Assembly: GCA_024276995.1 (NCBI GenBank)
Contig: JAJRWB010000021.1
Span: forward strand, 34,417 to 98,416
Direction of reading: 5' to 3'
DNA length: 64,000 bases
Source of the DNA: Candidatus Eiseniibacteriota bacterium
GTDB taxonomy: Bacteria; Orphanbacterota; Orphanbacteria; Orphanbacterales; Orphanbacteraceae
Shown here: in pieces, positions 1 to 64,000 of the stretch
How positions within the stretch are numbered: position 1 is the stretch's first letter
How the letters are laid out: the number at the start of each line of letters is the position of its first letter
Made by a program: the position numbers and the translations under genes
The notes under the pieces: model-generated
Database searches by the model: none
Seen by the model: the letters and a program-made list of their open reading frames with translations, nothing else
Told to the model about the DNA's origin: nothing

Positions 1-2345
1 AGAGGGACTTCGTCGAATTTCGAGGCCATATCCTCGATGCGGAAGACCTGCTCGTCTTCGACACCCTTCCCGTCGTATTCGGCGGACCGCGCTTCTCCGT
101 ACGGATTATCCCATTCCCGCTCGGAACCGAGGAATCCGGGCTTGGTGCTGTAGATCCCGGCTACAAGGGTGGAGCGGCTCGACGACGATTTCTTAGTCGC
201 TCTCGGATTGTCCGTGTCGATCACGAGGACGTCTCCCGCCTCGACGGTGGAAGCCCCGGGTGCGATGCGAATCATCTCGGCGAAATCGGCGCCGCCGCCG
301 CTGAAGGTGCCATCGGCGGTCACGTCGCCGTCGCCGAATACCCGGAAGACGATATTGTTTCCACGGGTCGCCTCGATAATCTGGCAATCGTCGCTCGAAC
401 CGGAGGTCACGGTAAGCTGGACGAGATCCAAATTCGCCGATAAGTCCGAGGAGTCGTTCACGCTGAGCCTCTCGTTGGGATTGTATGTGCCGATACCAAA
501 GTCGCCGTCACTTTCGATCGTCACAAAGGTATTGTCCGAGATCCCGGTGGAGCCGATCTTGAACCGGTCGGCCTGGCTGTCGTCGACGCCCATAGTGAAC
601 TTGCGATTGCCGTTCAGCGAGAAAGCGATCACGGGATCCCCGTCGCCTGAATTCGTGTTGTTCACCACAATGCCGTCATCATCCGTATCGGTTTGAACAA
701 CCAGTTTCTCCCCGGGGGCGCTCGAGCCGATACCGACATTCCCGGACGATCCGTCGAGTGTGAAGAGTGAATCGTTCACGCTCTCCAGACCGATCCTGAA
801 CCGGTCGGAATCGGAGTCGTCGACACCCATGACATATTCATTGCTGCCGCTTAGCTGAAAGCGGATCACCGGGTCGCCGCCGCCGGCGGTGTTGTTTATG
901 TCGATGCCGTCTTCCGATTCGTCGCTCGTGATATCGATCTTCCTGTCGGGGGAATCCTCTTTTACACCGAAGTTGCCGTCCGGGTCGAGCGTGATGAGAG
1001 GATCGGTGATCGACGAGAGTCCGGACGTTCCGATTCGGAAGACATCTCCTTCGCCGTCATCCACGCCGATAATGAACTGGTTGGCGCCGCTGAGCTGAAA
1101 AGCGATCAACGGATCGCCGTCCGCGCCCGTGTTGTCGATGACGATACCGTCCATGTATTCCGAAGTCTCGATATGAAGTTTATAGAACGGAAATGTTCCG
1201 ATGCCTACGTTGCCTGATTCCCGGTAGATGTCGCTGCCGCCGATGGTCCAGTCGCTGTCGGGCTGGGCCGGGTGCGTATGATCTCCGGCGGCCACCTCGT
1301 TCGCCCCGGTGCCCACCGGGAGACGCGACACGTTGATCGTTCCGGTGGTGATGTCGCTTCCGTCATGGTTGTGGGTGGCGGCGGCGAAGTCGACGGCGTC
1401 CATTCCGTCGAGCTGATCGGCGTTCAGGTTCGCCACCTTCGTCGTCGAGTTCACCGTGAGCGGCGGCGTCCCGTCCGGCTCCACGGAAACGAGCTGGCCC
1501 GTCGCGCGGATCGAGCCGGCCACGTCGAGCTTCTTGCCGGGTGCGTCGATGCCGATCCCGATGTTGCCCGGGACACCGGCGTGCATATCGTTTCCGGTCA
1601 CCTCCCAGTCCGAATCGGAGGAATCGCCCGAGAGGAACGAGGAGATCCGGATCGTGTCGTCCGATGTCGTGACCTGGATCTGGTCCCCCGCCACGATCGT
1701 CACGCGATCGTACATGCCGTTGAGCGATCGCACCACCGTGTGATCCCTGATCTTCGGCGCCGAGACGGCGCTGTCTGCAAGCTGGGCCGGTCCGACGGAG
1801 GTGTCGGCGATGGAAAGCGTCACCTCGCCGCTCGTTCCGCCGCCCGCGAGCCCGGTGCCCGCGGTGACGCCGGTGATGTCGCCGCCGCCTCCCGGGGTCG
1901 TCCACTCGAGACCGTTTCCGTTGAAGACGATCGTCTGCCCGGCGGCGGCGCCCGCCGTGTCGATCTTCGAGAGCGTCACCGCGTTGTCGGCGATGCCCAG
2001 GGCGTACGGTACGGAGGAGAGAGCCCTTTTCGGGCCGAGTGCCGACCCGTCCACTTCGATACCGAGATAAAGTGTTTCATCGAATTCGACGCTGTCCACT
2101 TCGAGCCGTGTTTCGTAGTAACCGCCGGCCACGTCGACATTCGATGTTTGTGACCAGACGGCGGCTTGCGTCGTGTCTTCGTAGATTCGAAACGTGATCG
2201 CATACGAACCGGTGAGGGGAAGACCGTCGTCGTCGGTCAATACCCCCTGGACCTCCATCGTGCCGGGAACATCGGCTGTTGCGCCGGACGGAATCGTTCC
2301 GGCCAGAAGAATCACACCGGTGAAAAAGTGTTTCACAAGATTCAT
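1..2345 (-). CDS. Tail-fibre-like repetitive surface protein (3' end beyond left edge)
   Basis: The frame is open from an ATG at 2345 to the left edge, giving about 781 visible residues and no stop. It starts with a short Sec-type signal. A domain of roughly 100 residues follows (QGVLTDDDGLPLTGSY ... SVPYALG), typical of exported tail-fibre-domain proteins, then a glycine-rich linker. Three tandem modules of about 65-70 residues lie near residues 395-600, each with a core like GDPVIAFQLSG...GVDD...DRFRIG. Near residue 690 there is GADFAEMIRIAPG, followed by VAGIYSTKPG, as in the stalk region before a C-terminal S74-type chaperone domain, which would lie outside the window. It follows the next gene by 48 nt on the same strand, so the two are probably co-transcribed. 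The role is inferred: a trimeric fibrous surface or adhesion protein. Confidence 0.75.
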   Translation of the reverse strand, partial: MNLVKHFFTGVILLAGTIPSGATADVPGTMEVQGVLTDDDGLPLTGSYAITFRIYEDTTQAAVWSQTSNVDVAGGYYETRLEVDSVEFDETLYLGIEVDGSALGPKRALSSVPYALGIADNAVTLSKIDTAGAAAGQTIVFNGNGLEWTTPGGGGDITGVTAGTGLAGGGTSGEVTLSIADTSVGPAQLADSAVSAPKIRDHTVVRSLNGMYDRVTIVAGDQIQVTTSDDTIRISSFLSGDSSDSDWEVTGNDMHAGVPGNIGIGIDAPGKKLDVAGSIRATGQLVSVEPDGTPPLTVNSTTKVANLNADQLDGMDAVDFAAATHNHDGSDITTGTINVSRLPVGTGANEVAAGDHTHPAQPDSDWTIGGSDIYRESGNVGIGTFPFYKLHIETSEYMDGIVIDNTGADGDPLIAFQLSGANQFIIGVDDGEGDVFRIGTSGLSSITDPLITLDPDGNFGVKEDSPDRKIDITSDESEDGIDINNTAGGGDPVIRFQLSGSNEYVMGVDDSDSDRFRIGLESVNDSLFTLDGSSGNVGIGSSAPGEKLVVQTDTDDDGIVVNNTNSGDGDPVIAFSLNGNRKFTMGVDDSQADRFKIGSTGISDNTFVTIESDGDFGIGTYNPNERLSVNDSSDLSANLDLVQLTVTSGSSDDCQIIEATRGNNIVFRVFGDGDVTADGTFSGGGADFAEMIRIAPGASTVEAGDVLVIDTDNPRATKKSSSSRSTLVAGIYSTKPGFLGSEREWDNPYGEARSAEYDGKGVEDEQVFRIEDMASKFDEVP

Positions 2346-2393
2346 AACGAAACTCCTTGCGCCGCTCGTCACCATGCCGACCGGCTTCAGCGA

Positions 2394-4622
2394 TCAGCGA
2401 AGACGGACCATGCGCGCCGTTTGCACGTTCGCGCCGGCTTCCAGACGGAGGAAGTAGACGCCCGGACCGGTCGGTCGCCCTCTGTTATCCCGTCCGTCCC
2501 ATGTTGCGATATGGCCGCCCGCCGATTCGTTCCCCCGGACGAGTGATCGGACGAGACGTCCGTTCACGCCGTATACCGCAAGGTTCGTGGTGCCGCCGGC
2601 GGGGAGGGAATAGCGAATCGAAAAGGTGCTCTTCGACGGGTTCGGGTAGGGCGTCCGCAAGCGGAATACCACCGGCGGCGCCGTGGGGGCATAATGATTC
2701 GCCCGGAGGAGTTCCACCGGACCGGCCACGATCTTCACGCGCCTTTCCCTCTCTCCCGGCGCGGGCACGATGCGAACGGTTTCTTCCCCGTCGATTCGCC
2801 GGATCTCGCCGGTCGTGTCGTCTGCGATGTACACTTCGATGCCGGCGGGGATCTCCCCGGTGGAGGCGGCGGTCAGCTCCGTCTCATCTTCGGTGCGGAA
2901 CCGGAGAACCACGTTCCACGTTTCGATTTCGTCGATCACCTCCCGGAAGTCGGCGCTCAGCTCGTCGGGGAAAGAGATCCCGTCGCCCGGCTCGATGGCG
3001 ATCATCGCCGGACGGCCGCCGGGTAAGGGCGGGTTGAGGTGATCCCGCGAATCGAAACGATCCGATGATCCGCGCAAGGCGCCGATCACGATCGTCCCCT
3101 CCTCGCCGGGAGACGAGAGGCGAATCGAGATCGCCCACCCGTCCTCGCCGTTTTCGGGGATTCTGTCCGCCAGCGCGGTCTTCGATGCGCCGTTCGATTC
3201 GACGGCGGGCACGAGAAGGTCGAGCGAAGCGCCCGAGAGATTGTTCACGAAATAGCCGTGCCACGGCTCGAGCGTGGCGGCGATCCGGTACGATCCGGCG
3301 GTGTCGTCGAAGACGTACTCGTACGCGGCGTTTTCGATCAGCCCGCTGTCCGCCGCTTCCTCGACGGTAAGCGTCGATCCGCCGCCGATCGACACGCGGC
3401 AATCGCCCCACGCCACGTCGTAGGCGAAAGGTTGTCCCATCTGGCTCCACCAGACGCTCCCCGCTCCCCCTTCGAGGGGAATCGCGTAATACGTCTCGCC
3501 GTCGTCCGGGTAGACCGACAGACCCGATACGTCGTACGTCTTGTCGGACGCCGTCACGAGCCAGAATCCCTCGCCGGCATCGAACGGCCTGCCCGTGTCG
3601 GCGGGGTACTCGATCACCGAATCCACAGCCTGCGACCATCCGCCGAGGCGCCAGCTCTCCACCGAGAACGCGCCGAGGTCGTCGCCGAGAACGTCGGCGA
3701 CCGTCGCCCCCGTGGTGTTCAGCGGTGCGGAGATCATCGTGTGATGACGCGACTCCACGGTGGGGGACACCGCGTCGGTGACCTCCACGGGAATCCGGAC
3801 GGGCGTTTCGGCGGGCACCGCCGGAGTGGTCGTCTTCTTCTCTCCCGCAAACGCCTCCACGTAGTATTCCACTCCACGGATTCCGACGAGCGATCCGGGA
3901 ATCGCCGCCGACAATGTCACCGAGTCGTCGAGGGACATCGCCGCGCTTCGCCATGCGGCGTCCCCCTCGCCTCCCAGGCGGTAATAGACCATGCCCGAAT
4001 CGAGGTTGAAGTTGCCGACGGCGCTTATCGTTGCCTGTGTACCGGCGGGCACGACCGACGGAGAGGCGGCCACGCTGAGCGCCAGGATGCCGCTTGTTCC
4101 GTGGAGCGGCATCTTCCAGACCCCCTGCGCCGGGTCATTGGTGGTCACCTCGATGGTATCGAAGACATCGCCCTCTCCCGACGGGGTGAACGTGATCGGT
4201 ACGAGGAACGTGTCGCCGGAAGGAACGAGTTCATCCGCCAGTGGCTTGGCGAGGTGGAAGGGAGAAGGGTCGCCGGCAAAGGAAAAGGCGCCGAGGAGGA
4301 GCGTCGTTCCACCCGGATTCGAGACGGAAACGGTTTCGGTCACCGCGAAGGCGCCGGCATTGCCGAAATCGACCGATTCCGCGTCCACCGCCAGGACCGG
4401 TCTCGCGAAGATCGGGAAGAATCCCTCGGAGTTCGTGGCGGTCGCCGATTTCATCGTTCCCGAACCGAGTCCGCCCACGACGGTCATCGAATGGAAGGAA
4501 CCCCCCGAGAGTCGTCCTCCGCCGCATGTCACCGAGCTCCAGCGGGATTCGTACGATAAAACCGTCCCCGCGGCGACGGCGAGTACGGAGGCCACGACGA
4601 TCATTCTCGCGAATGTTTTCAT
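2394..4622 (-). CDS. Exported protein with choice-of-anchor-D-like domain and C-terminal sorting module
   Basis: 742 residues. There is a clear Sec signal peptide at 1-24. Near residues 80-185 an immunoglobulin-like ASH/choice-of-anchor-D type domain is seen (VDFGNAGAFAVT, then ...VPITFTPSGEGDVFDTIEV). The middle is beta-rich and unassigned. The last ~88 residues form the FlgD-like/type-A sorting module (YPNPSKSTFSIRYSLP ... TWDGRDNRGR ... GPGVYFLRLEAG) found on many secreted proteins of FCB-related bacteria. The stop is TGA. It lies directly upstream of the tail-fibre-like gene in the same direction and is divergent from the O-antigen ligase. It is probably surface-anchored or secreted. No catalytic motif was recognised. 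Confidence 0.8.
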   Translation of the reverse strand: MKTFARMIVVASVLAVAAGTVLSYESRWSSVTCGGGRLSGGSFHSMTVVGGLGSGTMKSATATNSEGFFPIFARPVLAVDAESVDFGNAGAFAVTETVSVSNPGGTTLLLGAFSFAGDPSPFHLAKPLADELVPSGDTFLVPITFTPSGEGDVFDTIEVTTNDPAQGVWKMPLHGTSGILALSVAASPSVVPAGTQATISAVGNFNLDSGMVYYRLGGEGDAAWRSAAMSLDDSVTLSAAIPGSLVGIRGVEYYVEAFAGEKKTTTPAVPAETPVRIPVEVTDAVSPTVESRHHTMISAPLNTTGATVADVLGDDLGAFSVESWRLGGWSQAVDSVIEYPADTGRPFDAGEGFWLVTASDKTYDVSGLSVYPDDGETYYAIPLEGGAGSVWWSQMGQPFAYDVAWGDCRVSIGGGSTLTVEEAADSGLIENAAYEYVFDDTAGSYRIAATLEPWHGYFVNNLSGASLDLLVPAVESNGASKTALADRIPENGEDGWAISIRLSSPGEEGTIVIGALRGSSDRFDSRDHLNPPLPGGRPAMIAIEPGDGISFPDELSADFREVIDEIETWNVVLRFRTEDETELTAASTGEIPAGIEVYIADDTTGEIRRIDGEETVRIVPAPGERERRVKIVAGPVELLRANHYAPTAPPVVFRLRTPYPNPSKSTFSIRYSLPAGGTTNLAVYGVNGRLVRSLVRGNESAGGHIATWDGRDNRGRPTGPGVYFLRLEAGANVQTARMVRLR

Positions 4623-4794
4623 TTACCGGCCACTCCGAAGTTGAAGCAGAACAGGAAAACCCACTTTTACGTAGGATCGGACAGATTGCGGGAATCTTGA
4701 CGGTTTTGCTTCGACTCTGGAAATGCCTCTCCGTGCGCTTCATGCCGGGCACGCCGGACCAGGCTTTTCGTCCCCTCCCACCGGGCGAACCTCC

Positions 4795-4823
4795 TTGTGA
4801 AGAGTCGCCGGGAACGATACAAT
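4795..4823 (+). promoter_or_regulatory. Sigma70-type promoter for the O-antigen ligase operon
   Basis: TTGTGA (4795-4800) and TACAAT (4818-4823) are separated by exactly 17 nt and lie 35 nt before the ATG at 4859. This is one of several TTGnnn-N17-TAnnAT arrangements in the window. The call is from consensus match only. Confidence 0.55.
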
Positions 4824-4858
4824 TCGCCATCGATCGGTGACGGGACGACCATCGGACA

Positions 4859-6049
4859 ATGAAAAAAATCGCTATTCTGGAAAACATTCTCTTCTTTTTT
4901 CTCCTCGCCTTCCTTCTCGCGTCGCCGGCTTCGGTGGCGTACTCGGAGATCGCTCTCGCCGCGGTGGTGGTGCTCCTGCTTCTTCGCGCCCTGATCCGCC
5001 GGGGGACTTTCGCCCCTCTTCGGGCGATTCCCCGCGCGAAGCGGATCTGCCGCCCCATGATCTTCTGGGCGGCCGCCTCCACGCTGGCCGCGATCTTCGC
5101 CCGCTACCGCATGGCGACGATTCTGAAGCTGCCGAAGCTCCTCATTCTCCTTCTCGTGTTTCTTCTCCCGGCGCTTCTCACGAACTTCAGACGGCTTCGC
5201 CACGCCGTGGCCGCCCTCATTCTCGGCGGAGTGATCACTTCCGCCTACGGGATCGGTTATTACATGAACGATCCTTCCACGCGGCTCGGCGGCTTCGTGG
5301 GGAACTACATGAGCACCGCCGGGATCCTGATGATTCTCCTTCTCGTTTCCTTCGGCATTCTTTTTCGCGGAAGAGTGGGGGGCGCGCTCGAGTGGATCGT
5401 CATCGGGGCGATACCCGTGCTTCTCGTCGCGCTCTACCTCACGAACACGAGAGGCGCGTGGATCGGCTTCATCGCCGGTCTCGCGTTCATGGCGCTCGTC
5501 GCTTCCAGGCGGCTCCTTCTCGTTCCCGTCCTCTTCGTGGCGCTCCTCATGGCCGTTCCCGGAGGAGCGCGCAGCACGGCGCTCTCCGCCGTCGAACCGG
5601 GGAACTCGAGGAACCGGGAAAGGCTGTTCATGTGGAAAGCGGGACTCGAAATCTTTCGCGATCATCCCCTCGTCGGCGTCGGCCTGGCGGGAATGCGCGA
5701 AACATATCTCAATTATCGCGACCCGCGGGCGAAGGAGAAGGCGGTCCACCTGCACAGCGTTCCGATCCAGGTTCTTGCGAGCAGCGGAATCGTCGGCTTC
5801 GCCGCGTGGGCCTACCTGTTCGGCTCGCTCTTGTTATGGCTGCGCACGGCCGCGGTGCGCGTGCAAAAGGGCCCGCCGCTGGTGCGCGGCCTCGTGACGG
5901 GCGCTCTCGGCGCCTCGGCGGGCTTCCTCGTGAACGGCCTGGTGGAGTGGAACATCGGGGATGTCGAGGTGATCACCGTCTTCTGGTCGACCATCGGGTT
6001 GGCACTCGCCGCCGTGGCATGCCACGGCGGGAAGGGGGCGGCGAAGTGA
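4859..6049 (+). CDS. O-antigen ligase/polymerase family membrane protein
   Basis: 396 residues, with about ten hydrophobic segments spread along the protein. It carries the family hallmarks: TNTRGAWIGFIAGL near residue 195 and, in the large C-terminal loop, RLFMWKAGLEIFRDHPLVGV followed by LHSVPIQVLASSGIVG. These match the Wzy_C (O-antigen ligase/WaaL) region. Such inner-membrane enzymes transfer or polymerise undecaprenyl-linked glycans at the periplasmic face. The stop TGA (6047-6049) overlaps the GTG start of the next gene (GTGA), so the two are translationally coupled. A good promoter lies upstream. Whether it acts as ligase, polymerase or protein O-oligosaccharyltransferase cannot be told from sequence alone. 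Confidence 0.88.
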   Translation: MKKIAILENILFFFLLAFLLASPASVAYSEIALAAVVVLLLLRALIRRGTFAPLRAIPRAKRICRPMIFWAAASTLAAIFARYRMATILKLPKLLILLLVFLLPALLTNFRRLRHAVAALILGGVITSAYGIGYYMNDPSTRLGGFVGNYMSTAGILMILLLVSFGILFRGRVGGALEWIVIGAIPVLLVALYLTNTRGAWIGFIAGLAFMALVASRRLLLVPVLFVALLMAVPGGARSTALSAVEPGNSRNRERLFMWKAGLEIFRDHPLVGVGLAGMRETYLNYRDPRAKEKAVHLHSVPIQVLASSGIVGFAAWAYLFGSLLLWLRTAAVRVQKGPPLVRGLVTGALGASAGFLVNGLVEWNIGDVEVITVFWSTIGLALAAVACHGGKGAAK

Positions 6050-7767
6050 GCGAACCTCGTTCCGGCACGTCGACCACGGCGATTTCGGCGCTCATCGTTC
6101 TTGCGGTCCTCGTCTCCTACGTGCCCGCCATGAGGGCGGGGTATGTCTGGGATGACGATGCCTACGTCACCCGGAACGAGCAGCTCCGTTCTCCCGCCGG
6201 CCTCGCGAGGATCTGGTTCGTCCCCAGCGCCACGCCCCAGTACTACCCGGCGGTTCACACCTCGTTCTGGCTCGAGTACAGGCTGTGGGGACTCGCACCG
6301 GCCGGCTACCACGCGGTCAATATCGTGCTTCACGCGCTGTCGGCGGTTCTCCTCCTCAGGCTGCTCCTCTTTCTCCGCTTTCCCGCGGCGGTGCTCGGTG
6401 CGCTCCTCTTCGCCCTTCACCCGGTTCATGTCGAATCGGTCGCATGGATCACCGAGCGAAAGAACGTCCTCTCCGGCCTTTTCTACCTCGCCGCCCTCTT
6501 CGTCGCGCTCCGCTGGTTCGACCCCGACGACACACGCCCGGGGGAAAAACGAAGGGCGCGGACCCTCGCGTGGGCGTATCTCCTCTTTCTTCTCGCGCTG
6601 CTGAGCAAGTCGGTGACCGCCACCCTCCCCGTGGTGATCGGTATCGTTCTCTACTGGAAGCGGGGCGCTCTCCGGCGGCGCGATATCATCGCGCTTCTCC
6701 CCTTTCTCGCCACGGGAGCGGCGTCGGGGCTCTTCACGGCGTATCTCGAAAAAACCCACGTCGGCGCCGCAGGGATGGCGTGGGCGTGGTCGATCCCTGA
6801 ACGATTCCTCATCGCCGGCCGGGCGCTCTGGTTCTACGTGGGGAAGCTCGTATGGCCGTCGAACCTGATATTTGTTTATCCCCGATGGAAGATCGACGGA
6901 GGAACGTGGTGGCAGTACGGGTTTCCTCTTTCCGCGGCCGCCGCCGTTCTTCTCCTCTGGAGACTTCGCGCGCGGATCGGCCGCGGACCGTTCGCGGCGG
7001 TACTCTGCTATGGCATCACCCTTTTTCCCGCTCTCGGATTTCTGGCGGTCTACCCGATGCGCTACTCCTTCGTGGCGGATCACTTCCAGTACCTTGCGAG
7101 CATCCCGATACTGATCCTCATCGCCTTCTCGCTGCGCGCGCTTTTCTTCCGGGCCGTCCGGGGCGCACCGGCGCGAGCCGCCGGGATCGGTTTCGTCGCC
7201 CTTCTTCTCGGCGTTCTCACGTGGAACCAGTGCGGCGCCTACAAGGATGAAGAAACACTCTGGCGCGCGACGATCGCGCGCAATCCTCGCTCCTCGATGG
7301 CGCACAACAATCTCGGTGTGCTGCTTATGAGGGAAGGAAGGGTGGAGGAGGCGGGAGAGCATATTCTCAAGGCGATCCGCATCGATCCGACGAATCACGA
7401 GGCGTTCGCCGCCAGGGGCAATCTTCTGGCCCGGCAGGGGATGGAGGACGAGGCGATCGAGTCGTACAGGCGCTCTCTCGAGATCGATCCCCATTACGCC
7501 CTCGCCGCGTATAACTTGGGGAACATGTATAGGGAGCGGGGCGAAACGGAAAAGGCGATCGATCTCTACCGGCGGGCGATCGCCTCGCGGGAAGGTTACT
7601 TCGGCCCGTTGCTGAACCTCTCGCTTCTCCTGGGAAGTCTCGACCGGTGGGACGAGGCGGCGGAAGTGTGCGCCGAAGCGATCCGCTTCTTCCCCGGCGA
7701 CGAGCGGCTCAGCGATCTGAGAATCGAGATCGAAAAACACCGGGAGGAGTCATCCCCCGCCGGCTGA
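6046..7767 (+). CDS. TMTC-like membrane glycosyltransferase with C-terminal TPR repeats
   Basis: 573 residues from a GTG at 6046 that overlaps the preceding stop. The frame is open further upstream, but that stretch is antisense-like and lacks coding character. The N-terminal half is multi-spanning. It has the early acidic motif WDDDAYVTRN and the signature HPVHVESVAWITERKNVLSG, both characteristic of the TMTC/DUF1736-like family, which resembles dolichol/undecaprenyl-phosphate sugar:protein transferases. From about residue 415 to the end there are four to five TPRs (e.g. AHNNLGVLLMREGRVEEA). It is coupled to the O-antigen ligase and probably glycosylates an envelope substrate. A second family member lies at 31073-33310. 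Confidence 0.82.
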   Translation: MSEPRSGTSTTAISALIVLAVLVSYVPAMRAGYVWDDDAYVTRNEQLRSPAGLARIWFVPSATPQYYPAVHTSFWLEYRLWGLAPAGYHAVNIVLHALSAVLLLRLLLFLRFPAAVLGALLFALHPVHVESVAWITERKNVLSGLFYLAALFVALRWFDPDDTRPGEKRRARTLAWAYLLFLLALLSKSVTATLPVVIGIVLYWKRGALRRRDIIALLPFLATGAASGLFTAYLEKTHVGAAGMAWAWSIPERFLIAGRALWFYVGKLVWPSNLIFVYPRWKIDGGTWWQYGFPLSAAAAVLLLWRLRARIGRGPFAAVLCYGITLFPALGFLAVYPMRYSFVADHFQYLASIPILILIAFSLRALFFRAVRGAPARAAGIGFVALLLGVLTWNQCGAYKDEETLWRATIARNPRSSMAHNNLGVLLMREGRVEEAGEHILKAIRIDPTNHEAFAARGNLLARQGMEDEAIESYRRSLEIDPHYALAAYNLGNMYRERGETEKAIDLYRRAIASREGYFGPLLNLSLLLGSLDRWDEAAEVCAEAIRFFPGDERLSDLRIEIEKHREESSPAG

Positions 7768-7791
7768 AAAGGACGTCTCCCCTCCACGCGA

Positions 7792-8886
7792 TCAGTTGCA
7801 ACTCCCGATACCGCGGTCTTTCCCGATGATCCGGGCGAGTTCGCGGGCCACCATGTCGTGGGCCTTTTCATTCGGATGCTGGTCGGTGGGATGCACCCAG
7901 AGCGACCTGTCTTCGGTGCCCCTGAAAAGGGGAAGGAGGTCGATGAACACGGCGTTATCGCCTCCCGCCTCTTCCACGACGCGGCCGATCTTCCGGTGGA
8001 TCGATTCGAACGGATACGATTCGTCGAGGTGAAAGAGAATGGGGAAGCAAAGGACGTAGCAAGGTATTCTTCTCTCCACGCAGATATCCAGAATCGCGAC
8101 GAGCGATTTCTTCGCTTCAAGCCATCCCGCGCTCCCGTCCTCGTAGAGGCCGCGATAGTAATCGATCGTCTGCCCGGTGATCTTTCTCGTCCTCGCGATC
8201 TGCCAGATCAGCCGGGGGAGCCTGAAACGAAAGAGAAACGTATCGGGGGGAAGGGGATCGGGGAGCCCTTCGGAAACGCGGTTCTCCCTCTCTCTTCGCA
8301 CCGGCTCGCCCGTCGTGTCGTCCACCGTGAAGAGCATCGGTTCCGCGTCGTTCAGCGTGAACCCAAGAACCACGATGTCCGGATCCCAACCGAGTACTTC
8401 CTCCCGGAGGAGCTGGAGCGATTGCGTCGTGTTGTAACCGCCCACGCCGAAATTGTAGCTCTCGAACCGCACCGACTTTTCCGGCGAAACCGATTTGTTC
8501 AGGTATTGCGATGTTCGTTCGGCGAACGTGCGCCCGTCGCGCACTCCCTCGCCGAAAGTGAAGGAATCACCGAGAAAGGCGATGCGAACGGTGTTTGCGC
8601 CCTTCGTGTGAAGAAACTCCCGGCCCCGGAAACCGGCCGAGTTCGTCGTATGGGTGATCGCGTAGTCGATCCGATCGCCGTCGTAGACGAAGACGATCTC
8701 CTTCGACGGCGCGTTCCTGTAGCGGAACTCGCCCTTGTCGTTCTCGCGGAAGTCGAATTGACCCTCGCGGGAATGGGCGAGGTAGAACCGGGGGAGGTTC
8801 TTCTCCTTGAGAACGAACTCCACGGCACTCAGCCCCACGGCGAGGCTGAGCGCCAGGAGAAACAGTTTCAGCGCCGCGTCTTTCAT
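7792..8886 (-). CDS. Membrane-anchored SGNH/GDSL-type hydrolase
   Basis: 364 residues with an N-terminal signal anchor. SGNH blocks are visible: GDSFTFGEGV (block I, nucleophile Ser) near residue 106, a conserved Gly block in NFGVGGYNT, a block-III Asn in LGFTLNDAEP, and the Asp/His pair near the C-terminus in HPTDQHPNEKAHDM. Proteins of this type often remove or transfer acyl groups on exported polysaccharides. It converges with the TMTC-like gene (24 nt apart). A strong SD (GGAGGAAAG) precedes the ATG. The candidate structured RNA at 9046-9310 is on the same strand upstream and could act as its leader. Confidence 0.82.
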   Translation of the reverse strand: MKDAALKLFLLALSLAVGLSAVEFVLKEKNLPRFYLAHSREGQFDFRENDKGEFRYRNAPSKEIVFVYDGDRIDYAITHTTNSAGFRGREFLHTKGANTVRIAFLGDSFTFGEGVRDGRTFAERTSQYLNKSVSPEKSVRFESYNFGVGGYNTTQSLQLLREEVLGWDPDIVVLGFTLNDAEPMLFTVDDTTGEPVRRERENRVSEGLPDPLPPDTFLFRFRLPRLIWQIARTRKITGQTIDYYRGLYEDGSAGWLEAKKSLVAILDICVERRIPCYVLCFPILFHLDESYPFESIHRKIGRVVEEAGGDNAVFIDLLPLFRGTEDRSLWVHPTDQHPNEKAHDMVARELARIIGKDRGIGSCN

Positions 8887-9047
8887 GCCGGGCTTTCCTC
8901 CGGGGCGATAGTAGGCGGCGAAGTGCCGGCGGGCAACCCTTTACGCGGTGCGCCCGGCGGTTCCGCCCGCTTCGAAAGGGACCTTCGTGGCCGTCACGTG
9001 TCGAGGAGGATCGCCGTGGTCGACCGAAGCCTCCGCCCCGGGCAATG

Positions 9048-9081
9048 GAAACGGCCCCGTCCTCGCGGACGGAGCCGTTTC
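9048..9081 (-). terminator. Terminator-like hairpin at end of the candidate RNA
   Basis: A 15-bp stem (9048-9062 with 9067-9081, one mismatch) closes a TCGC/GCGA tetraloop. The distal arm carries a short U-tract (GTTTC) within the stem. There is no long U-run after it, so termination efficiency is uncertain. Confidence 0.45.
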
Positions 9082-9157
9082 AGACTTCAGCATCGGTGGC
9101 GTTGGGTTACCCTTCTCGGGGTCAGCCCGTACAAAGCCACGTGCGTGGAAGGCACCC

Positions 9158-9202
9158 CTAAGGGAACGCCACCTCCACTAAGCCGGATCTATCAGAATTC
9201 AA
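9158..9202 (-). CDS. Possible 14-codon leader peptide
   Basis: A TTG start at 9202-9200 is followed by 13 codons (NSDRSGLVEVAFP) and a TAG at 9160-9158. Seven nt upstream of the TTG is the AGGAGG core of a 12-nt perfect match to the 16S anti-Shine-Dalgarno tail (AGGAGGTGATCC). The ORF ends inside the long stem of the candidate RNA, where a translating ribosome would disrupt pairing. No run of a single regulatory codon is seen. It could be a chance short ORF. The strength of the SD is the only positive evidence. Confidence 0.3.
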   Translation of the reverse strand: MNSDRSGLVEVAFP

Positions 9203-9316
9203 CGGATCACCTCCTCTCCGGACGTACACCGATCGGCGAGACCCAACTCGCCCGGCCCCCCTTCCCGCCCGAGGTCGGGGCGCCGTCGCGGCAAGGGCCG
9301 CAAGCGGATCGACCGA

Positions 9317-9345
9317 ATTCTAGCGTGCCCCGCAGGCGCTGTACA
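9317..9345 (-). promoter_or_regulatory. Sigma70-like promoter reading leftward into the candidate RNA
   Basis: On the minus strand TGTACA (9345-9340) and TAGAAT (9322-9317) are separated by 17 nt. A transcription start near 9310 would give the RNA described at 9046-9310. Confidence 0.4.
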
Positions 9346-9415
9346 GGAGTTTTCGGCCGGTCCGGCCGGAAAATCGATACCCCCTGTAATCTTTCTTCTC
9401 CCGCGGTCCGATCGG

Positions 9416-9424
9416 TGCTATAAT
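9416..9424 (+). promoter_or_regulatory. Extended -10 promoter of the secreted nuclease-like gene
   Basis: TGCTATAAT is a perfect extended -10 element (TG at 9416-9417, TATAAT at 9419-9424), 55 nt before the chosen ATG. The -35 region is weak, as expected for an extended -10 promoter. Confidence 0.55.
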
Positions 9425-9478
9425 GTAAGCCCTCCCCCCCGGTGAAGTCCCCGTTCCACACAACAGGAGATGTGCCTC

Positions 9479-11251
9479 ATGATGCCGTTTTCGTTCCTCA
9501 CGCTCCGGAGAGCGGCCTCGCTTTCGGCTCTCCTTTCCCTCGCGTTCGCCACCACCCTTTTCGCGGCCGCCTTTCCGATCTCCATGGACGGCGCCTTCGA
9601 CGACTGGACGGCGGTGCCTGTCGCCTTCACCGACGCTTCCGGCGACGGGGGGGGCTCGGGAATCGATTTCGGACGGCTCTGGGCCGCGAACGACGGGCGG
9701 GGCCTTTTCCTTCGAATCGAACTCGGCCCGTCGCTCGTGATGCAGGAATCGAACAGCCTGACCCTCTACATCGACACCGACAACAATAGCTCCACGGGAA
9801 CGGCGGTGGCCGGCATGGGCGCCGATCTCGTCTGGGAGTTCGGCAACCGGGGCGGAACGTACCAGGGCTCGTCGATCTTCTGGGACGACATCGGTCTGGT
9901 CACCACGCCGCCCCATGCGGGGAGCGACTTCGAAATCTCCCTCCTCCGCGCCGCGACACCCGGGGGGAACACCCTCTTCCCGTCGAACACGATCCGCATC
10001 GCCCTTCGGGACAACTCGTCCGGCGGCGACTGGATTCCGAGCAGCTCCACGTCGGTGTCGTACACATTCGACGATTCGAATCCATACGATCCGCCGGCGA
10101 TCGCCCTCGATAAGGCGAACGCCGATTATCTCCGCGTGATGACACACAATGTGAAGAACGACGGCCTGTGGAGCCGGTCGGCGGAGCACGGGAGACTGGT
10201 GCAGGCGATCAACCCCGATATCATCGCCTACCAGGAGATTTACAACAACGATGGGCCGACCACTCTTTCGTGGGTTCAGTCGTACCTTCCGGGCACGTGG
10301 TACCTTTCGTGGAGCGGAGAGCTGAAGATCATCTCCCGCTACCCGATTCTACAAGAGTGGTCCACCGGTGCCGGCAGGGCGTGGGCGGCGCTTATCGATC
10401 TGCCCACCGCGTTCACCCATGACCTGTTGCTGATCAATCTCCATCTGAAGTGCTGCTCCACGGGCGACTCGCAGCGACAGCAGCAGATCGATGACGTAAT
10501 GTCGTTCATCCGTGACGCGGAGAGCGCGGGTGGATCGATCACTCTTCCCGCCTACACGCCGATCATGATCGTGGGCGACACGAACATGTACGGCGACGCG
10601 CAGCAGGTGACCACCCTTCTCACGGGCGACATCCTGGACAACGGCACCTACGGTCCCGACTTCAACCCGGACTGGGATGGAACCGCCCTCGACGCTCTCG
10701 TGTCGAGACAGCTTTCCGTCAGGCAGACCTATTCCTATTACAACCCGGCCAGCTCGTACGGTCCGTCGCACATCGACAGGATCACCGTCACCGGAAGTGC
10801 GGTCACCGTGGACAAGAGCTTCATGCTTCACACGCAGAATCTCGATCCAGCGGTGCTCGCCGCGGCCGGCCTGAACGCCGGCGATTCCCAGGCGGCTTCG
10901 GATCACGCGCCCCACGTCGTCGACCTGCAGAGCGATAACACGAGCACCGGCGTGGCCGCGCCGGCGCCGGGCGCACTCCGCTTCGCACTCGTGAACCGGC
11001 CGAATCCGTTCAACCCGCAGACATCGATCTCCTTCGCCCTGTCGTCGGCGGGAGAGGTTCGCCTCGCCGTGTTCGACGTCCAGGGCAGGAAGGTGACGAC
11101 CCTCGTGGACGGCCGTCGTTCCGCCGGTGAATACTCGACCGCGTGGGACGGCACCGACGACATGGGAGCGGCGGTGGCGTCGGGCGTCTACTTCGCCCGT
11201 CTCGAGAAGGACGGGGACTCCTCGATCCGCCGAATGATCCTGATTCGCTAA
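9479..11251 (+). CDS. Secreted endonuclease/exonuclease/phosphatase-fold protein with sorting module
   Basis: 590 residues. ATG 9479 is preferred because AGGAG lies nine nt upstream; the ATG at 9470 abuts the SD. A Sec signal peptide ends around AAA/FPISMDG. Residues ~25-200 form a beta-rich domain. The EEP catalytic motifs follow in order: MTHNVKNDG (~220), PDIIAYQEIY (~246), NLHLKC (~320), GDTNMYGD (~365), SHIDRI (~430) and SDHAPHVV (~473). The metal-binding Asn/Glu/Asp/His set is therefore complete. The last ~85 residues are the FlgD-like sorting module (NPFNPQTSISF ... GTDDMGAAVASGVYFARLE). This suggests an extracellular or surface-attached nuclease or phosphodiesterase. The substrate is unknown. 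Confidence 0.85.
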   Translation: MMPFSFLTLRRAASLSALLSLAFATTLFAAAFPISMDGAFDDWTAVPVAFTDASGDGGGSGIDFGRLWAANDGRGLFLRIELGPSLVMQESNSLTLYIDTDNNSSTGTAVAGMGADLVWEFGNRGGTYQGSSIFWDDIGLVTTPPHAGSDFEISLLRAATPGGNTLFPSNTIRIALRDNSSGGDWIPSSSTSVSYTFDDSNPYDPPAIALDKANADYLRVMTHNVKNDGLWSRSAEHGRLVQAINPDIIAYQEIYNNDGPTTLSWVQSYLPGTWYLSWSGELKIISRYPILQEWSTGAGRAWAALIDLPTAFTHDLLLINLHLKCCSTGDSQRQQQIDDVMSFIRDAESAGGSITLPAYTPIMIVGDTNMYGDAQQVTTLLTGDILDNGTYGPDFNPDWDGTALDALVSRQLSVRQTYSYYNPASSYGPSHIDRITVTGSAVTVDKSFMLHTQNLDPAVLAAAGLNAGDSQAASDHAPHVVDLQSDNTSTGVAAPAPGALRFALVNRPNPFNPQTSISFALSSAGEVRLAVFDVQGRKVTTLVDGRRSAGEYSTAWDGTDDMGAAVASGVYFARLEKDGDSSIRRMILIR

Positions 11252-11293
11252 GCGGCGCTCCGGATCGACGGCATTCGCATCTGTTCGTGACGA

Positions 11294-11314
11294 CCCCGGG
11301 CATCGAGCCCGGGG
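11294..11314. terminator. GC-rich hairpin after the nuclease-like gene
   Basis: A perfect 8-bp stem (CCCCGGGC with GCCCGGGG) and a 5-nt loop lie 43 nt after the stop. No U-run follows. It may be a terminator or an mRNA-stabilising hairpin. Confidence 0.35.
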
Positions 11315-11443
11315 CCGATTCAGTCGCCGGCCGGGCACGATCTTTCTTTTCCAACGGTCCGAGTCAATCGACTAAGATGATCGCGGGATGTCGACTCACC
11401 CGCGGTGAAAGGGGTCGGTCGGCCCGGACGGGTTGGAGGAACG

Positions 11444-12829
11444 ATGGACCAGGAACGGTTTATTCAAAAATGTATCGGTCGTGCAGTTATTCCCCTCGCC
11501 GGCATGGCACTCCTTGCGACGGCGCTCGCGTTCTCTTGCTCGAAGCGGATTTCATCCCTCCCGCTCGATGCGGAGAATACGAATGTTTTCTGGCTTACCG
11601 TATGCACCCTCCGCGCGGACCATCTCGGCGCGGCGGGCTACGAGGCGGATACCTCTCCTTTCATCGACAGTCTCGCCGCCGGGGGGGTGTTTTTCGATCG
11701 CGTGCTCACCGCGGCGCCGTGGACGAGGGCGTCGATCGCGTCGATGATCACCGGCGTTTACCCGCGCACCCTCGACATCGAAAGTCGCACCGCGGGCGAT
11801 CCCGAGAAGATCCTCGCCGATCGCTTCGATACCGCCGCCGAGCTCTTTCGATCCGCGGGCTACGCCACCATCGGGCTGACGGCGAATCCGAACACGAACA
11901 GGGTTTTCAATTTTCAGCAGGGATTCGATCAGTACCAGGATACGAAGAAACTCTGGCGAAACGGCTACGCCGCGGAGAAAGCGGACGGAAAGAAGATTCT
12001 CGATGCCCTTCTCGATCAGCTGGGCGGGCCGCTCCGGGGAAAGAGGTTCTTCGCCCACGCCGTGATCGTCGATGTTCATCTTCCTTATCTCGCTGAGAAG
12101 GCGCGCGAGAAGACGGGCGCCTTCGAACCGGGAACCGCCACGGCCGAGTACGATCGCCAGATCCGTTATGTCGACGCCGTCCTCTCCGATTTCATGAAAG
12201 GCCTCGACAGCCTCGGGCTGGACAATACCCTCGTGGTGGTGAATTCCGACCACGGCGAGGCCTTTCGCAAAGTGCGGCCGTACGACGTTCGCCACGGAAA
12301 GTATCTCTTCAATTCGACGATCTGGACACCTCTTCTCCTCTCCCACCCCGCGCTGGAGAAGTGTGCCATGACCCATCATGAAGTGATCGCCTCGGTCGAT
12401 ATTCTTCCCACGCTGCTCGATCTTCTCGGCATACCGTTCGACACCGATGTGGTGCAGGGGAAGTCGCGGAAGGGCGCGATCCTCGCCGCGAGAAGTGCGG
12501 GAAGCGACCGGGATCCCCACTACGTGGAGACATCCCACCAGAAGGTGAACCGGAGCGCCCTTCTCACCGGCGGGTGGAAGGTGATCGCCGATTACGGTTT
12601 CGAAAACAGACCCGATCCGAAGAGTGTCGAACTCTATCGCTTCGCCGAGGATCCGCTCGAGCAGAACGACCGTGCGCGGATCGATTCGACGACGGCCGCC
12701 GATCTTCTCGGGCGTCTCCAGGAGTGGCGTGAATCGCGCGATGCCGAAGCGGCCGCGTCACCGGAGCGTGCCGCCATCAGCGAGGAGGAACGGCGGGCCT
12801 TGGATGCGCTCGGCTATATCGATCGCTGA
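11444..12829 (+). CDS. Sulfatase-family lipoprotein with altered metal site
   Basis: 461 residues from ATG 11444 (SD TTGGAGGAACG); an upstream in-frame GTG at 11405 has no comparable SD. The lipobox is LATALAFSC. The fold motifs of the alkaline-phosphatase superfamily sulfatases are present: TLRADHLGAAGY, the nucleophile segment APWTRASIASM (Thr in place of Cys/Ser, near residue 92), VNSDHGEAF, and the C-terminal ALGYIDR shared by this subfamily. The Asp that normally precedes TLR (as in VVDTLRAD of the other two copies here) is Cys (TVCTLRAD), so a metal ligand appears lost. It may be a degenerate enzyme or a phosphotransferase with changed chemistry. The 3' end overlaps the convergent YfhO-like gene by 16 nt. 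Confidence 0.8.
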   Translation: MDQERFIQKCIGRAVIPLAGMALLATALAFSCSKRISSLPLDAENTNVFWLTVCTLRADHLGAAGYEADTSPFIDSLAAGGVFFDRVLTAAPWTRASIASMITGVYPRTLDIESRTAGDPEKILADRFDTAAELFRSAGYATIGLTANPNTNRVFNFQQGFDQYQDTKKLWRNGYAAEKADGKKILDALLDQLGGPLRGKRFFAHAVIVDVHLPYLAEKAREKTGAFEPGTATAEYDRQIRYVDAVLSDFMKGLDSLGLDNTLVVVNSDHGEAFRKVRPYDVRHGKYLFNSTIWTPLLLSHPALEKCAMTHHEVIASVDILPTLLDLLGIPFDTDVVQGKSRKGAILAARSAGSDRDPHYVETSHQKVNRSALLTGGWKVIADYGFENRPDPKSVELYRFAEDPLEQNDRARIDSTTAADLLGRLQEWRESRDAEAAASPERAAISEEERRALDALGYIDR

Positions 12830-15288
12830 CGCCGCCGTCGTGGAAAGAGAAGGATCGCGGCGATCAGAAGGCCTCCGATGCTCGCCGCTGCGCCCCGGCG
12901 GAACGCCGGCGGCGCGTATTCGAGACGCACCTCGTGCTTCCCGGGGGGAAGAGGGACGCCCCGCACGATGCCGCACACCGCAACGATCGGCGCCTCGTCG
13001 CCGTCGATCGTTGCCCTCCAGCCGGGGCTGTACGTGTCGGCCACCACGAGAAGCTGTTCCGTCGGCGCATCGGTGCGCACGGTCAGCTCGTTCCATCCGT
13101 CATGCTCCACGACGGCGCTTCCCGGCGCGGCCGCGCTGTCGCCGATCTCTCCCTCACCGACATAGACCGCGCTCTTTCCCGGCTCGAAGTCTCCCCGCCG
13201 GAGGATTTCCGCCGCATCCTTTGCGGACACACCTCTGGCGTACGGTACGAGGCGTATCCGCGGGACGAAACTCTTCCGTCTCCAGCGGAAGAATCCCTCC
13301 TTCGACGAGCCGATCCACCCCGCCCTGCGGAATGTTCGCCTCATATCGGGCATGACGTAGAGAAGTTCCGCGCCGCTGACGATGTCCTTCACCGAAAGGA
13401 GATCGAGAATCGGGTGGGTCAGCGCGCCGATCGAATCGGGCGCCACGATCCTTTTTCCCGACCAGTTGCCGTGGGAGAAGAGATCCTCGCCGGAGCAGAT
13501 CTCGAGCGCTTCCCCGATGGTGCTTTCGCACAACGCGTTGTATCCCTGTACGTCGCGCAGATGAAAAAGGGTGTTCGTCGACGGAGGAAGCACACCGGAG
13601 AGCTTGTAACTCCCGCCCCACTCTTTCCGAAAACGGAGAAACCGGCCGCCGCCGCTTTCCCCCTCGTCTAGATGGGCGCGCAGCTCACCGATGGCGGGCG
13701 TCTCCTCGAACACGGCGTCGGGATCTCTCGAAGCGCGGTAAGGAAAGTCGAAGACCATGAGCTGAACCGCCGCCACGGCGCACGGGAGGAACGCCGCGAT
13801 CCGCCCGGCGGGGAGGAGGAAGGCGATCGCTCCCCCGATGCCGAAAAACGATGCGATCCAAGCCCGCAGCTCCGCCGGTTCATAGAGATACGGCGCCATC
13901 GTGTTCGGTGGATAAGGACCGTAGTGCGATCCGAGTCTCGCCGAAAGGTGCGGTCCGTTCAGCTGAATCCAGAGTGCTCCGGCGAGGAGGAGGAGAATCG
14001 CCGCGGCACCGAAGAGCTTCCTGCCGCCCCGGCGGTTGGACGCGAGATCGGCGGCGCCCAAGCCGGCGAGCATGGTCTGGGCGAAAATGAGAAAGAACCC
14101 CGCCCTGTCGATCCGGGAGAAGCGAAATCCGGGGAAGACCTCATAGGCCAGACGGGCGAGGGGGGTTCCGAACACGATGCCGGCGAAGAAGAGGAAGATC
14201 AACGTGAAGGGAAGCGCTTTTCTGCGCGTGCCGGGAGAGGCGGCGCCCCACACGGCGAGAAGGAAGATCGGTGTGCCTGCGAAGAGCGCCGCCATGGTGG
14301 TGCGCAGGAAGTGATGGTTCCCGAGGGGGAATTTCCCCCCCCACGAATCGGCGCTGACGATCGATCCGAAGAAATCGGGCACCACGAGACGGATCATCTC
14401 GACGGGATGGAAACCGCCCGAGAGGATCGCCGAGTAGGAGAGGGTCGAGCGCGCCGAGGCTCCGGCGAGATTCACCGTGGGGAGGAGCTGCGCGCCGGCG
14501 AGAAGGAGAGCGATCACGCCCCCTCCGGCAAGGGCGGAAATCGTCTTCCCGTGCCGCTTCCAATCGAATGGCGCCGCGTCCCGTCCGGTGAGCCGGACGG
14601 CGAGAAAAAGGAGCGCCCCGTAGGCGGCTTGCACCACCGTCTGCGGCTGGCCGGAGAGGAACATGAGCGCGCATGTCACGCCGAGCAGCGCCGCCCGGCG
14701 CCGGTCCGGCTTTTCGAGGACGTGCTCCATGGCGAGGAAGAGCCACGGCACCCATGACGCGGTGGCGAGAAACGTCGGGAGGCCGATGTTCTTGACGAAG
14801 TATTCGTTCAGCGAAAACACCGCTCCCGCCGCCCATGCGAGGGAGGGGGGCGCCCTCAGCTTCAGAAGGAGAAGAAAGACGCCCGCGGCGCCCCACGCCA
14901 TGTGGAACAGGAGATAGGGCGGGAACTGGTCGATCGGTTTCAGCGGGAGGAGGAACCAGTTCACCGGGTAGAAGACGCCGACCTGGAGATCCGCGAGCAG
15001 CGGCGAGCCGCAAAAGGAGTACGGATTCCAAAGGGGCCATTCCTTGCGCGCCCACGCCTCGGAGAGGATGAAGCGGCGCGGGTAATAGGAGAGGCAGAAA
15101 TCGGGGTTCAGGTTCGGATAACGGGGCGTGGAGATTCTCTGCGACTGCGACCAGGGACGCCACGCATGCTTATCGGCCGTCCACACGATTCGCTTCGTGA
15201 AGAGCGGTCCGGCGAGGAGAATCCCGGCGGGGATCAGCAGCGCGAGCAGCGCGAGAGAAAGGCGAAGCCTGGAACCGGGTCGCGTCAT
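12814..15288 (-). CDS. YfhO-family multi-spanning membrane protein
   Basis: 824 residues from ATG 15288, preceded by GGAAGG; longer upstream extensions are Arg-rich and non-native. It has about a dozen transmembrane helices, then a soluble C-terminal beta domain. Typical features are PRRFILSEAWARKEWPLWNP in the first loop, DLQVGVFYPVNW, and the C-terminal VVADTYSPGWRATIDGDE followed by PLPPGKHEVRLEY. YfhO/GT-C-like proteins add sugars to polymers at the outer face of the membrane (e.g. lipoteichoic acid glycosylation in Gram-positives). Here the substrate is unknown but fits the surrounding glycan genes. The stop is TAG. The gene converges on the sulfatase gene. Confidence 0.83.
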   Translation of the reverse strand: MTRPGSRLRLSLALLALLIPAGILLAGPLFTKRIVWTADKHAWRPWSQSQRISTPRYPNLNPDFCLSYYPRRFILSEAWARKEWPLWNPYSFCGSPLLADLQVGVFYPVNWFLLPLKPIDQFPPYLLFHMAWGAAGVFLLLLKLRAPPSLAWAAGAVFSLNEYFVKNIGLPTFLATASWVPWLFLAMEHVLEKPDRRRAALLGVTCALMFLSGQPQTVVQAAYGALLFLAVRLTGRDAAPFDWKRHGKTISALAGGGVIALLLAGAQLLPTVNLAGASARSTLSYSAILSGGFHPVEMIRLVVPDFFGSIVSADSWGGKFPLGNHHFLRTTMAALFAGTPIFLLAVWGAASPGTRRKALPFTLIFLFFAGIVFGTPLARLAYEVFPGFRFSRIDRAGFFLIFAQTMLAGLGAADLASNRRGGRKLFGAAAILLLLAGALWIQLNGPHLSARLGSHYGPYPPNTMAPYLYEPAELRAWIASFFGIGGAIAFLLPAGRIAAFLPCAVAAVQLMVFDFPYRASRDPDAVFEETPAIGELRAHLDEGESGGGRFLRFRKEWGGSYKLSGVLPPSTNTLFHLRDVQGYNALCESTIGEALEICSGEDLFSHGNWSGKRIVAPDSIGALTHPILDLLSVKDIVSGAELLYVMPDMRRTFRRAGWIGSSKEGFFRWRRKSFVPRIRLVPYARGVSAKDAAEILRRGDFEPGKSAVYVGEGEIGDSAAAPGSAVVEHDGWNELTVRTDAPTEQLLVVADTYSPGWRATIDGDEAPIVAVCGIVRGVPLPPGKHEVRLEYAPPAFRRGAAASIGGLLIAAILLFPRRRRQRSI

Positions 15289-15443
15289 GTCGCCTTCCGT
15301 TAGAATAGGAGCCGGTTTATGGGGGGGTTCCGTTGATCGAACGGTTCCACAATTGTCCATGTTACCATTAACCCGGGCCGAACGGTTTCCCGAATCTGCG
15401 GCCGGCGCGGAACGACCTGTTTTCATCGGAGAGGAGAAGCGGC

Positions 15444-16592
15444 ATGGCGAATCGTTCGATCCGGTCCTCGTCGCGCCGGCGGAACGCTCTTCCCGGCGCC
15501 GTTCTCTCCGTCCTCCTTCCCGCCGGCGTCTTCGCCGCGTCGCTTTTCGCCTTCTCATCGATCCTCTCCCGCTCATTCCCACCCGGAAACCCGACGATCT
15601 TCGACAGGAAGATCGCCCAATTCTCGGCGTCAGACGGGGAGAGATACAACACGGTTTTCGTTGGATCGAGCCGCGTGTACCGGCACCTCATCCCCGTTCT
15701 TTTTGACGAGGCGCCGGCTCTTTCGGGCCTCGGGATCCGCTCGTATAACTTCGGTTACTACGGAAGCCGGGCGCTCGAGCTTCCTCACCTCATGAGACGG
15801 GTGCTCGCGGCGGACCGCGAAGGAAAATTGAAGTGGGTTTTCATCGATGTCGAGCCGATGGCCTGGGATCTGGAGGATGTGAATCTCGCCACCGCTCGCG
15901 TGGCGTCGTATCACGACGCAACCACTCTTGCCCGGGCGGTCCGGTACGCCGTGGGCCGCGATTCCCTCGCCCTGTCGGTGAGAATCGCCGCGGCGGCGCG
16001 ACACCTGGTCCCTTTCTTTCGCCATATTCTCTCGTGGTCCGAAGGGAGCACGTGGCTCAAGAACGCGATCCGGCCTTCCGGGGAGTGGCGTCGCCGCTCG
16101 GAAGAGTTGTGGAGAGCCCACCGGAGGGGCTACCTCTCTCTCGAATCGTCGCTCGAGCTGGCCGACGAGGAAGAACGCGGCCGGCTCGAGGAGAGGAAGG
16201 CGCTCTTCGAGAAAAAAAGGGGGAAATTCCTTCGGAACGTGAGGAGATTGCGATCCGAACCTCCCGGCGAGGCCGATCTCGATCGGGTGATGGTCGATGT
16301 GCTGGCGAAGCTCGACCGGATGGTACGGGATCACGGCGCCACGGCGATCTTCATTTCCAACCCGATCTTGAGGCCGCGCAACGATCTCAAGATCGCCCAC
16401 GAAACCGACGTGATCGAGAACTTCTTCCCCTTCGATGATCCCGACTCGTGCGCGGTCCTTTTCGATCCCGACTACAGGTTCGACGAGGGCCATCTGAGCA
16501 GCGAAGGCGCGGCGATATACACCTCGCTCCTCGCCGACCGCTTCGGACGGTGGTTTCATGAGAAGGAAACGAAGAAAGAGGCGGCGCATTGA
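15444..16592 (+). CDS. SGNH-like membrane-anchored partner of MBOAT acyltransferase
   Basis: 382 residues with one N-terminal membrane anchor (~15-37). An SGNH-type block I is seen as VFVGSSRVYRH near residue 72 and the Asp/His block as FDEGHLSSEGAAIY near the end, resembling AlgJ/DltD-like periplasmic partners of MBOAT enzymes. The TGA stop overlaps the TTG start of the MBOAT gene (TTGA), so the pair is coupled. The likely role is to accept acyl groups from the MBOAT protein and transfer them to an exported polysaccharide. Confidence 0.75.
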   Translation: MANRSIRSSSRRRNALPGAVLSVLLPAGVFAASLFAFSSILSRSFPPGNPTIFDRKIAQFSASDGERYNTVFVGSSRVYRHLIPVLFDEAPALSGLGIRSYNFGYYGSRALELPHLMRRVLAADREGKLKWVFIDVEPMAWDLEDVNLATARVASYHDATTLARAVRYAVGRDSLALSVRIAAAARHLVPFFRHILSWSEGSTWLKNAIRPSGEWRRRSEELWRAHRRGYLSLESSLELADEEERGRLEERKALFEKKRGKFLRNVRRLRSEPPGEADLDRVMVDVLAKLDRMVRDHGATAIFISNPILRPRNDLKIAHETDVIENFFPFDDPDSCAVLFDPDYRFDEGHLSSEGAAIYTSLLADRFGRWFHEKETKKEAAH

Positions 16593-18001
16593 TTTTCACC
16601 GAGTTCCGGTTTCTGCTCTTCTTCGCCGTCGTGTTCGCGGTCCACTGGACACTAAAGGAGAACCGCGCCCGGAAGATATGGCTTCTCCTTTGCAGCTACT
16701 ACTTCTACGCGGCATGGGATTGGCGGTTCCTTTCGCTCATCTTCGCGTCCACCGTGGTCGATCACTTCGCCGGATCGGGGATCGACCGGTGCGATCGGGC
16801 CGACGAGAAGAGAAGAAAAAGGTGGCTCCTTCTCAGCGTACTCTGCAATCTCGGCCTCCTAGGCGTATTCAAGTATTTCAACTTCTTCGTCGATTCCGGC
16901 TCGGCCTTTCTCAACACCCTCGGCATCGGCGCCACGGTGCCGGCGCTTCGCATCATTCTCCCGGTGGGGATCAGTTTCTACACGTTCCAGACGATGAGCT
17001 ACACCATCGACATCTACAGGGGTCGGCTCCGCCCGGCGAAGAGCTTCCTCGACCTCGGCTTGTTCGTAGGCTTCTTCCCGCAGCTCGTGGCGGGACCGAT
17101 CGTGCGGGCGCGCGACTTCATCCCCCAGCTCGATCGCCTTCGCCGCCCCGCCGACATCCCTTTTCGCGCCTGCGCCCTCCTTTTCCTTTCCGGTTTTCTG
17201 AAGAAGGCGTGCATCTCGGACAACATCTCCGTCGTGGTAGACCCGTATTTCGCCCATCCCCAGGCGTACGACGCGTTGAGCGCGTGGATCGGCGTGCTCC
17301 TCTACTCGGTGCAGATCTACTGCGATTTTTCGGGCTATTCCGACATGGCGATCGCCACGGCGGGCTTTCTCGGTTACCGGCTTTGCGATAACTTCGCCCA
17401 TCCCTACTTTTCCGGGAGTATCCAGGAGTTCTGGCGGCGGTGGCATATCAGCCTCTCCACGTGGCTTCGCGACTACCCTTATATCCCCCTCGGCGGGGGG
17501 CGGGGATCGAAGCTCTTCCGCTACAGGAACCTGATGCTCACCATGCTTCTCGGCGGACTCTGGCACGGGGCGGCGTGGAGATTCGTCATCTGGGGGGGAC
17601 TCCACGGCTTGGCGCTCGTGGTTCACAGGGAGTGGCGAACGATGCTCGAAAGGCGTGGGATCGGCTGGTCGATCCCGCCGGCGGCGGGTGTGGCGCTCAC
17701 CTTCTACTGGGTGGGGTTGACATGGATCTTCTTTCGAGCCACCGACTGGCGCAGCGCATTCGTCATCGCCCGGTCGTATCTCTTCCTCCACAGTCCGGGA
17801 GTGAAAAGTCTAGACCTTGACGGGCTCTATCTCTTCCTTCTGCTGGTGGCGGCGCACTGGATCGCTTACCGGAGGTGGACGGTACCGTTCCGCCGGTCGG
17901 CGCCGGATGTGCTCTTCGCCGCGGTGCTCGGCGTGATCGTCTCGTTCATCTCTTTCTTCATGGCTTCCGACGTGGCGCCGTTCATCTATTTCCAGTTCTA
18001 G
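16589..18001 (+). CDS. MBOAT family O-acyltransferase (AlgI/PatA-like)
   Basis: 470 residues from a TTG start overlapping the previous stop. It is multi-spanning. The MBOAT signature is complete: FWRRWHISLSTWLRDYPYIP near residue 284, containing the invariant region, and LGGLWHGAAWRFVIWGGLHG near residue 322 with the catalytic His. The C-terminus IYFQF is the usual family ending, so the TAG stop at 17999-18001 is a genuine terminator of translation. It transfers acyl groups (typically acetyl) across the membrane to a partner at the periplasmic face, here most likely the coupled SGNH protein. Confidence 0.92.
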   Translation: MIFTEFRFLLFFAVVFAVHWTLKENRARKIWLLLCSYYFYAAWDWRFLSLIFASTVVDHFAGSGIDRCDRADEKRRKRWLLLSVLCNLGLLGVFKYFNFFVDSGSAFLNTLGIGATVPALRIILPVGISFYTFQTMSYTIDIYRGRLRPAKSFLDLGLFVGFFPQLVAGPIVRARDFIPQLDRLRRPADIPFRACALLFLSGFLKKACISDNISVVVDPYFAHPQAYDALSAWIGVLLYSVQIYCDFSGYSDMAIATAGFLGYRLCDNFAHPYFSGSIQEFWRRWHISLSTWLRDYPYIPLGGGRGSKLFRYRNLMLTMLLGGLWHGAAWRFVIWGGLHGLALVVHREWRTMLERRGIGWSIPPAAGVALTFYWVGLTWIFFRATDWRSAFVIARSYLFLHSPGVKSLDLDGLYLFLLLVAAHWIAYRRWTVPFRRSAPDVLFAAVLGVIVSFISFFMASDVAPFIYFQF

Positions 18002-18035
18002 CGAAGCGCGTGCCCCGGCCGGACCCCGCCGGGAG

Positions 18036-18064
18036 TGGACATCGAGCCGAGGGGAGGATAAGAT
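18036..18064 (+). promoter_or_regulatory. Sigma70-type promoter for the GT-C/sulfatase operon
   Basis: TGGACA (18036-18041) and TAAGAT (18059-18064) are separated by 17 nt and lie 22 nt before ATG 18087. This gives a short leader with SD GAGGGA. Confidence 0.5.
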
Positions 18065-18086
18065 CCGCCCCAGAGTGAGGGAACCG

Positions 18087-19604
18087 ATGAAAAACCGCCT
18101 GGCGCTCCTCTCGGTGTGGGGGGCGGCCCTTTGTCTCTTCGCCGTCATCGCGTCGGGAATATGGATGTTCATCGAAAGAAACGGCGCCGCTCTTTGTTTC
18201 CCCTGGCCTCTCGACTACGGCGAAGGGCCGCTCCTCGACCAGGCGGCGCGGCTGTCGCGTTTCGAGAATATCTACGACCCCCGCATCGACGAACCGCCCT
18301 ACACCATTTCGAATTATCCGCCTGTCTTCGCCGCTCTCCAAGCGCCGTTCGTCCGCCTCTTCGGTCCGTCTCTCCTGTTCGGTCGTGCTATCGGGATCGT
18401 CGCGCTTATCGTGGCGGCGTCGGCGATGGCGCTCATCGTCAAGAAACTCACCGGGGATATTCTCGGTGCGGTGGTGGCGGCGTCTTTCCTTTTCCTCTTC
18501 CCGTGCGTTTTTCACTGGGCCGCGCTCGGCAGGGTCGATCTCGCCGCCCTCGGATTCGCCTGTGCCGGCCTCGCCGCCGTGGTGCTCGGTGAACGCCGGA
18601 AGGCCGGCCTGGTCGGCGGCGCCCTCCTCCTTTCCGCCGCGGTTTTCACCCGGCAGTCGTACGGCCTCGCCGCCCCTTTCGCCGCGTTCGTCTTTCTCCT
18701 CCGCGAACCGCCCCGGCGGCGGGCGTTCACTCTCGCCGCGTGGACGTTCGGCATCTGCCTCGCCGCCTTCGCCGCTCTCGATATCGCGACGCGCCACGGT
18801 TTCTTCCTTCACGTGGTCACCGCCAACATCAACACATTCCGCTGGAGCCGCACGGAAGCGTATTTCACGGAATTCGCGCAAGGTTCACGCCTTCTCCTCG
18901 TCGCGGCGGCGCTTTTTCTCGTAGCGGGACTTCCTCTCGGCCGAAGGCGCGATTCCGCCGCGTGGTGGGTCAGCGCTCCTTTCCTCGCCGCGGCGACCGT
19001 GTCGGCGCTCACGTCGGGAAAATCCGGTTCGAACATAAACTATTTTATCGAGCCGGCCGCCGCTCTCGCTCTCGCCGCCGGGGTGTGGGTCGCCTGGTCG
19101 AATCGGATACCGTATCTTCGTGTGATCGTCCTTCTTCTCATGGCGGGTCAGGCGGCGGCGCTCGAAGGGGTTTCCCGCCGCCTTCACTACGACAGGGTCT
19201 TCCGGTCGATCCGCGCCGGAGATCGGATCGCCGAACTCTATTCGATCGTGAAGGAGGCGGACCGCCCGGTGCTTGCCGACCGGTTCATGGGGCTCGTTCC
19301 TCTCTCCGGGAAGAGGCTCTTCTTCCAGCCGTTCGAGATGAAGCAGCTCGCCGATGCCGGGCTGTGGAATCCGCGCCCTTTTCTCGATGCCATCGAGAGG
19401 AAGGAGTTCGGCGCGATTCTCATCTACGAGGCGAGGGATTACGATTCCCGCCGTCAGCGATGGTTGCCGGGCATCACGAGTTACATCAATCGTTTCTACG
19501 AACCGTCGAAGCGGCTTTTCGACACGGTGGTGTACCTGCCGCGGAAGGGAGCGAACGGCGGGGGTGGAGACCGGTCTTCGCCCGGTGAAAGGGAGAAGAG
19601 GTGA
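18087..19604 (+). CDS. GT-C/ArnT-like membrane glycosyltransferase
   Basis: 505 residues from ATG 18087 (SD GAGGGA); an in-frame GTG at 18075 is less well placed. It is multi-spanning. The first periplasmic loop has the acidic and aromatic pattern LDYGEGPLLDQAARL, then ENIYDPRIDEPPYTISNYPP, which is typical of dolichyl-phosphate-mannose/ArnT-type GT-C proteins that use polyprenyl-phosphate sugars. The soluble C-terminal part carries RFMGLVPLSGKRLFFQPFE. It is first in an operon of three genes joined by 4-nt overlaps (GTGA at 19601, ATGA at 21571). Confidence 0.75.
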   Translation: MKNRLALLSVWGAALCLFAVIASGIWMFIERNGAALCFPWPLDYGEGPLLDQAARLSRFENIYDPRIDEPPYTISNYPPVFAALQAPFVRLFGPSLLFGRAIGIVALIVAASAMALIVKKLTGDILGAVVAASFLFLFPCVFHWAALGRVDLAALGFACAGLAAVVLGERRKAGLVGGALLLSAAVFTRQSYGLAAPFAAFVFLLREPPRRRAFTLAAWTFGICLAAFAALDIATRHGFFLHVVTANINTFRWSRTEAYFTEFAQGSRLLLVAAALFLVAGLPLGRRRDSAAWWVSAPFLAAATVSALTSGKSGSNINYFIEPAAALALAAGVWVAWSNRIPYLRVIVLLLMAGQAAALEGVSRRLHYDRVFRSIRAGDRIAELYSIVKEADRPVLADRFMGLVPLSGKRLFFQPFEMKQLADAGLWNPRPFLDAIERKEFGAILIYEARDYDSRRQRWLPGITSYINRFYEPSKRLFDTVVYLPRKGANGGGGDRSSPGEREKR

Positions 19605-21574
19605 TCGGCGGTCCGGCGCATTCCTCTTCGCGGTCGGCGGACCTCCTCGCCGTGACGGTGATCGTCTTATCGGGCGCGCTCGTCGCGCTGCCGGTGCTCG
19701 GCGGCGGGTGGATGACGTATCTCGACAACCCGTCCCATCTCGCCGAAATCGACGCTGCGGCGTTCGAGGCGCACAACGGATGGTCGGACACGGCGTTTTG
19801 CGGCTTTCCCGTGGGAACGCTCCACTCTCCCCTCTGGTACGGCACTCTCGCCCGCCTCGTCCGCGCCGGTTTTCCTGCGGAACCGCTTCTGGCGGCGTGC
19901 ATTCTGCTCGGTTTTCTCGCCCCGCCGCTCGCGCTCTTCCGGGTGGCCCGCCGCACCCTCCCCGCCGTCGCGGCGGCGGCCCTCGCGTTCCTTCTTCTTG
20001 TTCAAAGAACCGCGCTCGTCGGGATCGGCTCGGCGACGGGGGGGATGTGGACTTTCTATCTCGCCGCCGGGGGGGTGATCCTCTTCGCCGACCGCCTGAC
20101 GAGGCCGTGCCGCTCCCGCCGCGATGCTTCTCTCCTCGGGGTTCTCACGGCGCTGATCTTGCTGACCCATCTCTTCGCCCTCGTGCCGATCGCCATTCTC
20201 GCGGCGATCCACGCCGGGCGATTTCTTCTTGGAAGAAGACCCGTCGCGGATCTCGTCCGCCAGGCGGCCGGAATGATCGCCGGTGTCGCGGCGGCTGCGA
20301 CGTATTGGCTTCCCCTCTTCCTCGCCGGCGAGGAGGCGGCGAGAGAAGCGCAGCACCTTGCGGCACCGATGGTGGCGGCGCGTCTCCTTCTTCCGACCCA
20401 TCTCTTTTCGCTCCTCGAAAACCACTTCCCCCCGATTGACGGCACGCTCCTCGTCGGGGCGCTGCCGATGACGGGGCTCGTTCTTCTCGGCGCGGCGGCC
20501 GCCGTCATGGTGTTCCGGCGCACCGCAGAGGACACTCCCTTCTACGGCGCATATCTCGCCGGGTCGATCCTCGTTCTTCTTTTCGCCGCGCCGACATTCC
20601 ACTTCGTCTTCCTCGGCCCGGTCAGCTGGAGACTGATCTACTTCGTCCGCGTGGCGCTCGCCCTCGCGTCGATTCCGCTCCTCGTCCGCGCGGTGAACCG
20701 CTTCCCTCTCCCGGCGAATCGACGGACGTCGATCCTCATCGCCGCATCGCTCGGCGTGGCGGCGCCGGCGCTCGCCTTCGCCTGCGGCGCGCCGCTGCGC
20801 GCCGCCGTCCCTGAAAGGAAGAGCGCGCCGGTCGAGGAGGTGAAGAGCCTCTGGAAGTGGCTCGCCGAACACCGCCGGGAGGAATGGGGGCGCGTCTACA
20901 TTCAGGATACATTCACCTACCCGACCGCGCTGACGCCGCTGCGGGAGTCGCACATCCTTTCCCTTACCGCGCGCAACAGCGGTGTCCGCCAGCTCGGCCC
21001 GGTCTACGGCATCGCGCCGTATCGAACGGCGGAGTGGACGCCGAGCGAGTTCGGGAAACTTTACAGAAGAATAATCGGAGGGGAAAAGGGGGATGAAACA
21101 TTGAGGCGGCTGATGTGGCTCTCCGGCGCCACGCACATCGTGCTGAGCGACGGTGCGACGCGAAGCCGGCTCGCCGGCTCGCCTCTCTTCGAGAGTCTCC
21201 ACTCGACGGGACGCTACGAAGTGCTTCATCTCAGGAACGCACGGCCCTCGTGGGTGACCGCCGCGGCGGGAGAGGGAGATCTCACCGTCGGGAGGTACGA
21301 GACGGGTCGCCTTTCGGTCGACCTGGGGGGGATGTACGGGGGGGAAGATCTTCTCGTCCGGGTTTCGTATCATCCGGGATGGACGATTCGAGGATCGCGA
21401 ACGGCGTCGCTTGTTTCCGACTCCTCCGGCCTTCTCCGGATCACCGGTCTCGCGCCGGGGAAGGGAGCGATCGAACTGGAGTTCATCCCATCGCGCACGC
21501 CGCGAACCGTCGCCGTTTTCGGCTGGGTCGCTCTGGCGGCGCTCTTTCTGATGCCCGGGAGGATTCGCCCATGA
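19601..21574 (+). CDS. Large multi-spanning membrane protein, putative GT-C/PTPS-related type
   Basis: 657 residues from a GTG overlapping the previous stop. It has about twelve hydrophobic segments, with the early loop GGGWMTYLDNPSHLAEIDA and WSDTAFCGFPVGTLHSPLWY. This layout resembles the 6-pyruvoyl-tetrahydropterin-synthase-related membrane domain and YfhO-like proteins. A soluble beta-rich C-terminal domain (VRVSYHPGWTIRG ... LAPGKGAIELEFIP) parallels the YfhO C-terminus. The operon position between a GT-C protein and a sulfatase-like lipoprotein suggests glycan assembly. No catalytic residue can be assigned with confidence. Confidence 0.65.
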   Translation: MIGGPAHSSSRSADLLAVTVIVLSGALVALPVLGGGWMTYLDNPSHLAEIDAAAFEAHNGWSDTAFCGFPVGTLHSPLWYGTLARLVRAGFPAEPLLAACILLGFLAPPLALFRVARRTLPAVAAAALAFLLLVQRTALVGIGSATGGMWTFYLAAGGVILFADRLTRPCRSRRDASLLGVLTALILLTHLFALVPIAILAAIHAGRFLLGRRPVADLVRQAAGMIAGVAAAATYWLPLFLAGEEAAREAQHLAAPMVAARLLLPTHLFSLLENHFPPIDGTLLVGALPMTGLVLLGAAAAVMVFRRTAEDTPFYGAYLAGSILVLLFAAPTFHFVFLGPVSWRLIYFVRVALALASIPLLVRAVNRFPLPANRRTSILIAASLGVAAPALAFACGAPLRAAVPERKSAPVEEVKSLWKWLAEHRREEWGRVYIQDTFTYPTALTPLRESHILSLTARNSGVRQLGPVYGIAPYRTAEWTPSEFGKLYRRIIGGEKGDETLRRLMWLSGATHIVLSDGATRSRLAGSPLFESLHSTGRYEVLHLRNARPSWVTAAAGEGDLTVGRYETGRLSVDLGGMYGGEDLLVRVSYHPGWTIRGSRTASLVSDSSGLLRITGLAPGKGAIELEFIPSRTPRTVAVFGWVALAALFLMPGRIRP

Positions 21575-22947
21575 GAGGAACGTTTCATCGGCGGCTCCTG
21601 CCGGCGGTCGCCACGCTAGGCCTCGTCATGCTGGGGGGCTGCGCGCCGCACCGGGCGAGGCCGAACGTGGTGATCATCGTGGTGGACACCCTTCGCGCCG
21701 ACGGCCTCGGCTGTTATGGCGCCGTCGGCGACCCGACGCCGGCGATCGACCGGCTCGCCGCGAAGGGGATCCGCTTCGAACGATGCGTCTCCCAGGCGCC
21801 GTGGACCCTTCCCTCGGTGGCGACTCTCCTGAGCGGCCGGTATCCCACGTCCCACGGCGCCGACAACTTCACGAGCGTACTGCCGAAGAAGCTCCGTCTC
21901 ATGGCGCAGGACTTCCGTGCCGCCGGCTACGCCACCGGCGCGGTGGTTAGCCATCGTTTCGTAAGCATCCAGAAAGGTTTCGACAGGGGCTTCGACTCCT
22001 TCGACCAGTCTAATACTCTCGGTCATGATGCCGTGACTTCACCGGGCGTAACAAAGAAGGCGTTGCAATGGCTCGGGAAGATCGAGAAGGAAAGGAAGAC
22101 ACCGTTCTTTCTCTTCCTCCACTATTTCGATCCCCACTACAGTTATATGAGCCATGAAGGAAACCCGCCCGGTCCGCCGTATGACGGTCCTTTGAAGGCG
22201 GGAATGGACATCTGGGAACTGAGAAAGAAGCTCGAGTCCGCTTCCACGGAGGATCTCGACTTCGTGAAGAATCTCTATGCCGGAGAGATCCGCTTCACCG
22301 ACGGCGAGATCGGAAAGGTGTTTGACTATCTCGAGGAACGGCAGATCGCCCGGAACACGGTGATCGTGTTCACCGCCGATCACGGCGAAGAATTCATGGA
22401 GCACGGCTGGCTCGGTCACACGAAGAATCTGTACGACAACCTCGTCCTCGTGCCGCTCATCATCCGGTATCCCGGAGGAGACGAAGGGAGTGTCCGGCGC
22501 GATCCGGCGATGCTCGTCGATCTTTTTGCCACCATCGAGAATCTCGCCGGTCTCGAAGCGCACCCGACGGAGGGTCGGGATCTCTTCGGCGACGACCGCT
22601 CCGACAGGCCGTGCGTTTCGGAGGTGGAGTTCGATCCGAGCGGGGCGAAATACCTCGGGAGGAAATTTCTCCGGCGGGAGATGGAGAAGCGTTCCGACAT
22701 GCGCTCGATCTACCGTGCCGGCTGGAAGGCGATCGAGAACCGGATCACCGGGGAATGGGAGCTTTTCGACATCACGAACGATCCGGGGGAGATCGAGAAC
22801 GTGGCGGGCAGGGAAACGGATCGTCTCGAGGACCTTCGCGGCGACCTGGCGAAATGGGAACGGTCGATCGTTAAGGGAACGGGGGAGGCCGAACCGCTCG
22901 ATTCGGCGCAGATCGAAGAGCTTCGCGCTCTCGGATATATCCGGTAG
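21571..22947 (+). CDS. Sulfatase/phosphotransferase-like lipoprotein
   Basis: 458 residues from ATG 21571, overlapping the upstream stop (ATGA). The lipobox is VMLGGC. Motifs are VVIIVVDTLRADGLGCYG (metal Asp intact), nucleophile segment SQAPWTLPSVATLLSGRYPT (Thr nucleophile type, not Cys/Ser, near residue 79), FLHYFDPHYSY, FTADHGEEFMEHG, and LGHTKNLYDNLVLVPLIIRYP. The C-terminus ELRALGYIR is the subfamily ending, with a TAG stop. A Thr at the nucleophile position is also seen in phosphoethanolamine transferases, so a phosphotransferase acting on an envelope glycan is as likely as a sulfatase. Confidence 0.85.
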   Translation: MRGTFHRRLLPAVATLGLVMLGGCAPHRARPNVVIIVVDTLRADGLGCYGAVGDPTPAIDRLAAKGIRFERCVSQAPWTLPSVATLLSGRYPTSHGADNFTSVLPKKLRLMAQDFRAAGYATGAVVSHRFVSIQKGFDRGFDSFDQSNTLGHDAVTSPGVTKKALQWLGKIEKERKTPFFLFLHYFDPHYSYMSHEGNPPGPPYDGPLKAGMDIWELRKKLESASTEDLDFVKNLYAGEIRFTDGEIGKVFDYLEERQIARNTVIVFTADHGEEFMEHGWLGHTKNLYDNLVLVPLIIRYPGGDEGSVRRDPAMLVDLFATIENLAGLEAHPTEGRDLFGDDRSDRPCVSEVEFDPSGAKYLGRKFLRREMEKRSDMRSIYRAGWKAIENRITGEWELFDITNDPGEIENVAGRETDRLEDLRGDLAKWERSIVKGTGEAEPLDSAQIEELRALGYIR

Positions 22948-22963
22948 GAGCACGGACGACCTC

Positions 22964-24154
22964 TTATCTCGCCCGATCGCTCGCTTCACCTCCCGGCGTT
23001 TCCTCGGCTTCGGGAATGCCCGGGGCGGTCCACGCCGCGCCGAGAGCGTCGGCCCCGGCGAGGATTTCCCCGTCGAAATCGAAAAGCGTCACATTCTCCC
23101 ACGGCGAGCCGGCCGTCGGGTCGGCGAGCCATTCGGGCGCCCAGTAGAACCAGCCGCGGCACGCGTCGGCCCGGACCGCCCGGAGAGTGTCGACGAGGGC
23201 GACGAGGTACGCCCGCTGTCCCGCCGCGGTGGCGGGATAACCCGCGAGGAGCTGTTTCGGAAGACCGACGATGTTGTGCGTCGTGTCGGCCCAGGCGAGA
23301 CTCCACGGGTACGCCGCTTCGGCGAGGACGATCCCCCGTCCGTAACGCTCGGCGAGATCGTTCATGTTCGAAGCGAGGTCGGCGAGCGTTCCATGCCACC
23401 ACGGATAGAAGCTGAGACCGATCACGTCGAAGGGAACCTCTTCGGCGGCCACCTTGTCGAAGAAATAGCGACTCCCCGCGTTGTCGCCGCCCCGGTCGTA
23501 ATGGATCATGATCTCCACCGGCGCGCTCGCGCCGTCCTTCACGCCCCGGATCCCCTCTTTCAGCAGTTCGCCGAAGCGGTGCCAGTGAACCATGCCGTCG
23601 AAGGCGCCTCCCACGCGCCCGTCGTCCCAGAGGAAGCCGGCGCTGATCTCGTTGCCGATCTGCACCATGTCGGGAAGGGCGTTCCTCGCATCGAGCCTGC
23701 CGATAACGGCGCGCGTATACTCATAGACACTGTCCTTGAGCGCCGCGAAGGGAAGCACCTCCCACGCCGCGGGCTTTCGCTGCGCTCCCGGATCGGCCCA
23801 CGTTTCGGAGTAATGGATGTCGAGGAGGAGGCGAAGCCCGGCCGATCTCACCCGAACGGCGGAGTCGATCGTGCTTTGAAGGTCGTCATACCCGCTCTTC
23901 GGCGTGTGCCACAACCGCAGACGCACGGCGTTCATTCCGCGGCTCTCGAGAAGATCGACGGGATCGCGCGGGATGCCCCCTTCGGTGAACACGCCGCCGT
24001 GATCTTCCACCCTCTCGAGGGCGGAGAGGTCCGCCCCCCGGAGGAAATCACCGCGAGTCGTGGCGGGGAGCAGGAAGAGCGCGGCGACGGCGAGCTGACG
24101 GATGAAGAAGCGCTCGAATGCTGGCCGGTTTCTTCTCGATGGGAAATCGATCAT
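22964..24154 (-). CDS. GH53 arabinogalactan endo-beta-1,4-galactanase
   Basis: 396 residues from ATG 24154, with a Sec signal peptide (~1-34, AALFLLPATTRG). GH53 hallmarks are clear: LRGADLSALERVEDHGGVF, NAVRLRLWHTPKSGYDDLQS, LLLDIHYSETWADPGAQRKP, the acid/base Glu in MVQIGNEISAGFLW, FYPWWHGTLADL, and the nucleophile Glu in VLAEAAYPWS. It is of family length. It should be a secreted enzyme cleaving beta-1,4-galactan. A TATGAT lies only 9 nt before the ATG, so the leader may be very short. It is an isolated degradative gene between two sulfatase-like genes on the other strand. Confidence 0.92.
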   Translation of the reverse strand: MIDFPSRRNRPAFERFFIRQLAVAALFLLPATTRGDFLRGADLSALERVEDHGGVFTEGGIPRDPVDLLESRGMNAVRLRLWHTPKSGYDDLQSTIDSAVRVRSAGLRLLLDIHYSETWADPGAQRKPAAWEVLPFAALKDSVYEYTRAVIGRLDARNALPDMVQIGNEISAGFLWDDGRVGGAFDGMVHWHRFGELLKEGIRGVKDGASAPVEIMIHYDRGGDNAGSRYFFDKVAAEEVPFDVIGLSFYPWWHGTLADLASNMNDLAERYGRGIVLAEAAYPWSLAWADTTHNIVGLPKQLLAGYPATAAGQRAYLVALVDTLRAVRADACRGWFYWAPEWLADPTAGSPWENVTLFDFDGEILAGADALGAAWTAPGIPEAEETPGGEASDRAR

Positions 24155-24252
24155 GGTAGTCTGATCATAACACCTCCCGCCGGCCTTGTCGCGCCGGGCG
24201 CTTCTTCTCACGTCGACGGGGAAGGTTCCGGTACCTCGCGACAGGAGACTCC

Positions 24253-24282
24253 TTGCCCGGAACGCCCCGGGCGCGGCATAAT
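24253..24282 (+). promoter_or_regulatory. Promoter-like pair upstream of the DUF6982-like gene
   Basis: TTGCCC (24253-24258) and CATAAT (24277-24282) with an 18-nt spacer, 26 nt before ATG 24309. Confidence 0.4.
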
Positions 24283-24308
24283 CGGGCAATCGACAACGGA
24301 GGAAACGC

Positions 24309-24695
24309 ATGCCGAAGAAAGTGGTCGCCCACTACGCCGATGGAACATTGCTGAAGGGAGTCACGAGCGACCTCAACCCGAACCGGGAAACATTCACCAT
24401 CGTCGACCCGGCGAGCCATGAATCGTCGCAAGTGTGTTTCTCGGATCTGAAGGCTGTGTTCTTCGTCAAAACCTTCGAGGGCCGAGTGGGTTATCGTGAT
24501 CGATACGATCTCGAGCGTCCCGGGCACGGGAAGAAGATCAAGGTCTGCTTCAAGGACGGCGAGACGATTGTGGGATACACTTCCACGTACGCTCCCAAAC
24601 GGAAGGTGTTCTTCATCTTCCATCCCGATCCGGAAAGCAACAACGACAGGATCCTTGTGGTCAAGGAAGCGACGGAGAAAGTCGAGTATCTCTGA
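24309..24695 (+). CDS. Small cytoplasmic DUF6982-like protein
   Basis: 128 residues, no signal peptide, preceded by GGAGGAAA. It contains two similar beta-rich halves (KKVVAHYADGTLLKGVTSDL and KKIKVCFKDGETIVGYTSTY). The second half runs to FFIFHPDPESNNDRILVV, the pattern of DUF6982-type proteins, which are often adjacent to or fused with other signalling or surface proteins. Function unknown. Its 3' end probably overlaps the start of the next sulfatase-like gene. Confidence 0.7.
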   Translation: MPKKVVAHYADGTLLKGVTSDLNPNRETFTIVDPASHESSQVCFSDLKAVFFVKTFEGRVGYRDRYDLERPGHGKKIKVCFKDGETIVGYTSTYAPKRKVFFIFHPDPESNNDRILVVKEATEKVEYL

Positions 24696-26115
24696 TCCGC
24701 GAAAAGGGAAGGGGAATCCGACGGGGCGCGCGGTAATCACACTCGTTTCTCTCCTCGTCGTGTCGGCGCTGCTTCACGGCTGTTCGAAGCGGGATGTTGA
24801 ACGATACCCGAACGTCATTCTCGTCACCATCGATACGCTTCGCAGAGATCATGTCACGTGCTACGGATACGACCGGAAGACGACGCCGAACATCGCCGAT
24901 TTCGCTCGCCATGCGGTCATCTTCGATGACGCGGTGGCGGCGCAGGCGATCACGGCGCCGTCTCACGCCTCGATTCTCACGGGGCTCTATCCGCCGACCC
25001 ACGGGGTGACGCGGAACGCGAGAAGGCTGAACGAAGGGACACCCACCCTCGGCGGGGTCTTGAAGCGGCTCGGCTACCACACCGGCGCGGTGGTGAGCGG
25101 CTACACGCTGAAGAAGAAGGATACCGGCCTCGATGCCGGCTTCGACCATTACGACGACGATCTGGGAAAGAAGAGGTTCGGCAAGGCGCAGGACACTTTC
25201 GACCGCTCCCTCGGTTGGCTCTGGAAGGAGGCGAGCGGCGATACCCCCCTTTTTCTCCTGTTTCATCTCTTCGATCCCCACTTTCCGTACAACGCTCCGC
25301 CTCCGTTTTCGGGCGGCTTCCTCCCGCAAGGCGAGGAGTACTCCGAAAAGATCCGGGAGATCATCCCCCGGCTCCGCGCGGGCGACGGAACGCCGGAGGA
25401 GTACGCCGAGGTCGTCGCACGCTACGACGACGAGATCGCTTACGCCGACCATTATTTCGGGAAGTTGATCGGTGAGCTCAAGAGGCTCGGCTTGTGGGAG
25501 AACTCGATCGTCGTGTTCGCCGCCGACCACGGCGAGACGCTCGACGAGCGTTTCCAGTCTTTCGATCACGGCGCCAGGGCGTACGAGGAACAGATCCGCA
25601 TCCCGCTGATCGTGCGCTTTCCGGGGGACGAGTACGGCGGCCGGCGCATCGCCGCGCCGGTCCACCAGGTCGATCTGCTCCCCACCATTCTCGATGCTCT
25701 TTCCACGCCGGTTCCACAGGGCGTCCAAGGGAGATCACTTCTCCCCTTGATCCGGGGTGATGAATCGTGGGGGGCGGAGCGGCATCTCGTCAGTCTCGCG
25801 TACCCCCTCGGTACGAGGGTGCCCGAGGTGAGCGCCCCGGTGATCCGGAACGGCTTCGTCATCGCCCTGCGGGCGCTGCCGTACAAGCTGATCTCCTATC
25901 CCACGAAGAAGGGGCCGTACTACCAGCTCTTCAACCTCGGCGACGACCCGCTGGAAAAGAGGAACATCGCCGCCGGGAACGGGGAGATTGTAGAGCGGCT
26001 CGCGGCGGAACTCGCCGCCTGGGTGGAAGAAACAGGCGCCTCGAAGAGGGCGAAGCCGGTCGACCTTCCTCCGGAAACGAAGCGCGCCCTCGAAGCGCTA
26101 GGCTACGTGCAATAG
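24655..26115 (+). CDS. Sulfatase-like lipoprotein (third copy)
   Basis: Start uncertain. No ATG or GTG precedes the signal hydrophobic core in frame. A TTG at 24655 gives a basic N-region, a hydrophobic core and the lipobox LLHGC, and overlaps the previous gene by 41 nt (486 residues). Sulfatase motifs are VILVTIDTLRRDHVTCYG, ITAPSHASILTGLYPPTHG (Thr at the nucleophile position), FHLFDPHFPY, and FAADHGETLDERF. The C-terminus EALGYVQ ends in TAG. It is closest to arylsulfatase-type phospho/sulfo-hydrolases. It probably acts in the periplasm or outer membrane on glycans made by neighbouring genes. Confidence 0.8.
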   Translation: MWSRKRRRKSSISDPRKGKGNPTGRAVITLVSLLVVSALLHGCSKRDVERYPNVILVTIDTLRRDHVTCYGYDRKTTPNIADFARHAVIFDDAVAAQAITAPSHASILTGLYPPTHGVTRNARRLNEGTPTLGGVLKRLGYHTGAVVSGYTLKKKDTGLDAGFDHYDDDLGKKRFGKAQDTFDRSLGWLWKEASGDTPLFLLFHLFDPHFPYNAPPPFSGGFLPQGEEYSEKIREIIPRLRAGDGTPEEYAEVVARYDDEIAYADHYFGKLIGELKRLGLWENSIVVFAADHGETLDERFQSFDHGARAYEEQIRIPLIVRFPGDEYGGRRIAAPVHQVDLLPTILDALSTPVPQGVQGRSLLPLIRGDESWGAERHLVSLAYPLGTRVPEVSAPVIRNGFVIALRALPYKLISYPTKKGPYYQLFNLGDDPLEKRNIAAGNGEIVERLAAELAAWVEETGASKRAKPVDLPPETKRALEALGYVQ

Positions 26116-26148
26116 ATCGCGCCGCAGGCGCTCTTTCGCCGTTTCGTC

Positions 26149-26177
26149 TGGACCGAAGCGTCGCCGGGCGATACAAT
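26149..26177 (+). promoter_or_regulatory. Promoter upstream of the OPA-type transporter
   Basis: TGGACC (26149-26154) and TACAAT (26172-26177) with a 17-nt spacer, 43 nt before ATG 26221. Confidence 0.45.
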
Positions 26178-26220
26178 CCGCGTCGAATCACGCTGGACAA
26201 ACCCGGCCGGGAGGAAGCTC

Positions 26221-27687
26221 ATGCTGGAATGGCTACGCGAGTTGGCACCGATCCTCATCCTGCTGGCGGTCGTCACGATCGTGATCAGCCGTCTTCCGAA
26301 GATCGAGATTTCCCACAGCGCCGCGTTCCGCCGGCGCCGGTTGCTGAACTGGCTTCCCCTCGGGTTGACGTACGCGTTTCTCTACATGGCACGGTACAAC
26401 CTGAAGGTGAGCAAGTTCGCCTTCGAAAGCATGCAGGGCACCGACGGCGGACCGATGATGGGAAACGAGGCGTTCGGCGTGATCTTCGGCGTGGGCACCG
26501 TGATCTACGGATTCTCCTTTCTCATCAACGGACCGCTCACCGACCGTTTCGGCGGCCGTTTCTCGATTCTCGTCGGCGCGGCCGGCGCTCTTCTGATGAA
26601 CCTGCTGATGGGCCTCGTCACGGTGTCGCTCGTGAACCATGGTCCCGGATACCTCTTCTTCGCAGGCCATTTCGTCACCGTCTTTTCGGTGCTCTACGGC
26701 GCGAACATGTATTTCCAGAGCTTCGGCGCCGTGGCGATCGTCAAGGTGAACGCCTCGTGGTTCCACGTTCGGGAACGGGGTGTGTTCGGCGCCATCTTCG
26801 GCATACTGATCTCTCTCGGGATCTACTTCGCCTTCGATTGGAGTATGCTCATCCTGAATGGGATCGGCCTGACGTGGGTCTTCTTCTTCCCCGCGGTGGC
26901 GCTCGGAATCTTCTGGGTTCTCGATGTTTTTCTCGTCAGGAATACGCCCGGCGAGGCGGGACAGAAGGATTTCGACACGGCGGACGCCTCATCGGGCGAC
27001 GACGGCCCGAAGCTGGGGGCGGTGGCGGTTTTCAAGCTGATGCTCCGCAACCCGATCATCATGACCATCGCCGGCGTCGAGTTTTGCAGCGGCTTTCTCC
27101 GGCAGTCGATCATGCAGTGGTTCCGCACTTTCGCGAAGCAAACCGATGCGGTGCTCGGCCTCAAGTCGTCTTTCGTCTATGAAAACTGGGGGCTCCTCCT
27201 CTGTTGCGCCGGGATTCTCGGCGGTGTGGTGGCGGGGGTGATCTCCGACCATGTCTTCCAGTCGCGCCGCGGACCGGTGGCGGCGCTTCTCTACATGCTC
27301 ATGCTCGCCGGATCGATCGCCCTTGTGTTCGTTTACAGAACCCCGCTGGTCGGCGCACTCGTGCTGATCATGTCGATGGCCGTCATCGGCGTGCACGGAA
27401 TGCTCTCGGGCACGGCGAGCATGGACTTCGGCGGAAGAAAGAATGTCGGCATCGCCGTGGGGATCATCGACGGATTCGTTTATCTCGGAACCGCCGTTAT
27501 GTCGTTCACCTACGCCGTCATCCTGCCGCGGGAGGAGCTCGGCGTGGGAGGGGCGATCGCCGGCGCGGCGACCGATCCGGCGAAATGGATCGCCTGGCCG
27601 ATCGCCATGATTCCGGCGGCACTCCTGGGGCTCTTCCTCGCGGTGCGCGTGTGGAATGCGACGGCGTCGAGGTTGACGGCGAAATAG
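26221..27687 (+). CDS. MFS transporter of the organophosphate:phosphate antiporter type
   Basis: 488 residues, about 12-13 transmembrane helices. SD GGGAGGAAG. After a short N-terminal anchor, TYAFLYMARYNLKVSKFAFE matches the OPA family (glycerol-3-phosphate or hexose-6-phosphate antiporters: YxxRYNL). The MFS loop motif GPLTDRFGGRFSILVG is intact. An acidic loop at ~240-260 separates the two halves. It would exchange a phosphorylated organic compound for phosphate across the inner membrane. The exact substrate cannot be read. The stop is TAG, and the next gene starts 61 nt later with its own SD. Confidence 0.82.
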   Translation: MLEWLRELAPILILLAVVTIVISRLPKIEISHSAAFRRRRLLNWLPLGLTYAFLYMARYNLKVSKFAFESMQGTDGGPMMGNEAFGVIFGVGTVIYGFSFLINGPLTDRFGGRFSILVGAAGALLMNLLMGLVTVSLVNHGPGYLFFAGHFVTVFSVLYGANMYFQSFGAVAIVKVNASWFHVRERGVFGAIFGILISLGIYFAFDWSMLILNGIGLTWVFFFPAVALGIFWVLDVFLVRNTPGEAGQKDFDTADASSGDDGPKLGAVAVFKLMLRNPIIMTIAGVEFCSGFLRQSIMQWFRTFAKQTDAVLGLKSSFVYENWGLLLCCAGILGGVVAGVISDHVFQSRRGPVAALLYMLMLAGSIALVFVYRTPLVGALVLIMSMAVIGVHGMLSGTASMDFGGRKNVGIAVGIIDGFVYLGTAVMSFTYAVILPREELGVGGAIAGAATDPAKWIAWPIAMIPAALLGLFLAVRVWNATASRLTAK

Positions 27688-27748
27688 ACGCGGCCGGCAC
27701 GCCCGGTCCGGCGACGGAAAGACAACACGTGAACAACCGGAGGCTTTC

Positions 27749-28744
27749 ATGAGTTCCATTCTCGATACGGTGCTTCTTTTCGCGCTCCCCGCTTCGGGCA
27801 AGTCGGAAGTGCGCAGGTACATCGACGGCCTTTCCCCCGACGTCTGCCGGAACGAAATGCACATCGGTCCCACGTTGCAGCTCGACGACTATCCGTATGT
27901 CCATTTCATGCACCGCATCGACGATGAGCTGCACGCCCGGGGTGTGGATTACATCTTCTACCGCGGGCCGGCCCGTCCCTTCCGGGACAATTTCGAGTGG
28001 GGAACGCTGATCCATCTTCTCAACGAAGACTACGACGATCTCGAGGCGGGCCGCACATTCGCCGTCCCGTCGGCGGCGCAGCTTCTCTTCGACCGTCTCG
28101 ACGAAGCGCGCGCGAAGGTGGGGCTTCCGCGCGCGCTCGGCGATGTACCGTACGCGGTCCGGCGGGACGTGGCGGCGGCGCTCGAGGAGGAATGCGCCGC
28201 GCACCTGGCGGAGAGGAACGAGACGAACAGCGCCGACCGCGAAGGGAAGACGGTGATCATCGAGGCGGCGCGCGGCGGGCCGAACGGCGCCGCCTTCCCG
28301 CTGACTCCCCCGCAGGGTTACGAATACTCCCTTTCAATTCTGTCGGAGAAGATTCTCGACCGTGCGGGAATCCTTTACGTATGGGTCACGCCGGAGCAGT
28401 CGCGGGGTAAGAACATCGAAAGGGGCCGGCCCGACGGCCAAGGATCGATCCTCTTCCATTCCGTCCCGATGGAAGTGATGCTCGGCGAGTACGGTTGCGA
28501 CGACATGGAGTACCTCATCGGGAAGTCGGGAAAGCCCGATACGATCCGCGTGGAGAGGATCGTGTCCGAAGGAGATCGCTACGTCACCCGGGAATGGTGG
28601 ATCCCGGTGGCCCGTTTCGACAACCGCGACGATCTCACCACCTTCGTGCGCAACGACCGCGCGGAGTGGAAGGACGACGAGATCTCCCGCCTCCACAAGG
28701 GCCTCGGCGACGCCCTCGGGACGCTCGCGCGGCTGCGCGGATGA
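27749..28744 (+). CDS. P-loop ATPase/kinase-like protein of unknown function
   Basis: 331 residues, cytoplasmic, SD GGAGG. A Walker A-like loop ALPASGKSEVRR lies at residues 12-23. An Asp-rich segment (LQLDDYPYVHFMHRIDDEL) follows at ~50, as in small nucleotide or sugar kinases. HPF-like or nuclease motifs are absent. TPEQSRGKNIERGRPDGQG near residue 213 may be a lid. It resembles uncharacterised conserved kinases of the P-loop class. It follows the OPA transporter and could phosphorylate a transported compound (inference). A strong terminator follows. Confidence 0.6.
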   Translation: MSSILDTVLLFALPASGKSEVRRYIDGLSPDVCRNEMHIGPTLQLDDYPYVHFMHRIDDELHARGVDYIFYRGPARPFRDNFEWGTLIHLLNEDYDDLEAGRTFAVPSAAQLLFDRLDEARAKVGLPRALGDVPYAVRRDVAAALEEECAAHLAERNETNSADREGKTVIIEAARGGPNGAAFPLTPPQGYEYSLSILSEKILDRAGILYVWVTPEQSRGKNIERGRPDGQGSILFHSVPMEVMLGEYGCDDMEYLIGKSGKPDTIRVERIVSEGDRYVTREWWIPVARFDNRDDLTTFVRNDRAEWKDDEISRLHKGLGDALGTLARLRG

Positions 28745-28772
28745 AAGGCGATGTCGCGCGCGGTGAATCGAC

Positions 28773-28796
28773 GCCCCGCCGCCGGCGGGGCTTTTT
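28773..28796 (+). terminator. Rho-independent terminator
   Basis: A perfect 8-bp GC stem (28773-28780 with 28784-28791, loop GCC) is followed immediately by TTTTT (28792-28796), 28 nt after the P-loop gene. Confidence 0.85.
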
Positions 28797-28887
28797 CGCT
28801 TTGCTGTAAGATCCCACCTTCTCGTCGGACCCACGGTGTAGCCGCCCCGATCGGTTCGATCCGCGGGCGCCCCTGCAAGGAGCAAGC

Positions 28888-31041
28888 GTGAAGATTCCCG
28901 AGACCGTGGCGAGGTTGTTTCGCCGAAAACGAATAGAGCCTTCCTACCCGGCGCTTCCCAATATCTCGCCCGACGGGGAGTCGAACGTTTCCGGCATCTA
29001 CGTGGTGGGTGAACTCGCCGGAACGCCTCTCGTGAAGCTCGGCCTCAACGCCGGGCACGATCTCGTGCAGAGGATCGGCCCCGCCCTTCTCAAGGAACGT
29101 GGCGGCGGCGGCGACGATGCGTACGATCTCGTGATCATCGGTGCGGGCAGCTCGGGCATCGCCGCCACGGTGGCGGCGAAGGATCTCGGCCTCAGGGTGG
29201 TCGCCCTGGAAGCGGCGGCGCTGGCGAACACCTTCGTCACCATGATGAAGGGGAAGCTCCTCTTCGCCGAACCGGAAGCGCTCGAGAAGACGTCGCGGGT
29301 CTGGTTCGAAGAGTGCCGCAAGGAGGAACTTCTCGATCGGTGGCGGGCCATGGTGCGCGACGAGAAACTCCCGATCCATGAACAGGAGAAGGTGGTCGAT
29401 ATTCGTGGCGTGAAAGGCGCGTTCACCGTGGTGAGCGACGCGGCGGAGTACAAGGCGAAGCGCGTCGTTCTCTGCATGGGCAAGGCGGGAAACCCGCGCC
29501 GCCTCGGCGTGCCGGGGGAGAAGGAAAACGCAGGGAAGATCCACCACAACCTTCTCGACGCAGACGATTTTCATGGGAAGAAGATCGTCATCGTCGGCGC
29601 GGGCGACGTGGCGTGCGAGGCGGCCGTCGCCCTCGCGTCGGACTCGACGAACGACGTAGTTCTTTCCGCCGTCGATCCGGAATTCACCTATCCGAAGAAG
29701 CGAAACATCGATGCCGTTCGGGAGCTTGAATCGGAGGGGAAGCTCGAAATACTCCTCTCTTCGAGTGTGAAGAAAGTCGGCGCCGGCGATCTCGAAATCG
29801 AGCTGGGAGACGGCTCGCGTGTGACACGCCCGTATGACGCCCTCTTCGAGATGATCGGCGCCGAGCTTCCCCTCGGCTTCTTCAGGAAGGTGGGGATCCG
29901 ACTTCAAAACGCCTGGACTCCCGGTCGGTGGGTCGCCCTCGCCGCCACGTTCCTTTTCGTCTACTCGCTCTATGCGCTCAAGAGCTACGGAAAGGGTGCC
30001 GTGTCGTGGCCCTTCGATCATCTGATCACCCCGGAGACGTACGATGCCGCGCTTTACGGGCTGTTCCGTTTCTTCTTCGCTCCCTTTCGGTCGTTCCTGA
30101 GTCCCGAGGCGTTCCGCGACATCGCCGGTGACCACGGCTACCAGCAGGGATTCCTCTACAGCGGCCTCTATACGCTCGTCATGGTGGTGTTCGGCTTCCA
30201 GGCGCTCGTGAGGTGGGGGAGGAAGGCGAAGAACCGGAAGTACCAGACATGGCGCTACGCCAGCCTGATCTCGTTCCAGGTCGCTTTCTTCATCATTGTG
30301 AATCTCGTGGCGGTTCAGGCGCTCAGCGTGAAGTACGCTTGGCGCGCGTGGGGCCTCTACCAGCCGTTTCCCCTCTTCTTCAACACGTTCTTCTGGTGGT
30401 ATCCGGACGATCCCGCCTGGGTGATGTGGCTGTTCATCGGCGCGGGGCTCGCCGGCACCTTCGTGGCGATCCCGTTGCTCGCGCGAAATCATGGAAAACG
30501 GTTCTGCACGTGGATCTGCGGATGCGGCGGTCTCGCCGAGACGCTGGGCGACCGGTGGCGCCACCTCTCGCCGAAGGGAGAGCGATCGAGATTGTGGGAG
30601 TTCCAGGGCGCGGTGGTGCTTCTCGCGTCGTTCATGGTCGGTATCGTGGTGGTGGGGATCTATCGTACCGACGGGAACAACGCCTGGTGGAAGGCGTACA
30701 GCTACCTCGTCGATTTCTGGCTCGTCGCGGTCATCCCGGTCGCCCTTTACCCGTTCTTCGGCGGAAAGGTCTGGTGCCGCTACTGGTGCCCGCTCGCCGC
30801 ATACAACGGTCTCTTGGCGAAGTGGTACGGCCGCCTCAAGATCGTTTCCAACAGCAAGTGCATCAGCTGCACCCAGTGCTCGCTCTACTGCCAGGTCGGC
30901 GTCGACGTGATGGCCTTCGCGAAGAACGAGGCGGCGTTCGATAACACCAACTCGAACTGCATCCAGTGCGGCATCTGCATCGATGTCTGCCCGATGGATG
31001 TCCTCTCGTTCACCACGGAGAAGAAGGAAGAGTCGGCGTAG
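28888..31041 (+). CDS. Flavin/NAD(P) oxidoreductase fused to NapH-like 4Fe-4S membrane protein
   Basis: 717 residues from GTG 28888 (SD AAGGAG). Residues ~80-330 form a thioredoxin-reductase-like flavoprotein with two dinucleotide folds: LVIIGAGSSGIAA (~81) and KIVIVGAGDVACEAAV (~231). A membrane domain of about six helices follows. It holds CTWICGCGG (~540) and WCRYWCPLAAYNGLL, as in the NapH/NosR/CcoG polyferredoxin family. Two 4Fe-4S motifs close the protein: CISCTQCSLYC (~658) and CIQCGICIDVCP (~691). The likely role is to pass electrons from NAD(P)H via FAD to iron-sulfur clusters at the membrane. The partner is unknown. TAG stop. Confidence 0.82.
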   Translation: MKIPETVARLFRRKRIEPSYPALPNISPDGESNVSGIYVVGELAGTPLVKLGLNAGHDLVQRIGPALLKERGGGGDDAYDLVIIGAGSSGIAATVAAKDLGLRVVALEAAALANTFVTMMKGKLLFAEPEALEKTSRVWFEECRKEELLDRWRAMVRDEKLPIHEQEKVVDIRGVKGAFTVVSDAAEYKAKRVVLCMGKAGNPRRLGVPGEKENAGKIHHNLLDADDFHGKKIVIVGAGDVACEAAVALASDSTNDVVLSAVDPEFTYPKKRNIDAVRELESEGKLEILLSSSVKKVGAGDLEIELGDGSRVTRPYDALFEMIGAELPLGFFRKVGIRLQNAWTPGRWVALAATFLFVYSLYALKSYGKGAVSWPFDHLITPETYDAALYGLFRFFFAPFRSFLSPEAFRDIAGDHGYQQGFLYSGLYTLVMVVFGFQALVRWGRKAKNRKYQTWRYASLISFQVAFFIIVNLVAVQALSVKYAWRAWGLYQPFPLFFNTFFWWYPDDPAWVMWLFIGAGLAGTFVAIPLLARNHGKRFCTWICGCGGLAETLGDRWRHLSPKGERSRLWEFQGAVVLLASFMVGIVVVGIYRTDGNNAWWKAYSYLVDFWLVAVIPVALYPFFGGKVWCRYWCPLAAYNGLLAKWYGRLKIVSNSKCISCTQCSLYCQVGVDVMAFAKNEAAFDNTNSNCIQCGICIDVCPMDVLSFTTEKKEESA

Positions 31042-31072
31042 CGCCCGCGCCGGTTTGACCGGTCGCGGCCGT

Positions 31073-33310
31073 TCAACGCGCTCCGGCGTCGGCGCCTGCC
31101 GGACGGAAGGCGGCGCGCACCCTATTCGCCAGCTTCCTCCCCTCGGCGTAATCGGGGAATCGGCGGACCAGCTCGTCGCTTTGCGCCAGCGCCTCCTCGC
31201 CCCTGCCGAGCGCGGCGAGGATGTTCACTAAGTTGTAACGGGCGCCCCTGTAATCGGGATCGATTTCGACGGCCCTCGCGTAGGCGGAAGCCGCGTCGGC
31301 GAGACGGTTCGCCCCCTGGTGGAGAGAGCCGATATTGTTCCACGCCTTCGCGTAGTCGGGGTCGATGGCGAGAACGTCTTCGTAGGCCCGGAGTGCGGCG
31401 TCGGCGTCGCCCTGCTGTTGGAGCGCGGTGGCGAGGTTGTAGCGCGCCATCACGTACCGGGGCGCCGAGCGGATCGCCTCGCGGAAGGCGGCGACCGCTT
31501 CGGAAAGACTATCACTCCCCGCGAGATCAAGGCCGCGGTTGAGGGCCTCGACCGCCTCCTCCGGCGTATCCGTTCCTTCGCTCCGATCGTCCCCGGCGTT
31601 AACGCTCTCTTCCATTTCCTCGCTCCGAAGAGCCCGGAGGTCCTCGCGCGCTTCCTCGAAGCCCGGCTCCAGGAGAAGGGTGTTTTCGAAAGCCGCGATC
31701 GCCTCCGCGCGCCGTCCGGCCATCCGGTAGACCACGCCGAGGTTGTAGCGGGGCCGGTACGATGACGGGTCGATTCTCGCCGCCGAACGGAGTTCGTCGA
31801 TCGCTTCATCGAGCCGCCCATCCGATGCGAGTGCGATGCCGAGGTTCGTCCGCGCCTCCGCGTAGCCCGGGTCGAAACGCACCGCCAAGCGGTATTCCAC
31901 GAGCGCCTCACCCGTCTTCCCTTCACGGAAGAGGGCGATGCCGAGGTTGTTACGGGGCCTTGCCTTTTCCGGACTCTTCGAGACGGTATCCCGCCAGAGT
32001 GTTTCGTCCGACTTCCACACTTCGTTTCTCGAGTGTGCGGCCGCTGCGAGAGGAACGACGATCAGCGCCGTCGCCAACGCCGCCGTGGCGCGGCCTCGTG
32101 TCGCGGTGGGCGAGGGAAGGAGGGTGAAGAGGAGCGCGCCGAGGGCGATCGCCCCGCCGGCGAGGGGGAGGTAGAGGCGATGCTCGAAGATGACGTCCCG
32201 GATCGGAAAGAAGCTCGACTCCACGGAAAGGGCGAGATAGAAGAAGAGGATGCCGAAGGAAACGAACAGGAGAATTCCCTCCGATTTCCGTGCACGTTCT
32301 TTGGCGGCGACGAGGAGCGCTGAGACGAGGATCACCCCGTGGAGAAGCATGGAACGGAGCACCGCCCCGGAAAGGAGTGAACGGGCCAAGGGATAGTCGT
32401 AGTCGAGGTTCTGCCCGGTGGGGAGGAAGATCAGCCGAAGGTAGGTGACGATCACGCGCATCTCGGTGGCGAAGTAGATCCCTCTCGGTATGGCGGCGGT
32501 TTCCCGCGCCGCGCCGGCGAGCCCTTCGGCGAGGCCGTCCCCGCCGCGGAAGAGGAGGGAGAGGGGCACCACCGGCAGCAGGAGGAGGAAGGGGACGATC
32601 CGTCGGGCGCGGCGGGCATTGAAAATCGGTCCCGGGAAGGCGAATACGTCGCAAAGCGCGATGGCGAGCGGCAGGGTGAAGGCGGTCTCCTTCGTTCCCA
32701 TGGCGAGGAGCGCGGCGGTGAAGGCACCCGAAAGAAGGAGTGCCCGGGCGCGGCGGCTCGTTTTCCGGTCGCGATGCGCCTGGAGGTAGAGCATCATCGA
32801 CAGAAGATAGAAGAGCGCCGCCAGCGAAGCGAAGCGCTGGACGATGTATGTCACCGCCTCGGTCTGCAGTGGGTGACAGGCGAAGAGGAGGGCGGCGAAA
32901 AGGGCGGCGAACCGGCGGCGCGACCGGTCGCTCGCAGCGCACCGACCGCCGAAGAGGAGGAGCGCCAGGCAGTAGACGAGGAGCGACGCGGCGAGGTGAA
33001 TCAGCACATTCACCAGGTGATAGCCGCGCACGTCCTCCGTGCCGATGGCGTAGTTCAGTGCGAACGAGGCGTACCCGACGTGCCGCGTCGGCGAGAGCGC
33101 GCCGGGCGGCAGGAGATGCGACAAGTCGTGAATCGCGCTGTTCTCCACGATGTTCTGGATGTCGTCGAACACGAAGGGCGCCGTGAAGGTGTTCGAGTAG
33201 ACGGCGATCACGGCGAGGACGACGAGAAGCACCGCGGTCGTGTGGAAGGGGAGCGCGCTCTTTCCCGGGGTGGTCTTCCCCTTCCCGGAACTCCCGGTGT
33301 TTTTCGCCAT
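31073..33310 (-). CDS. TMTC-like membrane glycosyltransferase with long TPR tail (second copy)
   Basis: 745 residues from ATG 33310 (SD GGGAGC); the frame extends further upstream, but without coding character. The first ~430 residues are multi-spanning, with FVFDDIQNIVENSAI after the first helix and CHPLQTEAVTYIVQRFASLA, the family signature. Eight or more TPRs run from about residue 440 to the end, in two blocks separated by an acidic linker. It is homologous to the gene at 6046-7767 but has a longer TPR domain. It is convergent with the flavin/4Fe-4S gene (31 nt apart). It probably transfers sugar to an envelope protein or polymer. Confidence 0.8.
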   Translation of the reverse strand: MAKNTGSSGKGKTTPGKSALPFHTTAVLLVVLAVIAVYSNTFTAPFVFDDIQNIVENSAIHDLSHLLPPGALSPTRHVGYASFALNYAIGTEDVRGYHLVNVLIHLAASLLVYCLALLLFGGRCAASDRSRRRFAALFAALLFACHPLQTEAVTYIVQRFASLAALFYLLSMMLYLQAHRDRKTSRRARALLLSGAFTAALLAMGTKETAFTLPLAIALCDVFAFPGPIFNARRARRIVPFLLLLPVVPLSLLFRGGDGLAEGLAGAARETAAIPRGIYFATEMRVIVTYLRLIFLPTGQNLDYDYPLARSLLSGAVLRSMLLHGVILVSALLVAAKERARKSEGILLFVSFGILFFYLALSVESSFFPIRDVIFEHRLYLPLAGGAIALGALLFTLLPSPTATRGRATAALATALIVVPLAAAAHSRNEVWKSDETLWRDTVSKSPEKARPRNNLGIALFREGKTGEALVEYRLAVRFDPGYAEARTNLGIALASDGRLDEAIDELRSAARIDPSSYRPRYNLGVVYRMAGRRAEAIAAFENTLLLEPGFEEAREDLRALRSEEMEESVNAGDDRSEGTDTPEEAVEALNRGLDLAGSDSLSEAVAAFREAIRSAPRYVMARYNLATALQQQGDADAALRAYEDVLAIDPDYAKAWNNIGSLHQGANRLADAASAYARAVEIDPDYRGARYNLVNILAALGRGEEALAQSDELVRRFPDYAEGRKLANRVRAAFRPAGADAGAR

Positions 33311-33619
33311 GCTCCCGTTTCTCCCCTTCGACCGACGGTGGACGTCGCCTCGTCTCCGGGCGAGTCTATGCTCCGCGGGCGTCTTTCGCAAGAACGGCGG
33401 CATCGAACCTATCGGTTGTGGGCACCGGCGTGGCCGGGGGCATTCCGCACCAGACATCACCGCGAGCCCGGCACGGTTTTCTGAAGAGTTTTTGAACGGT
33501 GGAGGTGCGCACGACGGTTCCCGCATCGACTGTTTGTGCTACTATGAATCGAGTTGCGGAATCGACTGTTCCAGGCGGACGATCGCCGCGACGCAGCGGA
33601 GGAGATAAGAGGAGATAAA
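33311..33619. other. Divergent intergenic region (309 nt)
   Basis: No gene is seen. GTTTGTGCTAC at 33532-33542 provides an extended -10 (TACTAT at 33540-33545) facing right, about 75 nt before the TlpA-type gene. The same 11-mer sits in the -10 region at 35714-35724. Confidence 0.4.
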
Positions 33620-35598
33620 ATGAAACGTCTTGATCTTTCAAGCCTCCTTCTCCTGTCGATCCTGTTTCTCGATTGCTCGTCTCCGTGGGAGCGAGTTCCC
33701 TTTTCGGTTGTCCCGGATCATCCGAGCGTTGGGGAGAGGGTGACCATTCGATACATTCCCCGGCTGTCGGGGCCTTCCCTGGCCGCCGCCGGACGGGTGA
33801 GCCTTCGTTTCACGCTGCTGGACAAGGAGGGGGCGCCGTTTTCCGACGCCTTGCCGATGAACCGGAAGGGGGATGGGTGGGAGATTTCCTTTCTGCCCGC
33901 AAGCCCCACCCGGGCGGAGCCGGTTCTCCTGGTTTGTGCGTTTATCGACGGGGACGATCCGGAGCGGGAGGACAACAACCGGGACGAGTCGTGGATCGCT
34001 CCCTTTTTCCAGGACGGAAGGCCGGTCGAGGGCGCTTCCTATCAGGAGTATCGAGCCGGATAGGCGAGGAACGGCTCTGCGGTCCTTTCGATTCCTTTTC
34101 CGGGAAGGAGGCGGCTCTCCGATGCCTCGAAAAGGAACTCGGTCTCTATCCTGGAGATCTCGCGGCGAGGATCGCCCGGTGGGAGTATCGCTTTATCGAA
34201 GCGGGGGGCGATTCGTCCGTCGCCGATTCGCTTCGGCTGACGGCTCTCCAGGTGGGGAAGCCGTATTTCGACGGGATGAAAGGATGGGAGGATGTTCCTC
34301 CGGGAATCACGAATCTCCTTTCGCTCTACGCGATGCTCGGCGAAAAAGACACGGCGGACTCTCTCGCTTCTATTCTCTTGCAGCGGTTTCCCGAGGATCC
34401 GCGCGTGATCGAGTACGAATATAGTACCGTCGGCAGTCGTCGTAGGAGTGCTGCGTGCGCCGCGAACCTGGTGACCTTCCTCGAAAGGTATCCGAATACC
34501 GATCGCGCGCCGGCTGCGCGGGGAAAACTTCTGGCACTCTATTCGAGGGAGTTGGACGACACGGAAAAGGCGCGCGCCCGTGTTCGAAGCTCCTTGCCGA
34601 TCGACACGGAAGATCTCTTCGCCTACGCCTGCCGCCTGATGGAAGAAGAAGGCGAACCGGGGGAGGCGGAAGCGATTCTGCGACGGTGCATGGCCGAGCT
34701 GGAAGACGATGGTGATTCCCGCCCGGGTCGATTCTCCCCATATGAATGGATGAAGCGGAAGGAAGAGGAAGGCGCGTCTTGCCGGCGTCGGCTCGCTTCT
34801 CTTTTCGGCCGTCGCGGCGAGACGGAGGAAGCGGCGGCTCTTCTCGAGGGTATCGTGGCGGAGACGCCCGACCAGATCGACGGCGCTCTCTTGTTCAACC
34901 TCGCGCTCTACCAGTCGAAAACCGGCCGCGAGAAGGATGCCTTTGCGACGTTCGATCGTCTTCTCAGGACCGAGGACCCGCCCGAGGGGGTGGTGGAGGA
35001 GGGTCGAGCGCTCTTCGCGAAGGTTCGCGGCGACTCGACCGGCTTCGGTCGCTACCTGGCGGGGGCACTCGCCGAAAGACGAAGGAAAAGGATCGAAGAG
35101 CTTGCGTCGTCCGCGCTCTGCTGGCCCGTACCCGATATCGCGGTGACCGATTCCTCGGGCGATACGCTCCGCCTTTCCGATCTGGCGGGAAAGGTTGTGC
35201 TCATCGACTTCTGGGCGACTTGGTGCGGCCCATGCCGGCGCGCCCTTCCCCTCGTCGAAGAGATTCATCGCGAATATGGGGGGGAGAAGGGGGTCGTCGT
35301 CGTGCCGGTCAATACGTGGGAGCGGCCGGGAGGAGAAGAGCGTCGCCGACTGGTCAACGGACGGTGGGAGGAATTCGGTTTTACCATGCCTGTCTATTTC
35401 GACTCGGATCCCGGGGATCATTATTCGGCCGCGGCGGATCGGCTCGGAGTAACCGCGATCCCGGCGACTTTCTTGATCGGCCGCGATGGGAAGCTCCTCT
35501 TCAAGAGGAGAGGCTTCGGCGGCGAACGAAGCGCGGAAGAGCTTCGTCTCATGATCGAGTTCGCCCTCGGCCGAGAATCGGGGGGGGCACACCTCTGA
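33620..35598 (+). pseudogene. TlpA-type thioredoxin lipoprotein, frameshifted
   Basis: Two frames together make one protein. From ATG 33620 (SD GGAG) a lipoprotein signal (LSILFLDC) and a beta-rich domain run to a TAG at 34061-34063. The adjacent frame then carries on from about 34060 (GEERLCGPFDSFSGKE) to TGA 35598. The second part has a helical-repeat region and a TlpA/redoxin domain near the end (LIDFWATWCGPCRRALPLVEE, CXXC intact; then GVTAIPATFLIGRDGK). No good start codon lies near the beginning of the second frame and no slippery heptamer is seen, so a 1-nt indel (real mutation or sequencing error) is the simplest explanation. If intact it would be a periplasmic thiol:disulfide protein of about 660 residues. 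Confidence 0.7.
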
Positions 35599-35698
35599 GC
35601 CGTTCGGGGGAAAGGGAACTGGAATCCAATCCGAACGGATTCAGCGGGTTATGCCCGTGAGAAAACCGCGCAAAAGAGGGTAAATCCGGGAAAAACGG

Positions 35699-35727
35699 TT
35701 GAAAGCGATGTCCGTTTGTGCTACCCT
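35699..35727 (+). promoter_or_regulatory. Promoter of the two-module secreted protein
   Basis: TTGAAA (35699-35704), a 17-nt spacer ending in TTTGTGC, and TACCCT (35722-35727). It shares the 11-mer GTTTGTGCTAC with the region upstream of the TlpA-type gene. Confidence 0.45.
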
Positions 35728-35834
35728 GGAGCGGTCGAAGTAGCGGAAAGCAGCAAGTGGCAGACAATGTCGTCCCACCAGGCTGATCAGACTCATTCTA
35801 CAATAATTCAGATTCCCGGTTCGGAGGAGCACTC

Positions 35835-36830
35835 ATGAAAAAAGTTGTTACGATCCTCTCCCGTCGGACAGCTCCGGCTCTTCTCTCTCTTCTCGCGGGT
35901 CTTTTCGTCGTGGTCCCCGCGTTCGGGCAGATCACCATGTGGAGCGAGGATTTCAGCGACGTGAGCGACTGGAGCACCTTCCAGACGACGATCACGTCGG
36001 ACGGCGCCGTGGGTACGATCACCACCGACGCGAACAACTGGGGGAAGGCGGAGCCGATCGCGTGGACCGAAGCGGAGTTCGGTTGCGGTCTCCATTCCGA
36101 TGAACTCACCGTAGTGGCCACGAATGTTTACGGTCGCCTCCAGGTGAACATCATGGAGGAAGTGCCTCCCTACACCGAGATCAACCTGATCACCACCCAG
36201 ACGTCCGGGACGTTCACCGCCGACGTGAGCGCCATCACCGGCTGGGTCGGCCTCAAATCGTTCAAGATCGTCTGCTGGGTCGACTGGCAGGCTCCTGCGA
36301 GTGTCAGTCTCGACGAGATCTCCCTCGTCAACACGGGCGGCTGGGCCGATGACTTCGATCCGGCCGATCCGTCCTGGCGCGATGACAACACCAACCCGGG
36401 CTTCAACGCGGTGTTCACCGACATCGCCGGTCCGTACGCCAGGGTGCAGGAAGTGCCGAACGTCGCCTGGGGGAAGGTGCTCTCGCCGGTGCTCACCATC
36501 GACGTGGACGCCGCGCCGACGCTCACCGCCGTGGTGCAGTCCGACGCGACCCTCTCGAACTTCGTCTTCGGTATCCAGGAGGAAGAAGGCGCCTACCAGT
36601 ATTTTGAACTCGGCCGCGGATACGACGCCGGCGTGTTCGTCTACGATTATAAGGCGATCACCGGGTGGAGCGGGACGCACACCTTCTCGATCATGCTCGG
36701 AGTGGAGTCGGGCGATGTCGACGGCTGGGTCGTTTTCGACTCGGTGAAGCTCGATTGTTCGGATGCGCCACCGCCGCCGACGGCCACCGAGAACACCAGC
36801 TGGGGGAGCGTTAAGAGCCTTTTCAGGTAG
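35835..36830 (+). CDS. Secreted protein with two beta-sandwich modules and a conserved C-terminal tail
   Basis: 331 residues, SD GGAGGAG, Sec signal peptide at ~1-31 (FVVVPAFG). Two consecutive modules of about 140 residues have similar layout (WSEDFSDVSDWSTFQ...ITGWVGLKSFKIVCWVDW and WADDFDPADPSWRDDN...ITGWSGTHTFSIMLGVES). They look like carbohydrate-binding or laminin-G-type sandwiches. The protein ends in a short Thr/Pro linker and TSWGSVKSLFR. It lies 114 nt before a large putative secreted glycosidase and may be its binding partner. No family was recognised. Confidence 0.7.
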   Translation: MKKVVTILSRRTAPALLSLLAGLFVVVPAFGQITMWSEDFSDVSDWSTFQTTITSDGAVGTITTDANNWGKAEPIAWTEAEFGCGLHSDELTVVATNVYGRLQVNIMEEVPPYTEINLITTQTSGTFTADVSAITGWVGLKSFKIVCWVDWQAPASVSLDEISLVNTGGWADDFDPADPSWRDDNTNPGFNAVFTDIAGPYARVQEVPNVAWGKVLSPVLTIDVDAAPTLTAVVQSDATLSNFVFGIQEEEGAYQYFELGRGYDAGVFVYDYKAITGWSGTHTFSIMLGVESGDVDGWVVFDSVKLDCSDAPPPPTATENTSWGSVKSLFR

Positions 36831-36857
36831 ACAGGCTGGAAAAATACAGTATTCTTG

Positions 36858-36888
36858 CGCCAATAGCCTCGAAAAGGGGCTTTTGGCG
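36858..36888 (+). terminator. Hairpin between the two secreted-protein genes
   Basis: CGCCAA-T-AGCC (36858-36868) pairs with GGCT-T-TTGGCG (36878-36888), one mismatch, with a U-rich distal arm. It is a probable attenuating terminator between the two genes. Confidence 0.4.
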
Positions 36889-36944
36889 TATATCGAAAGC
36901 TGCCCGACAAGAGAGAAGGAGATTCCGCCCGGAGGAGGAAAAAA

Positions 36945-39602
36945 GTGAAAACCGGTCTCCCACACCGTTGGTTTTCGGCGATTCTTGCTGCTTTCTTCGC
37001 GCTCCCCGCCCTCGTTCCCGCCGAGGCCGTCGCCGCGGTCACTTTCGACGACACATCCGACCCTATAGTCCTGTCCACATCGACATACGAAATCGGCTTC
37101 TCCGCAGATGACGGCGCGATCACGTTCATTCGCGACCTCGTCACAGGCATGGATGTTTCCGCCGGCAACAGTCTCGGCGATCTCTGGCGGGTGAAGTTCC
37201 GCGCGTCGGGTCTCCTTAGGAGCGCCACATTCGGCGCCGCCACGGCGAGTCGGCTGTTCACCTATTCCTGGGACGGGGCGCAAAACCGCCTGACACTCGA
37301 CTACGCCTTCAACGAGTCGGGAAAGGTCCTCGGTCTGACCGTACTCGTCGACGCGGCCGACGGGAACACTCTCGATCTGTCGGTGAGTATCGACAATCAG
37401 TACGGCGACGTGATCGACATCGTCTATGTGCCCACCGAGCTGTCGTTCGATATGAACCAGGTCGATCAGTTCTACTTCCCTTATTATGAAGGGGTCGCTT
37501 TCCAGAGGGGCTTTTTCCAGGAACTGCGCAGCACCTTCCAGCCGTACCAGCACATTTTCGCCGATTTCGGCGCCCTCGAATCGACGGCGGGAAATCTGGC
37601 GCTTTACGCGATGCCCGACACGGTTTTCCACGCCGCCACGATCGGACTCGGGTACAGCAGTTGGAACGGTGGGATGAGCGTCTACCATCACATGTTCCAG
37701 ACGTACATCGATGACGGCGCACTGTGGAGCGCGCCGATGCTTCGCATGGTGATCGGAAAGACGATCGACCAGACGATGGCGCTCTTCCGGAGCGACAAGG
37801 GATGGGACGACTCGCCAAGCCTGCAGGATCGTGTCGGCACCCTCTTCGAGCCGCTCTCGAACAGTTTTCTCGTGAAGCTCGACGTGCAGCATGTGAACGA
37901 TTGGGGTTGGGCGAGCGCCGGACAGTCGGCGTTCAGCTGGGTGGACAGCGTCTCGGCCCTCCTTCCGAACACCGCGCTTCTTCACCTCGTCTCCTTCTGG
38001 CCGGTGGGATTCGACAACTACTATCCCGATTACCTCCCGCCGAACACGGCGTACGGAACGCAAGGCGAGTTCCTGTCGATCCTCACGAACGCGAAGGCGC
38101 GGGGCCAGCTCGTCATGCCGTACACGAACCCGACGTGGTGGGACGAGAACTCGCCCACCATGCTCTCCCTCGGAACCGGCATCGCGGCGGACAATCTCCA
38201 GGGGAATCCCCTCTACGAGTGTTACGGGGCGAATTGCGGCTACGTGGTCAGTCCGTCCGACCCGGCGGTGCAGCAGCGCCAAGTGCAGACGGTCCAGGAT
38301 TTCACGACCGCCTATCCCGTCGATCTCCTCTTCGAGGACCAGGTGGCGGACCGGCCATGGACGTACGATACGAACCCGGCGGCGGCCGACTACGTTTCAT
38401 ACACCGATGCGCTCGTCGACAATGTGAAGAACCGATGTCAGGCGATCCCGCTCGCCACCGAAGGGATGCTCGACGTCCTCGTCGGTTCGGAAACCGGCTT
38501 CTTCGATTCGGTGATGCTCGACAAGAAAGCGGGATGGGTGTCGGCCTGGGGGGACAACAACTGGGTGGTCTACCCGATCACCATGCTTGCCGCCCACGAC
38601 AAGGCGGTCTTTCACCAGCACAACCTCGCCGTGGAAGTGATGACCGACAACAAGGAGATGCTCACCTACAATCTCTCGTACGGATTCGGACTCAATTTCG
38701 ATCTCACCGACCAGGGGGGAATGCTCGCCAGCGACTGGATCGGCATCGACGCCGCGTTCCAGAGGAGCGTGGCGGCGCGCTTCACCGGGCGGAAGATGAC
38801 GAGTTTCGAGTATCTCGACGGGGCGAAGAAGGTTTCGCGCTCGTGGTTCGAGGATCTGGAGGTCGTGGGGAATCACGACGCCGTGAATTCGTACGGCTAT
38901 CTCGACCATACCCTCGTGCCGCAGGGACTTTACGCCGCCACCGTCGACGGCCGGATGATCGCCGGCGTGTTCAGCCGGTTCAACGGTCTCGCCCTCCCCG
39001 GCGAGCACTACCTGATCCAGGAGAAGATGGGAGCCTCATCCTACAGGATCGAACAGCCGTCCGGCCCCGATGCGACGATCCGCTTCCACCGCCCTTCCTG
39101 GTGGAGCCTGAAGAACCGTATCCGCGTGCAGGGGATCACCGAAAGTGGAGCGATCGTCGATGTCACCTCGCTGCCGACCACAACGATCCAGGCAAACAGC
39201 ATCGACTTCCTCTGGCAGAGGGACCAGGGGGGTGAGAAGGTGTCGTACTATCAACTCCGGTACCTGAGGAAACAAGGGGGCGATGACTTCCAGACCGGCG
39301 TGACCGCCTCCGATCCGGCGCCCGCGACGAGGCTTTTCGTCGGCGCGTCGCCGAACCCGTTCAACCCGATGACGACGATCCGTTTCGGGCTCCCCGAGGC
39401 GGCGGATATTTCGCTCGACGTATTCGATGCCTCCGGTCGCCTGGTGAAGCATCTCGCCCGCGGTGCGTACGGCGCCGGGAGCTACGAGGTTACCTGGAAC
39501 GGCACCGACGATGCCGGGCGGCAAGCCGCCTCGGGGATCTACTTCACCCGTCTCACCGCCGGTACGCGCCGCACCACCGGAAGGGTCGTCCTCGTAAGAT
39601 AG
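36945..39602 (+). CDS. Large secreted putative glycoside hydrolase (DUF6259-like) with sorting module
   Basis: 885 residues from GTG 36945 (SD GGAGGAAA). Sec signal at ~1-31. An N-terminal beta-sandwich (~35-300: DPIVLSTSTYEIGFSADDGA) is followed by a region of barrel-like character (~310-620) with acidic candidates such as DLLFEDQVADRPW and LATEGMLDVLVGSE. This layout fits the DUF6259 group of putative glycosidases, related to endo-alpha-N-acetylgalactosaminidase-like clans. A beta domain and the FlgD-like sorting module (SPNPFNPMTTIRFGLP ... NGTDDAGRQAASGIYFTRL) end the protein. The substrate and catalytic residues are not proven. TAG stop. Confidence 0.7.
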   Translation: MKTGLPHRWFSAILAAFFALPALVPAEAVAAVTFDDTSDPIVLSTSTYEIGFSADDGAITFIRDLVTGMDVSAGNSLGDLWRVKFRASGLLRSATFGAATASRLFTYSWDGAQNRLTLDYAFNESGKVLGLTVLVDAADGNTLDLSVSIDNQYGDVIDIVYVPTELSFDMNQVDQFYFPYYEGVAFQRGFFQELRSTFQPYQHIFADFGALESTAGNLALYAMPDTVFHAATIGLGYSSWNGGMSVYHHMFQTYIDDGALWSAPMLRMVIGKTIDQTMALFRSDKGWDDSPSLQDRVGTLFEPLSNSFLVKLDVQHVNDWGWASAGQSAFSWVDSVSALLPNTALLHLVSFWPVGFDNYYPDYLPPNTAYGTQGEFLSILTNAKARGQLVMPYTNPTWWDENSPTMLSLGTGIAADNLQGNPLYECYGANCGYVVSPSDPAVQQRQVQTVQDFTTAYPVDLLFEDQVADRPWTYDTNPAAADYVSYTDALVDNVKNRCQAIPLATEGMLDVLVGSETGFFDSVMLDKKAGWVSAWGDNNWVVYPITMLAAHDKAVFHQHNLAVEVMTDNKEMLTYNLSYGFGLNFDLTDQGGMLASDWIGIDAAFQRSVAARFTGRKMTSFEYLDGAKKVSRSWFEDLEVVGNHDAVNSYGYLDHTLVPQGLYAATVDGRMIAGVFSRFNGLALPGEHYLIQEKMGASSYRIEQPSGPDATIRFHRPSWWSLKNRIRVQGITESGAIVDVTSLPTTTIQANSIDFLWQRDQGGEKVSYYQLRYLRKQGGDDFQTGVTASDPAPATRLFVGASPNPFNPMTTIRFGLPEAADISLDVFDASGRLVKHLARGAYGAGSYEVTWNGTDDAGRQAASGIYFTRLTAGTRRTTGRVVLVR

Positions 39603-40156
39603 CGCCCCGGCACGAAGGTGACTGCGCACCTGCTGAACAGTCTGCTCCATGTTGGATCCGCGCGGCGGGTCGATCTATCTCCTTCCCGACCGGGAAGGCG
39701 CTTGTCGTTCCCCCGATCTGTGCGATTCGAATCGATTCGGGACAATTCCGGCGATGGTACGATCTGGGCGAAACGGGCATGGAAGATGCCATACTCCATG
39801 GCAGGCGGTCGAACAGCGGAGGCGGCACGAAAGAGGGAAAGGGCACCCGCCGCCGGCGCGAAGACCGCAATGGAAGGGACGCTTCGGTGGTCGGGTGGTG
39901 ATGTGGGCGGATTCGCCCCGGGTTGTGATGGCCGTCTTCCCTTCCGGCTTCTCGTGGTGGTGTGGTGGCGGGCGGACGCGGATGTCCGCAATGGGAAACA
40001 TGAAGAGCCCGGCGAGGCGAAAAGTGATGCGCCCTCGCCGGGCCTTCGTGTCTGTGAACCGGCACCCGCGACGTTTCCCGCGTAACGCTCCCGTAACAGC
40101 GGCTCCATACAATGTGAAGCGAACAGTCGATCCCCGTGATCTTGGAGGAGAGGCGA
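39603..40156. other. Intergenic region of 554 nt
   Basis: No convincing coding region on either strand. Contains a long hairpin (40007-40043) and, near its right end, TACAAT at 40108-40113, a possible -10 for the small gene at 40157. Nothing else is seen. Confidence 0.5.
40007..40043. terminator. Long GC-rich hairpin
   Basis: A perfect 11-bp stem (GCCCGGCGAGG with CCTCGCCGGGC) encloses a 15-nt loop. There is no U-tract; it probably acts as a terminator or processing signal. Confidence 0.4.
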
Positions 40157-40354
40157 TTGTCGACGTTTATCATCCGGCTCCTGTCCGATCCCGCCGAGGA
40201 GGTCAAGGGGAAGGTTCGCCATGTGCCGAGCGGGGAAGAGACGGCGTTCTCCAGCGCTTCGGAGCTCCTCTCTTTCTTCCAGAGCATGAGTGGTGTGGGG
40301 AGCGGGCTCGCCGCAGGAGCGGACGACGCCGCCACCCGGACGGAGACGGAGTGA
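40157..40354 (+). CDS. Small conserved protein (65 residues)
   Basis: A TTG start at 40157 follows the strong SD GGAGGAGAGG. The protein begins MSTFIIRLLSDPAEEVKGKV and continues RHVPSGEETAFSSASELLSF. This pattern (F-I-R-L ... G-x-V-x-H-V-x-S-G-E-x-x-x-F-x-S-x-x-E-L-L-x-F) is a small widespread domain of unknown function, often beside cytochrome or surface genes in uncultured phyla. The C-terminal 20 residues are low complexity. It lies upstream of the first multihaem cytochrome. Confidence 0.6.
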   Translation: MSTFIIRLLSDPAEEVKGKVRHVPSGEETAFSSASELLSFFQSMSGVGSGLAAGADDAATRTETE

Positions 40355-40406
40355 TAGGGCCGTCCGGCGTCCCTCTCTTCTTTCCTTGTGCGAAGCCCCC
40401 GGATCG

Positions 40407-40429
40407 CATAACCTGTTAACAGGGTTATG
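40407..40429. promoter_or_regulatory. Near-perfect 23-nt palindrome, putative operator
   Basis: CATAACC (40407-40413) and GGTTATG (40423-40429) flank TGTTAACA. Removing one G makes a perfect 22-bp palindrome. It lies 108 nt before the first multihaem cytochrome gene and is AT-richer than its surroundings, consistent with a dimeric repressor or activator site. Confidence 0.4.
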
Positions 40430-40536
40430 CCCCTGTGATCGCCGCGGCTTCAGGGCTCGTCGCGACACGCCGAAACATTGAAAGACAAGCCCCGGCAAGG
40501 CAAGAATGCGCGCGCAGCGCCAGAGCAGGAGATGAA

Positions 40537-41805
40537 ATGCGAAGCGGGATACTGACTATCTTGCTCGTTCCGGCGGCTCTCTGCCTCGTCCCCCCGGCCG
40601 TATCCGCTCAGGACGACGCCGGATGCATGAAGGCCGACTGTCACGCCGACCTGGGAGCGAAGAAGTGGGTTCACGGCCCCGTGGGGGCCGGAATCTGCAC
40701 TGTCTGCCACAACCCGGTGGAGAACAAGGACCACGAATTCGTCCTGGCGGCGGAAAAAGAAGAACTCTGTTTCGCCTGCCACGAGGCGAAGCGGGACATG
40801 ATGCTCGAAGAGAACGTGCACACACCTGTGGCGCAGGGGAATTGCGTCGGGTGCCACGATCCCCACACGAGCGATTTCCGTTTCACCCTGAAAGGGGAAG
40901 CGGCGGACCTCTGCTTCAACTGCCACGACAAGGCGGCGTTCTCGAAGAACACGGTGCACGGTCCTGTGGCGGCGGGCGACTGCAACGCATGCCACAATCC
41001 CCATGCATCGCCCAACGAGAAGCAGCTCGTCTCGCCGCAGGAGAAGCTGTGCTACCGGTGTCACGAGGAGAAGAAGGGGATCCCGCAGAAGCGCCACCCC
41101 CACAAGCCGGTGGCCGAGAAGTGCACGAACTGTCACAGTCCGCATTCGAACGATGTTGCGTTCCTGCTCCCGCAGTCGATGCCCGACCTTTGTTTCGGCT
41201 GCCACGCCGATATCGCCGAGCACAAGAACGCTTCGCATCCCCACGCTCCATTCCAGGCGGGTGAATGCACCGACTGTCACGAGATACACGGCTCCGATTT
41301 CCCGAAACTCTTCACCGTCGCCCCGACGGAACTCTGTTTCCAGTGTCACGACGAGATGCAGGAGTTCGTGGAGTCGAAGAAGTATCCCCACGGTCCGGTG
41401 AAGGACGGAGACTGCAACGCCTGTCACGATCCCCACGGCAGCGAGAATCACAGGATTCTCCGAAAGTATTTCCCCGAGGAGTTCTACACCTCCTTCGCGC
41501 CGGAAAAATACGCGATCTGTTTCGAGTGCCATAACGAGCAGATCGTGCAGGACGCCGCGACGACGACGCTCACCGACTTTCGTGACGGCGATAGGAACCT
41601 GCACTATCTTCATGTGCACAAGAAGGTGAAGGGAAGGAGCTGTCGTGCCTGCCACCAGGTCCACGCTTCGAACCAGGAGAAGCACATCCGCGAGTCGGTC
41701 CCCTTCGGCACGATCAACTGGGAGCTGCCGGTGAAATACACGAAAACCGAGAACGGCGGAAGTTGTCGCGTCGGCTGTCACGCGCCGAAAGAGTATCGTC
41801 GGTGA
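40537..41805 (+). CDS. Multihaem c-type cytochrome (about 15 haem motifs)
   Basis: 422 residues, ATG with SD GGAG, Sec signal at 1-24. Thirteen CXXCH motifs, plus one CX4CH at the start of the mature protein (CMKADCH) and one CX3CH at the end (CRVGCH). Motifs alternate in the doubled-CXXCH style with DPH/NPH triplets (e.g. CVGCHDPH, CNACHNPH) that supply distal His ligands. It is periplasmic or cell-surface. TGA overlaps the GTG of the next gene, so it is the first gene of a five-gene run that ends with a second large cytochrome. The likely role is electron storage or transfer across the periplasm. Confidence 0.92.
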   Translation: MRSGILTILLVPAALCLVPPAVSAQDDAGCMKADCHADLGAKKWVHGPVGAGICTVCHNPVENKDHEFVLAAEKEELCFACHEAKRDMMLEENVHTPVAQGNCVGCHDPHTSDFRFTLKGEAADLCFNCHDKAAFSKNTVHGPVAAGDCNACHNPHASPNEKQLVSPQEKLCYRCHEEKKGIPQKRHPHKPVAEKCTNCHSPHSNDVAFLLPQSMPDLCFGCHADIAEHKNASHPHAPFQAGECTDCHEIHGSDFPKLFTVAPTELCFQCHDEMQEFVESKKYPHGPVKDGDCNACHDPHGSENHRILRKYFPEEFYTSFAPEKYAICFECHNEQIVQDAATTTLTDFRDGDRNLHYLHVHKKVKGRSCRACHQVHASNQEKHIRESVPFGTINWELPVKYTKTENGGSCRVGCHAPKEYRR

Positions 41806-42344
41806 GACGACGACGTTTCGCCGCCGCCTTTTTCCTGTTCTCCATCCTCCTTCCGGCGGCGGCGCTGCCGCTGCGCTCCCCGGCGGCGGAAAAGACCGCC
41901 GACCGGCGTGAAGTGATCCGCCGTGGACGGCTGATGCTGAAAGAGGCGGTTCGCCAGATCCGTTCCGGCGAACTCGACTCCGCGTCGACGAATCTCGAAA
42001 GCATTCTTGCCGAGGATCCGAAGAACGCGGATGCCTTCTACCATGCCGCCCGCGTGCTCGTCCGCCGCGGCGACACGACCGCCGCCGTCGCCCGTCTCGA
42101 GGACGGGGTCCGCGCGGCGCCCCTTTCGAGCCGTTTGAAGCTCTTTCTCGCCCGGCTCAGGATCGCCGCGGGCGATCTCGACGGCGCCGGCGAGCTGGTC
42201 GGCAAGGTCCTCGCCATCAAGCCCCGCGAGGCGGAGGCGCTTTACCTGAAAGGGTGGATCCTCGTCGAGCGGGGGGACACCGCCGGCGCGGCCGACGCGT
42301 GGCACGAGGCGCTCCGATTCACCCTTGAAAGGGGGGGGGCGTGA
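41802..42344 (+). CDS. Exported TPR protein
   Basis: 180 residues from GTG 41802, overlapping the cytochrome stop. Signal peptide (FFLFSILLPAAALPL). Three to four TPR-like helical pairs follow (ESILAEDPKNADAFYHAARV, AIKPREAEALYLKGWILVER). It overlaps the next gene by 4 nt (GTGA). It is probably a periplasmic scaffold or assembly factor for the neighbouring cytochromes. Confidence 0.7.
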   Translation: MRRRRFAAAFFLFSILLPAAALPLRSPAAEKTADRREVIRRGRLMLKEAVRQIRSGELDSASTNLESILAEDPKNADAFYHAARVLVRRGDTTAAVARLEDGVRAAPLSSRLKLFLARLRIAAGDLDGAGELVGKVLAIKPREAEALYLKGWILVERGDTAGAADAWHEALRFTLERGGA

Positions 42345-43462
42345 GGGCGGCGATCCACTTCCTCGTGAAGCGCCGGCCCGCCCTCGGCGCCGCGATTCTG
42401 CTCTTCCTCCTTTCGCCCTCGGCGCCCGCCGCGTTCAAGTATCTCCAAGTGGGGATGCAGGCGCCTCCCGTGGAGGGTGTCGATCTCGTGACGGGGGAGA
42501 AGATCTCCGCCGATCGATCGGGGGAGGAGGGGATCTTGGTGATCACCTTCTGGGCGACCTGGTCGAAGCGTTCCATCGAGATACTCGCCGACCTGAAGGA
42601 GATGGCGGAGAAATATGAAGCCCTCCCGTTCCGGGTGATCGCCATCAACGTGGACAGCCAGCACGTATCGGAGATGACCCGGGCGGCGGTTCGCGACAAG
42701 GTGGTCGAACTCGGCCTTCCCTTCCCCGTGATCATCGACGACGGCCTCGAGATCTTCTATCGTTTCGGCGTGATCGCCGTTCCCTCCACGGCGTTGATCG
42801 ACGGTTCGGGCGTTCTTCTCTACGACCCGTCCGGCTATTCCTACGCCATTCGCGACAGGCTCGTCGATTCCACCGAGGTTTTTCTCGGTATCCGGGAGAG
42901 GGCCGTGGAGAAGACGATCCTGGTGGGCTACGAGCCCGACCCGACGGCGAACCGCTACTATCACCTCGCGCTCCAGATGCTGAACCAGCGATTGTACGAG
43001 CGTGCCCTGGCGAATCTCGACAGCGCGATCGAGTCGGACAGCCTTTTCTCGGCGCCGCATAACCTGCGGGGACAGATCTTCCTCGACTTGGCCCGCGGCG
43101 ACGAAGCGCTCGTCGAGTTCGAAACGGCGGTGCGGCTCGATACGCTCTCCGTGGCGGCGCTCGCCGGGTGGGGTCGGGCTCTCTACCGTGCCGGTGATCT
43201 CGAAGGGGCGCGGGGCAAGCTGGAAGCGGCGCTCGCCGTGGATGAGTGGTACACGCCGGCACTCCTCGATCTCGCCCGGTGCCTCGCCGCGGAGGAACGG
43301 GCCGACGAAGCGCTTGCGAAGCTCGAAACCGCCGCGGAACTCGCCCCCGGCGATCCGATGGTCTACTACCGCGCCGGCGAGGTCCACGCCGCCGCTGGCC
43401 GTGAAACCGAGGCGCTCGACCAGTACCGCCACGCGCTCGAACTCCTCTTTCCTGCCCCCTGA
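42341..43462 (+). CDS. TlpA-like redoxin domain lacking the CXXC cysteines, fused to TPRs
   Basis: 373 residues, GTG start overlapping the previous stop, signal peptide ending near APAAF. A thioredoxin/TlpA-like fold spans ~35-175: VITFWATWSKRSIEILADLK and later FGVIAVPSTALIDGSG (cis-Pro loop kept). The catalytic WCxxC is WSKRS, so both cysteines are absent and it cannot do dithiol redox chemistry. Residues ~200-370 hold four to five TPRs. It is probably a structural or chaperone component for apocytochrome handling. The cysteine loss is directly visible; the role is inference. Confidence 0.75.
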   Translation: MRAAIHFLVKRRPALGAAILLFLLSPSAPAAFKYLQVGMQAPPVEGVDLVTGEKISADRSGEEGILVITFWATWSKRSIEILADLKEMAEKYEALPFRVIAINVDSQHVSEMTRAAVRDKVVELGLPFPVIIDDGLEIFYRFGVIAVPSTALIDGSGVLLYDPSGYSYAIRDRLVDSTEVFLGIRERAVEKTILVGYEPDPTANRYYHLALQMLNQRLYERALANLDSAIESDSLFSAPHNLRGQIFLDLARGDEALVEFETAVRLDTLSVAALAGWGRALYRAGDLEGARGKLEAALAVDEWYTPALLDLARCLAAEERADEALAKLETAAELAPGDPMVYYRAGEVHAAAGRETEALDQYRHALELLFPAP

Positions 43463-43525
43463 GTCGCGCCGAAGTTGCCCCGGCACCGTCAATCGGTTAC
43501 CTTGGCCGGCGAGGAGGAAGAACGA

Positions 43526-44341
43526 GTGGAGTTGAAACCGAATCGGGTGATTCTCCTGGCCGCAGCGGCACTGCTCGTCGCGCCGTCGATTGCGGGCGGA
43601 TTCGACGAGTTCCACGGCGCCGTGGCGGTCCATTCCCCCGACTACGATTCTCTCTTCGCCCTCGCCGTTCCCCTCGATGAATCCGCGGAGGGACGCGCCC
43701 TCGTCGACCGGTGCCTCGCCCGCTACGGCGGCGTGGAGAAGCTGGAGGCCCTCGGCGCTTTCCGGCTCGCCTACCGGGCGAAAACATTCCTGGCACGGGA
43801 CTCTCTCGACGTGATCCGATCGTTCGCCTCCGGTAGGCGCCACTCGATTCACAGGAAAAGCGCGACGGCGAACAAGAGAAGGGTCCTGAACCGGTCGGAC
43901 GCCTGGTTCGACGACGGCGACACGCTCATCGTTCTCGACGACGGACGTTACAAGGCGGAGCTTTTCAGTTACCTCACCCTTGCCATGCCGCTCGCCATAA
44001 CCACCGAGCGGTTCGACTCGATCCGCTACGGCACGCGCGACGGCGATCCGGTCGGCTACATCTACATGACGAAGAACGATTCCCTGATGATCGTGACGGG
44101 GATCGATCCGGCCGATTCGCTGATCAAGTCGTCGGAAGGGGTGATACGGCAGGGGGAGAAGGGTTTCACCTTCATCAACCGCTTCTCGGACCATGAGGAA
44201 CACGGCGGCTACTGGTTCCCGGGGAAGAGGGTGAACATCTCCCTCGGTCTGGAAGTCTCCCGGTCGGTCCTCTCGTCCGTCGAGATCGCCCCCGCTTTCG
44301 CCGAAGACGAGTTTCAGCCTCGCCGGGAGGGGAAGCGATGA
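43526..44341 (+). CDS. Exported protein of unknown function, possibly LolA-like fold
   Basis: 271 residues from GTG 43526 (SD GGAGGAAG). Signal peptide (VILLAAAALLVAPSIAGG). A helix with LVDRCLARYGGVEKLEALG precedes a mainly beta region (FRLAYRAKTFL, KRVLNRSDAWFDDGDTLIVL, GYIYMTKNDSLMIVTG, YWFPGKRVNISLGLEV). This helix-then-antiparallel-sheet pattern is similar to LolA/LppX-like periplasmic proteins. ATGA overlap with the following cytochrome gene. Confidence 0.55.
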   Translation: MELKPNRVILLAAAALLVAPSIAGGFDEFHGAVAVHSPDYDSLFALAVPLDESAEGRALVDRCLARYGGVEKLEALGAFRLAYRAKTFLARDSLDVIRSFASGRRHSIHRKSATANKRRVLNRSDAWFDDGDTLIVLDDGRYKAELFSYLTLAMPLAITTERFDSIRYGTRDGDPVGYIYMTKNDSLMIVTGIDPADSLIKSSEGVIRQGEKGFTFINRFSDHEEHGGYWFPGKRVNISLGLEVSRSVLSSVEIAPAFAEDEFQPRREGKR

Positions 44342-45648
44342 TTCACGGCCGGCGGAGACGGTCCGGCGGGGCATGGTTGGTTCCCCTGGCGGCGCTTCTC
44401 GCGGCGATCTTTCTCGCGTCGCCGGACCGGGCGGCGGCGGATTCGGACGAGGAGGAGGGAGAGAAGAGCTGTCTCGAATGTCACGAGAAGTTTCGGGAGA
44501 GGCTCGCCGGCGAGTTCGATCATGAACCGTTCGAGAAGGGGGAGTGCTACGCGTGTCACCGGTTCCACGGCTTTCGGAACCGCGTGGAGCTGAAGGCGCC
44601 GATCATCGATCTGTGCACCGAGTGTCACGCCGACGTGGCCGAAATGCCCCGCGAGGAGATGCACGAGCCCTTGCTCGAGGACGAAAGCTGCACTCTCTGT
44701 CACGAGATGCACAGCGCCGACAACGCCGAGCTGCTGATCCGCCCGGGCGGAGCCGTCTGCCTCGAATGCCACGACGGGCCGGAAGAGGTCGGCGCCGTTG
44801 TGCACGAGCCTTTCGCGAAGCTCCGGTGCGTCGGTTGCCATGAGCCCCACGGATCGGAATTCGAATCGAATCTCCAGATGCCGGCGGGCTATCTCTGCCT
44901 TTCGTGCCATCCCGGCATCCTTCCCGACGACTCTCCCATGGAGATGCACACAGCCGACGGCGAGAAATCGTGCGAGAACTGTCATTCCCCCCATGGGTCG
45001 GAGACGCCCCGGTTGTTGAAAAACGATATCGTTTCACTCTGCACAGGCTGCCACCGGGAGAAGAGGCTCGGCGAAAGCCTTTCCGAGTACCATTCCGCGA
45101 TTACCGAAGGGAGATGCACCGCCTGTCACGACCCGCACGCGAAACCGGGCGAATCGCTCCTTGCGAAGGAGCCGCCCGACCTGTGCTTCGATTGCCACGG
45201 GGAGATCGAAAAGAGACTCGCCCTCGAGTTTCCCCACGCCGCGGCGGACGACGACTGCCTCAACTGCCACGATCCCCACGGGCGAATCGCGCCCGGCGAA
45301 GAACCGGCGCTCTGTGGCGAGTGTCATGATGTAGGGGAGAAGGAATTCCTCGCCTCCCACGGAGGAAGAGAGCCGTCGCGGTGTGTCATCTGCCATGATC
45401 CTCATGGTTCTACCGACGAGAGGATGCTCCTCGAGGTGCTCCACCCACCTTTCGAGGCGGGGGAATGCGGCGAATGCCATCGCGCCGGAGCGCCGAAATC
45501 GGTCCTCCGGAGAGTCGCCCTCTGCCTCGAGTGCCACGACGCCCCGGAGAAGATCGGCGCCCATTCCGACCGGGAGACGGCCGGTCGAGTCTGTGTCGAC
45601 TGTCACTCGCCCCACGCGGCAGGGAACAGGGCGCTCATTTCCGGCTAA
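44338..45648 (+). CDS. Multihaem c-type cytochrome (17 CXXCH)
   Basis: 436 residues from ATG 44338, overlapping the preceding stop. Sec signal (LAALLAAIFLASPDRAAA). Seventeen CXXCH motifs, all of canonical spacing, many in the form CxxCHDPHG/CxxCHSPHG typical of doubled-CXXCH multihaem proteins. There is no membrane helix beyond the signal, so it is periplasmic or secreted. It ends the five-gene run 40537-45648 with TAA and is followed by an AT-rich regulatory region. Confidence 0.93.
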   Translation: MIHGRRRRSGGAWLVPLAALLAAIFLASPDRAAADSDEEEGEKSCLECHEKFRERLAGEFDHEPFEKGECYACHRFHGFRNRVELKAPIIDLCTECHADVAEMPREEMHEPLLEDESCTLCHEMHSADNAELLIRPGGAVCLECHDGPEEVGAVVHEPFAKLRCVGCHEPHGSEFESNLQMPAGYLCLSCHPGILPDDSPMEMHTADGEKSCENCHSPHGSETPRLLKNDIVSLCTGCHREKRLGESLSEYHSAITEGRCTACHDPHAKPGESLLAKEPPDLCFDCHGEIEKRLALEFPHAAADDDCLNCHDPHGRIAPGEEPALCGECHDVGEKEFLASHGGREPSRCVICHDPHGSTDERMLLEVLHPPFEAGECGECHRAGAPKSVLRRVALCLECHDAPEKIGAHSDRETAGRVCVDCHSPHAAGNRALISG

Positions 45649-45926
45649 TTTGTTGTAATTCAATACAATACGGGATTTGGACGGCGTAAGGGTCTCCCCG
45701 CCCTTCGATCAAGGCTGTAACTGGTTAGGCCGCCGTTGATTAAGAAATTTTAATTGATTAGAGGGTCGTTTTTTCCAGAAAATCATAGCGCCGCAGCCTG
45801 GAATCCGGTAAAATCTACATGTAGCGAAAGGCTGCGAATCCGCCCGGTCGCGGCCGACGTCCGGAAACTCTAATGCGAAGGAAGGCTCCCGGCATGGCCA
45901 GCTCTTTTCACTGCAAAGGTTCGGTA
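45649..45926 (+). promoter_or_regulatory. AT-rich regulatory region before the NHL/cytochrome cluster
   Basis: An AT-rich island in an otherwise GC-rich window. It contains TTGTA-N6-TACAA, a direct repeat TTGATTA at 45736-45742 and 45754-45760 (18-nt period), TAAAAT at 45809-45814 as a possible -10, and right behind it the perfect palindrome CTACATGTAG (45815-45824). These probably form the promoter and operator of the cluster that starts at 45927. Binding factors are unknown. Confidence 0.45.
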
Positions 45927-47492
45927 ATGGAGACCCACCGGAGAACGGGCCGTTCGTTCGGCGTTGCGATCGTCGTGATGATCGCACTCTTGGCTCCCCT
46001 CGCGGCGCACGTCGCTTTCGCCGCGGGGCCGAACCTGATCGCCGCCTTCTTCGTCAAGGGGAAGGTCGGCCTGAAGTGGCAGAAGATGGAAGGCGTCAGC
46101 GAGTACTCGGTGTACCGCAAGGGGATGGACGGCGATTTCGCTTTGATCGGAAGTACCGGTGATGATCACTACTTCGATACCGACGTCATTCCCGGATCGG
46201 CGTACAAGTACAAGATCGGTGCCGCCGGCGCCGACGGGAAGGAACTCTTCTCGAAGGAGAAGAGCGTCACGATTCCCGGCGGCGATATGGGCGCCTTTGA
46301 GCCGCCCACATGGATCGGTTTGAGGATCGATCAGGACAGGATCTTCCTCAACTGGGATCCCACTCCGTCGGCGGTGGCGTACAACATTCTCCGTTCCGAG
46401 ACGCCCGGCGGGGGGTACGAGGTGATCGGTAACTCCCAGGCGTCCAAGTACGCCGACAAGGAGGGGCTCGAGAAGGGGAAGACGTACTATTACGTTCTCA
46501 CGGCGCTGAACCAGGATTTCGAGGAAACCGCCTGGTCTGAAGAGCGGAGCCTCAAGTTCGGTCTTACCCGGGAGGAACTGGCGGCGCTCGAAGCGGAGAC
46601 GAAGAAAATCGTTCTCGAGCCGGTAACAATGAAGGAACTGTTCGAGATTACCGAGGCGGCGGCGAACGACCCGATGAACCAGCCGGCCGACATTTTCGTC
46701 AATTCGGAGGGCCGGATCTATGTGACCGATGCGTTGAACGCCCGGGTGAACTGCTTCGATCCCGCCGGAAAGTTCCTCTTTTCCTTCGGCGAACAGATGG
46801 AAGACGCCGACATTCATGACCCGCCTCCTTCCGCCTTCCTTCTTCCGTTCACGCTGTTCATCGACGGGAAGGACCAGGTATACGTCAGCGATATCAACAG
46901 CCACGATATCCAGGTGTTCGACGCCGACGGCACGTTCATCCGGCGGATCACCGTGCAGGTGGAGGCGGGAAAGGAAGCGCTGAGACCGAACGGCATCCAC
47001 GTACTCGACGACGGCCGGATCGTGATGACCGACACAGGGAACCACCGGTTCCTCATTGTCGATCCCAACGGGAAAATCCTCCTGTCGGTGGGCGAGCGGG
47101 GGAGCGGACCGGGGCAGTTCCTCTTTCCCGACGAACTGACGGTGACGCCGGACAACACGATCTGCGTGGTCGATGTGATCAACTGCAGGATCCAGGAGTT
47201 CGATCTCGACGGAAACTTCATCCGCCAGTTCGGGACGGTGGGACAGACGGCGGGCACCTTCGCCCGGCCGAAGGGGATCACCATCGACGGCAAGGGCCGG
47301 ATCTGGGTATCCGACGGCATGTCGAGCGTGATCCAGGGCTTCACCCCCGAGGGGGAAGTGAAAACCGCGATCGGTACGATGAACGATGAAACGGTGAAGT
47401 TCGTCACCCCCAGAGGAATCTTCTTCAAAGACGGACGGTTCTATGTGGTCAACCGCATACCGAACCGGGTCGTCGTTTACGAGATGAGCTGA
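45927..47492 (+). CDS. Exported protein with FN3-like domains and NHL beta-propeller
   Basis: 521 residues from ATG 45927 (METHRRTGRSFG, SD AAAGG); ATG 45894 is an alternative. Signal peptide to ~31 (LAAHVAFA). Two fibronectin-III-like domains follow (VGLKWQKMEGVSEYSVYRKG; IFLNWDPTPSAVAYNILRSE), then a short helical linker. Six NHL blades fill the C-terminal half (e.g. GRIYVTDALNARVNCFDPAG, GRIVMTDTGNHRFLIVDPNG, GRIWVSDGMSSVIQGFTPEG). NHL proteins of this kind accompany outer-surface cytochromes in several metal-respiring lineages. It is possibly an adaptor or scaffold. Confidence 0.82.
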   Translation: METHRRTGRSFGVAIVVMIALLAPLAAHVAFAAGPNLIAAFFVKGKVGLKWQKMEGVSEYSVYRKGMDGDFALIGSTGDDHYFDTDVIPGSAYKYKIGAAGADGKELFSKEKSVTIPGGDMGAFEPPTWIGLRIDQDRIFLNWDPTPSAVAYNILRSETPGGGYEVIGNSQASKYADKEGLEKGKTYYYVLTALNQDFEETAWSEERSLKFGLTREELAALEAETKKIVLEPVTMKELFEITEAAANDPMNQPADIFVNSEGRIYVTDALNARVNCFDPAGKFLFSFGEQMEDADIHDPPPSAFLLPFTLFIDGKDQVYVSDINSHDIQVFDADGTFIRRITVQVEAGKEALRPNGIHVLDDGRIVMTDTGNHRFLIVDPNGKILLSVGERGSGPGQFLFPDELTVTPDNTICVVDVINCRIQEFDLDGNFIRQFGTVGQTAGTFARPKGITIDGKGRIWVSDGMSSVIQGFTPEGEVKTAIGTMNDETVKFVTPRGIFFKDGRFYVVNRIPNRVVVYEMS

Positions 47493-47577
47493 TGAACCGC
47501 CTTTACCATAGATGTAGGTTTCCCCGGCAACACAAGAGGGTCTCGCAACACACACATCAATCTCAGAGGGGGCTACG

Positions 47578-48726
47578 ATGAAGTACATGGTTATTGCACT
47601 CGTCGGTCTGGTCCTGCTCGGGATTCCTGCGGTCGCACTGGCCGGTGTAGCTGGCTCGGATCACGATCTTACGGGATCGGGTGAAAAGCTCTGCTTCGCC
47701 TGCCACATTCCCCACAATGCGCTGGGGGATAAGTTGTGGGCCAGGACACCGAGCGGAACCTTCACGGGTGTCCAGGATCTTTGCTACACCTGTCATGACG
47801 GCGGCGTGACGAGCGTCGGCGTGACCACCGCTTTCAACACCGCCAAGGAGCAGCATAAGAACGTCGGAACGGACTGCTCCGGCGACGGCGCGTGCCATGA
47901 CGTCCACAACCAGAACCCGAACGGGTCGGGCCGCTTCACGGTGGCCGGCGTCACCAAGACGAACGGCAGCTACTGTGAGACCTGTCACGATGCGACGCCG
48001 TTCACAGGCGCGGAGGCGCTCGGCGACCACACCGCCGGGATCACTCACTTCACCAACGGCGGGACGTTCACGTGCAACCAGTGTCACACGCTGCACGGCG
48101 CGACCGCCCAGACCACGAATCCGGCCGGCTTGACGAATCCGATTCTTCTCGCCGACAACCAGCCCGGATCGTACTACGGCGCGTTCTGCATTTCGTGCCA
48201 CAACGGCAGCGCCCCCGCGGCCGGAATCCCCGGCACGGGCGGCCAGAGCGCCAGCGATGTGTGGGATTACGCCGAGGCGACGAACGACGGTTCCGAGTGG
48301 AAGCACCCGACCACGTCGACCACCGGCTCCACGCCCGTGGGCGGCTGCAACAAGTGCCATGACGTGCATGATCCGACGGCCACTGCGTACGGCTACCTGC
48401 TCATGGCGGACAACGCCAACTCGGCGTACTGCCTCTCGTGCCACAGCGCGGCGGGCGCTCCGGCGATCGGCGGGAACAGCCATTACGTCGGCGTTCCGAC
48501 CGACGTGAACATGAACAGCGGCCTTACCCCGGCGCTTCCGTGGGCGAACCAGGTGGACGATGACGGCAACGTCGGTGCCGACTGGGGAACCGCGACGGCG
48601 AATTACATGGCTTGCGAAACGTGCCATTCGGTTCATAAGAACGGTATTCAGACGAACGGCGGATACCTGTTGCGTGACGAAAACGTCAACAACGAAATCT
48701 GCCAGGCGTGCCATACCGCGAACTGA
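47578..48726 (+). CDS. Multihaem c-type cytochrome (9 CXXCH plus one CX5CH)
   Basis: 382 residues, SD GAGGGGG. Signal peptide (LVLLGIPAVALAG). Nine CXXCH motifs and one CX5CH (CSGDGACH near residue 100, preceding DVHN). It is richer in Gly, Thr, Ser and Asn than the two cytochromes upstream, as in secreted cytochromes. Motifs such as CFACHIPHN and CNQCHTLHG supply nearby His ligands. A terminator-like hairpin follows, so it may be a highly expressed mono- or bicistronic unit. Confidence 0.9.
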   Translation: MKYMVIALVGLVLLGIPAVALAGVAGSDHDLTGSGEKLCFACHIPHNALGDKLWARTPSGTFTGVQDLCYTCHDGGVTSVGVTTAFNTAKEQHKNVGTDCSGDGACHDVHNQNPNGSGRFTVAGVTKTNGSYCETCHDATPFTGAEALGDHTAGITHFTNGGTFTCNQCHTLHGATAQTTNPAGLTNPILLADNQPGSYYGAFCISCHNGSAPAAGIPGTGGQSASDVWDYAEATNDGSEWKHPTTSTTGSTPVGGCNKCHDVHDPTATAYGYLLMADNANSAYCLSCHSAAGAPAIGGNSHYVGVPTDVNMNSGLTPALPWANQVDDDGNVGADWGTATANYMACETCHSVHKNGIQTNGGYLLRDENVNNEICQACHTAN

Positions 48727-48759
48727 CGATGTAGCGCGTTTTTGAGGTTTTTCGCCTAA

Positions 48760-48797
48760 AAGGGCGGGGTCGGGGCATCTGCCCGGGCCCTGCCCTT
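48760..48797 (+). terminator. Terminator-like hairpin after the 10-haem cytochrome
   Basis: AAGGGC (48760-48765) pairs with GCCCTT (48792-48797) around an inner GGGCA-TC-TGCCC stem, followed by a short T-containing stretch (GGCTTTAAT). Confidence 0.5.
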
Positions 48798-48811
48798 GGC
48801 TTTAATGGACC

Positions 48812-49900
48812 ATGAGAAAACTCGTGACCGCCATGATAATGACAGCTCTTGCACAGGCAGCGTGGGCGGGAGATCCCGGAGTGGAGATTCTCATGCCCCC
48901 CTCGCACGTCGGCACGGCGCGCAGCTTCCTCCACGTAGTCGGGAAAACGGGCGCCCCGGCGGTGGAGGTTCTCCTGAACGGAGAGCATGTGCGCACGGTG
49001 ACGGTCACCGATTCTCTCTTTCATGCGGGTGTATCGTTCGGCTATGGTCTGAACGTGATCTCGGTGTTCGCCGTCCCGGCGGGGGGAAAGGACGTTGTTT
49101 CTTCCGGCGACACCATCGAAGTGATGAGCGCTCCGATGATCTCGAGGGATTACAGGAAGATGTTCGAGTCGTATACGTTCCATGGAAAAACGGTGCGCCG
49201 CGAGTGCTCTTCCTGCCACGCGAAGAGTGGGACGGGCGATTCGAGCGACGAGACCTCGGAATGGTGCTACACGTGCCACGGGTCGATGGAGAAGAATTTC
49301 CGTTCCCACATCGCGAAGGACGACAGGGCGTGCGCCGTGTGCCACACGATCGACCCGGACATGACGCTTGCCGTCTCGGGAGAATACAGCGGCAAGAATC
49401 CGTGCTATTCGTGCCACACCGACAAGATCGGCCAGTTCGCCCGCGACTACATCCACGGACCGGTGGCGGGCGGGACGTGCACGGTGTGCCACGATCCGCA
49501 CGGTTCGGTATTCGACCATAGCCTGATCTCTCCCGTGTCGGTGCTCTGCGCCTCGTGCCATCCGATGGAGGAGGCGTCGGCGCGGAAGACGCAACATAAA
49601 CCGTTCGCCGACGGCAGGTGCAATCTTTGCCACGATCCCCACTCGACGAACAATCGTTGGGTGCTGACCCGGCAGTCGGAGGAACTCTGCCTGAGCTGTC
49701 ACGAGAAGAACGGTACCCTCGACGGGCATCGTCACCCTTACGATGTGAAGCCGACAACGAGCACGGGTCGTTCAATGGAACTGACGGAGAAGGGACTCCT
49801 GGAGTGCCTCTCCTGCCATGAACCTCATTCGACGGACACGCCGCACCTGCTTCGGACGAGCGGGGAGAACACGTGCGGCGGCTGCCACAAGGATCGCTAG
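48812..49900 (+). CDS. Multihaem c-type cytochrome (10 CXXCH) with N-terminal beta domain
   Basis: 362 residues. Signal peptide (MRKLVTAMIMTALAQAAWAG). An N-terminal ~90-residue beta-rich domain (GVEILMPPSHVGTARSFLHV ... VEVLLNGEHVRTV) precedes ten CXXCH motifs. The haem region has TCTVCHDPHGS and CNLCHDPHST triplets. TAG (49898-49900) is followed immediately by the ATG of the next gene in the same frame. The next gene has its own lipoprotein signal, so TAG must terminate here. Confidence 0.9.
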   Translation: MRKLVTAMIMTALAQAAWAGDPGVEILMPPSHVGTARSFLHVVGKTGAPAVEVLLNGEHVRTVTVTDSLFHAGVSFGYGLNVISVFAVPAGGKDVVSSGDTIEVMSAPMISRDYRKMFESYTFHGKTVRRECSSCHAKSGTGDSSDETSEWCYTCHGSMEKNFRSHIAKDDRACAVCHTIDPDMTLAVSGEYSGKNPCYSCHTDKIGQFARDYIHGPVAGGTCTVCHDPHGSVFDHSLISPVSVLCASCHPMEEASARKTQHKPFADGRCNLCHDPHSTNNRWVLTRQSEELCLSCHEKNGTLDGHRHPYDVKPTTSTGRSMELTEKGLLECLSCHEPHSTDTPHLLRTSGENTCGGCHKDR

Positions 49901-50932
49901 ATGAGGACGGACGGACGACAGATCGGATCGGTTCTCGCGGCGACGCTGATCGCGGCGGTGCTCTATTCGGGCTGCTCCTCGGGCGTAAAGCGGACCGGGA
50001 TGCTCGCCTGGCCGCCGCCGCCGGAAAAACCGGTGATCGTCTACGTGGGAAGCATTTATGGAAGCCGGAATCTCGACAGGAGTTTCTTCGGCAGGATGAA
50101 CGATTTCCTCTTCGGCCGCTAGCCCGACCAATCGCTCAGCAAGCCGTACGGAATCGATTACGATGGTTCGTCGAAACTGTTCGTCGCCGACACGGGAACG
50201 AAGAGCGTTGTGGTCATCGACTTCGCAGCGGGAACGATGAAGGACTTCAATTCCCTCGACTCCTACGGTTCTCTCGTCGAGCCGGTGAATGTGGTGGTGG
50301 ACGGGGCCGGCAATGTGTACGTCGCCGACACGAAGCTAGGCCGGATCGCCGTGTTCGACGATGAGTACCGTTTCAGCCGGTTCATCGGCGGCGACGGCGC
50401 GCTGCAAAGTCCCGTCGGCATGGCGCTCGACGAGGATGCCGGACTTCTTTACGTGTCGGACGCGAAGCTCCACGAAGTGAAGGTTTTTTCTCTTGCCGTG
50501 GGTGAACAGGTCGACTCCTTCGGCGGCCGGGGAGACGGCCGGGGCGAGTTCTACCATCCCCTCGGAATCGTCGTCGCCCGAGACACGCTCTACGTCGTCG
50601 ATTCGTTCCACTTCGCCGTGCAGGCGTTCACCCCGCGGGGCGACTACCTGTTCAGCTTCGGACCGACGAGCCAGGGGATCGGTTCGATGGCCCGTCCGCG
50701 CTCGATCGCCGTCGACTCCGACGACCACCTCTATGTGACCGACGCGCTCAACAACAACGTCCAGATGTACGACGAGCAAGGGCGATTGCTGATCCGGTTC
50801 GGATCGGTGGGCGCCTCCCCGGGACAGTTCCGGCTCCCCGCGGGAATCTGCATCACCAAGGACGATCGTATTTACGTAGCCGACTCGATCAATCGACGGA
50901 TTCAGGAATTCCGGTATCTCGCCGGGGGATAG
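49901..50932 (+). CDS. NHL beta-propeller lipoprotein interrupted by an in-frame TAG
   Basis: 343 sense codons, plus a TAG at 50120-50122 that interrupts one continuous frame. The lipobox is AVLYSGC. WPPPPEKPVIVYVGSI is the N-terminal motif usual in NHL proteins next to cytochromes. After the TAG the frame continues without shift through five to six NHL blades (KLFVADTGTKSVVVIDFAAG, NVYVADTKLGRIAVFD, HLYVTDALNNNVQMYDEQG) to TAG 50932. The paralogue at 53770-54762 (330 residues) aligns across the gap: GKLKRIIAGRSDRDLVGLP versus GRMNDFLFGR-TAG-PDQSLSKP. It is therefore one gene, with either a nonsense mutation or amber read-through. Confidence 0.75.
50120..50122 (+). other. In-frame amber codon in NHL lipoprotein gene
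   Basis: TAG is in frame with 49901 and with the downstream NHL blades. The paralogue has a polar residue at the aligned position. A single-base change from AAG, GAG or CAG would create it. Confidence 0.8.
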
Positions 50933-50951
50933 AGAGAGGAAGGGACACGAT

Positions 50952-51620
50952 ATGGGCAGAAGATGGACCGCGCTGGTGATCCTGGCCCTCATGACCGCGG
51001 CATTCGGGGCGGAGGGGGGCGTGAGCCAGACGAAGCATAATTTCAGCTCGCCCACCCAGAGTCCGAACGCGTTCTTCTGGGGGACGCGGCAGGTGTGCGT
51101 GTTCTGTCATGCCGTACACAACGCCGATCCGACGGTGGGACAGCTGTGGAACCATGAAACGAACCAAGCCCAGCCGTACACGATGTACACGTCGCCCACC
51201 ATGGACATGACCATGGCGTCGACGCCGCACAACGGCTCGCTCATCTGCCTTTCGTGCCACGACGGCACGATCGCCATCAATTCGCTCAGCAACCTTCCCG
51301 GGCCGGAAGGCGCGGGGAATTACGGAACGCCCGGAGGGGGCGCTCTCGACGGATCGGGACGGTTGAGTAGCACGTCGGACGCCTACGTGGGCACCGACCT
51401 GTCGAACGACCACCCGGTCGGTATCACGTACGATTCGAGCAAGGATCCCGACTTCGTTCCCAAGACGGGGAACAGTGCGGCGTATCCCGATAAACTTCTC
51501 TACCAGGGGATGTACGTGGAATGCACGTCGTGCCACAACCCTCACGACGACACGTATTCCAATTTCCTGGTGGAATCGAACGACGGTTCGGCACTCTGCC
51601 AGAGATGCCACCAGAAGTGA
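50952..51620 (+). CDS. Tetrahaem c-type cytochrome (first of a paralogous pair)
   Basis: 222 residues, SD AGGAAGGG, signal peptide (LVILALMTAAFGA). Four CXXCH motifs: CVFCHAVHN, CLSCHDGTIA, CTSCHNPHD, CQRCHQK. The N-terminal pattern SQTKHNFSS ... CVFCHAVHN ... LWNHET ... MYTSPTM is shared with the gene at 54759-55412. This family of small tetrahaem proteins occurs beside porin-type conduits and surface cytochromes. It is placed between an NHL lipoprotein and the predicted outer-membrane barrel, so a periplasmic or barrel-embedded electron carrier is likely. Confidence 0.88.
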   Translation: MGRRWTALVILALMTAAFGAEGGVSQTKHNFSSPTQSPNAFFWGTRQVCVFCHAVHNADPTVGQLWNHETNQAQPYTMYTSPTMDMTMASTPHNGSLICLSCHDGTIAINSLSNLPGPEGAGNYGTPGGGALDGSGRLSSTSDAYVGTDLSNDHPVGITYDSSKDPDFVPKTGNSAAYPDKLLYQGMYVECTSCHNPHDDTYSNFLVESNDGSALCQRCHQK

Positions 51621-51630
51621 TGAGAGAAGC

Positions 51631-53757
51631 GTGAAAACGGTTCGCGTCCATTCGATGTCCTTCCTCCTCGCGCTCGCGTTCCTCGCCGCGGCGACGCCGG
51701 CGATCCGCGCGCAGGACGGAGTGAAGGTGTCGGGCGAAATCGGTGTCGACATCGAGAACTACCGGTTCCGCAACACCCTGACCAACAACGGGCGGGACTA
51801 CTCGGTTCGCAGAAGCATTTCAAATCACTTCCTCGACCTCAACATGACCGGTCCGTTGAAGACGGCGCGATTCGCCGAGTACATGCTCCAGGCGACCCTT
51901 TCGGGCACCTACGTCCAGGCGAACAGCGAAGCGGGTGAGCACGACTTGTATATCAAGCCCACGATTCCGCGGTATGGTGCGGCGCTTTCGATTTTTCCCG
52001 CCCGCCGCTATCCCCTGCGGCTCCACTACAGCAAATCGCTCGAACACGCCGTGTTGTACGAACCGAACAATAGGACCGAGACCGACCTGATCAGCCCCGA
52101 ACTCGCGGTGGTGAGACGCTACGATTCGGATCTCAAGTCGTACGGCGCCATGTGGAAGATGGCGTTCAACGAGCGGGTGAATCTCACGACGGAATACAAG
52201 AACGATGAGAACGATGTCCTCCGGCAGTACGACTTCGGAGAGAACGACGATATCTGGGTCGATTTCGCCACCGTGCGGCCCAACCCGATCGACCCGGTCC
52301 ATACGATCCAAGTGACGAACACCATCGACAACGACACGGTTATCATCTTCGTCGATCTCAACATGGTCGACTCCCTCGCGCCGGGGGCGAGCCTCAGCTT
52401 CGAACTCGATGCCGGCGATCACCAGGTGGAGTTCATCCCCCTTCGCTTCAATCCGTACCGGACCACGATCAACGTCGACGGCGATATGACATGGAAGATC
52501 ATCCACAACGCGCCGCTCGGATCGAACGATATCCGCCAGACCACGGAGGGGGGAACGGGAACCCTTCGCATCGGCAACGGAACGGACAAGTTCCTGAATG
52601 AATCGTATTTCGAGATGAGCGCGGCTGAGGAGGGAATCCAGAATACCGTCACCGACCTCGTCACGATCTCGAACAGCGCGAGCTACCGTTTCAACAGGGA
52701 AAGCTCCCTTCGGATGCTCACCACGTACAACAAGAACGACGCCGTTATCGATACGATCTCCACGCAGCTGACGAAGGCCTTCCTGAACCAGACCGATTTT
52801 CGATGGGGGATCCGACGGGGGTTCAATACGGGTCTCACCTATGCCTATACGAAGACGCAGTCGAAGACCGACGTGGATGACTTCAACAGCATCACGAACA
52901 TGTTCAGCAACATGAACTCGCTTCCCATCAAGCGGATCAACTGCAATCTGGAATGGAAGAACACCGCGACACTGCTCAAGGACAACCGGGGCTATGTGAA
53001 CGATCAGTATGTAACCGACCTGACATATCGGTTCAATTTCCGCAAGGCGGGGATGACCTGGGACCCGAAGCACCAGGCGAAGTACACATACAACGTGCAG
53101 AAGGGTCCGGACAAGAAGGCGAACGAGTTCGAGGACAGGGTCGCCCTGTCGGGAGACAGGCCAACCCTCTGGAAGCTCGGCCAGCTGCGCGTGAAGCTGG
53201 AACACAACTACAGGAAGCGGGTCGTCGACGGCGAAGACGATATAATCATCAAGTATTTCGGCGAAATGTCGCTGACGAAGAAATTCGGGCGCAACTACCG
53301 CCTCCTGTTCCTGACGAATCACGAGGATCAGAAGTACGGCGGTTCGGTTCCCGTGTCCGGCGGGAACACGACACAGACGAACCCGGCCCGGGAAGACCAG
53401 ATTCGGCATACATACAAGATCGACATGATGGCGACCCCCGGGGCATCGCTCAGTTACGGTGCCAACGCGATGGTGATCACCCAGAACGATTCGAAAATCA
53501 CCCGCTACGGTGCGTCGGTCAACGCCGTGATTCCGAAGATCAACCTGCCGTTCCGGTCGTTTTTCATCAGCGAGATCCGGGACCTCGAGGGTCTTCCTTC
53601 ACAGGTGCAAACGTCGGTGGAAGCGAGAGTCAATTACCGGCTGAGACAGATCACCATGACCCTCGGCTACGCCTATTTTCACGAAAAACTGCTTACGGAA
53701 ACGTACGGAGTTCACGAGATACGAGGAAAGATATCCCGGCAATTCGGCCTGATCTAG
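51631..53757 (+). CDS. Predicted outer-membrane beta-barrel of a cytochrome conduit
   Basis: 708 residues from GTG 51631, 11 nt after the tetrahaem gene. Signal peptide (LLALAFLAAATPAIRAQD). No transmembrane helix. The mature part is built of alternating amphipathic strands with aromatic girdle residues and long polar turns (e.g. ARFAEYMLQATLSGTYVQAN, VNLTTEYKNDENDVLRQYD, RQITMTLGYAYFHEKLLTE). This is the profile of large MtrB/PioB/OmbB-like porins, although sequence identity to them cannot be judged here. Flanked on both sides by tetrahaem cytochromes and NHL proteins, it is the best candidate for the outer-membrane sheath of an electron conduit. TAG stop. Confidence 0.72.
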   Translation: MKTVRVHSMSFLLALAFLAAATPAIRAQDGVKVSGEIGVDIENYRFRNTLTNNGRDYSVRRSISNHFLDLNMTGPLKTARFAEYMLQATLSGTYVQANSEAGEHDLYIKPTIPRYGAALSIFPARRYPLRLHYSKSLEHAVLYEPNNRTETDLISPELAVVRRYDSDLKSYGAMWKMAFNERVNLTTEYKNDENDVLRQYDFGENDDIWVDFATVRPNPIDPVHTIQVTNTIDNDTVIIFVDLNMVDSLAPGASLSFELDAGDHQVEFIPLRFNPYRTTINVDGDMTWKIIHNAPLGSNDIRQTTEGGTGTLRIGNGTDKFLNESYFEMSAAEEGIQNTVTDLVTISNSASYRFNRESSLRMLTTYNKNDAVIDTISTQLTKAFLNQTDFRWGIRRGFNTGLTYAYTKTQSKTDVDDFNSITNMFSNMNSLPIKRINCNLEWKNTATLLKDNRGYVNDQYVTDLTYRFNFRKAGMTWDPKHQAKYTYNVQKGPDKKANEFEDRVALSGDRPTLWKLGQLRVKLEHNYRKRVVDGEDDIIIKYFGEMSLTKKFGRNYRLLFLTNHEDQKYGGSVPVSGGNTTQTNPAREDQIRHTYKIDMMATPGASLSYGANAMVITQNDSKITRYGASVNAVIPKINLPFRSFFISEIRDLEGLPSQVQTSVEARVNYRLRQITMTLGYAYFHEKLLTETYGVHEIRGKISRQFGLI

Positions 53758-53769
53758 GCGGGGAAGACG

Positions 53770-54762
53770 ATGTTTACAAGAGCAGGCATCATGATGATCA
53801 CGGCACTCGTCACGGCCGTCCCGGCGAAACCGCCCGCGGCGGAAGGAACGATCGCCTGGCCGGCGCCGCCGGCGGAAGCGAGAGTGGAGTACGTGGGGGT
53901 TGTGGACTGCAAGGATCTCCGGTTCGATGCCGGCTTCTTCGGCAAGCTGAAACGGATCATCGCCGGCAGGTCGGACCGGGACCTCGTGGGACTGCCCTTC
54001 GATATCGTCGTGTCGGGCGGCTCGATCTTCCTGACATGCCGGGATCTGCCCGCACTGGTGGAAATCGACAGGAAAAAGCTGACATACAAGTTGCATGAAA
54101 GCCCGGATATCCCTTGCGTGAGTCCGGTGGCGCTTTGCGACAGGGACGGCGTCGTCTACGTTTCCGACAGCGGCGCCGCGACCGTTTATCGCTACACCGG
54201 TAAAGGGGAACTCCAACCGTTCATTGCCGAAGGTCTCGTGCGCCCCACGGGGATCGCGTGGGAAGAGGACGGCGAACGGTTCTATGTCGTCGACACGGGG
54301 GATCATTCGGTCAAGGTGTTCGATCGTGATGGGAGCGCCGTCGATACGATCGGCGGTGTGAACAGTCCCGTCCGCTTCCACTTTCCCACGTTTGCCGCCG
54401 TTGCGGCCGGAGGCGATCTCCTGGTGAACGATGCGCTGAACTATTCGATCCGGCGGTTCGACAGCGGCGGGAAGGTGGTCGGCGCCTTTGGACGGGAAGG
54501 GGACGGCCCCGGATCGTTCGCCCGTCCGAAGGGGATCGCTCTCGACAGCGACGATCATGTCTACGTGGTGGACAACCTGTTCGACAACATACAGGTGTTC
54601 GACCGGGACGGGCGGCTCCTCGTGGTGATCGGCGCACGGGGACAGCGGCGCGGCGAGTTCTGGTCGCCCGGCGGGATCGACATCGTGGACGACACGATCT
54701 ACGTGGCGGATACATTCAACAACAGGATTCAGGTGCTCCACTACATGGGGGGCGGGTCATGA
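53770..54762 (+). CDS. Exported NHL beta-propeller (paralogue of the amber-interrupted lipoprotein)
   Basis: 330 residues, SD GGGGAAG. Signal peptide without lipobox (MMITALVTAVPAKPPAAEG). WPAPPAEARVEYVGVVDCKD is the shared N-terminal motif. Six NHL blades follow (VVYVSDSGAATVYRYTG, RFYVVDTGDHSVKVFDRDG, HVYVVDNLFDNIQVFDRDG, TIYVADTFNNRIQVLHYMG). It overlaps the next tetrahaem cytochrome by 4 nt (ATGA), as its paralogue precedes the other tetrahaem gene. It probably binds or positions cytochromes at the outer membrane. Confidence 0.85.
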   Translation: MFTRAGIMMITALVTAVPAKPPAAEGTIAWPAPPAEARVEYVGVVDCKDLRFDAGFFGKLKRIIAGRSDRDLVGLPFDIVVSGGSIFLTCRDLPALVEIDRKKLTYKLHESPDIPCVSPVALCDRDGVVYVSDSGAATVYRYTGKGELQPFIAEGLVRPTGIAWEEDGERFYVVDTGDHSVKVFDRDGSAVDTIGGVNSPVRFHFPTFAAVAAGGDLLVNDALNYSIRRFDSGGKVVGAFGREGDGPGSFARPKGIALDSDDHVYVVDNLFDNIQVFDRDGRLLVVIGARGQRRGEFWSPGGIDIVDDTIYVADTFNNRIQVLHYMGGGS

Positions 54763-55412
54763 CGACACGAACGGCCGTGATCGCATCGATCGTTCTGATG
54801 GCGGCGCCGCTGTGGCTCGGGGCGGCCCGAAGGACGTCGATTCTCGAGACCAAACACAACCTTTCGTCATCCGGCAAAGGGGAAATCAAGGCGCTCAGCG
54901 AGACGAGGGTGTGCATCTTCTGCCACAGCAGTCACAACACCTCCGCCGAGGGTCCCCTCTGGAACCACGAAACGACGGCGCCGGGCAAGTTCAAAATGTA
55001 CGAACGCTCGACGATGGAGGCGAAACCGGAGCAGCCGAACGGCGCCACGAAGCTTTGCCTCTCGTGCCATGACGGAACGATCGCCGTGGGCGCCGTTCTC
55101 GGCCATGGCGGGCCGATCGCCATGAAGAGCACGGGCGCCTCCGGCGAGATTCCGGCGGGGAAAAAGAGCAGTCTCGGCACCGACCTGAGCGGAACCCATC
55201 CGGTGTCGTTCAAGTACGGACAGGATCTCGCCGTGGGAAAGACGAATCTCCGCTGGCCGCCGGTCGATCCGGAAGGCGACGTGAAGCTCGACGCGGACGG
55301 CTACGTGCAGTGCACGATCTGTCACGATCCCCACGGTTCCCGTTCCGACAAGTACCCCTTCTGGCAGAAGTCAACATTCGGCCAGGTATGCCAGGTGTGT
55401 CATGCGTATTAA
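54759..55412 (+). CDS. Tetrahaem c-type cytochrome (second of the pair)
   Basis: 217 residues from ATG 54759. Signal peptide (VLMAAPLWLGAA). Four CXXCH: CIFCHSSHN, CLSCHDGTIA, CTICHDPHG, CQVCHAY. LETKHNLSSSG and LWNHETTAPGKFKMY match the first tetrahaem copy. It ends in TAA and overlaps the following cytochrome by 11 nt. Confidence 0.9.
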   Translation: MTTRTAVIASIVLMAAPLWLGAARRTSILETKHNLSSSGKGEIKALSETRVCIFCHSSHNTSAEGPLWNHETTAPGKFKMYERSTMEAKPEQPNGATKLCLSCHDGTIAVGAVLGHGGPIAMKSTGASGEIPAGKKSSLGTDLSGTHPVSFKYGQDLAVGKTNLRWPPVDPEGDVKLDADGYVQCTICHDPHGSRSDKYPFWQKSTFGQVCQVCHAY

Positions 55413-56487
55413 CGGTGAATGGAAAGAGATCGCGATTCCCGTCGCCGGCGCGGCGCTCGTTTTCCTCCTTCTCGCCCCGCGTGCGACCGCCCACGTGGAC
55501 AGCCCGCTCCTCACCGATGAGTGCGGTTCGTGCCATGTCGGCCACGGTGTGCCGGGCGAACCGATGCTCGAAGCGTCGGAAGAGGAGATGTGCTATCTCT
55601 GCCACGGTTCGACGGAGAAGGTGAACAAGATGAAATCGAAAGGGAGGCTCTCCCCTTCGGCCGATCCCGCCGACATCGAAAGAGAGTTCGAGAAGCCGTA
55701 CCGCCATCCGGTGAGGGAGGGCACGGGCCATAGACCGGATGAACGGCTTCCCGCCTGGACGAACGCCAAGGCGAATCACGCGTAGTGCGTCGACTGTCAT
55801 AACCCGCACCAGCGCGCCGGCACCGCGAAGAACGGCTTCCACGATGTTTGCGGCTACAGCGTGAGCGGCCAGTATCTCGAGAGAAGCCTCAGGGAGTATG
55901 AAATCTGCCTCAAGTGCCATGCCGGCGAGGAGAATTCGAAGATGACGGGCCGAAAACTGATCGATCAGTTCTCCCCGGCTGCCCGGTCGCAGCATCCCGT
56001 TACGAAGGTCGCGTCGGGCGAGAAGCTTCCGAGCCTCTCCTCCGCCCTGGGACAGGGGCAGACGCTCCTGTGCAGCGACTGCCACACGAACGACGATCCC
56101 GACGGTCCGCGCGGTCCCCACGGTTCGAACAACCGCTTCCTCTTGAGCGGCAATTACGATATCGACGAATACGCCGACGAGAGTCCTTTCGCCTACGAGT
56201 TCTGCTATTCGTGCCACGACAGGACGAGCATCCTGTCGGACGAGAGTTTCCCGTGGCACAGCGAACATATCTTGGGCGATCCGATCGAAGGCCGGTCGGG
56301 CACCTCGTGCTACACCTGCCACGCTTCCCACGGTTCGAGTCAGAACGAGCATCTGCTCGAGTTCAACCAGGCGGCGGTGGAGGGGGATTAGAAAACACTC
56401 CAGGTTCTCTACCGGTCCACGGGGAGTGGATCGGGTGAATGTTACATGAACTGTCACGGTTACGATCACAGTCCGGCGAAGTACTGA
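55402..56487 (+). CDS. Multihaem c-type cytochrome with two in-frame TAG codons
   Basis: One frame from ATG 55402 to TGA 56487 (361 positions), interrupted by TAG at 55783-55785 and 56389-56391. Signal peptide (AALVFLLLAPRATAH). Haem motifs before the first TAG are CGSCH and CYLCH. Directly after it come CVDCHNPHQ, then CLKCH, CSDCH, CYSCH and CYTCH. After the second TAG the frame still encodes YRSTGSGSGECYMNCHGYDH (CX3CH) before TGA. Coding character, haem motifs and frame are all preserved past both ambers. Homologues of this type usually have a charged residue before CVDCHNPH. It is either a recent pseudogene or is decoded by amber suppression. About eight haems if full length. Confidence 0.75.
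55783..55785 (+). other. In-frame amber codon immediately before a haem motif
   Basis: The sequence reads ANHA-TAG-CVDCHNPHQ in one frame. Termination here would remove six of eight haem motifs. Confidence 0.8.
56389..56391 (+). other. Second in-frame amber codon in the same cytochrome
   Basis: The sequence reads AAVEGD-TAG-KTLQVLYRSTG and then a CX3CH motif, before a TGA at 56485-56487. Confidence 0.75.
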
Positions 56488-56507
56488 CAACACAAAACGG
56501 TGACCCG

Positions 56508-58043
56508 ATGAAGAAGCAACACGAAATGACAGCAGCGACACTACTGACTTCCATTTTCCTCCTGTTTTCGGCTGCGGCGCCGATCCGGCCCGCCGGGGCG
56601 TTCGACGCGAGAGAGGCGGGCGAGATCCGCGAGGGACTCCGCGCACCGACGTCGATCGACGTGAGCGGCGACAGGATCGCGCTCCTCGAGCCCTTTTTCG
56701 GGAGAATCCTGGTGTACACCCCGTCCGGGAGAATCGACCGGCGTGTCGACTTTCGGGGGGACGCCGTATCTCTCGCCCGCATCACGGGGGCGGAGTATCT
56801 CTTCTGCGACAGGAAAAGCGGTGCCGTCCGCCTGATCAACGTCGACACGGGCGCGCAGAGAGTCTTTTTCGACGGCGGGGCGGCGGGGATCGATCCGGTC
56901 GATCTGATCGTCCGGGATGGGGAATGCCTGATTCTCGACGGGAGCGGGAGGGCGATCGTGACGACCGACCGGTCGGGCGCCGTGACCGGGACGATGATCC
57001 CCGAGCTTCCCTCGGGCGTGATGCCCGGGGCGGTGACCTCCTTCGCGTTCGACCCTGCGCGCGATCGTTTTCTCCTCTTCGACCAAGTGAACAGCCGGCT
57101 GCTCCTTTTCCGTTCCGATGGGCGATACGAGGGAACGTTCTGCTCCTTCGGCGCCGCGGACGGCACGGTGAGCCGGGGCGGAGAAATCGCCTGCGACGAA
57201 GACGGGTTCGTCTATGTGGCCGATCGTTTCCAGGGCCGGATCGCCGTGTTCGATCGGGCGGGCCGGTTCGCGGGGAACATCGGCGGCGCCGCATCGGGCG
57301 GGGCGCGGTTCGCCAATCCCGCCGGCGTCGCGCTCGACCGGAATCTCCTTTACGTCGTCTCCACCGAGAGCGGATCGGTCGGGATCTTCTCGGTCCGCAA
57401 GGACGCCGCGGAAGGAGCCGCCTCCGCCGCTTCAACCGTTGCGCCCGTATCCAACGATACGGTCGATGTCGCCACAGTCGAGTTCGTCGCCCGCCTCGAC
57501 GTACCTGTCGATCGCGTCGCCGCGTCGCTCGTCGATATCGAAATCGCGTCCGCCGCCGATTCGGCGACGATCGTGTCCGGGGCGGTCGGTCTCGCTCTGG
57601 CGGAGATCGCCGGCGATGGCGGCGGGGGAGACGTGCTGATTCGCTGGACCCCCGATACGCCGCTCACCGGCGGGATGCCGTATACGTGGCGTGTCCGGGT
57701 GGGGATGGAAGAGGAGCCGGGGGAGTGGTCGAAACGGGAGCGATTCCATGCGGGAAGCCTGTGGCGCGAATACATCCTCGAGCAGAATATTCCGAACCCG
57801 TTCAACCCTGTGACGACCATCTCGTTCATCCTGCCTGAAACCGCCGACGCATCGCTGGTGATCTATAACCTGTCGGGAAGGGAGATCTGGAGCCGGTCCT
57901 TCGGGGCGATGTCGCCCGGGCCGCACCAGGTGGAATGGAACGGCACCGATGCCGATGGTAATCATGTAGCGTCGGGCGTCTATTTCTTTCGGCTCACGGC
58001 GGGCGAATTCAGTCGGGCGCGCAAGATGGTCCTCGCGAGGTGA
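56508..58043 (+). CDS. Exported NHL-type beta-propeller with C-terminal sorting module
   Basis: 511 residues from ATG 56508, 20 nt after the cytochrome TGA. Signal peptide (SIFLLFSAAAPIRPAGAF). A beta-propeller spans ~30-310 (RIALLEPFFGRILVYTPSG, FVYVADRFQGRIAVFDRAG). A beta domain of FN3/Ig type follows (~330-430). The C-terminal FlgD-like sorting module reads IPNPFNPVTTISFILPE ... GTDADGNHVASGVYFFRL. It is the only NHL protein of the cluster with this module, so it may be exported and fixed to the surface by the same route as the nuclease and glycosidase. TGA stop. Confidence 0.83.
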   Translation: MKKQHEMTAATLLTSIFLLFSAAAPIRPAGAFDAREAGEIREGLRAPTSIDVSGDRIALLEPFFGRILVYTPSGRIDRRVDFRGDAVSLARITGAEYLFCDRKSGAVRLINVDTGAQRVFFDGGAAGIDPVDLIVRDGECLILDGSGRAIVTTDRSGAVTGTMIPELPSGVMPGAVTSFAFDPARDRFLLFDQVNSRLLLFRSDGRYEGTFCSFGAADGTVSRGGEIACDEDGFVYVADRFQGRIAVFDRAGRFAGNIGGAASGGARFANPAGVALDRNLLYVVSTESGSVGIFSVRKDAAEGAASAASTVAPVSNDTVDVATVEFVARLDVPVDRVAASLVDIEIASAADSATIVSGAVGLALAEIAGDGGGGDVLIRWTPDTPLTGGMPYTWRVRVGMEEEPGEWSKRERFHAGSLWREYILEQNIPNPFNPVTTISFILPETADASLVIYNLSGREIWSRSFGAMSPGPHQVEWNGTDADGNHVASGVYFFRLTAGEFSRARKMVLAR

Positions 58044-58052
58044 TGGAGTGAC

Positions 58053-58769
58053 ATGATGAAGAAACGGAACATAGTCGTCCTGGCGGGGATCGCGGCGATC
58101 CTGGTCGGTCACACCGCCGTCGTCGCGGCGGACGACCCTCACGGCGCGGCGAACAGCATCAACTGCGACCAGTGCCACATCACCCACGGTACGCTCGGCG
58201 AGATCCTGGTGAATTCCGCCGATTCCCTCGTGTCGACCCTCTGTCTTTCGTGCCACACCCCGGGGGGATGGGCCGGAATGACGCTCGAACTCTCGTCCTC
58301 GCAAAGAGCGCAACCGGGCGTTTCGGGAACGTCCCACGGCTGGGATGCAGCGGCGCGGAACGCGGCGGTCGGCACACTCCCCCCGCAGACGACGGCGCTT
58401 CTCGAGCACCTGTCGGCGGACAGCACGGTCACGTGCGCCACATGCCACGATCCTCACAACAACACGGTGTCTCCCTTCCTGAGGCTCGACAACTCGGCGA
58501 ACGCCCTCTGCCTCGATTGCCACAGGCAGAGGAATATCAGTTCGGTGAAAACATACACGGGAAGCGATCTCTCCCACCCGGTGGGCATCGCTCTCCCCTC
58601 CACGGCGACGTTCCACAATCCTCCCCTCGACACCGACGGCAATCCGCAGCCCTCGGACGGAAACACGACGAACGACTATGTCTTCGGCACCGGCGGGACC
58701 GTGATGTGTACGTCATGTCACGGGATTCATTACACCGATTCGAATTCGGCCACCGTGGACGGACCCTGA
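58053..58769 (+). CDS. Pentahaem c-type cytochrome
   Basis: 238 residues. Signal peptide (VVLAGIAAILVGHTAVVAAD). Five CXXCH: CDQCHITHG, CLSCHTPGG, CATCHDPHNN, CLDCHRQ, CTSCHGIH. It is last of the rightward genes of the locus and 9 nt after the sorting-module propeller, so co-transcribed. It converges with another cytochrome. Confidence 0.9.
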   Translation: MMKKRNIVVLAGIAAILVGHTAVVAADDPHGAANSINCDQCHITHGTLGEILVNSADSLVSTLCLSCHTPGGWAGMTLELSSSQRAQPGVSGTSHGWDAAARNAAVGTLPPQTTALLEHLSADSTVTCATCHDPHNNTVSPFLRLDNSANALCLDCHRQRNISSVKTYTGSDLSHPVGIALPSTATFHNPPLDTDGNPQPSDGNTTNDYVFGTGGTVMCTSCHGIHYTDSNSATVDGP

Positions 58770-58776
58770 CGGAGGA

Positions 58777-58823
58777 CCCGGCCCCAGCCTGGGACCGGGC
58801 GGGCCTCGGCCGTTTCGGCCGGG
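58777..58823. terminator. Bidirectional terminator region between convergent cytochromes
   Basis: Two adjacent hairpins. CCCGG-C-CCCAG with CTGGG-A-CCGGG (58777-58799) is followed by CGGCCG-TTT-CGGCCG (58807-58821). Confidence 0.5.
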
Positions 58824-58838
58824 ATTTCCTGCAAGATT

Positions 58839-59435
58839 CTAGAACATCTCCGAATGACAACGCTTGCAGAGCGCCTGGCTCTCGGTCTGCAACAGTTTCG
58901 GCTCGGCCGGGTTGTGCACCGAGTGGCACGAGGAGACGCACGTCATTTCGGCGCCGGTGAGGTTGTCGATCACCCCCGGTCCCACAGGATGGGAGCGGCC
59001 GAGTTCGCCGCTTCCATGGCATGCGTTCGAGCACAGGGCGATCTCCGTCGATCGGAGGCGCGGACCGGCCGACGTGCCGTGGGCATCGTGACACCGCGTA
59101 CACGAAAGGTCCCCATGCGCCGCGAGAGCCTGGAAAGCCGGATTCTGTTCGGTGTGGCAGAAGAGGCACGTTTCATTGTCATCGAGGGTGGAAATCACGT
59201 AGTTCCCCGCCGACACGATCCCTTCATGGCAGAAGACACAGTCGGAGGCCGACGAGAGATGGGCCTTCGCGTCTTTCCCCGTGGCGGTGAAATGGCACGA
59301 CGTACAATTCGTGTCTGTCGTGTGCGGGGGCGCCGCCCCCGCCGATGTCGGGAGGAGAAGGAAGGCGCCGAATGTCCCGACGAGGGCCAAAAGGTACCGG
59401 AACGTTGTGTGCGGGAGTGTGATGCGCATGTTCAT
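58839..59435 (-). CDS. Multihaem c-type cytochrome (5 CXXCH plus two CX3CH)
   Basis: 198 residues from ATG 59435 (SD GAGGAA). Signal peptide (FGAFLLLPTSAGAA). CTSCH, CVFCH, CLFCH, CTRCHDAHG, then CSNACHG and CVSSCHSVH (both CX3CH), then CKRCH. TAG stop. It is read opposite to the main cluster from its own promoter (59605-59577). Confidence 0.9.
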   Translation of the reverse strand: MNMRITLPHTTFRYLLALVGTFGAFLLLPTSAGAAPPHTTDTNCTSCHFTATGKDAKAHLSSASDCVFCHEGIVSAGNYVISTLDDNETCLFCHTEQNPAFQALAAHGDLSCTRCHDAHGTSAGPRLRSTEIALCSNACHGSGELGRSHPVGPGVIDNLTGAEMTCVSSCHSVHNPAEPKLLQTESQALCKRCHSEMF

Positions 59436-59802
59436 GGTATTCCTCTGCGGCGGGGATCTTCCCCTTCTCGTGGTTCCCCTCTTTCGTTGTGTCAGGAGAC
59501 CGGGTGGCGGCCGGTCGTTCTTCGTGAGGCGGTAGGAGAGCAAATCCCATACCCGCGGGCCGAGCGGCGTCGAAAGTGTATAACCGCATGAATTCGCATA
59601 TGTTACGATTCCGATCCGCCGCAGCCCGCTTTTCGGGATCTTGCAGATTGCGAAAGGAACGTTGTCGATCGGGAAGGAGGGGCGCTTTTCTTTCGAAAGA
59701 AGAAAGGTCCCGCCCGGTACGGGTGATCCTTTCGTGGTGCGCCGCGGGAAAAGAAGAGCGAAACGGGGAAAACGACCGAAAAGGGAGCGTATCGGGGGAA
59801 AC
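59436..59802. other. Intergenic region of 367 nt
   Basis: No coding region. On the minus strand it holds the promoter of the 7-haem cytochrome (59577-59605). Nothing else is recognised. Confidence 0.5.
59577..59605 (-). promoter_or_regulatory. Sigma70-type promoter of the leftward cytochrome
   Basis: On the minus strand TAACAT (59605-59600) and TATACA (59582-59577) with a 17-nt spacer, about 140 nt before ATG 59435. Confidence 0.45.
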
Positions 59803-60852
59803 CTACCGGGGGGTCAGGAGGACCACGCCCCGGTCGCTGTTCTCTGCCTTCCACTCGGCGAGAGCCTCGGCGTTCTTCTCCCGGACCTGCCTCGAGATGA
59901 TGAGGTTCGTCTCCTTCACGCGAAGATTCTGTTCTTCGATCGCCGCGTTCTCCTCGAGAATCTCGTTTCTCCTCCTCGAGGAAATGAACCTGCCGATATA
60001 GTACGACCCCGCGGTGAGCGCGACGCCCGTGCCGATCAGCGCATTCGCCTCGTGGCGCACTCCACCGCCCATGAGGGTGCGCGCGAGGATTCCCTGGAAG
60101 AGAGGAATAATGAGGAACGTCTCCGCCAGTCCTTCGTATCGGTCGAAAAGGATGTCCGCTTCCTCGATGTTGCGCGTCGGGATCTCGCTTTCGTATTCCA
60201 GTCCCATCTCGGTTTCGGTCTGCGGCGCCGGCGGTTCCCGGCGGAGGAGGAACGTCGCTTCGAGCCTGTCTCCCGAAGCGAGGGGGATCGTTTTTTCGAG
60301 CGGTTCATAGCCGTCGAGAGAGAGTGCGAACGAGTGATTTCCCGGCGGAAGGTGGAACACCGACGGCGCGGTGAAGGGGCGTGTTTCTTCCTCGAGGGCG
60401 ATCGATCCCGCGGGGGGGTCGGAGAGGACGAGGATCGACGCGGCGGAATCGATCGCCCCGTTGGGGTCGGGTGGTGCGACGGTGTCTCCACTTGCGCCGG
60501 ATGCTTCCACAGCGTCCCCCCCTTCGTCCCGGTGCTCGGCTTCCTCCAGGGTCACATCGAGAGACGTCACCTCGCGGCGGTAGACCGCGATCGAATGAAT
60601 CTGCTCGGCGAGTCCTTCGCCGGAGAAGTGGAGGGAGTGAATGCCGGTGGGAAGACGGAGAAGGAAGCCGTTCTGCCGCTCCAGGCGGTCGCCGTACGAA
60701 TCGAACGGCGTCGGCACGCCGTCCACCCGAAGGACGACGCCGTCCCGGTCGACACGGACCTGCACCATGCCCGAATCGACGGCCGTTCCAGCCGAGGAGG
60801 CCGCCGGCAGGAGGAGGGCGAGAAACGGTATGAAAACGAGGCGTTGCAGCAT
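59803..60852 (-). CDS. PEGA-domain exported protein
   Basis: 349 residues, SD AAGGTGAG. Signal peptide (FIPFLALLLPAASSAG). An N-terminal beta domain (~28-100) is followed by an acidic, low-complexity linker. A PEGA-like domain follows at ~135-205 (LVLSDPPAGSIALEEE ... LPPGNHSFALSLDGYEPLEK). A hydrophobic helix (ANALIGTGVALTAGSYYIG) and a C-terminal coiled coil (NEILEENAAIEEQNLRVKE) end the protein. PEGA domains bind surface or cell-wall structures. Divergent from the molybdoenzyme gene. TAG stop. Confidence 0.75.
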   Translation of the reverse strand: MLQRLVFIPFLALLLPAASSAGTAVDSGMVQVRVDRDGVVLRVDGVPTPFDSYGDRLERQNGFLLRLPTGIHSLHFSGEGLAEQIHSIAVYRREVTSLDVTLEEAEHRDEGGDAVEASGASGDTVAPPDPNGAIDSAASILVLSDPPAGSIALEEETRPFTAPSVFHLPPGNHSFALSLDGYEPLEKTIPLASGDRLEATFLLRREPPAPQTETEMGLEYESEIPTRNIEEADILFDRYEGLAETFLIIPLFQGILARTLMGGGVRHEANALIGTGVALTAGSYYIGRFISSRRRNEILEENAAIEEQNLRVKETNLIISRQVREKNAEALAEWKAENSDRGVVLLTPR

Positions 60853-60986
60853 GACTTCTCACCTTGGCGGCGCCTTCCCATCCCTTCGTTAAGTGTACGT
60901 CTTTCAAGCAGTTCTGGCAACCGGAATCCGTCCGTGTTCACGGGATCCGGGTCGATCGGGGTGATGTGGGGACCGGTGCTCGCCTG

Positions 60987-61015
60987 TTTACTCGTTTCGA
61001 AAGGGAGATTATATT
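60987..61015 (+). promoter_or_regulatory. Promoter of the molybdoenzyme gene
   Basis: TTTACT (60987-60992) and TATATT (61010-61015) with a 17-nt spacer. It is 38 nt before ATG 61053. Confidence 0.5.
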
Positions 61016-61052
61016 CGGATAGACGGGCCGACTTATGGGACAGGGAGAGCGT

Positions 61053-64000
61053 ATGGCCGGCGGGAAGGATTGGAAAAAGGCGATCTGTGGGATCTGCCCC
61101 GCCGGCTGTTGGGTGGAGGTGTCCGTAACCGACGGGCGACTCGACGATATCCGTGCGGACGACTCCCATCCTCTCGGGATGATCTGCCGTCGCGGCGAGC
61201 ACGCCCCCGAAATCGTCGCGTCCCGCCACCGTCTTCGCCACCCGATGAAAAGGAGCGGTCCGAAGGGGACGCACGAGTTCGAGCGGATCTCGTGGGACGA
61301 GGCGTACGACACGATCGTCGCGCGGCTGAACGAGATCAAGTCGGAATCGGGCGCCGAGGCGACGGCGATCTACACCGGCCGCGGCGCGTTCGAACTTTCT
61401 CTTTGCGACATGTTCCAGCCGAAGGGGGTCGCCGTGTCCTCGGCGTCGAACGTGCTCTTCCCCTTCGGTTCGCCGAACACGATGGGCGTGGGCGCACTTT
61501 GCTATGTCTCCTTCGCCATGATCGCACCCCACGTCACCCTCGGGCGGATGCTGGTGAACATGTTCCTCGACATGGAGAACGCCGAACTCCTCCTCGTGTG
61601 GGGCGCGAACCCGGCGACCGATTCGCCCCCTCTCGACATGTATCGTCTCGAGGCGGCGGCGGCGCGTGGGGCGCGCATCGTGGTGATCGACCCCCGGCGC
61701 ACCGAAACGGCGATGAGGACGGGTGCGGAGTGGGTGCCGATTCGCCCGGGCACCGATGCCGCCCTCGCCCTTTCGATGATCGGCGTGATGATCGACGAGG
61801 AACTCCACGACGAGGAGTTCGCCGAAAACTGGTGCCATGGATTCGACGAACTGCGCCGCTATGTGCAGCACTTCACGCCTGAGAAGATCGAACCGATCAC
61901 CGGTGTGAGCGCGGCGAAGATTCGCGAACTCGCCCGTGCCGTGGCCGGCGCGTCCGGGGCGGCGCCGGTGATGTACACCGGCCTCGAATACTCCGACAGC
62001 GGTATCCAGGCGATTCGCGCGGTGCTCACCCTCTTCGCCCTTGCCGGCCAGCTCGACGTGCCGGGGGGAATCGGGCTCGCCATGGAGGGAACCCACTTTC
62101 CCGTGAACCGCTCGACGAATATCGCGAATCCCGGCCTCTCCCGGGCGGCCGCCCGCGACCGCTACCCCGTATACAGCCATTACCGAGGGGAGTCGCACGC
62201 CACCGGCCTTGTCCACGCCGTGCTCGAGGGAGAGCCATACCCGATCCGGGGGCTGATCGTCCACGGCGCTTCGATCCTCACCTCGTGGCCCGAGACGCCG
62301 GTATGGCGGAAGACCCTCGCGGGCCTCGAATTCCTCGTGTGCATCGACAGGCAGATGACGGCGGACATGGCGTACGCCGACATCGTCCTCCCGGCGACCA
62401 CCATGTTCGAAATCAACTCGTACATGGTGTACGGCCCGATCTTCCGGCTCCGGGAGAAGGTGATCGAACCGATCGGCGAGGCGCGGAACGACTACCGGAT
62501 CATGGCGGAGCTGGCGGCGGGGCTCGGTTACGGCGACCGCTTCCCCCAAACCGAGGAGGCGATGATCCGCCACGTGCTCGACGGCAGCGGTTTCACGCTG
62601 GAAGATGTGAGGGAGGCGGGGGGATGGGTAAAGCTGCCGGGCCCGATGATGGAGTACAGGAAGTGGGAAAAGGGGGAACTCCGGCCGGATGGAAAGGTCG
62701 GGTTCGACACGCCGACCGGCCTTTTCGAGATACACTCCACCCTCCTCGACGACTTCGGCTATGAACCGCTTCCGAAATATGTGGAACCCTCCGAGGGTCC
62801 GCTGGCGTCGCCGGATCTGGCGAAGCGCTACCCGCTCGTGTTCAACTCGGGCGCCAGACCCCATACCGACTTCCGTTCGCAGCACCACGGCATCGACGGT
62901 CTCGTGAAGGAGAACCCGGAGCCGTCGATGGAGATGAATATCGACGACGCCGCCGAGCGGGGGATCGCCGCCGGCGATCTTGTCGCCGTGGAGACACCGA
63001 GGGGCTCGGTGCAATTCCGCGCCGTCGTGACCGACGGTATCGTGAAGGGGGCGATCGAGTGCAACATGGGAGGAGGAACCCCCGTGGGACCCGTCGCCTG
63101 GCGCGAGAGGAACGTGAACGAATTGACCGACCTTTCGAACTGCGACGAGATCTCCGGCTTTCCCGTCTACAAGGCGCTCCTGTGCGAAGTGGTGAAGGTG
63201 GAAACGGGCGCCGGAAACGTTCCCCGGCCGGGGGGGGGTGATTCGCGGCTCGGGCGCGCGGCGCCTTTCCCCATGCCGGGCCGTCGGGCGGACCCGCGCA
63301 ATAGGCGGCGAATCTACCTCGACAACAACTCGACCACCGCGGTGGAGCGCTCCGTCCGGGAGGAGATGCTTCCCTATCTCGACGGCACCTTCGGAAACCC
63401 GTCGAGCATTCACGGCGCGGGAAGAGAGGCTAAGGAAGGGCTGGAACAGGCGCGTCGCCGCGTGGCACGTCTCGTCGGCGCGAGGCCGCGCCGGATCCTC
63501 TTCACCGGGGGCGGTTCCGAATCGGACAACCTGGCGATCAAGGGAATCGCGCGCGCCCTTCGCGTAAAAGGAAACCATATCATCACGTCGAAGGTGGAGC
63601 ATCCGGCCGTGATCCAGACGTGCCGCTTCCTCGAATCGGAAGGATTCGATATCACATGGCTCGATGTCGACGGCGAGGGGATCGTCGATGTCGCCGACCT
63701 CGAGAAGGCGATCCGCCCCGGGACGATTCTCGTTTCGATCATGACGGCGAATAACGAAACGGGCGTCATCGAGCCGATTCGCGAGCTGGCGGCGGCGACC
63801 CGCGCACATGGGGTGCTCTTCCACACCGACGCGGTGCAGGCCGCCGGAAAGATACCGGTGGATGTGGAGGAACTGGGGGTCGATCTTCTCAGCCTGTCGG
63901 GGCACAAGTTCCACGGCCCGAAAGGGGTGGGGGCGCTTTATGTGAGGCAGGGGGTCCGCCTCGAACCGCTGATTCACGGCGGCAGGCAGGAGGGGGGACG
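61053..64000 (+). CDS. Molybdopterin oxidoreductase reading in frame into a cysteine desulfurase (3' partial)
   Basis: ATG 61053 follows GGGAGAG; ATG 61035 is an alternative. The frame is open to the right edge. Residues ~10-730 form a molybdopterin oxidoreductase. It has a 4Fe-4S site ([12 protein letters not shown] ... MICRRG), [66 protein letters not shown], and the C-terminal guanine-dinucleotide-binding domain ([20 protein letters not shown]). From about residue 750 a PLP-dependent cysteine desulfurase follows in the same frame. The junction contains nine Gs (63230-63238); ten would give CCG-GGG-GGG-GGG-TGA. The fusion may therefore be real or an indel. The enzyme has no signal peptide, so it is cytoplasmic unless it pairs with an exported partner. 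Confidence 0.8.
63230..63238 (+). repeat. Poly-G tract at the molybdoenzyme/cysteine desulfurase junction
   Basis: Nine Gs followed by TGATT. The tract length decides whether the two coding parts are fused (9) or separated by a TGA stop (10). It is a typical site for slipped-strand mutation or sequencing error. Confidence 0.75.
63273..64000 (+). CDS. Cysteine desulfurase (NifS/IscS type), 3' partial, possibly separate gene
   Basis: If the poly-G tract hides a stop, translation would start at ATG 63273, 34 nt downstream. The sequence [53 protein letters not shown], the PLP-stacking His in [41 protein letters not shown] and the PLP-Lys motif [16 protein letters not shown] is complete up to the right edge. 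The catalytic Cys loop lies outside. Cysteine desulfurases supply sulfur for Fe-S clusters and for sulfuration of molybdenum cofactor in formate-dehydrogenase-type enzymes, which fits its neighbour. Confidence 0.8.

Follow-up and report, generated by a model that had tools for sequence, protein, structure and literature searches.

A Uet-like gene cluster with OmcE-type tetrahaem cytochromes, paired NHL propeller proteins and a predicted outer-membrane barrel in a Candidatus Eiseniibacteriota genome

Related electron transfer systems

The closest described counterpart of the gene cluster analysed here is the undecaheme electron transfer (Uet) complex, which was predicted in Ca. Tenderia electrophaga (Eddie et al. 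2022, via PMC10734462) and has also been reported in Gallionella and Leptothrix (PMC10734462; PMC13386937). As outlined in PMC10734462, its parts are a tetrahaem cytochrome (UetA) predicted to be extracellular, a peptidylprolyl isomerase (UetB), a barrel (UetC), trihaem cytochromes (UetDEG), NHL proteins (UetHI) and an undecahaem cytochrome (UetJ), and the complex has been discussed as a porin-cytochrome system for electron uptake. Undecahaem porin-cytochrome clusters are also briefly described in PMC13264449 and for Ca. Dechloromonas occultata, cited there; being undecahaem-centred porin clusters, these resemble the present one by description.

Other systems share part of this gene content. 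OmcE, a nanowire subunit of Geobacter sulfurreducens, forms a filament (PDB 7TFS) in which one haem is bound by a histidine from the neighbouring subunit (PMC12954529). An OmcE homologue, an MtoA-like cytochrome and two NHL proteins are encoded together in Geoalkalibacter ferrihydriticus (Ga0056053_02426-02431), and the description of this locus, unlike the cluster reported here, mentions no barrel or 11-haem protein (PMC12016550). Oet, a conduit of syntrophic sulphate reducers, was set aside as a counterpart, its described parts (OetA, OetB, OetI, OmcX and an OmcS-like protein) including neither an NHL protein nor an undecahaem cytochrome. A recent review (PMC12307469) treats the export, anchoring and charging of cytochrome nanowires as an open question.

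Gene content and order

The cluster lies in a window of 64,000 nucleotides from a Candidatus Eiseniibacteriota contig (JAJRWB010000021.1), in which no Rfam families or tRNAs were found. Its core consists of five tightly packed genes, all on the forward strand, in the order NHL, tetrahaem, barrel, NHL, tetrahaem (Table 1), as had been noted in the original prediction. The unit extends beyond 55412, where it was then taken to stop: tet2 runs on into g55, the two together align over their whole length with 11-haem proteins that this cluster encodes in other phyla, and their counterparts are fused into one 11-haem protein in most relatives. In this genome the UetJ-like protein is split into tet2 and g55.

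Table 1. Genes of the cluster and its surroundings (positions in the window; L010 to L012 are loci fetched for comparison)
Gene	Position	Strand	Description
NHL1	49901-50932	+	Propeller lipoprotein, NHL-A clade (upstream of barrel); TAG-interrupted at 50120-50122
tet1	50952-51620	+	OmcE/UetA-type tetrahaem, 4 CxxCH; candidate filament subunit (7tfs_A match, tree, histidines)
barrel	51631-53757	+	708 aa, GTG start, signal peptide; predicted outer-membrane beta-barrel, divergent, UetC-like (profile match)
NHL2	53770-54762	+	Propeller protein, NHL-B clade (downstream of barrel)
tet2	54759-55412	+	OmcE-like tetrahaem, 4 CxxCH; N-terminal part of split UetJ-like 11-haem protein
g55	55402-56487	+	7-haem C-terminal part of split UetJ-like protein; own signal peptide; TAGs 55783-55785, 56389-56391; stop TGA 56485-56487
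g44	44338-45648	+	17-CxxCH secreted cytochrome, DmsE/MtrA-like repeats; possible periplasmic partner; 6r2q_A E 2e-16
g45	45873-47492	+	Fn3 + NHL propeller protein; same position in L010, L011
g47	47578-48726	+	9-haem cytochrome, OmcE-like N-terminal region; same position in L010-L012
g48	48812-49900	+	10-haem MtrA-like cytochrome; candidate to thread barrel; kept in L010-L012; 6r2q_A E 2e-14
g56	56439-58043	+	NHL propeller + FlgD-like C-terminal domain; same position in L010-L012
g58	58053-58769	+	5-haem cytochrome

When compared by description with the Tenderia proteins, the window was found to hold together a UetA-type tetrahaem (tet1), a UetC-type barrel, UetHI-type NHL proteins (NHL1 and NHL2) and a UetJ-type undecahaem (tet2 plus g55). 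It differs from Uet in the split UetJ, in the tetrahaem placed between NHL1 and the barrel, and in the MtrA-like decahaem and 9-haem genes upstream. No 3-haem gene of the UetDEG type was found by an ORF and haem-motif scan of 43-60 kb of the window, and one may lie elsewhere in the genome; because no trihaem is near it, the cluster is classed only as Uet-like.

With the MtrCAB/Mto conduit (PDB 6R2Q) the cluster shares a large barrel beside an MtrA-like decahaem, g48, whose match to 6r2q_A extends over about 200 residues. Unlike Mtr, it has OmcE-type tetrahaems and NHL propellers, its barrel has no detected sequence relation to MtrB and it contains no clear MtrC/OmcA-type gene. The product of g47 passes the Pfam cut-off for the MtrC/MtrF domain, yet it has nine haems and an OmcE-like start, and no NCBIfam MtrC/OmcA match above cut-off was obtained for it. 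The g44 product scored 180 bits against TIGR03508 of NCBIfam, below the cut-off of 192.

Conservation and ancestry

For comparison, 80 loci from about 12 phyla were fetched, among which 61 complete barrels were present. The arrangement NHL-x-barrel-NHL-tetrahaem was found in 44 of the 80 and TET-NHL-x-barrel-NHL-TET in 39, with the exact five-gene order of the window recurring in four other loci (L010, L011, L012 and L059). The slot between NHL-A and the barrel, occupied by a tetrahaem in the window, holds a pentahaem or nothing in most loci; this pentahaem is in most loci a lipoprotein. The search for conserved synteny proposed with the original prediction thus found the five genes together in relatives, and the accompanying statement that no conduit of this layout had been described proved wrong, the described Uet complex being made up of parts of these kinds. 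Other loci share the layout, and the cluster appears to be a divergent copy of a widespread, hardly studied Uet-like cluster.

The sequence similarities reported earlier within the unit were all recovered. The N-termini of the NHL proteins are alike (WPPPPEKP in NHL1, WPAPPAEA in NHL2), tet1 and tet2 both carry TKHN(F/L)SS, LWNHET and CLSCHDGTIA, and the pairwise similarities of NHL1 to NHL2 (E 3e-40) and of tet1 to tet2 (E 2e-31) are far beyond chance. The description of these genes as duplicated NHL-tetrahaem units is however misleading. In the NHL tree, NHL1 falls in the upstream and NHL2 in the downstream of two paralogue clades that both span phyla, and in the tetrahaem tree tet1 and tet2 belong to different old groups, tet1 grouping with upstream tetrahaems and OmcE (57 rows, support 100/96). 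With the NHL clades ancient and the tetrahaem groups old, neither pair arose from local duplication, an origin which the two trees rule out. Many of the NHL proteins are lipoproteins according to a simple motif scan.

OmcE-like cytochromes

Both tetrahaems matched the OmcE subunit (7tfs_A) over their full length (tet1, E 2e-24; tet2, E 2e-22), as they did 9yuq_N. Like OmcE they have four CxxCH motifs, and all eight haem-ligand histidines, the four distal ones included, are kept in tet1, in tet2 and in practically every UetA-, UetJ- and tet1-type sequence. They are about 30% identical to OmcE, and may polymerise in a similar way.

In the Geobacteraceae genomes compared, whose best match to G. 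sulfurreducens OmcE is 56% identical, OmcE orthologues are likewise flanked by NHL genes on both sides (NHL-OmcE-NHL), and a barrel-like protein some 760 aa long comes next. Unlike the window, the OmcE-type loci examined are without an 11-haem protein, and their barrel-like protein is apparently unrelated, its homology to the window barrel family having been rejected as unsupported (E 0.001 to 0.011, probability 4 to 20).

The barrel

The 708-residue protein, originally taken to be porin-like, does belong to a barrel family. It was matched by hhalign to a 33-member family from the same cluster slot (probability 97.4, E 9e-12, 558 columns); this family is unnamed, no Pfam or NCBIfam barrel family having been found for the window barrel, and searches by sequence found no relatives of it among solved structures. 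The best-modelled member of the family is a confidently predicted large beta-barrel (pLDDT 91.1, pTM 0.77), for which MtrB was the first-ranked solved match in Foldseek (E 5.6e-10). The superposition with MtrB gave Z 13.5 and an rmsd of 7.0 over 441 residues, and other large barrels score similarly. Usher and other secretion barrels were also among the fold matches. The AlphaFold model of the window barrel itself, built with three close relatives (four-sequence alignment), was poor and uninformative (pLDDT 35), so that its predicted fold rests on profile homology.

Premature TAG codons

NHL1 had been read as a single open frame, but its codon 74 is an in-frame TAG, at which homologues have S, S, K and E. 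Two further in-frame TAGs interrupt g55 ahead of its true TGA end (Table 1). Genes for both RF1 and RF2 are present, no CUA-anticodon tRNA was among the tRNAs found and PylS was not found; recoding of TAG was ruled out on the grounds of RF1, the tRNAs found and the absence of PylS. Codon-score and homology scans, which have weak power, found no wider TAG readthrough in 330 kb of the genome.

Given the presence of RF1 and no CUA-anticodon tRNA among those found, the window copy may be decaying, and the premature stops in NHL1 and g55 mean that it may be partly inactive in this genome. That it is a relic inactivated by these nonsense codons is a reading to which we give appreciable but minority weight. 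The three TAGs, with both release factors present and neither a CUA-anticodon tRNA nor PylS found, are in its favour, but the genes for the barrel, tet1, NHL2 and tet2 are intact, no frameshift is present, conservation continues past each stop and the TAGs could be assembly errors. Such decay is compatible with the explanation preferred below, which concerns the role of the intact cluster.

Proposed role

The earlier interpretation as a porin-cytochrome system is of the right kind, because the barrel belongs to a barrel family, the five genes co-occur and an MtrA-like decahaem adjoins them. We consider it likely that the intact cluster encodes a divergent Uet-like conduit across the outer membrane, joined to an OmcE-type filament. 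The barrel, with the g48 decahaem threading it, would form the electron route through the outer membrane, and tet2 and g55 (UetJ-like, 11 haems) would lie on the outer face. The OmcE-like part of the UetJ-like protein could act as a base on which a first tet1 docks, against tet2, with further tet1 subunits adding end to end; the resulting chain, a nanowire or a short stack, would reach extracellular donors or acceptors, according to the presumed direction of electron flow. The NHL propellers may escort, cap or dock the tetrahaems. Points that speak against this explanation are the poor model of the barrel itself, the position of MtrB as one of many similarly scoring barrels, the lack of a trihaem nearby, the tetrahaem that replaces the usual pentahaem lipoprotein, the three premature TAGs and the apparently unrelated barrel-like protein next to OmcE in Geobacteraceae.

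It is possible, if unlikely, that the cluster encodes a filament-free surface complex, as proposed for Uet in the oxidation of iron or cathodes, with the OmcE-like proteins as monomeric cytochromes surrounding an 11-haem protein that serves as terminal oxidase or reductase and the NHL proteins binding minerals or scaffolding the complex. This would agree with the discussion of Uet as a complex for electron uptake and with the mineral binding suggested for NHL proteins (PMC12016550), but the protein matched at full length, with complete ligand conservation, is one that forms filaments, and the same NHL partners are found at the Geobacteraceae OmcE-type loci. We regard as rather improbable a role in secretion instead of conduction, in which the barrel would export or assemble the tetrahaem filament in an usher-like manner, the NHL proteins would be chaperones and electrons would cross elsewhere. 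OmcE-type genes are accompanied by barrel-like proteins and NHL pairs in two settings, secretion barrels occur among the fold matches and nanowire secretion is an open question (PMC12307469); however, the MtrA-like neighbours and the first rank of MtrB fit conduction as well, and resemblance in fold is not specific among large barrels. The symmetric conduit first proposed, with one NHL-tetrahaem pair serving the periplasmic side of the barrel and the other its outer side, accounts for the two pairs flanking the barrel gene here and in the four loci of identical order but is very improbable, both tetrahaems belonging with OmcE to a family of extracellular filament subunits, UetA being predicted extracellular, tet2 being part of an 11-haem protein and the NHL proteins being ancient paralogues, many of them lipoproteins, while the pentahaem or empty slot of most loci means that the symmetry is not conserved.

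A single unit conserved across about 12 phyla brings together an OmcE-type subunit, an 11-haem protein with an OmcE-like start, a predicted outer-membrane barrel and a pair of NHL propellers. The cluster is a concrete candidate for a nanowire base and may show how nanowires are wired to the cell. A bolder proposal, offered only tentatively, is that NHL-tetrahaem-barrel-NHL-UetJ might be a general machine for assembling OmcE-type nanowires and holding them in the outer membrane, the OmcE-like domain of UetJ being a fixed first subunit wired to the periplasm via the 7-haem part and the barrel, and the NHL propellers being assembly factors, also for OmcE in Geobacter. From the distribution of the unit, tetrahaem wires could be widespread in Planctomycetota, Verrucomicrobiota, Nitrospirota and further lineages that are seldom tied to extracellular electron transfer.

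Gene Content of the Window Cluster

The five genes of the cluster lie at the positions and in the order originally predicted, and the motifs quoted for them were likewise confirmed in the sequence. Two features had been overlooked: NHL1 carries an in-frame TAG at codon 74 (position 50120), and the unit does not end at tet2 but continues into g55, a 7-haem cytochrome gene overlapping it. Two further in-frame TAGs occur in g55 (55783 and 56389), whose actual stop is the TGA at 56485-56487, where its C-terminus agrees with those of relatives.

Genes of the NHL propeller, tetrahaem (tet) and barrel proteins
Gene	Position	Strand	Remarks
NHL1	49901-50932	+	
tet1	50952-51620	+	
barrel	51631-53757	+	GTG start, 708 aa
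NHL2	53770-54762	+	
tet2	54759-55412	+	

Conserved sequence runs on after each of the three TAGs, with no premature TGA or TAA and no frameshift in NHL1 or g55, and relatives carry intact copies. The genome gave no sign of TAG recoding. RF1 and RF2 are both present, no tRNA with a CUA anticodon was found among 43 tRNA matches, PylS is absent and, in the part of the genome sampled, many segments that look coding end in TAG; the three TAGs are therefore most simply explained as nonsense mutations or assembly errors.

Following the cluster, 56439-58043 encodes an NHL propeller that ends in a FlgD-like domain (IPNPFNPVT...), comparable to secreted proteins of the FCB group, and loci L010-L012 of other genomes have an NHL gene at the equivalent position. 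On the minus strand, a multihaem cytochrome gene with several CxxCH motifs (58839-59543) faces the cluster end.

Distribution and Relationship to Uet

A genome scan using the tetrahaem alignment identified at least 557 relatives, and 80 loci from these were mapped with profiles of the window genes and of related genes. In the recurrent order, a tetrahaem and an NHL protein come first, usually followed by a pentahaem lipoprotein; next are a barrel of ~680 aa, a second NHL protein and an 11-haem protein with an N-terminal OmcE-like tetrahaem domain (TET). The barrel was complete in 61 of the 80 loci and cut in 8, while NHL-x-barrel-NHL-TET was found in 44, 39 of which also had the upstream tetrahaem; as loci were selected by the tetrahaem alone, the counts for barrel and NHL do not follow from the selection. 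The window's own order, NHL-tet-barrel-NHL-tet-c7, recurs exactly in L010, L011, L012 and L059, the barrel of L059 being recognised via profile comparison (E 2e-9).

Host phyla include Planctomycetota, Verrucomicrobiota, Nitrospirota, Pseudomonadota, desulfobacterial groups, Myxococcota, Bacteroidota and relatives, Calditrichota, Zixibacteria and Acidobacteriota, with a few of the phylum labels probably reflecting binning errors. L012 ('Kerfeldbacteria' MAG) and L084 ('Leptolyngbya' MAG) carry Zixibacteria-like and Planctomycetota-like cluster copies, respectively, and are probably contaminated bins.

The undecaheme electron transfer (Uet) complex, first named in Tenderiales, is described in PMC10734462 as comprising an undecahaem (UetJ), a tetrahaem (UetA), trihaems (UetDEG), an isomerase (UetB), a barrel (UetC) and NHL proteins (UetHI). 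UetJ has also been reported in Leptothrix, and cave MAGs are reported to contain undecahaem porin clusters. Compared by this published parts list, the window cluster agrees in gene content except for the trihaems; it was therefore classed, by described gene content, as a divergent, Uet-like variant.

The NHL-tetrahaem partnership is common to the Uet-like cluster and the OmcE-type loci of Geobacteraceae (L119-L126), which have the order c9, c8, NHL, OmcE, NHL and a protein of ~760 aa (c, haem count) and adjoin likely cytochrome c biogenesis genes (CcsB/CcsA-like). The closest OmcE relatives among the Geobacteraceae genomes searched showed 51-56% identity. The ~760-aa protein, termed barrel-like from sequence alone, had no Pfam match, and its homology to the Uet-like barrel was not convincing.

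Origin of the Two NHL-Tetrahaem Pairs

NHL1 aligns with NHL2 (E 3e-40) and tet1 with tet2 (E 2e-31). A tree built from 64 NHL proteins separates copies upstream of the barrel from those downstream with one change, a value as low being reached in 0 of 500 shuffles; NHL1 and NHL2 fall in opposite clades, the deepest split being weakly supported. In the tetrahaem tree, tet1 groups with the upstream tetrahaems and OmcE (support 100/96), and tet2 with the N-domains of 11-haem proteins. These groupings argue for old, separate roles and rule out a local duplication of the pair.

Together, tet2 and g55 align end to end with 11-haem proteins of other phyla. This protein is divided into two genes in the window and L010-L012, where the second gene has a separate signal peptide, and is a single 570-aa gene downstream of NHL-c5-barrel-NHL in G004, a genome of the same family as that of the window. 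Three OmcE-like tetrahaem domains lie close to a single barrel cluster in G004 (L007 8501-9139, L007 14722-15420 and L008 7310-9022), one of them fused to seven more haems.

Tetrahaem Proteins

Both tet1 (E 2.1e-24) and tet2 (E 1.7e-22) match OmcE, the Geobacter nanowire subunit (7tfs_A), over their full length, as they do 9yuq_N, a second solved multihaem protein. In the OmcE nanowire (7TFS), a histidine of the next subunit binds one haem (PMC12954529). An alignment of 127 domains, with the OmcE sequence in our alignments being the residues from its structure match to tet2, showed all eight putative ligand histidines of OmcE to be conserved in practically all UetA-type, UetJ-type and tet1-type sequences and the one remaining OmcE histidine not to be. 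From their number and conservation, the eight would be haem ligands, with the histidine that bridges subunits among the distal ones.

Barrel and Proposed Arrangement

No relatives of the window barrel were found in Pfam, NCBIfam or the sequences of solved structures. Together with three close relatives, it joins the wide barrel family by profile comparison (558 columns, prob 97.4, E 9e-12). For the window barrel, AlphaFold was uninformative when given four aligned sequences (pLDDT 34.7); for that of L058, with 60 sequences, it gave a confident large barrel of ~26 to 28 strands (pLDDT 91.1, pTM 0.77). Foldseek ranked MtrB of the Mtr complex first for this model (E 5.6e-10), and VIA-align aligned the two with Z 13.5 over 441 residues at 7.0 A, MtrB being one among many barrels. 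The predicted fold is compatible with an MtrB-like role, short of proof; a role of the barrel in secretion is possible.

Residues 381-446 of the L058 model form a small separate beta region breaking up the barrel strands, possibly a periplasmic or plug domain; the wide family has a conserved GxDYxxxxxG...IxRxxxGxIxxGxTV in this region, where L059 is gapped.

Two cytochromes encoded upstream of the cluster, g48 (10-haem) and g44 (17-haem), both match MtrA (6r2q_A). The molecule name in the structure table for this chain, MtrA in the Mtr complex, is 'Cystathionine beta-synthase'.

Starting from the established parts, their order, homologies and histidine conservation, an arrangement can be proposed in which g48 would thread the barrel, UetJ would be located outside and tet1-type subunits would stack onto its OmcE-like domain. 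A surface complex without filaments is a possible alternative to such stacking. In the proposed arrangement, NHL lipoproteins may help assembly or docking; of the NHL copies, 41 of the 54 upstream and 32 of the 59 downstream ones carry a simple lipobox motif.
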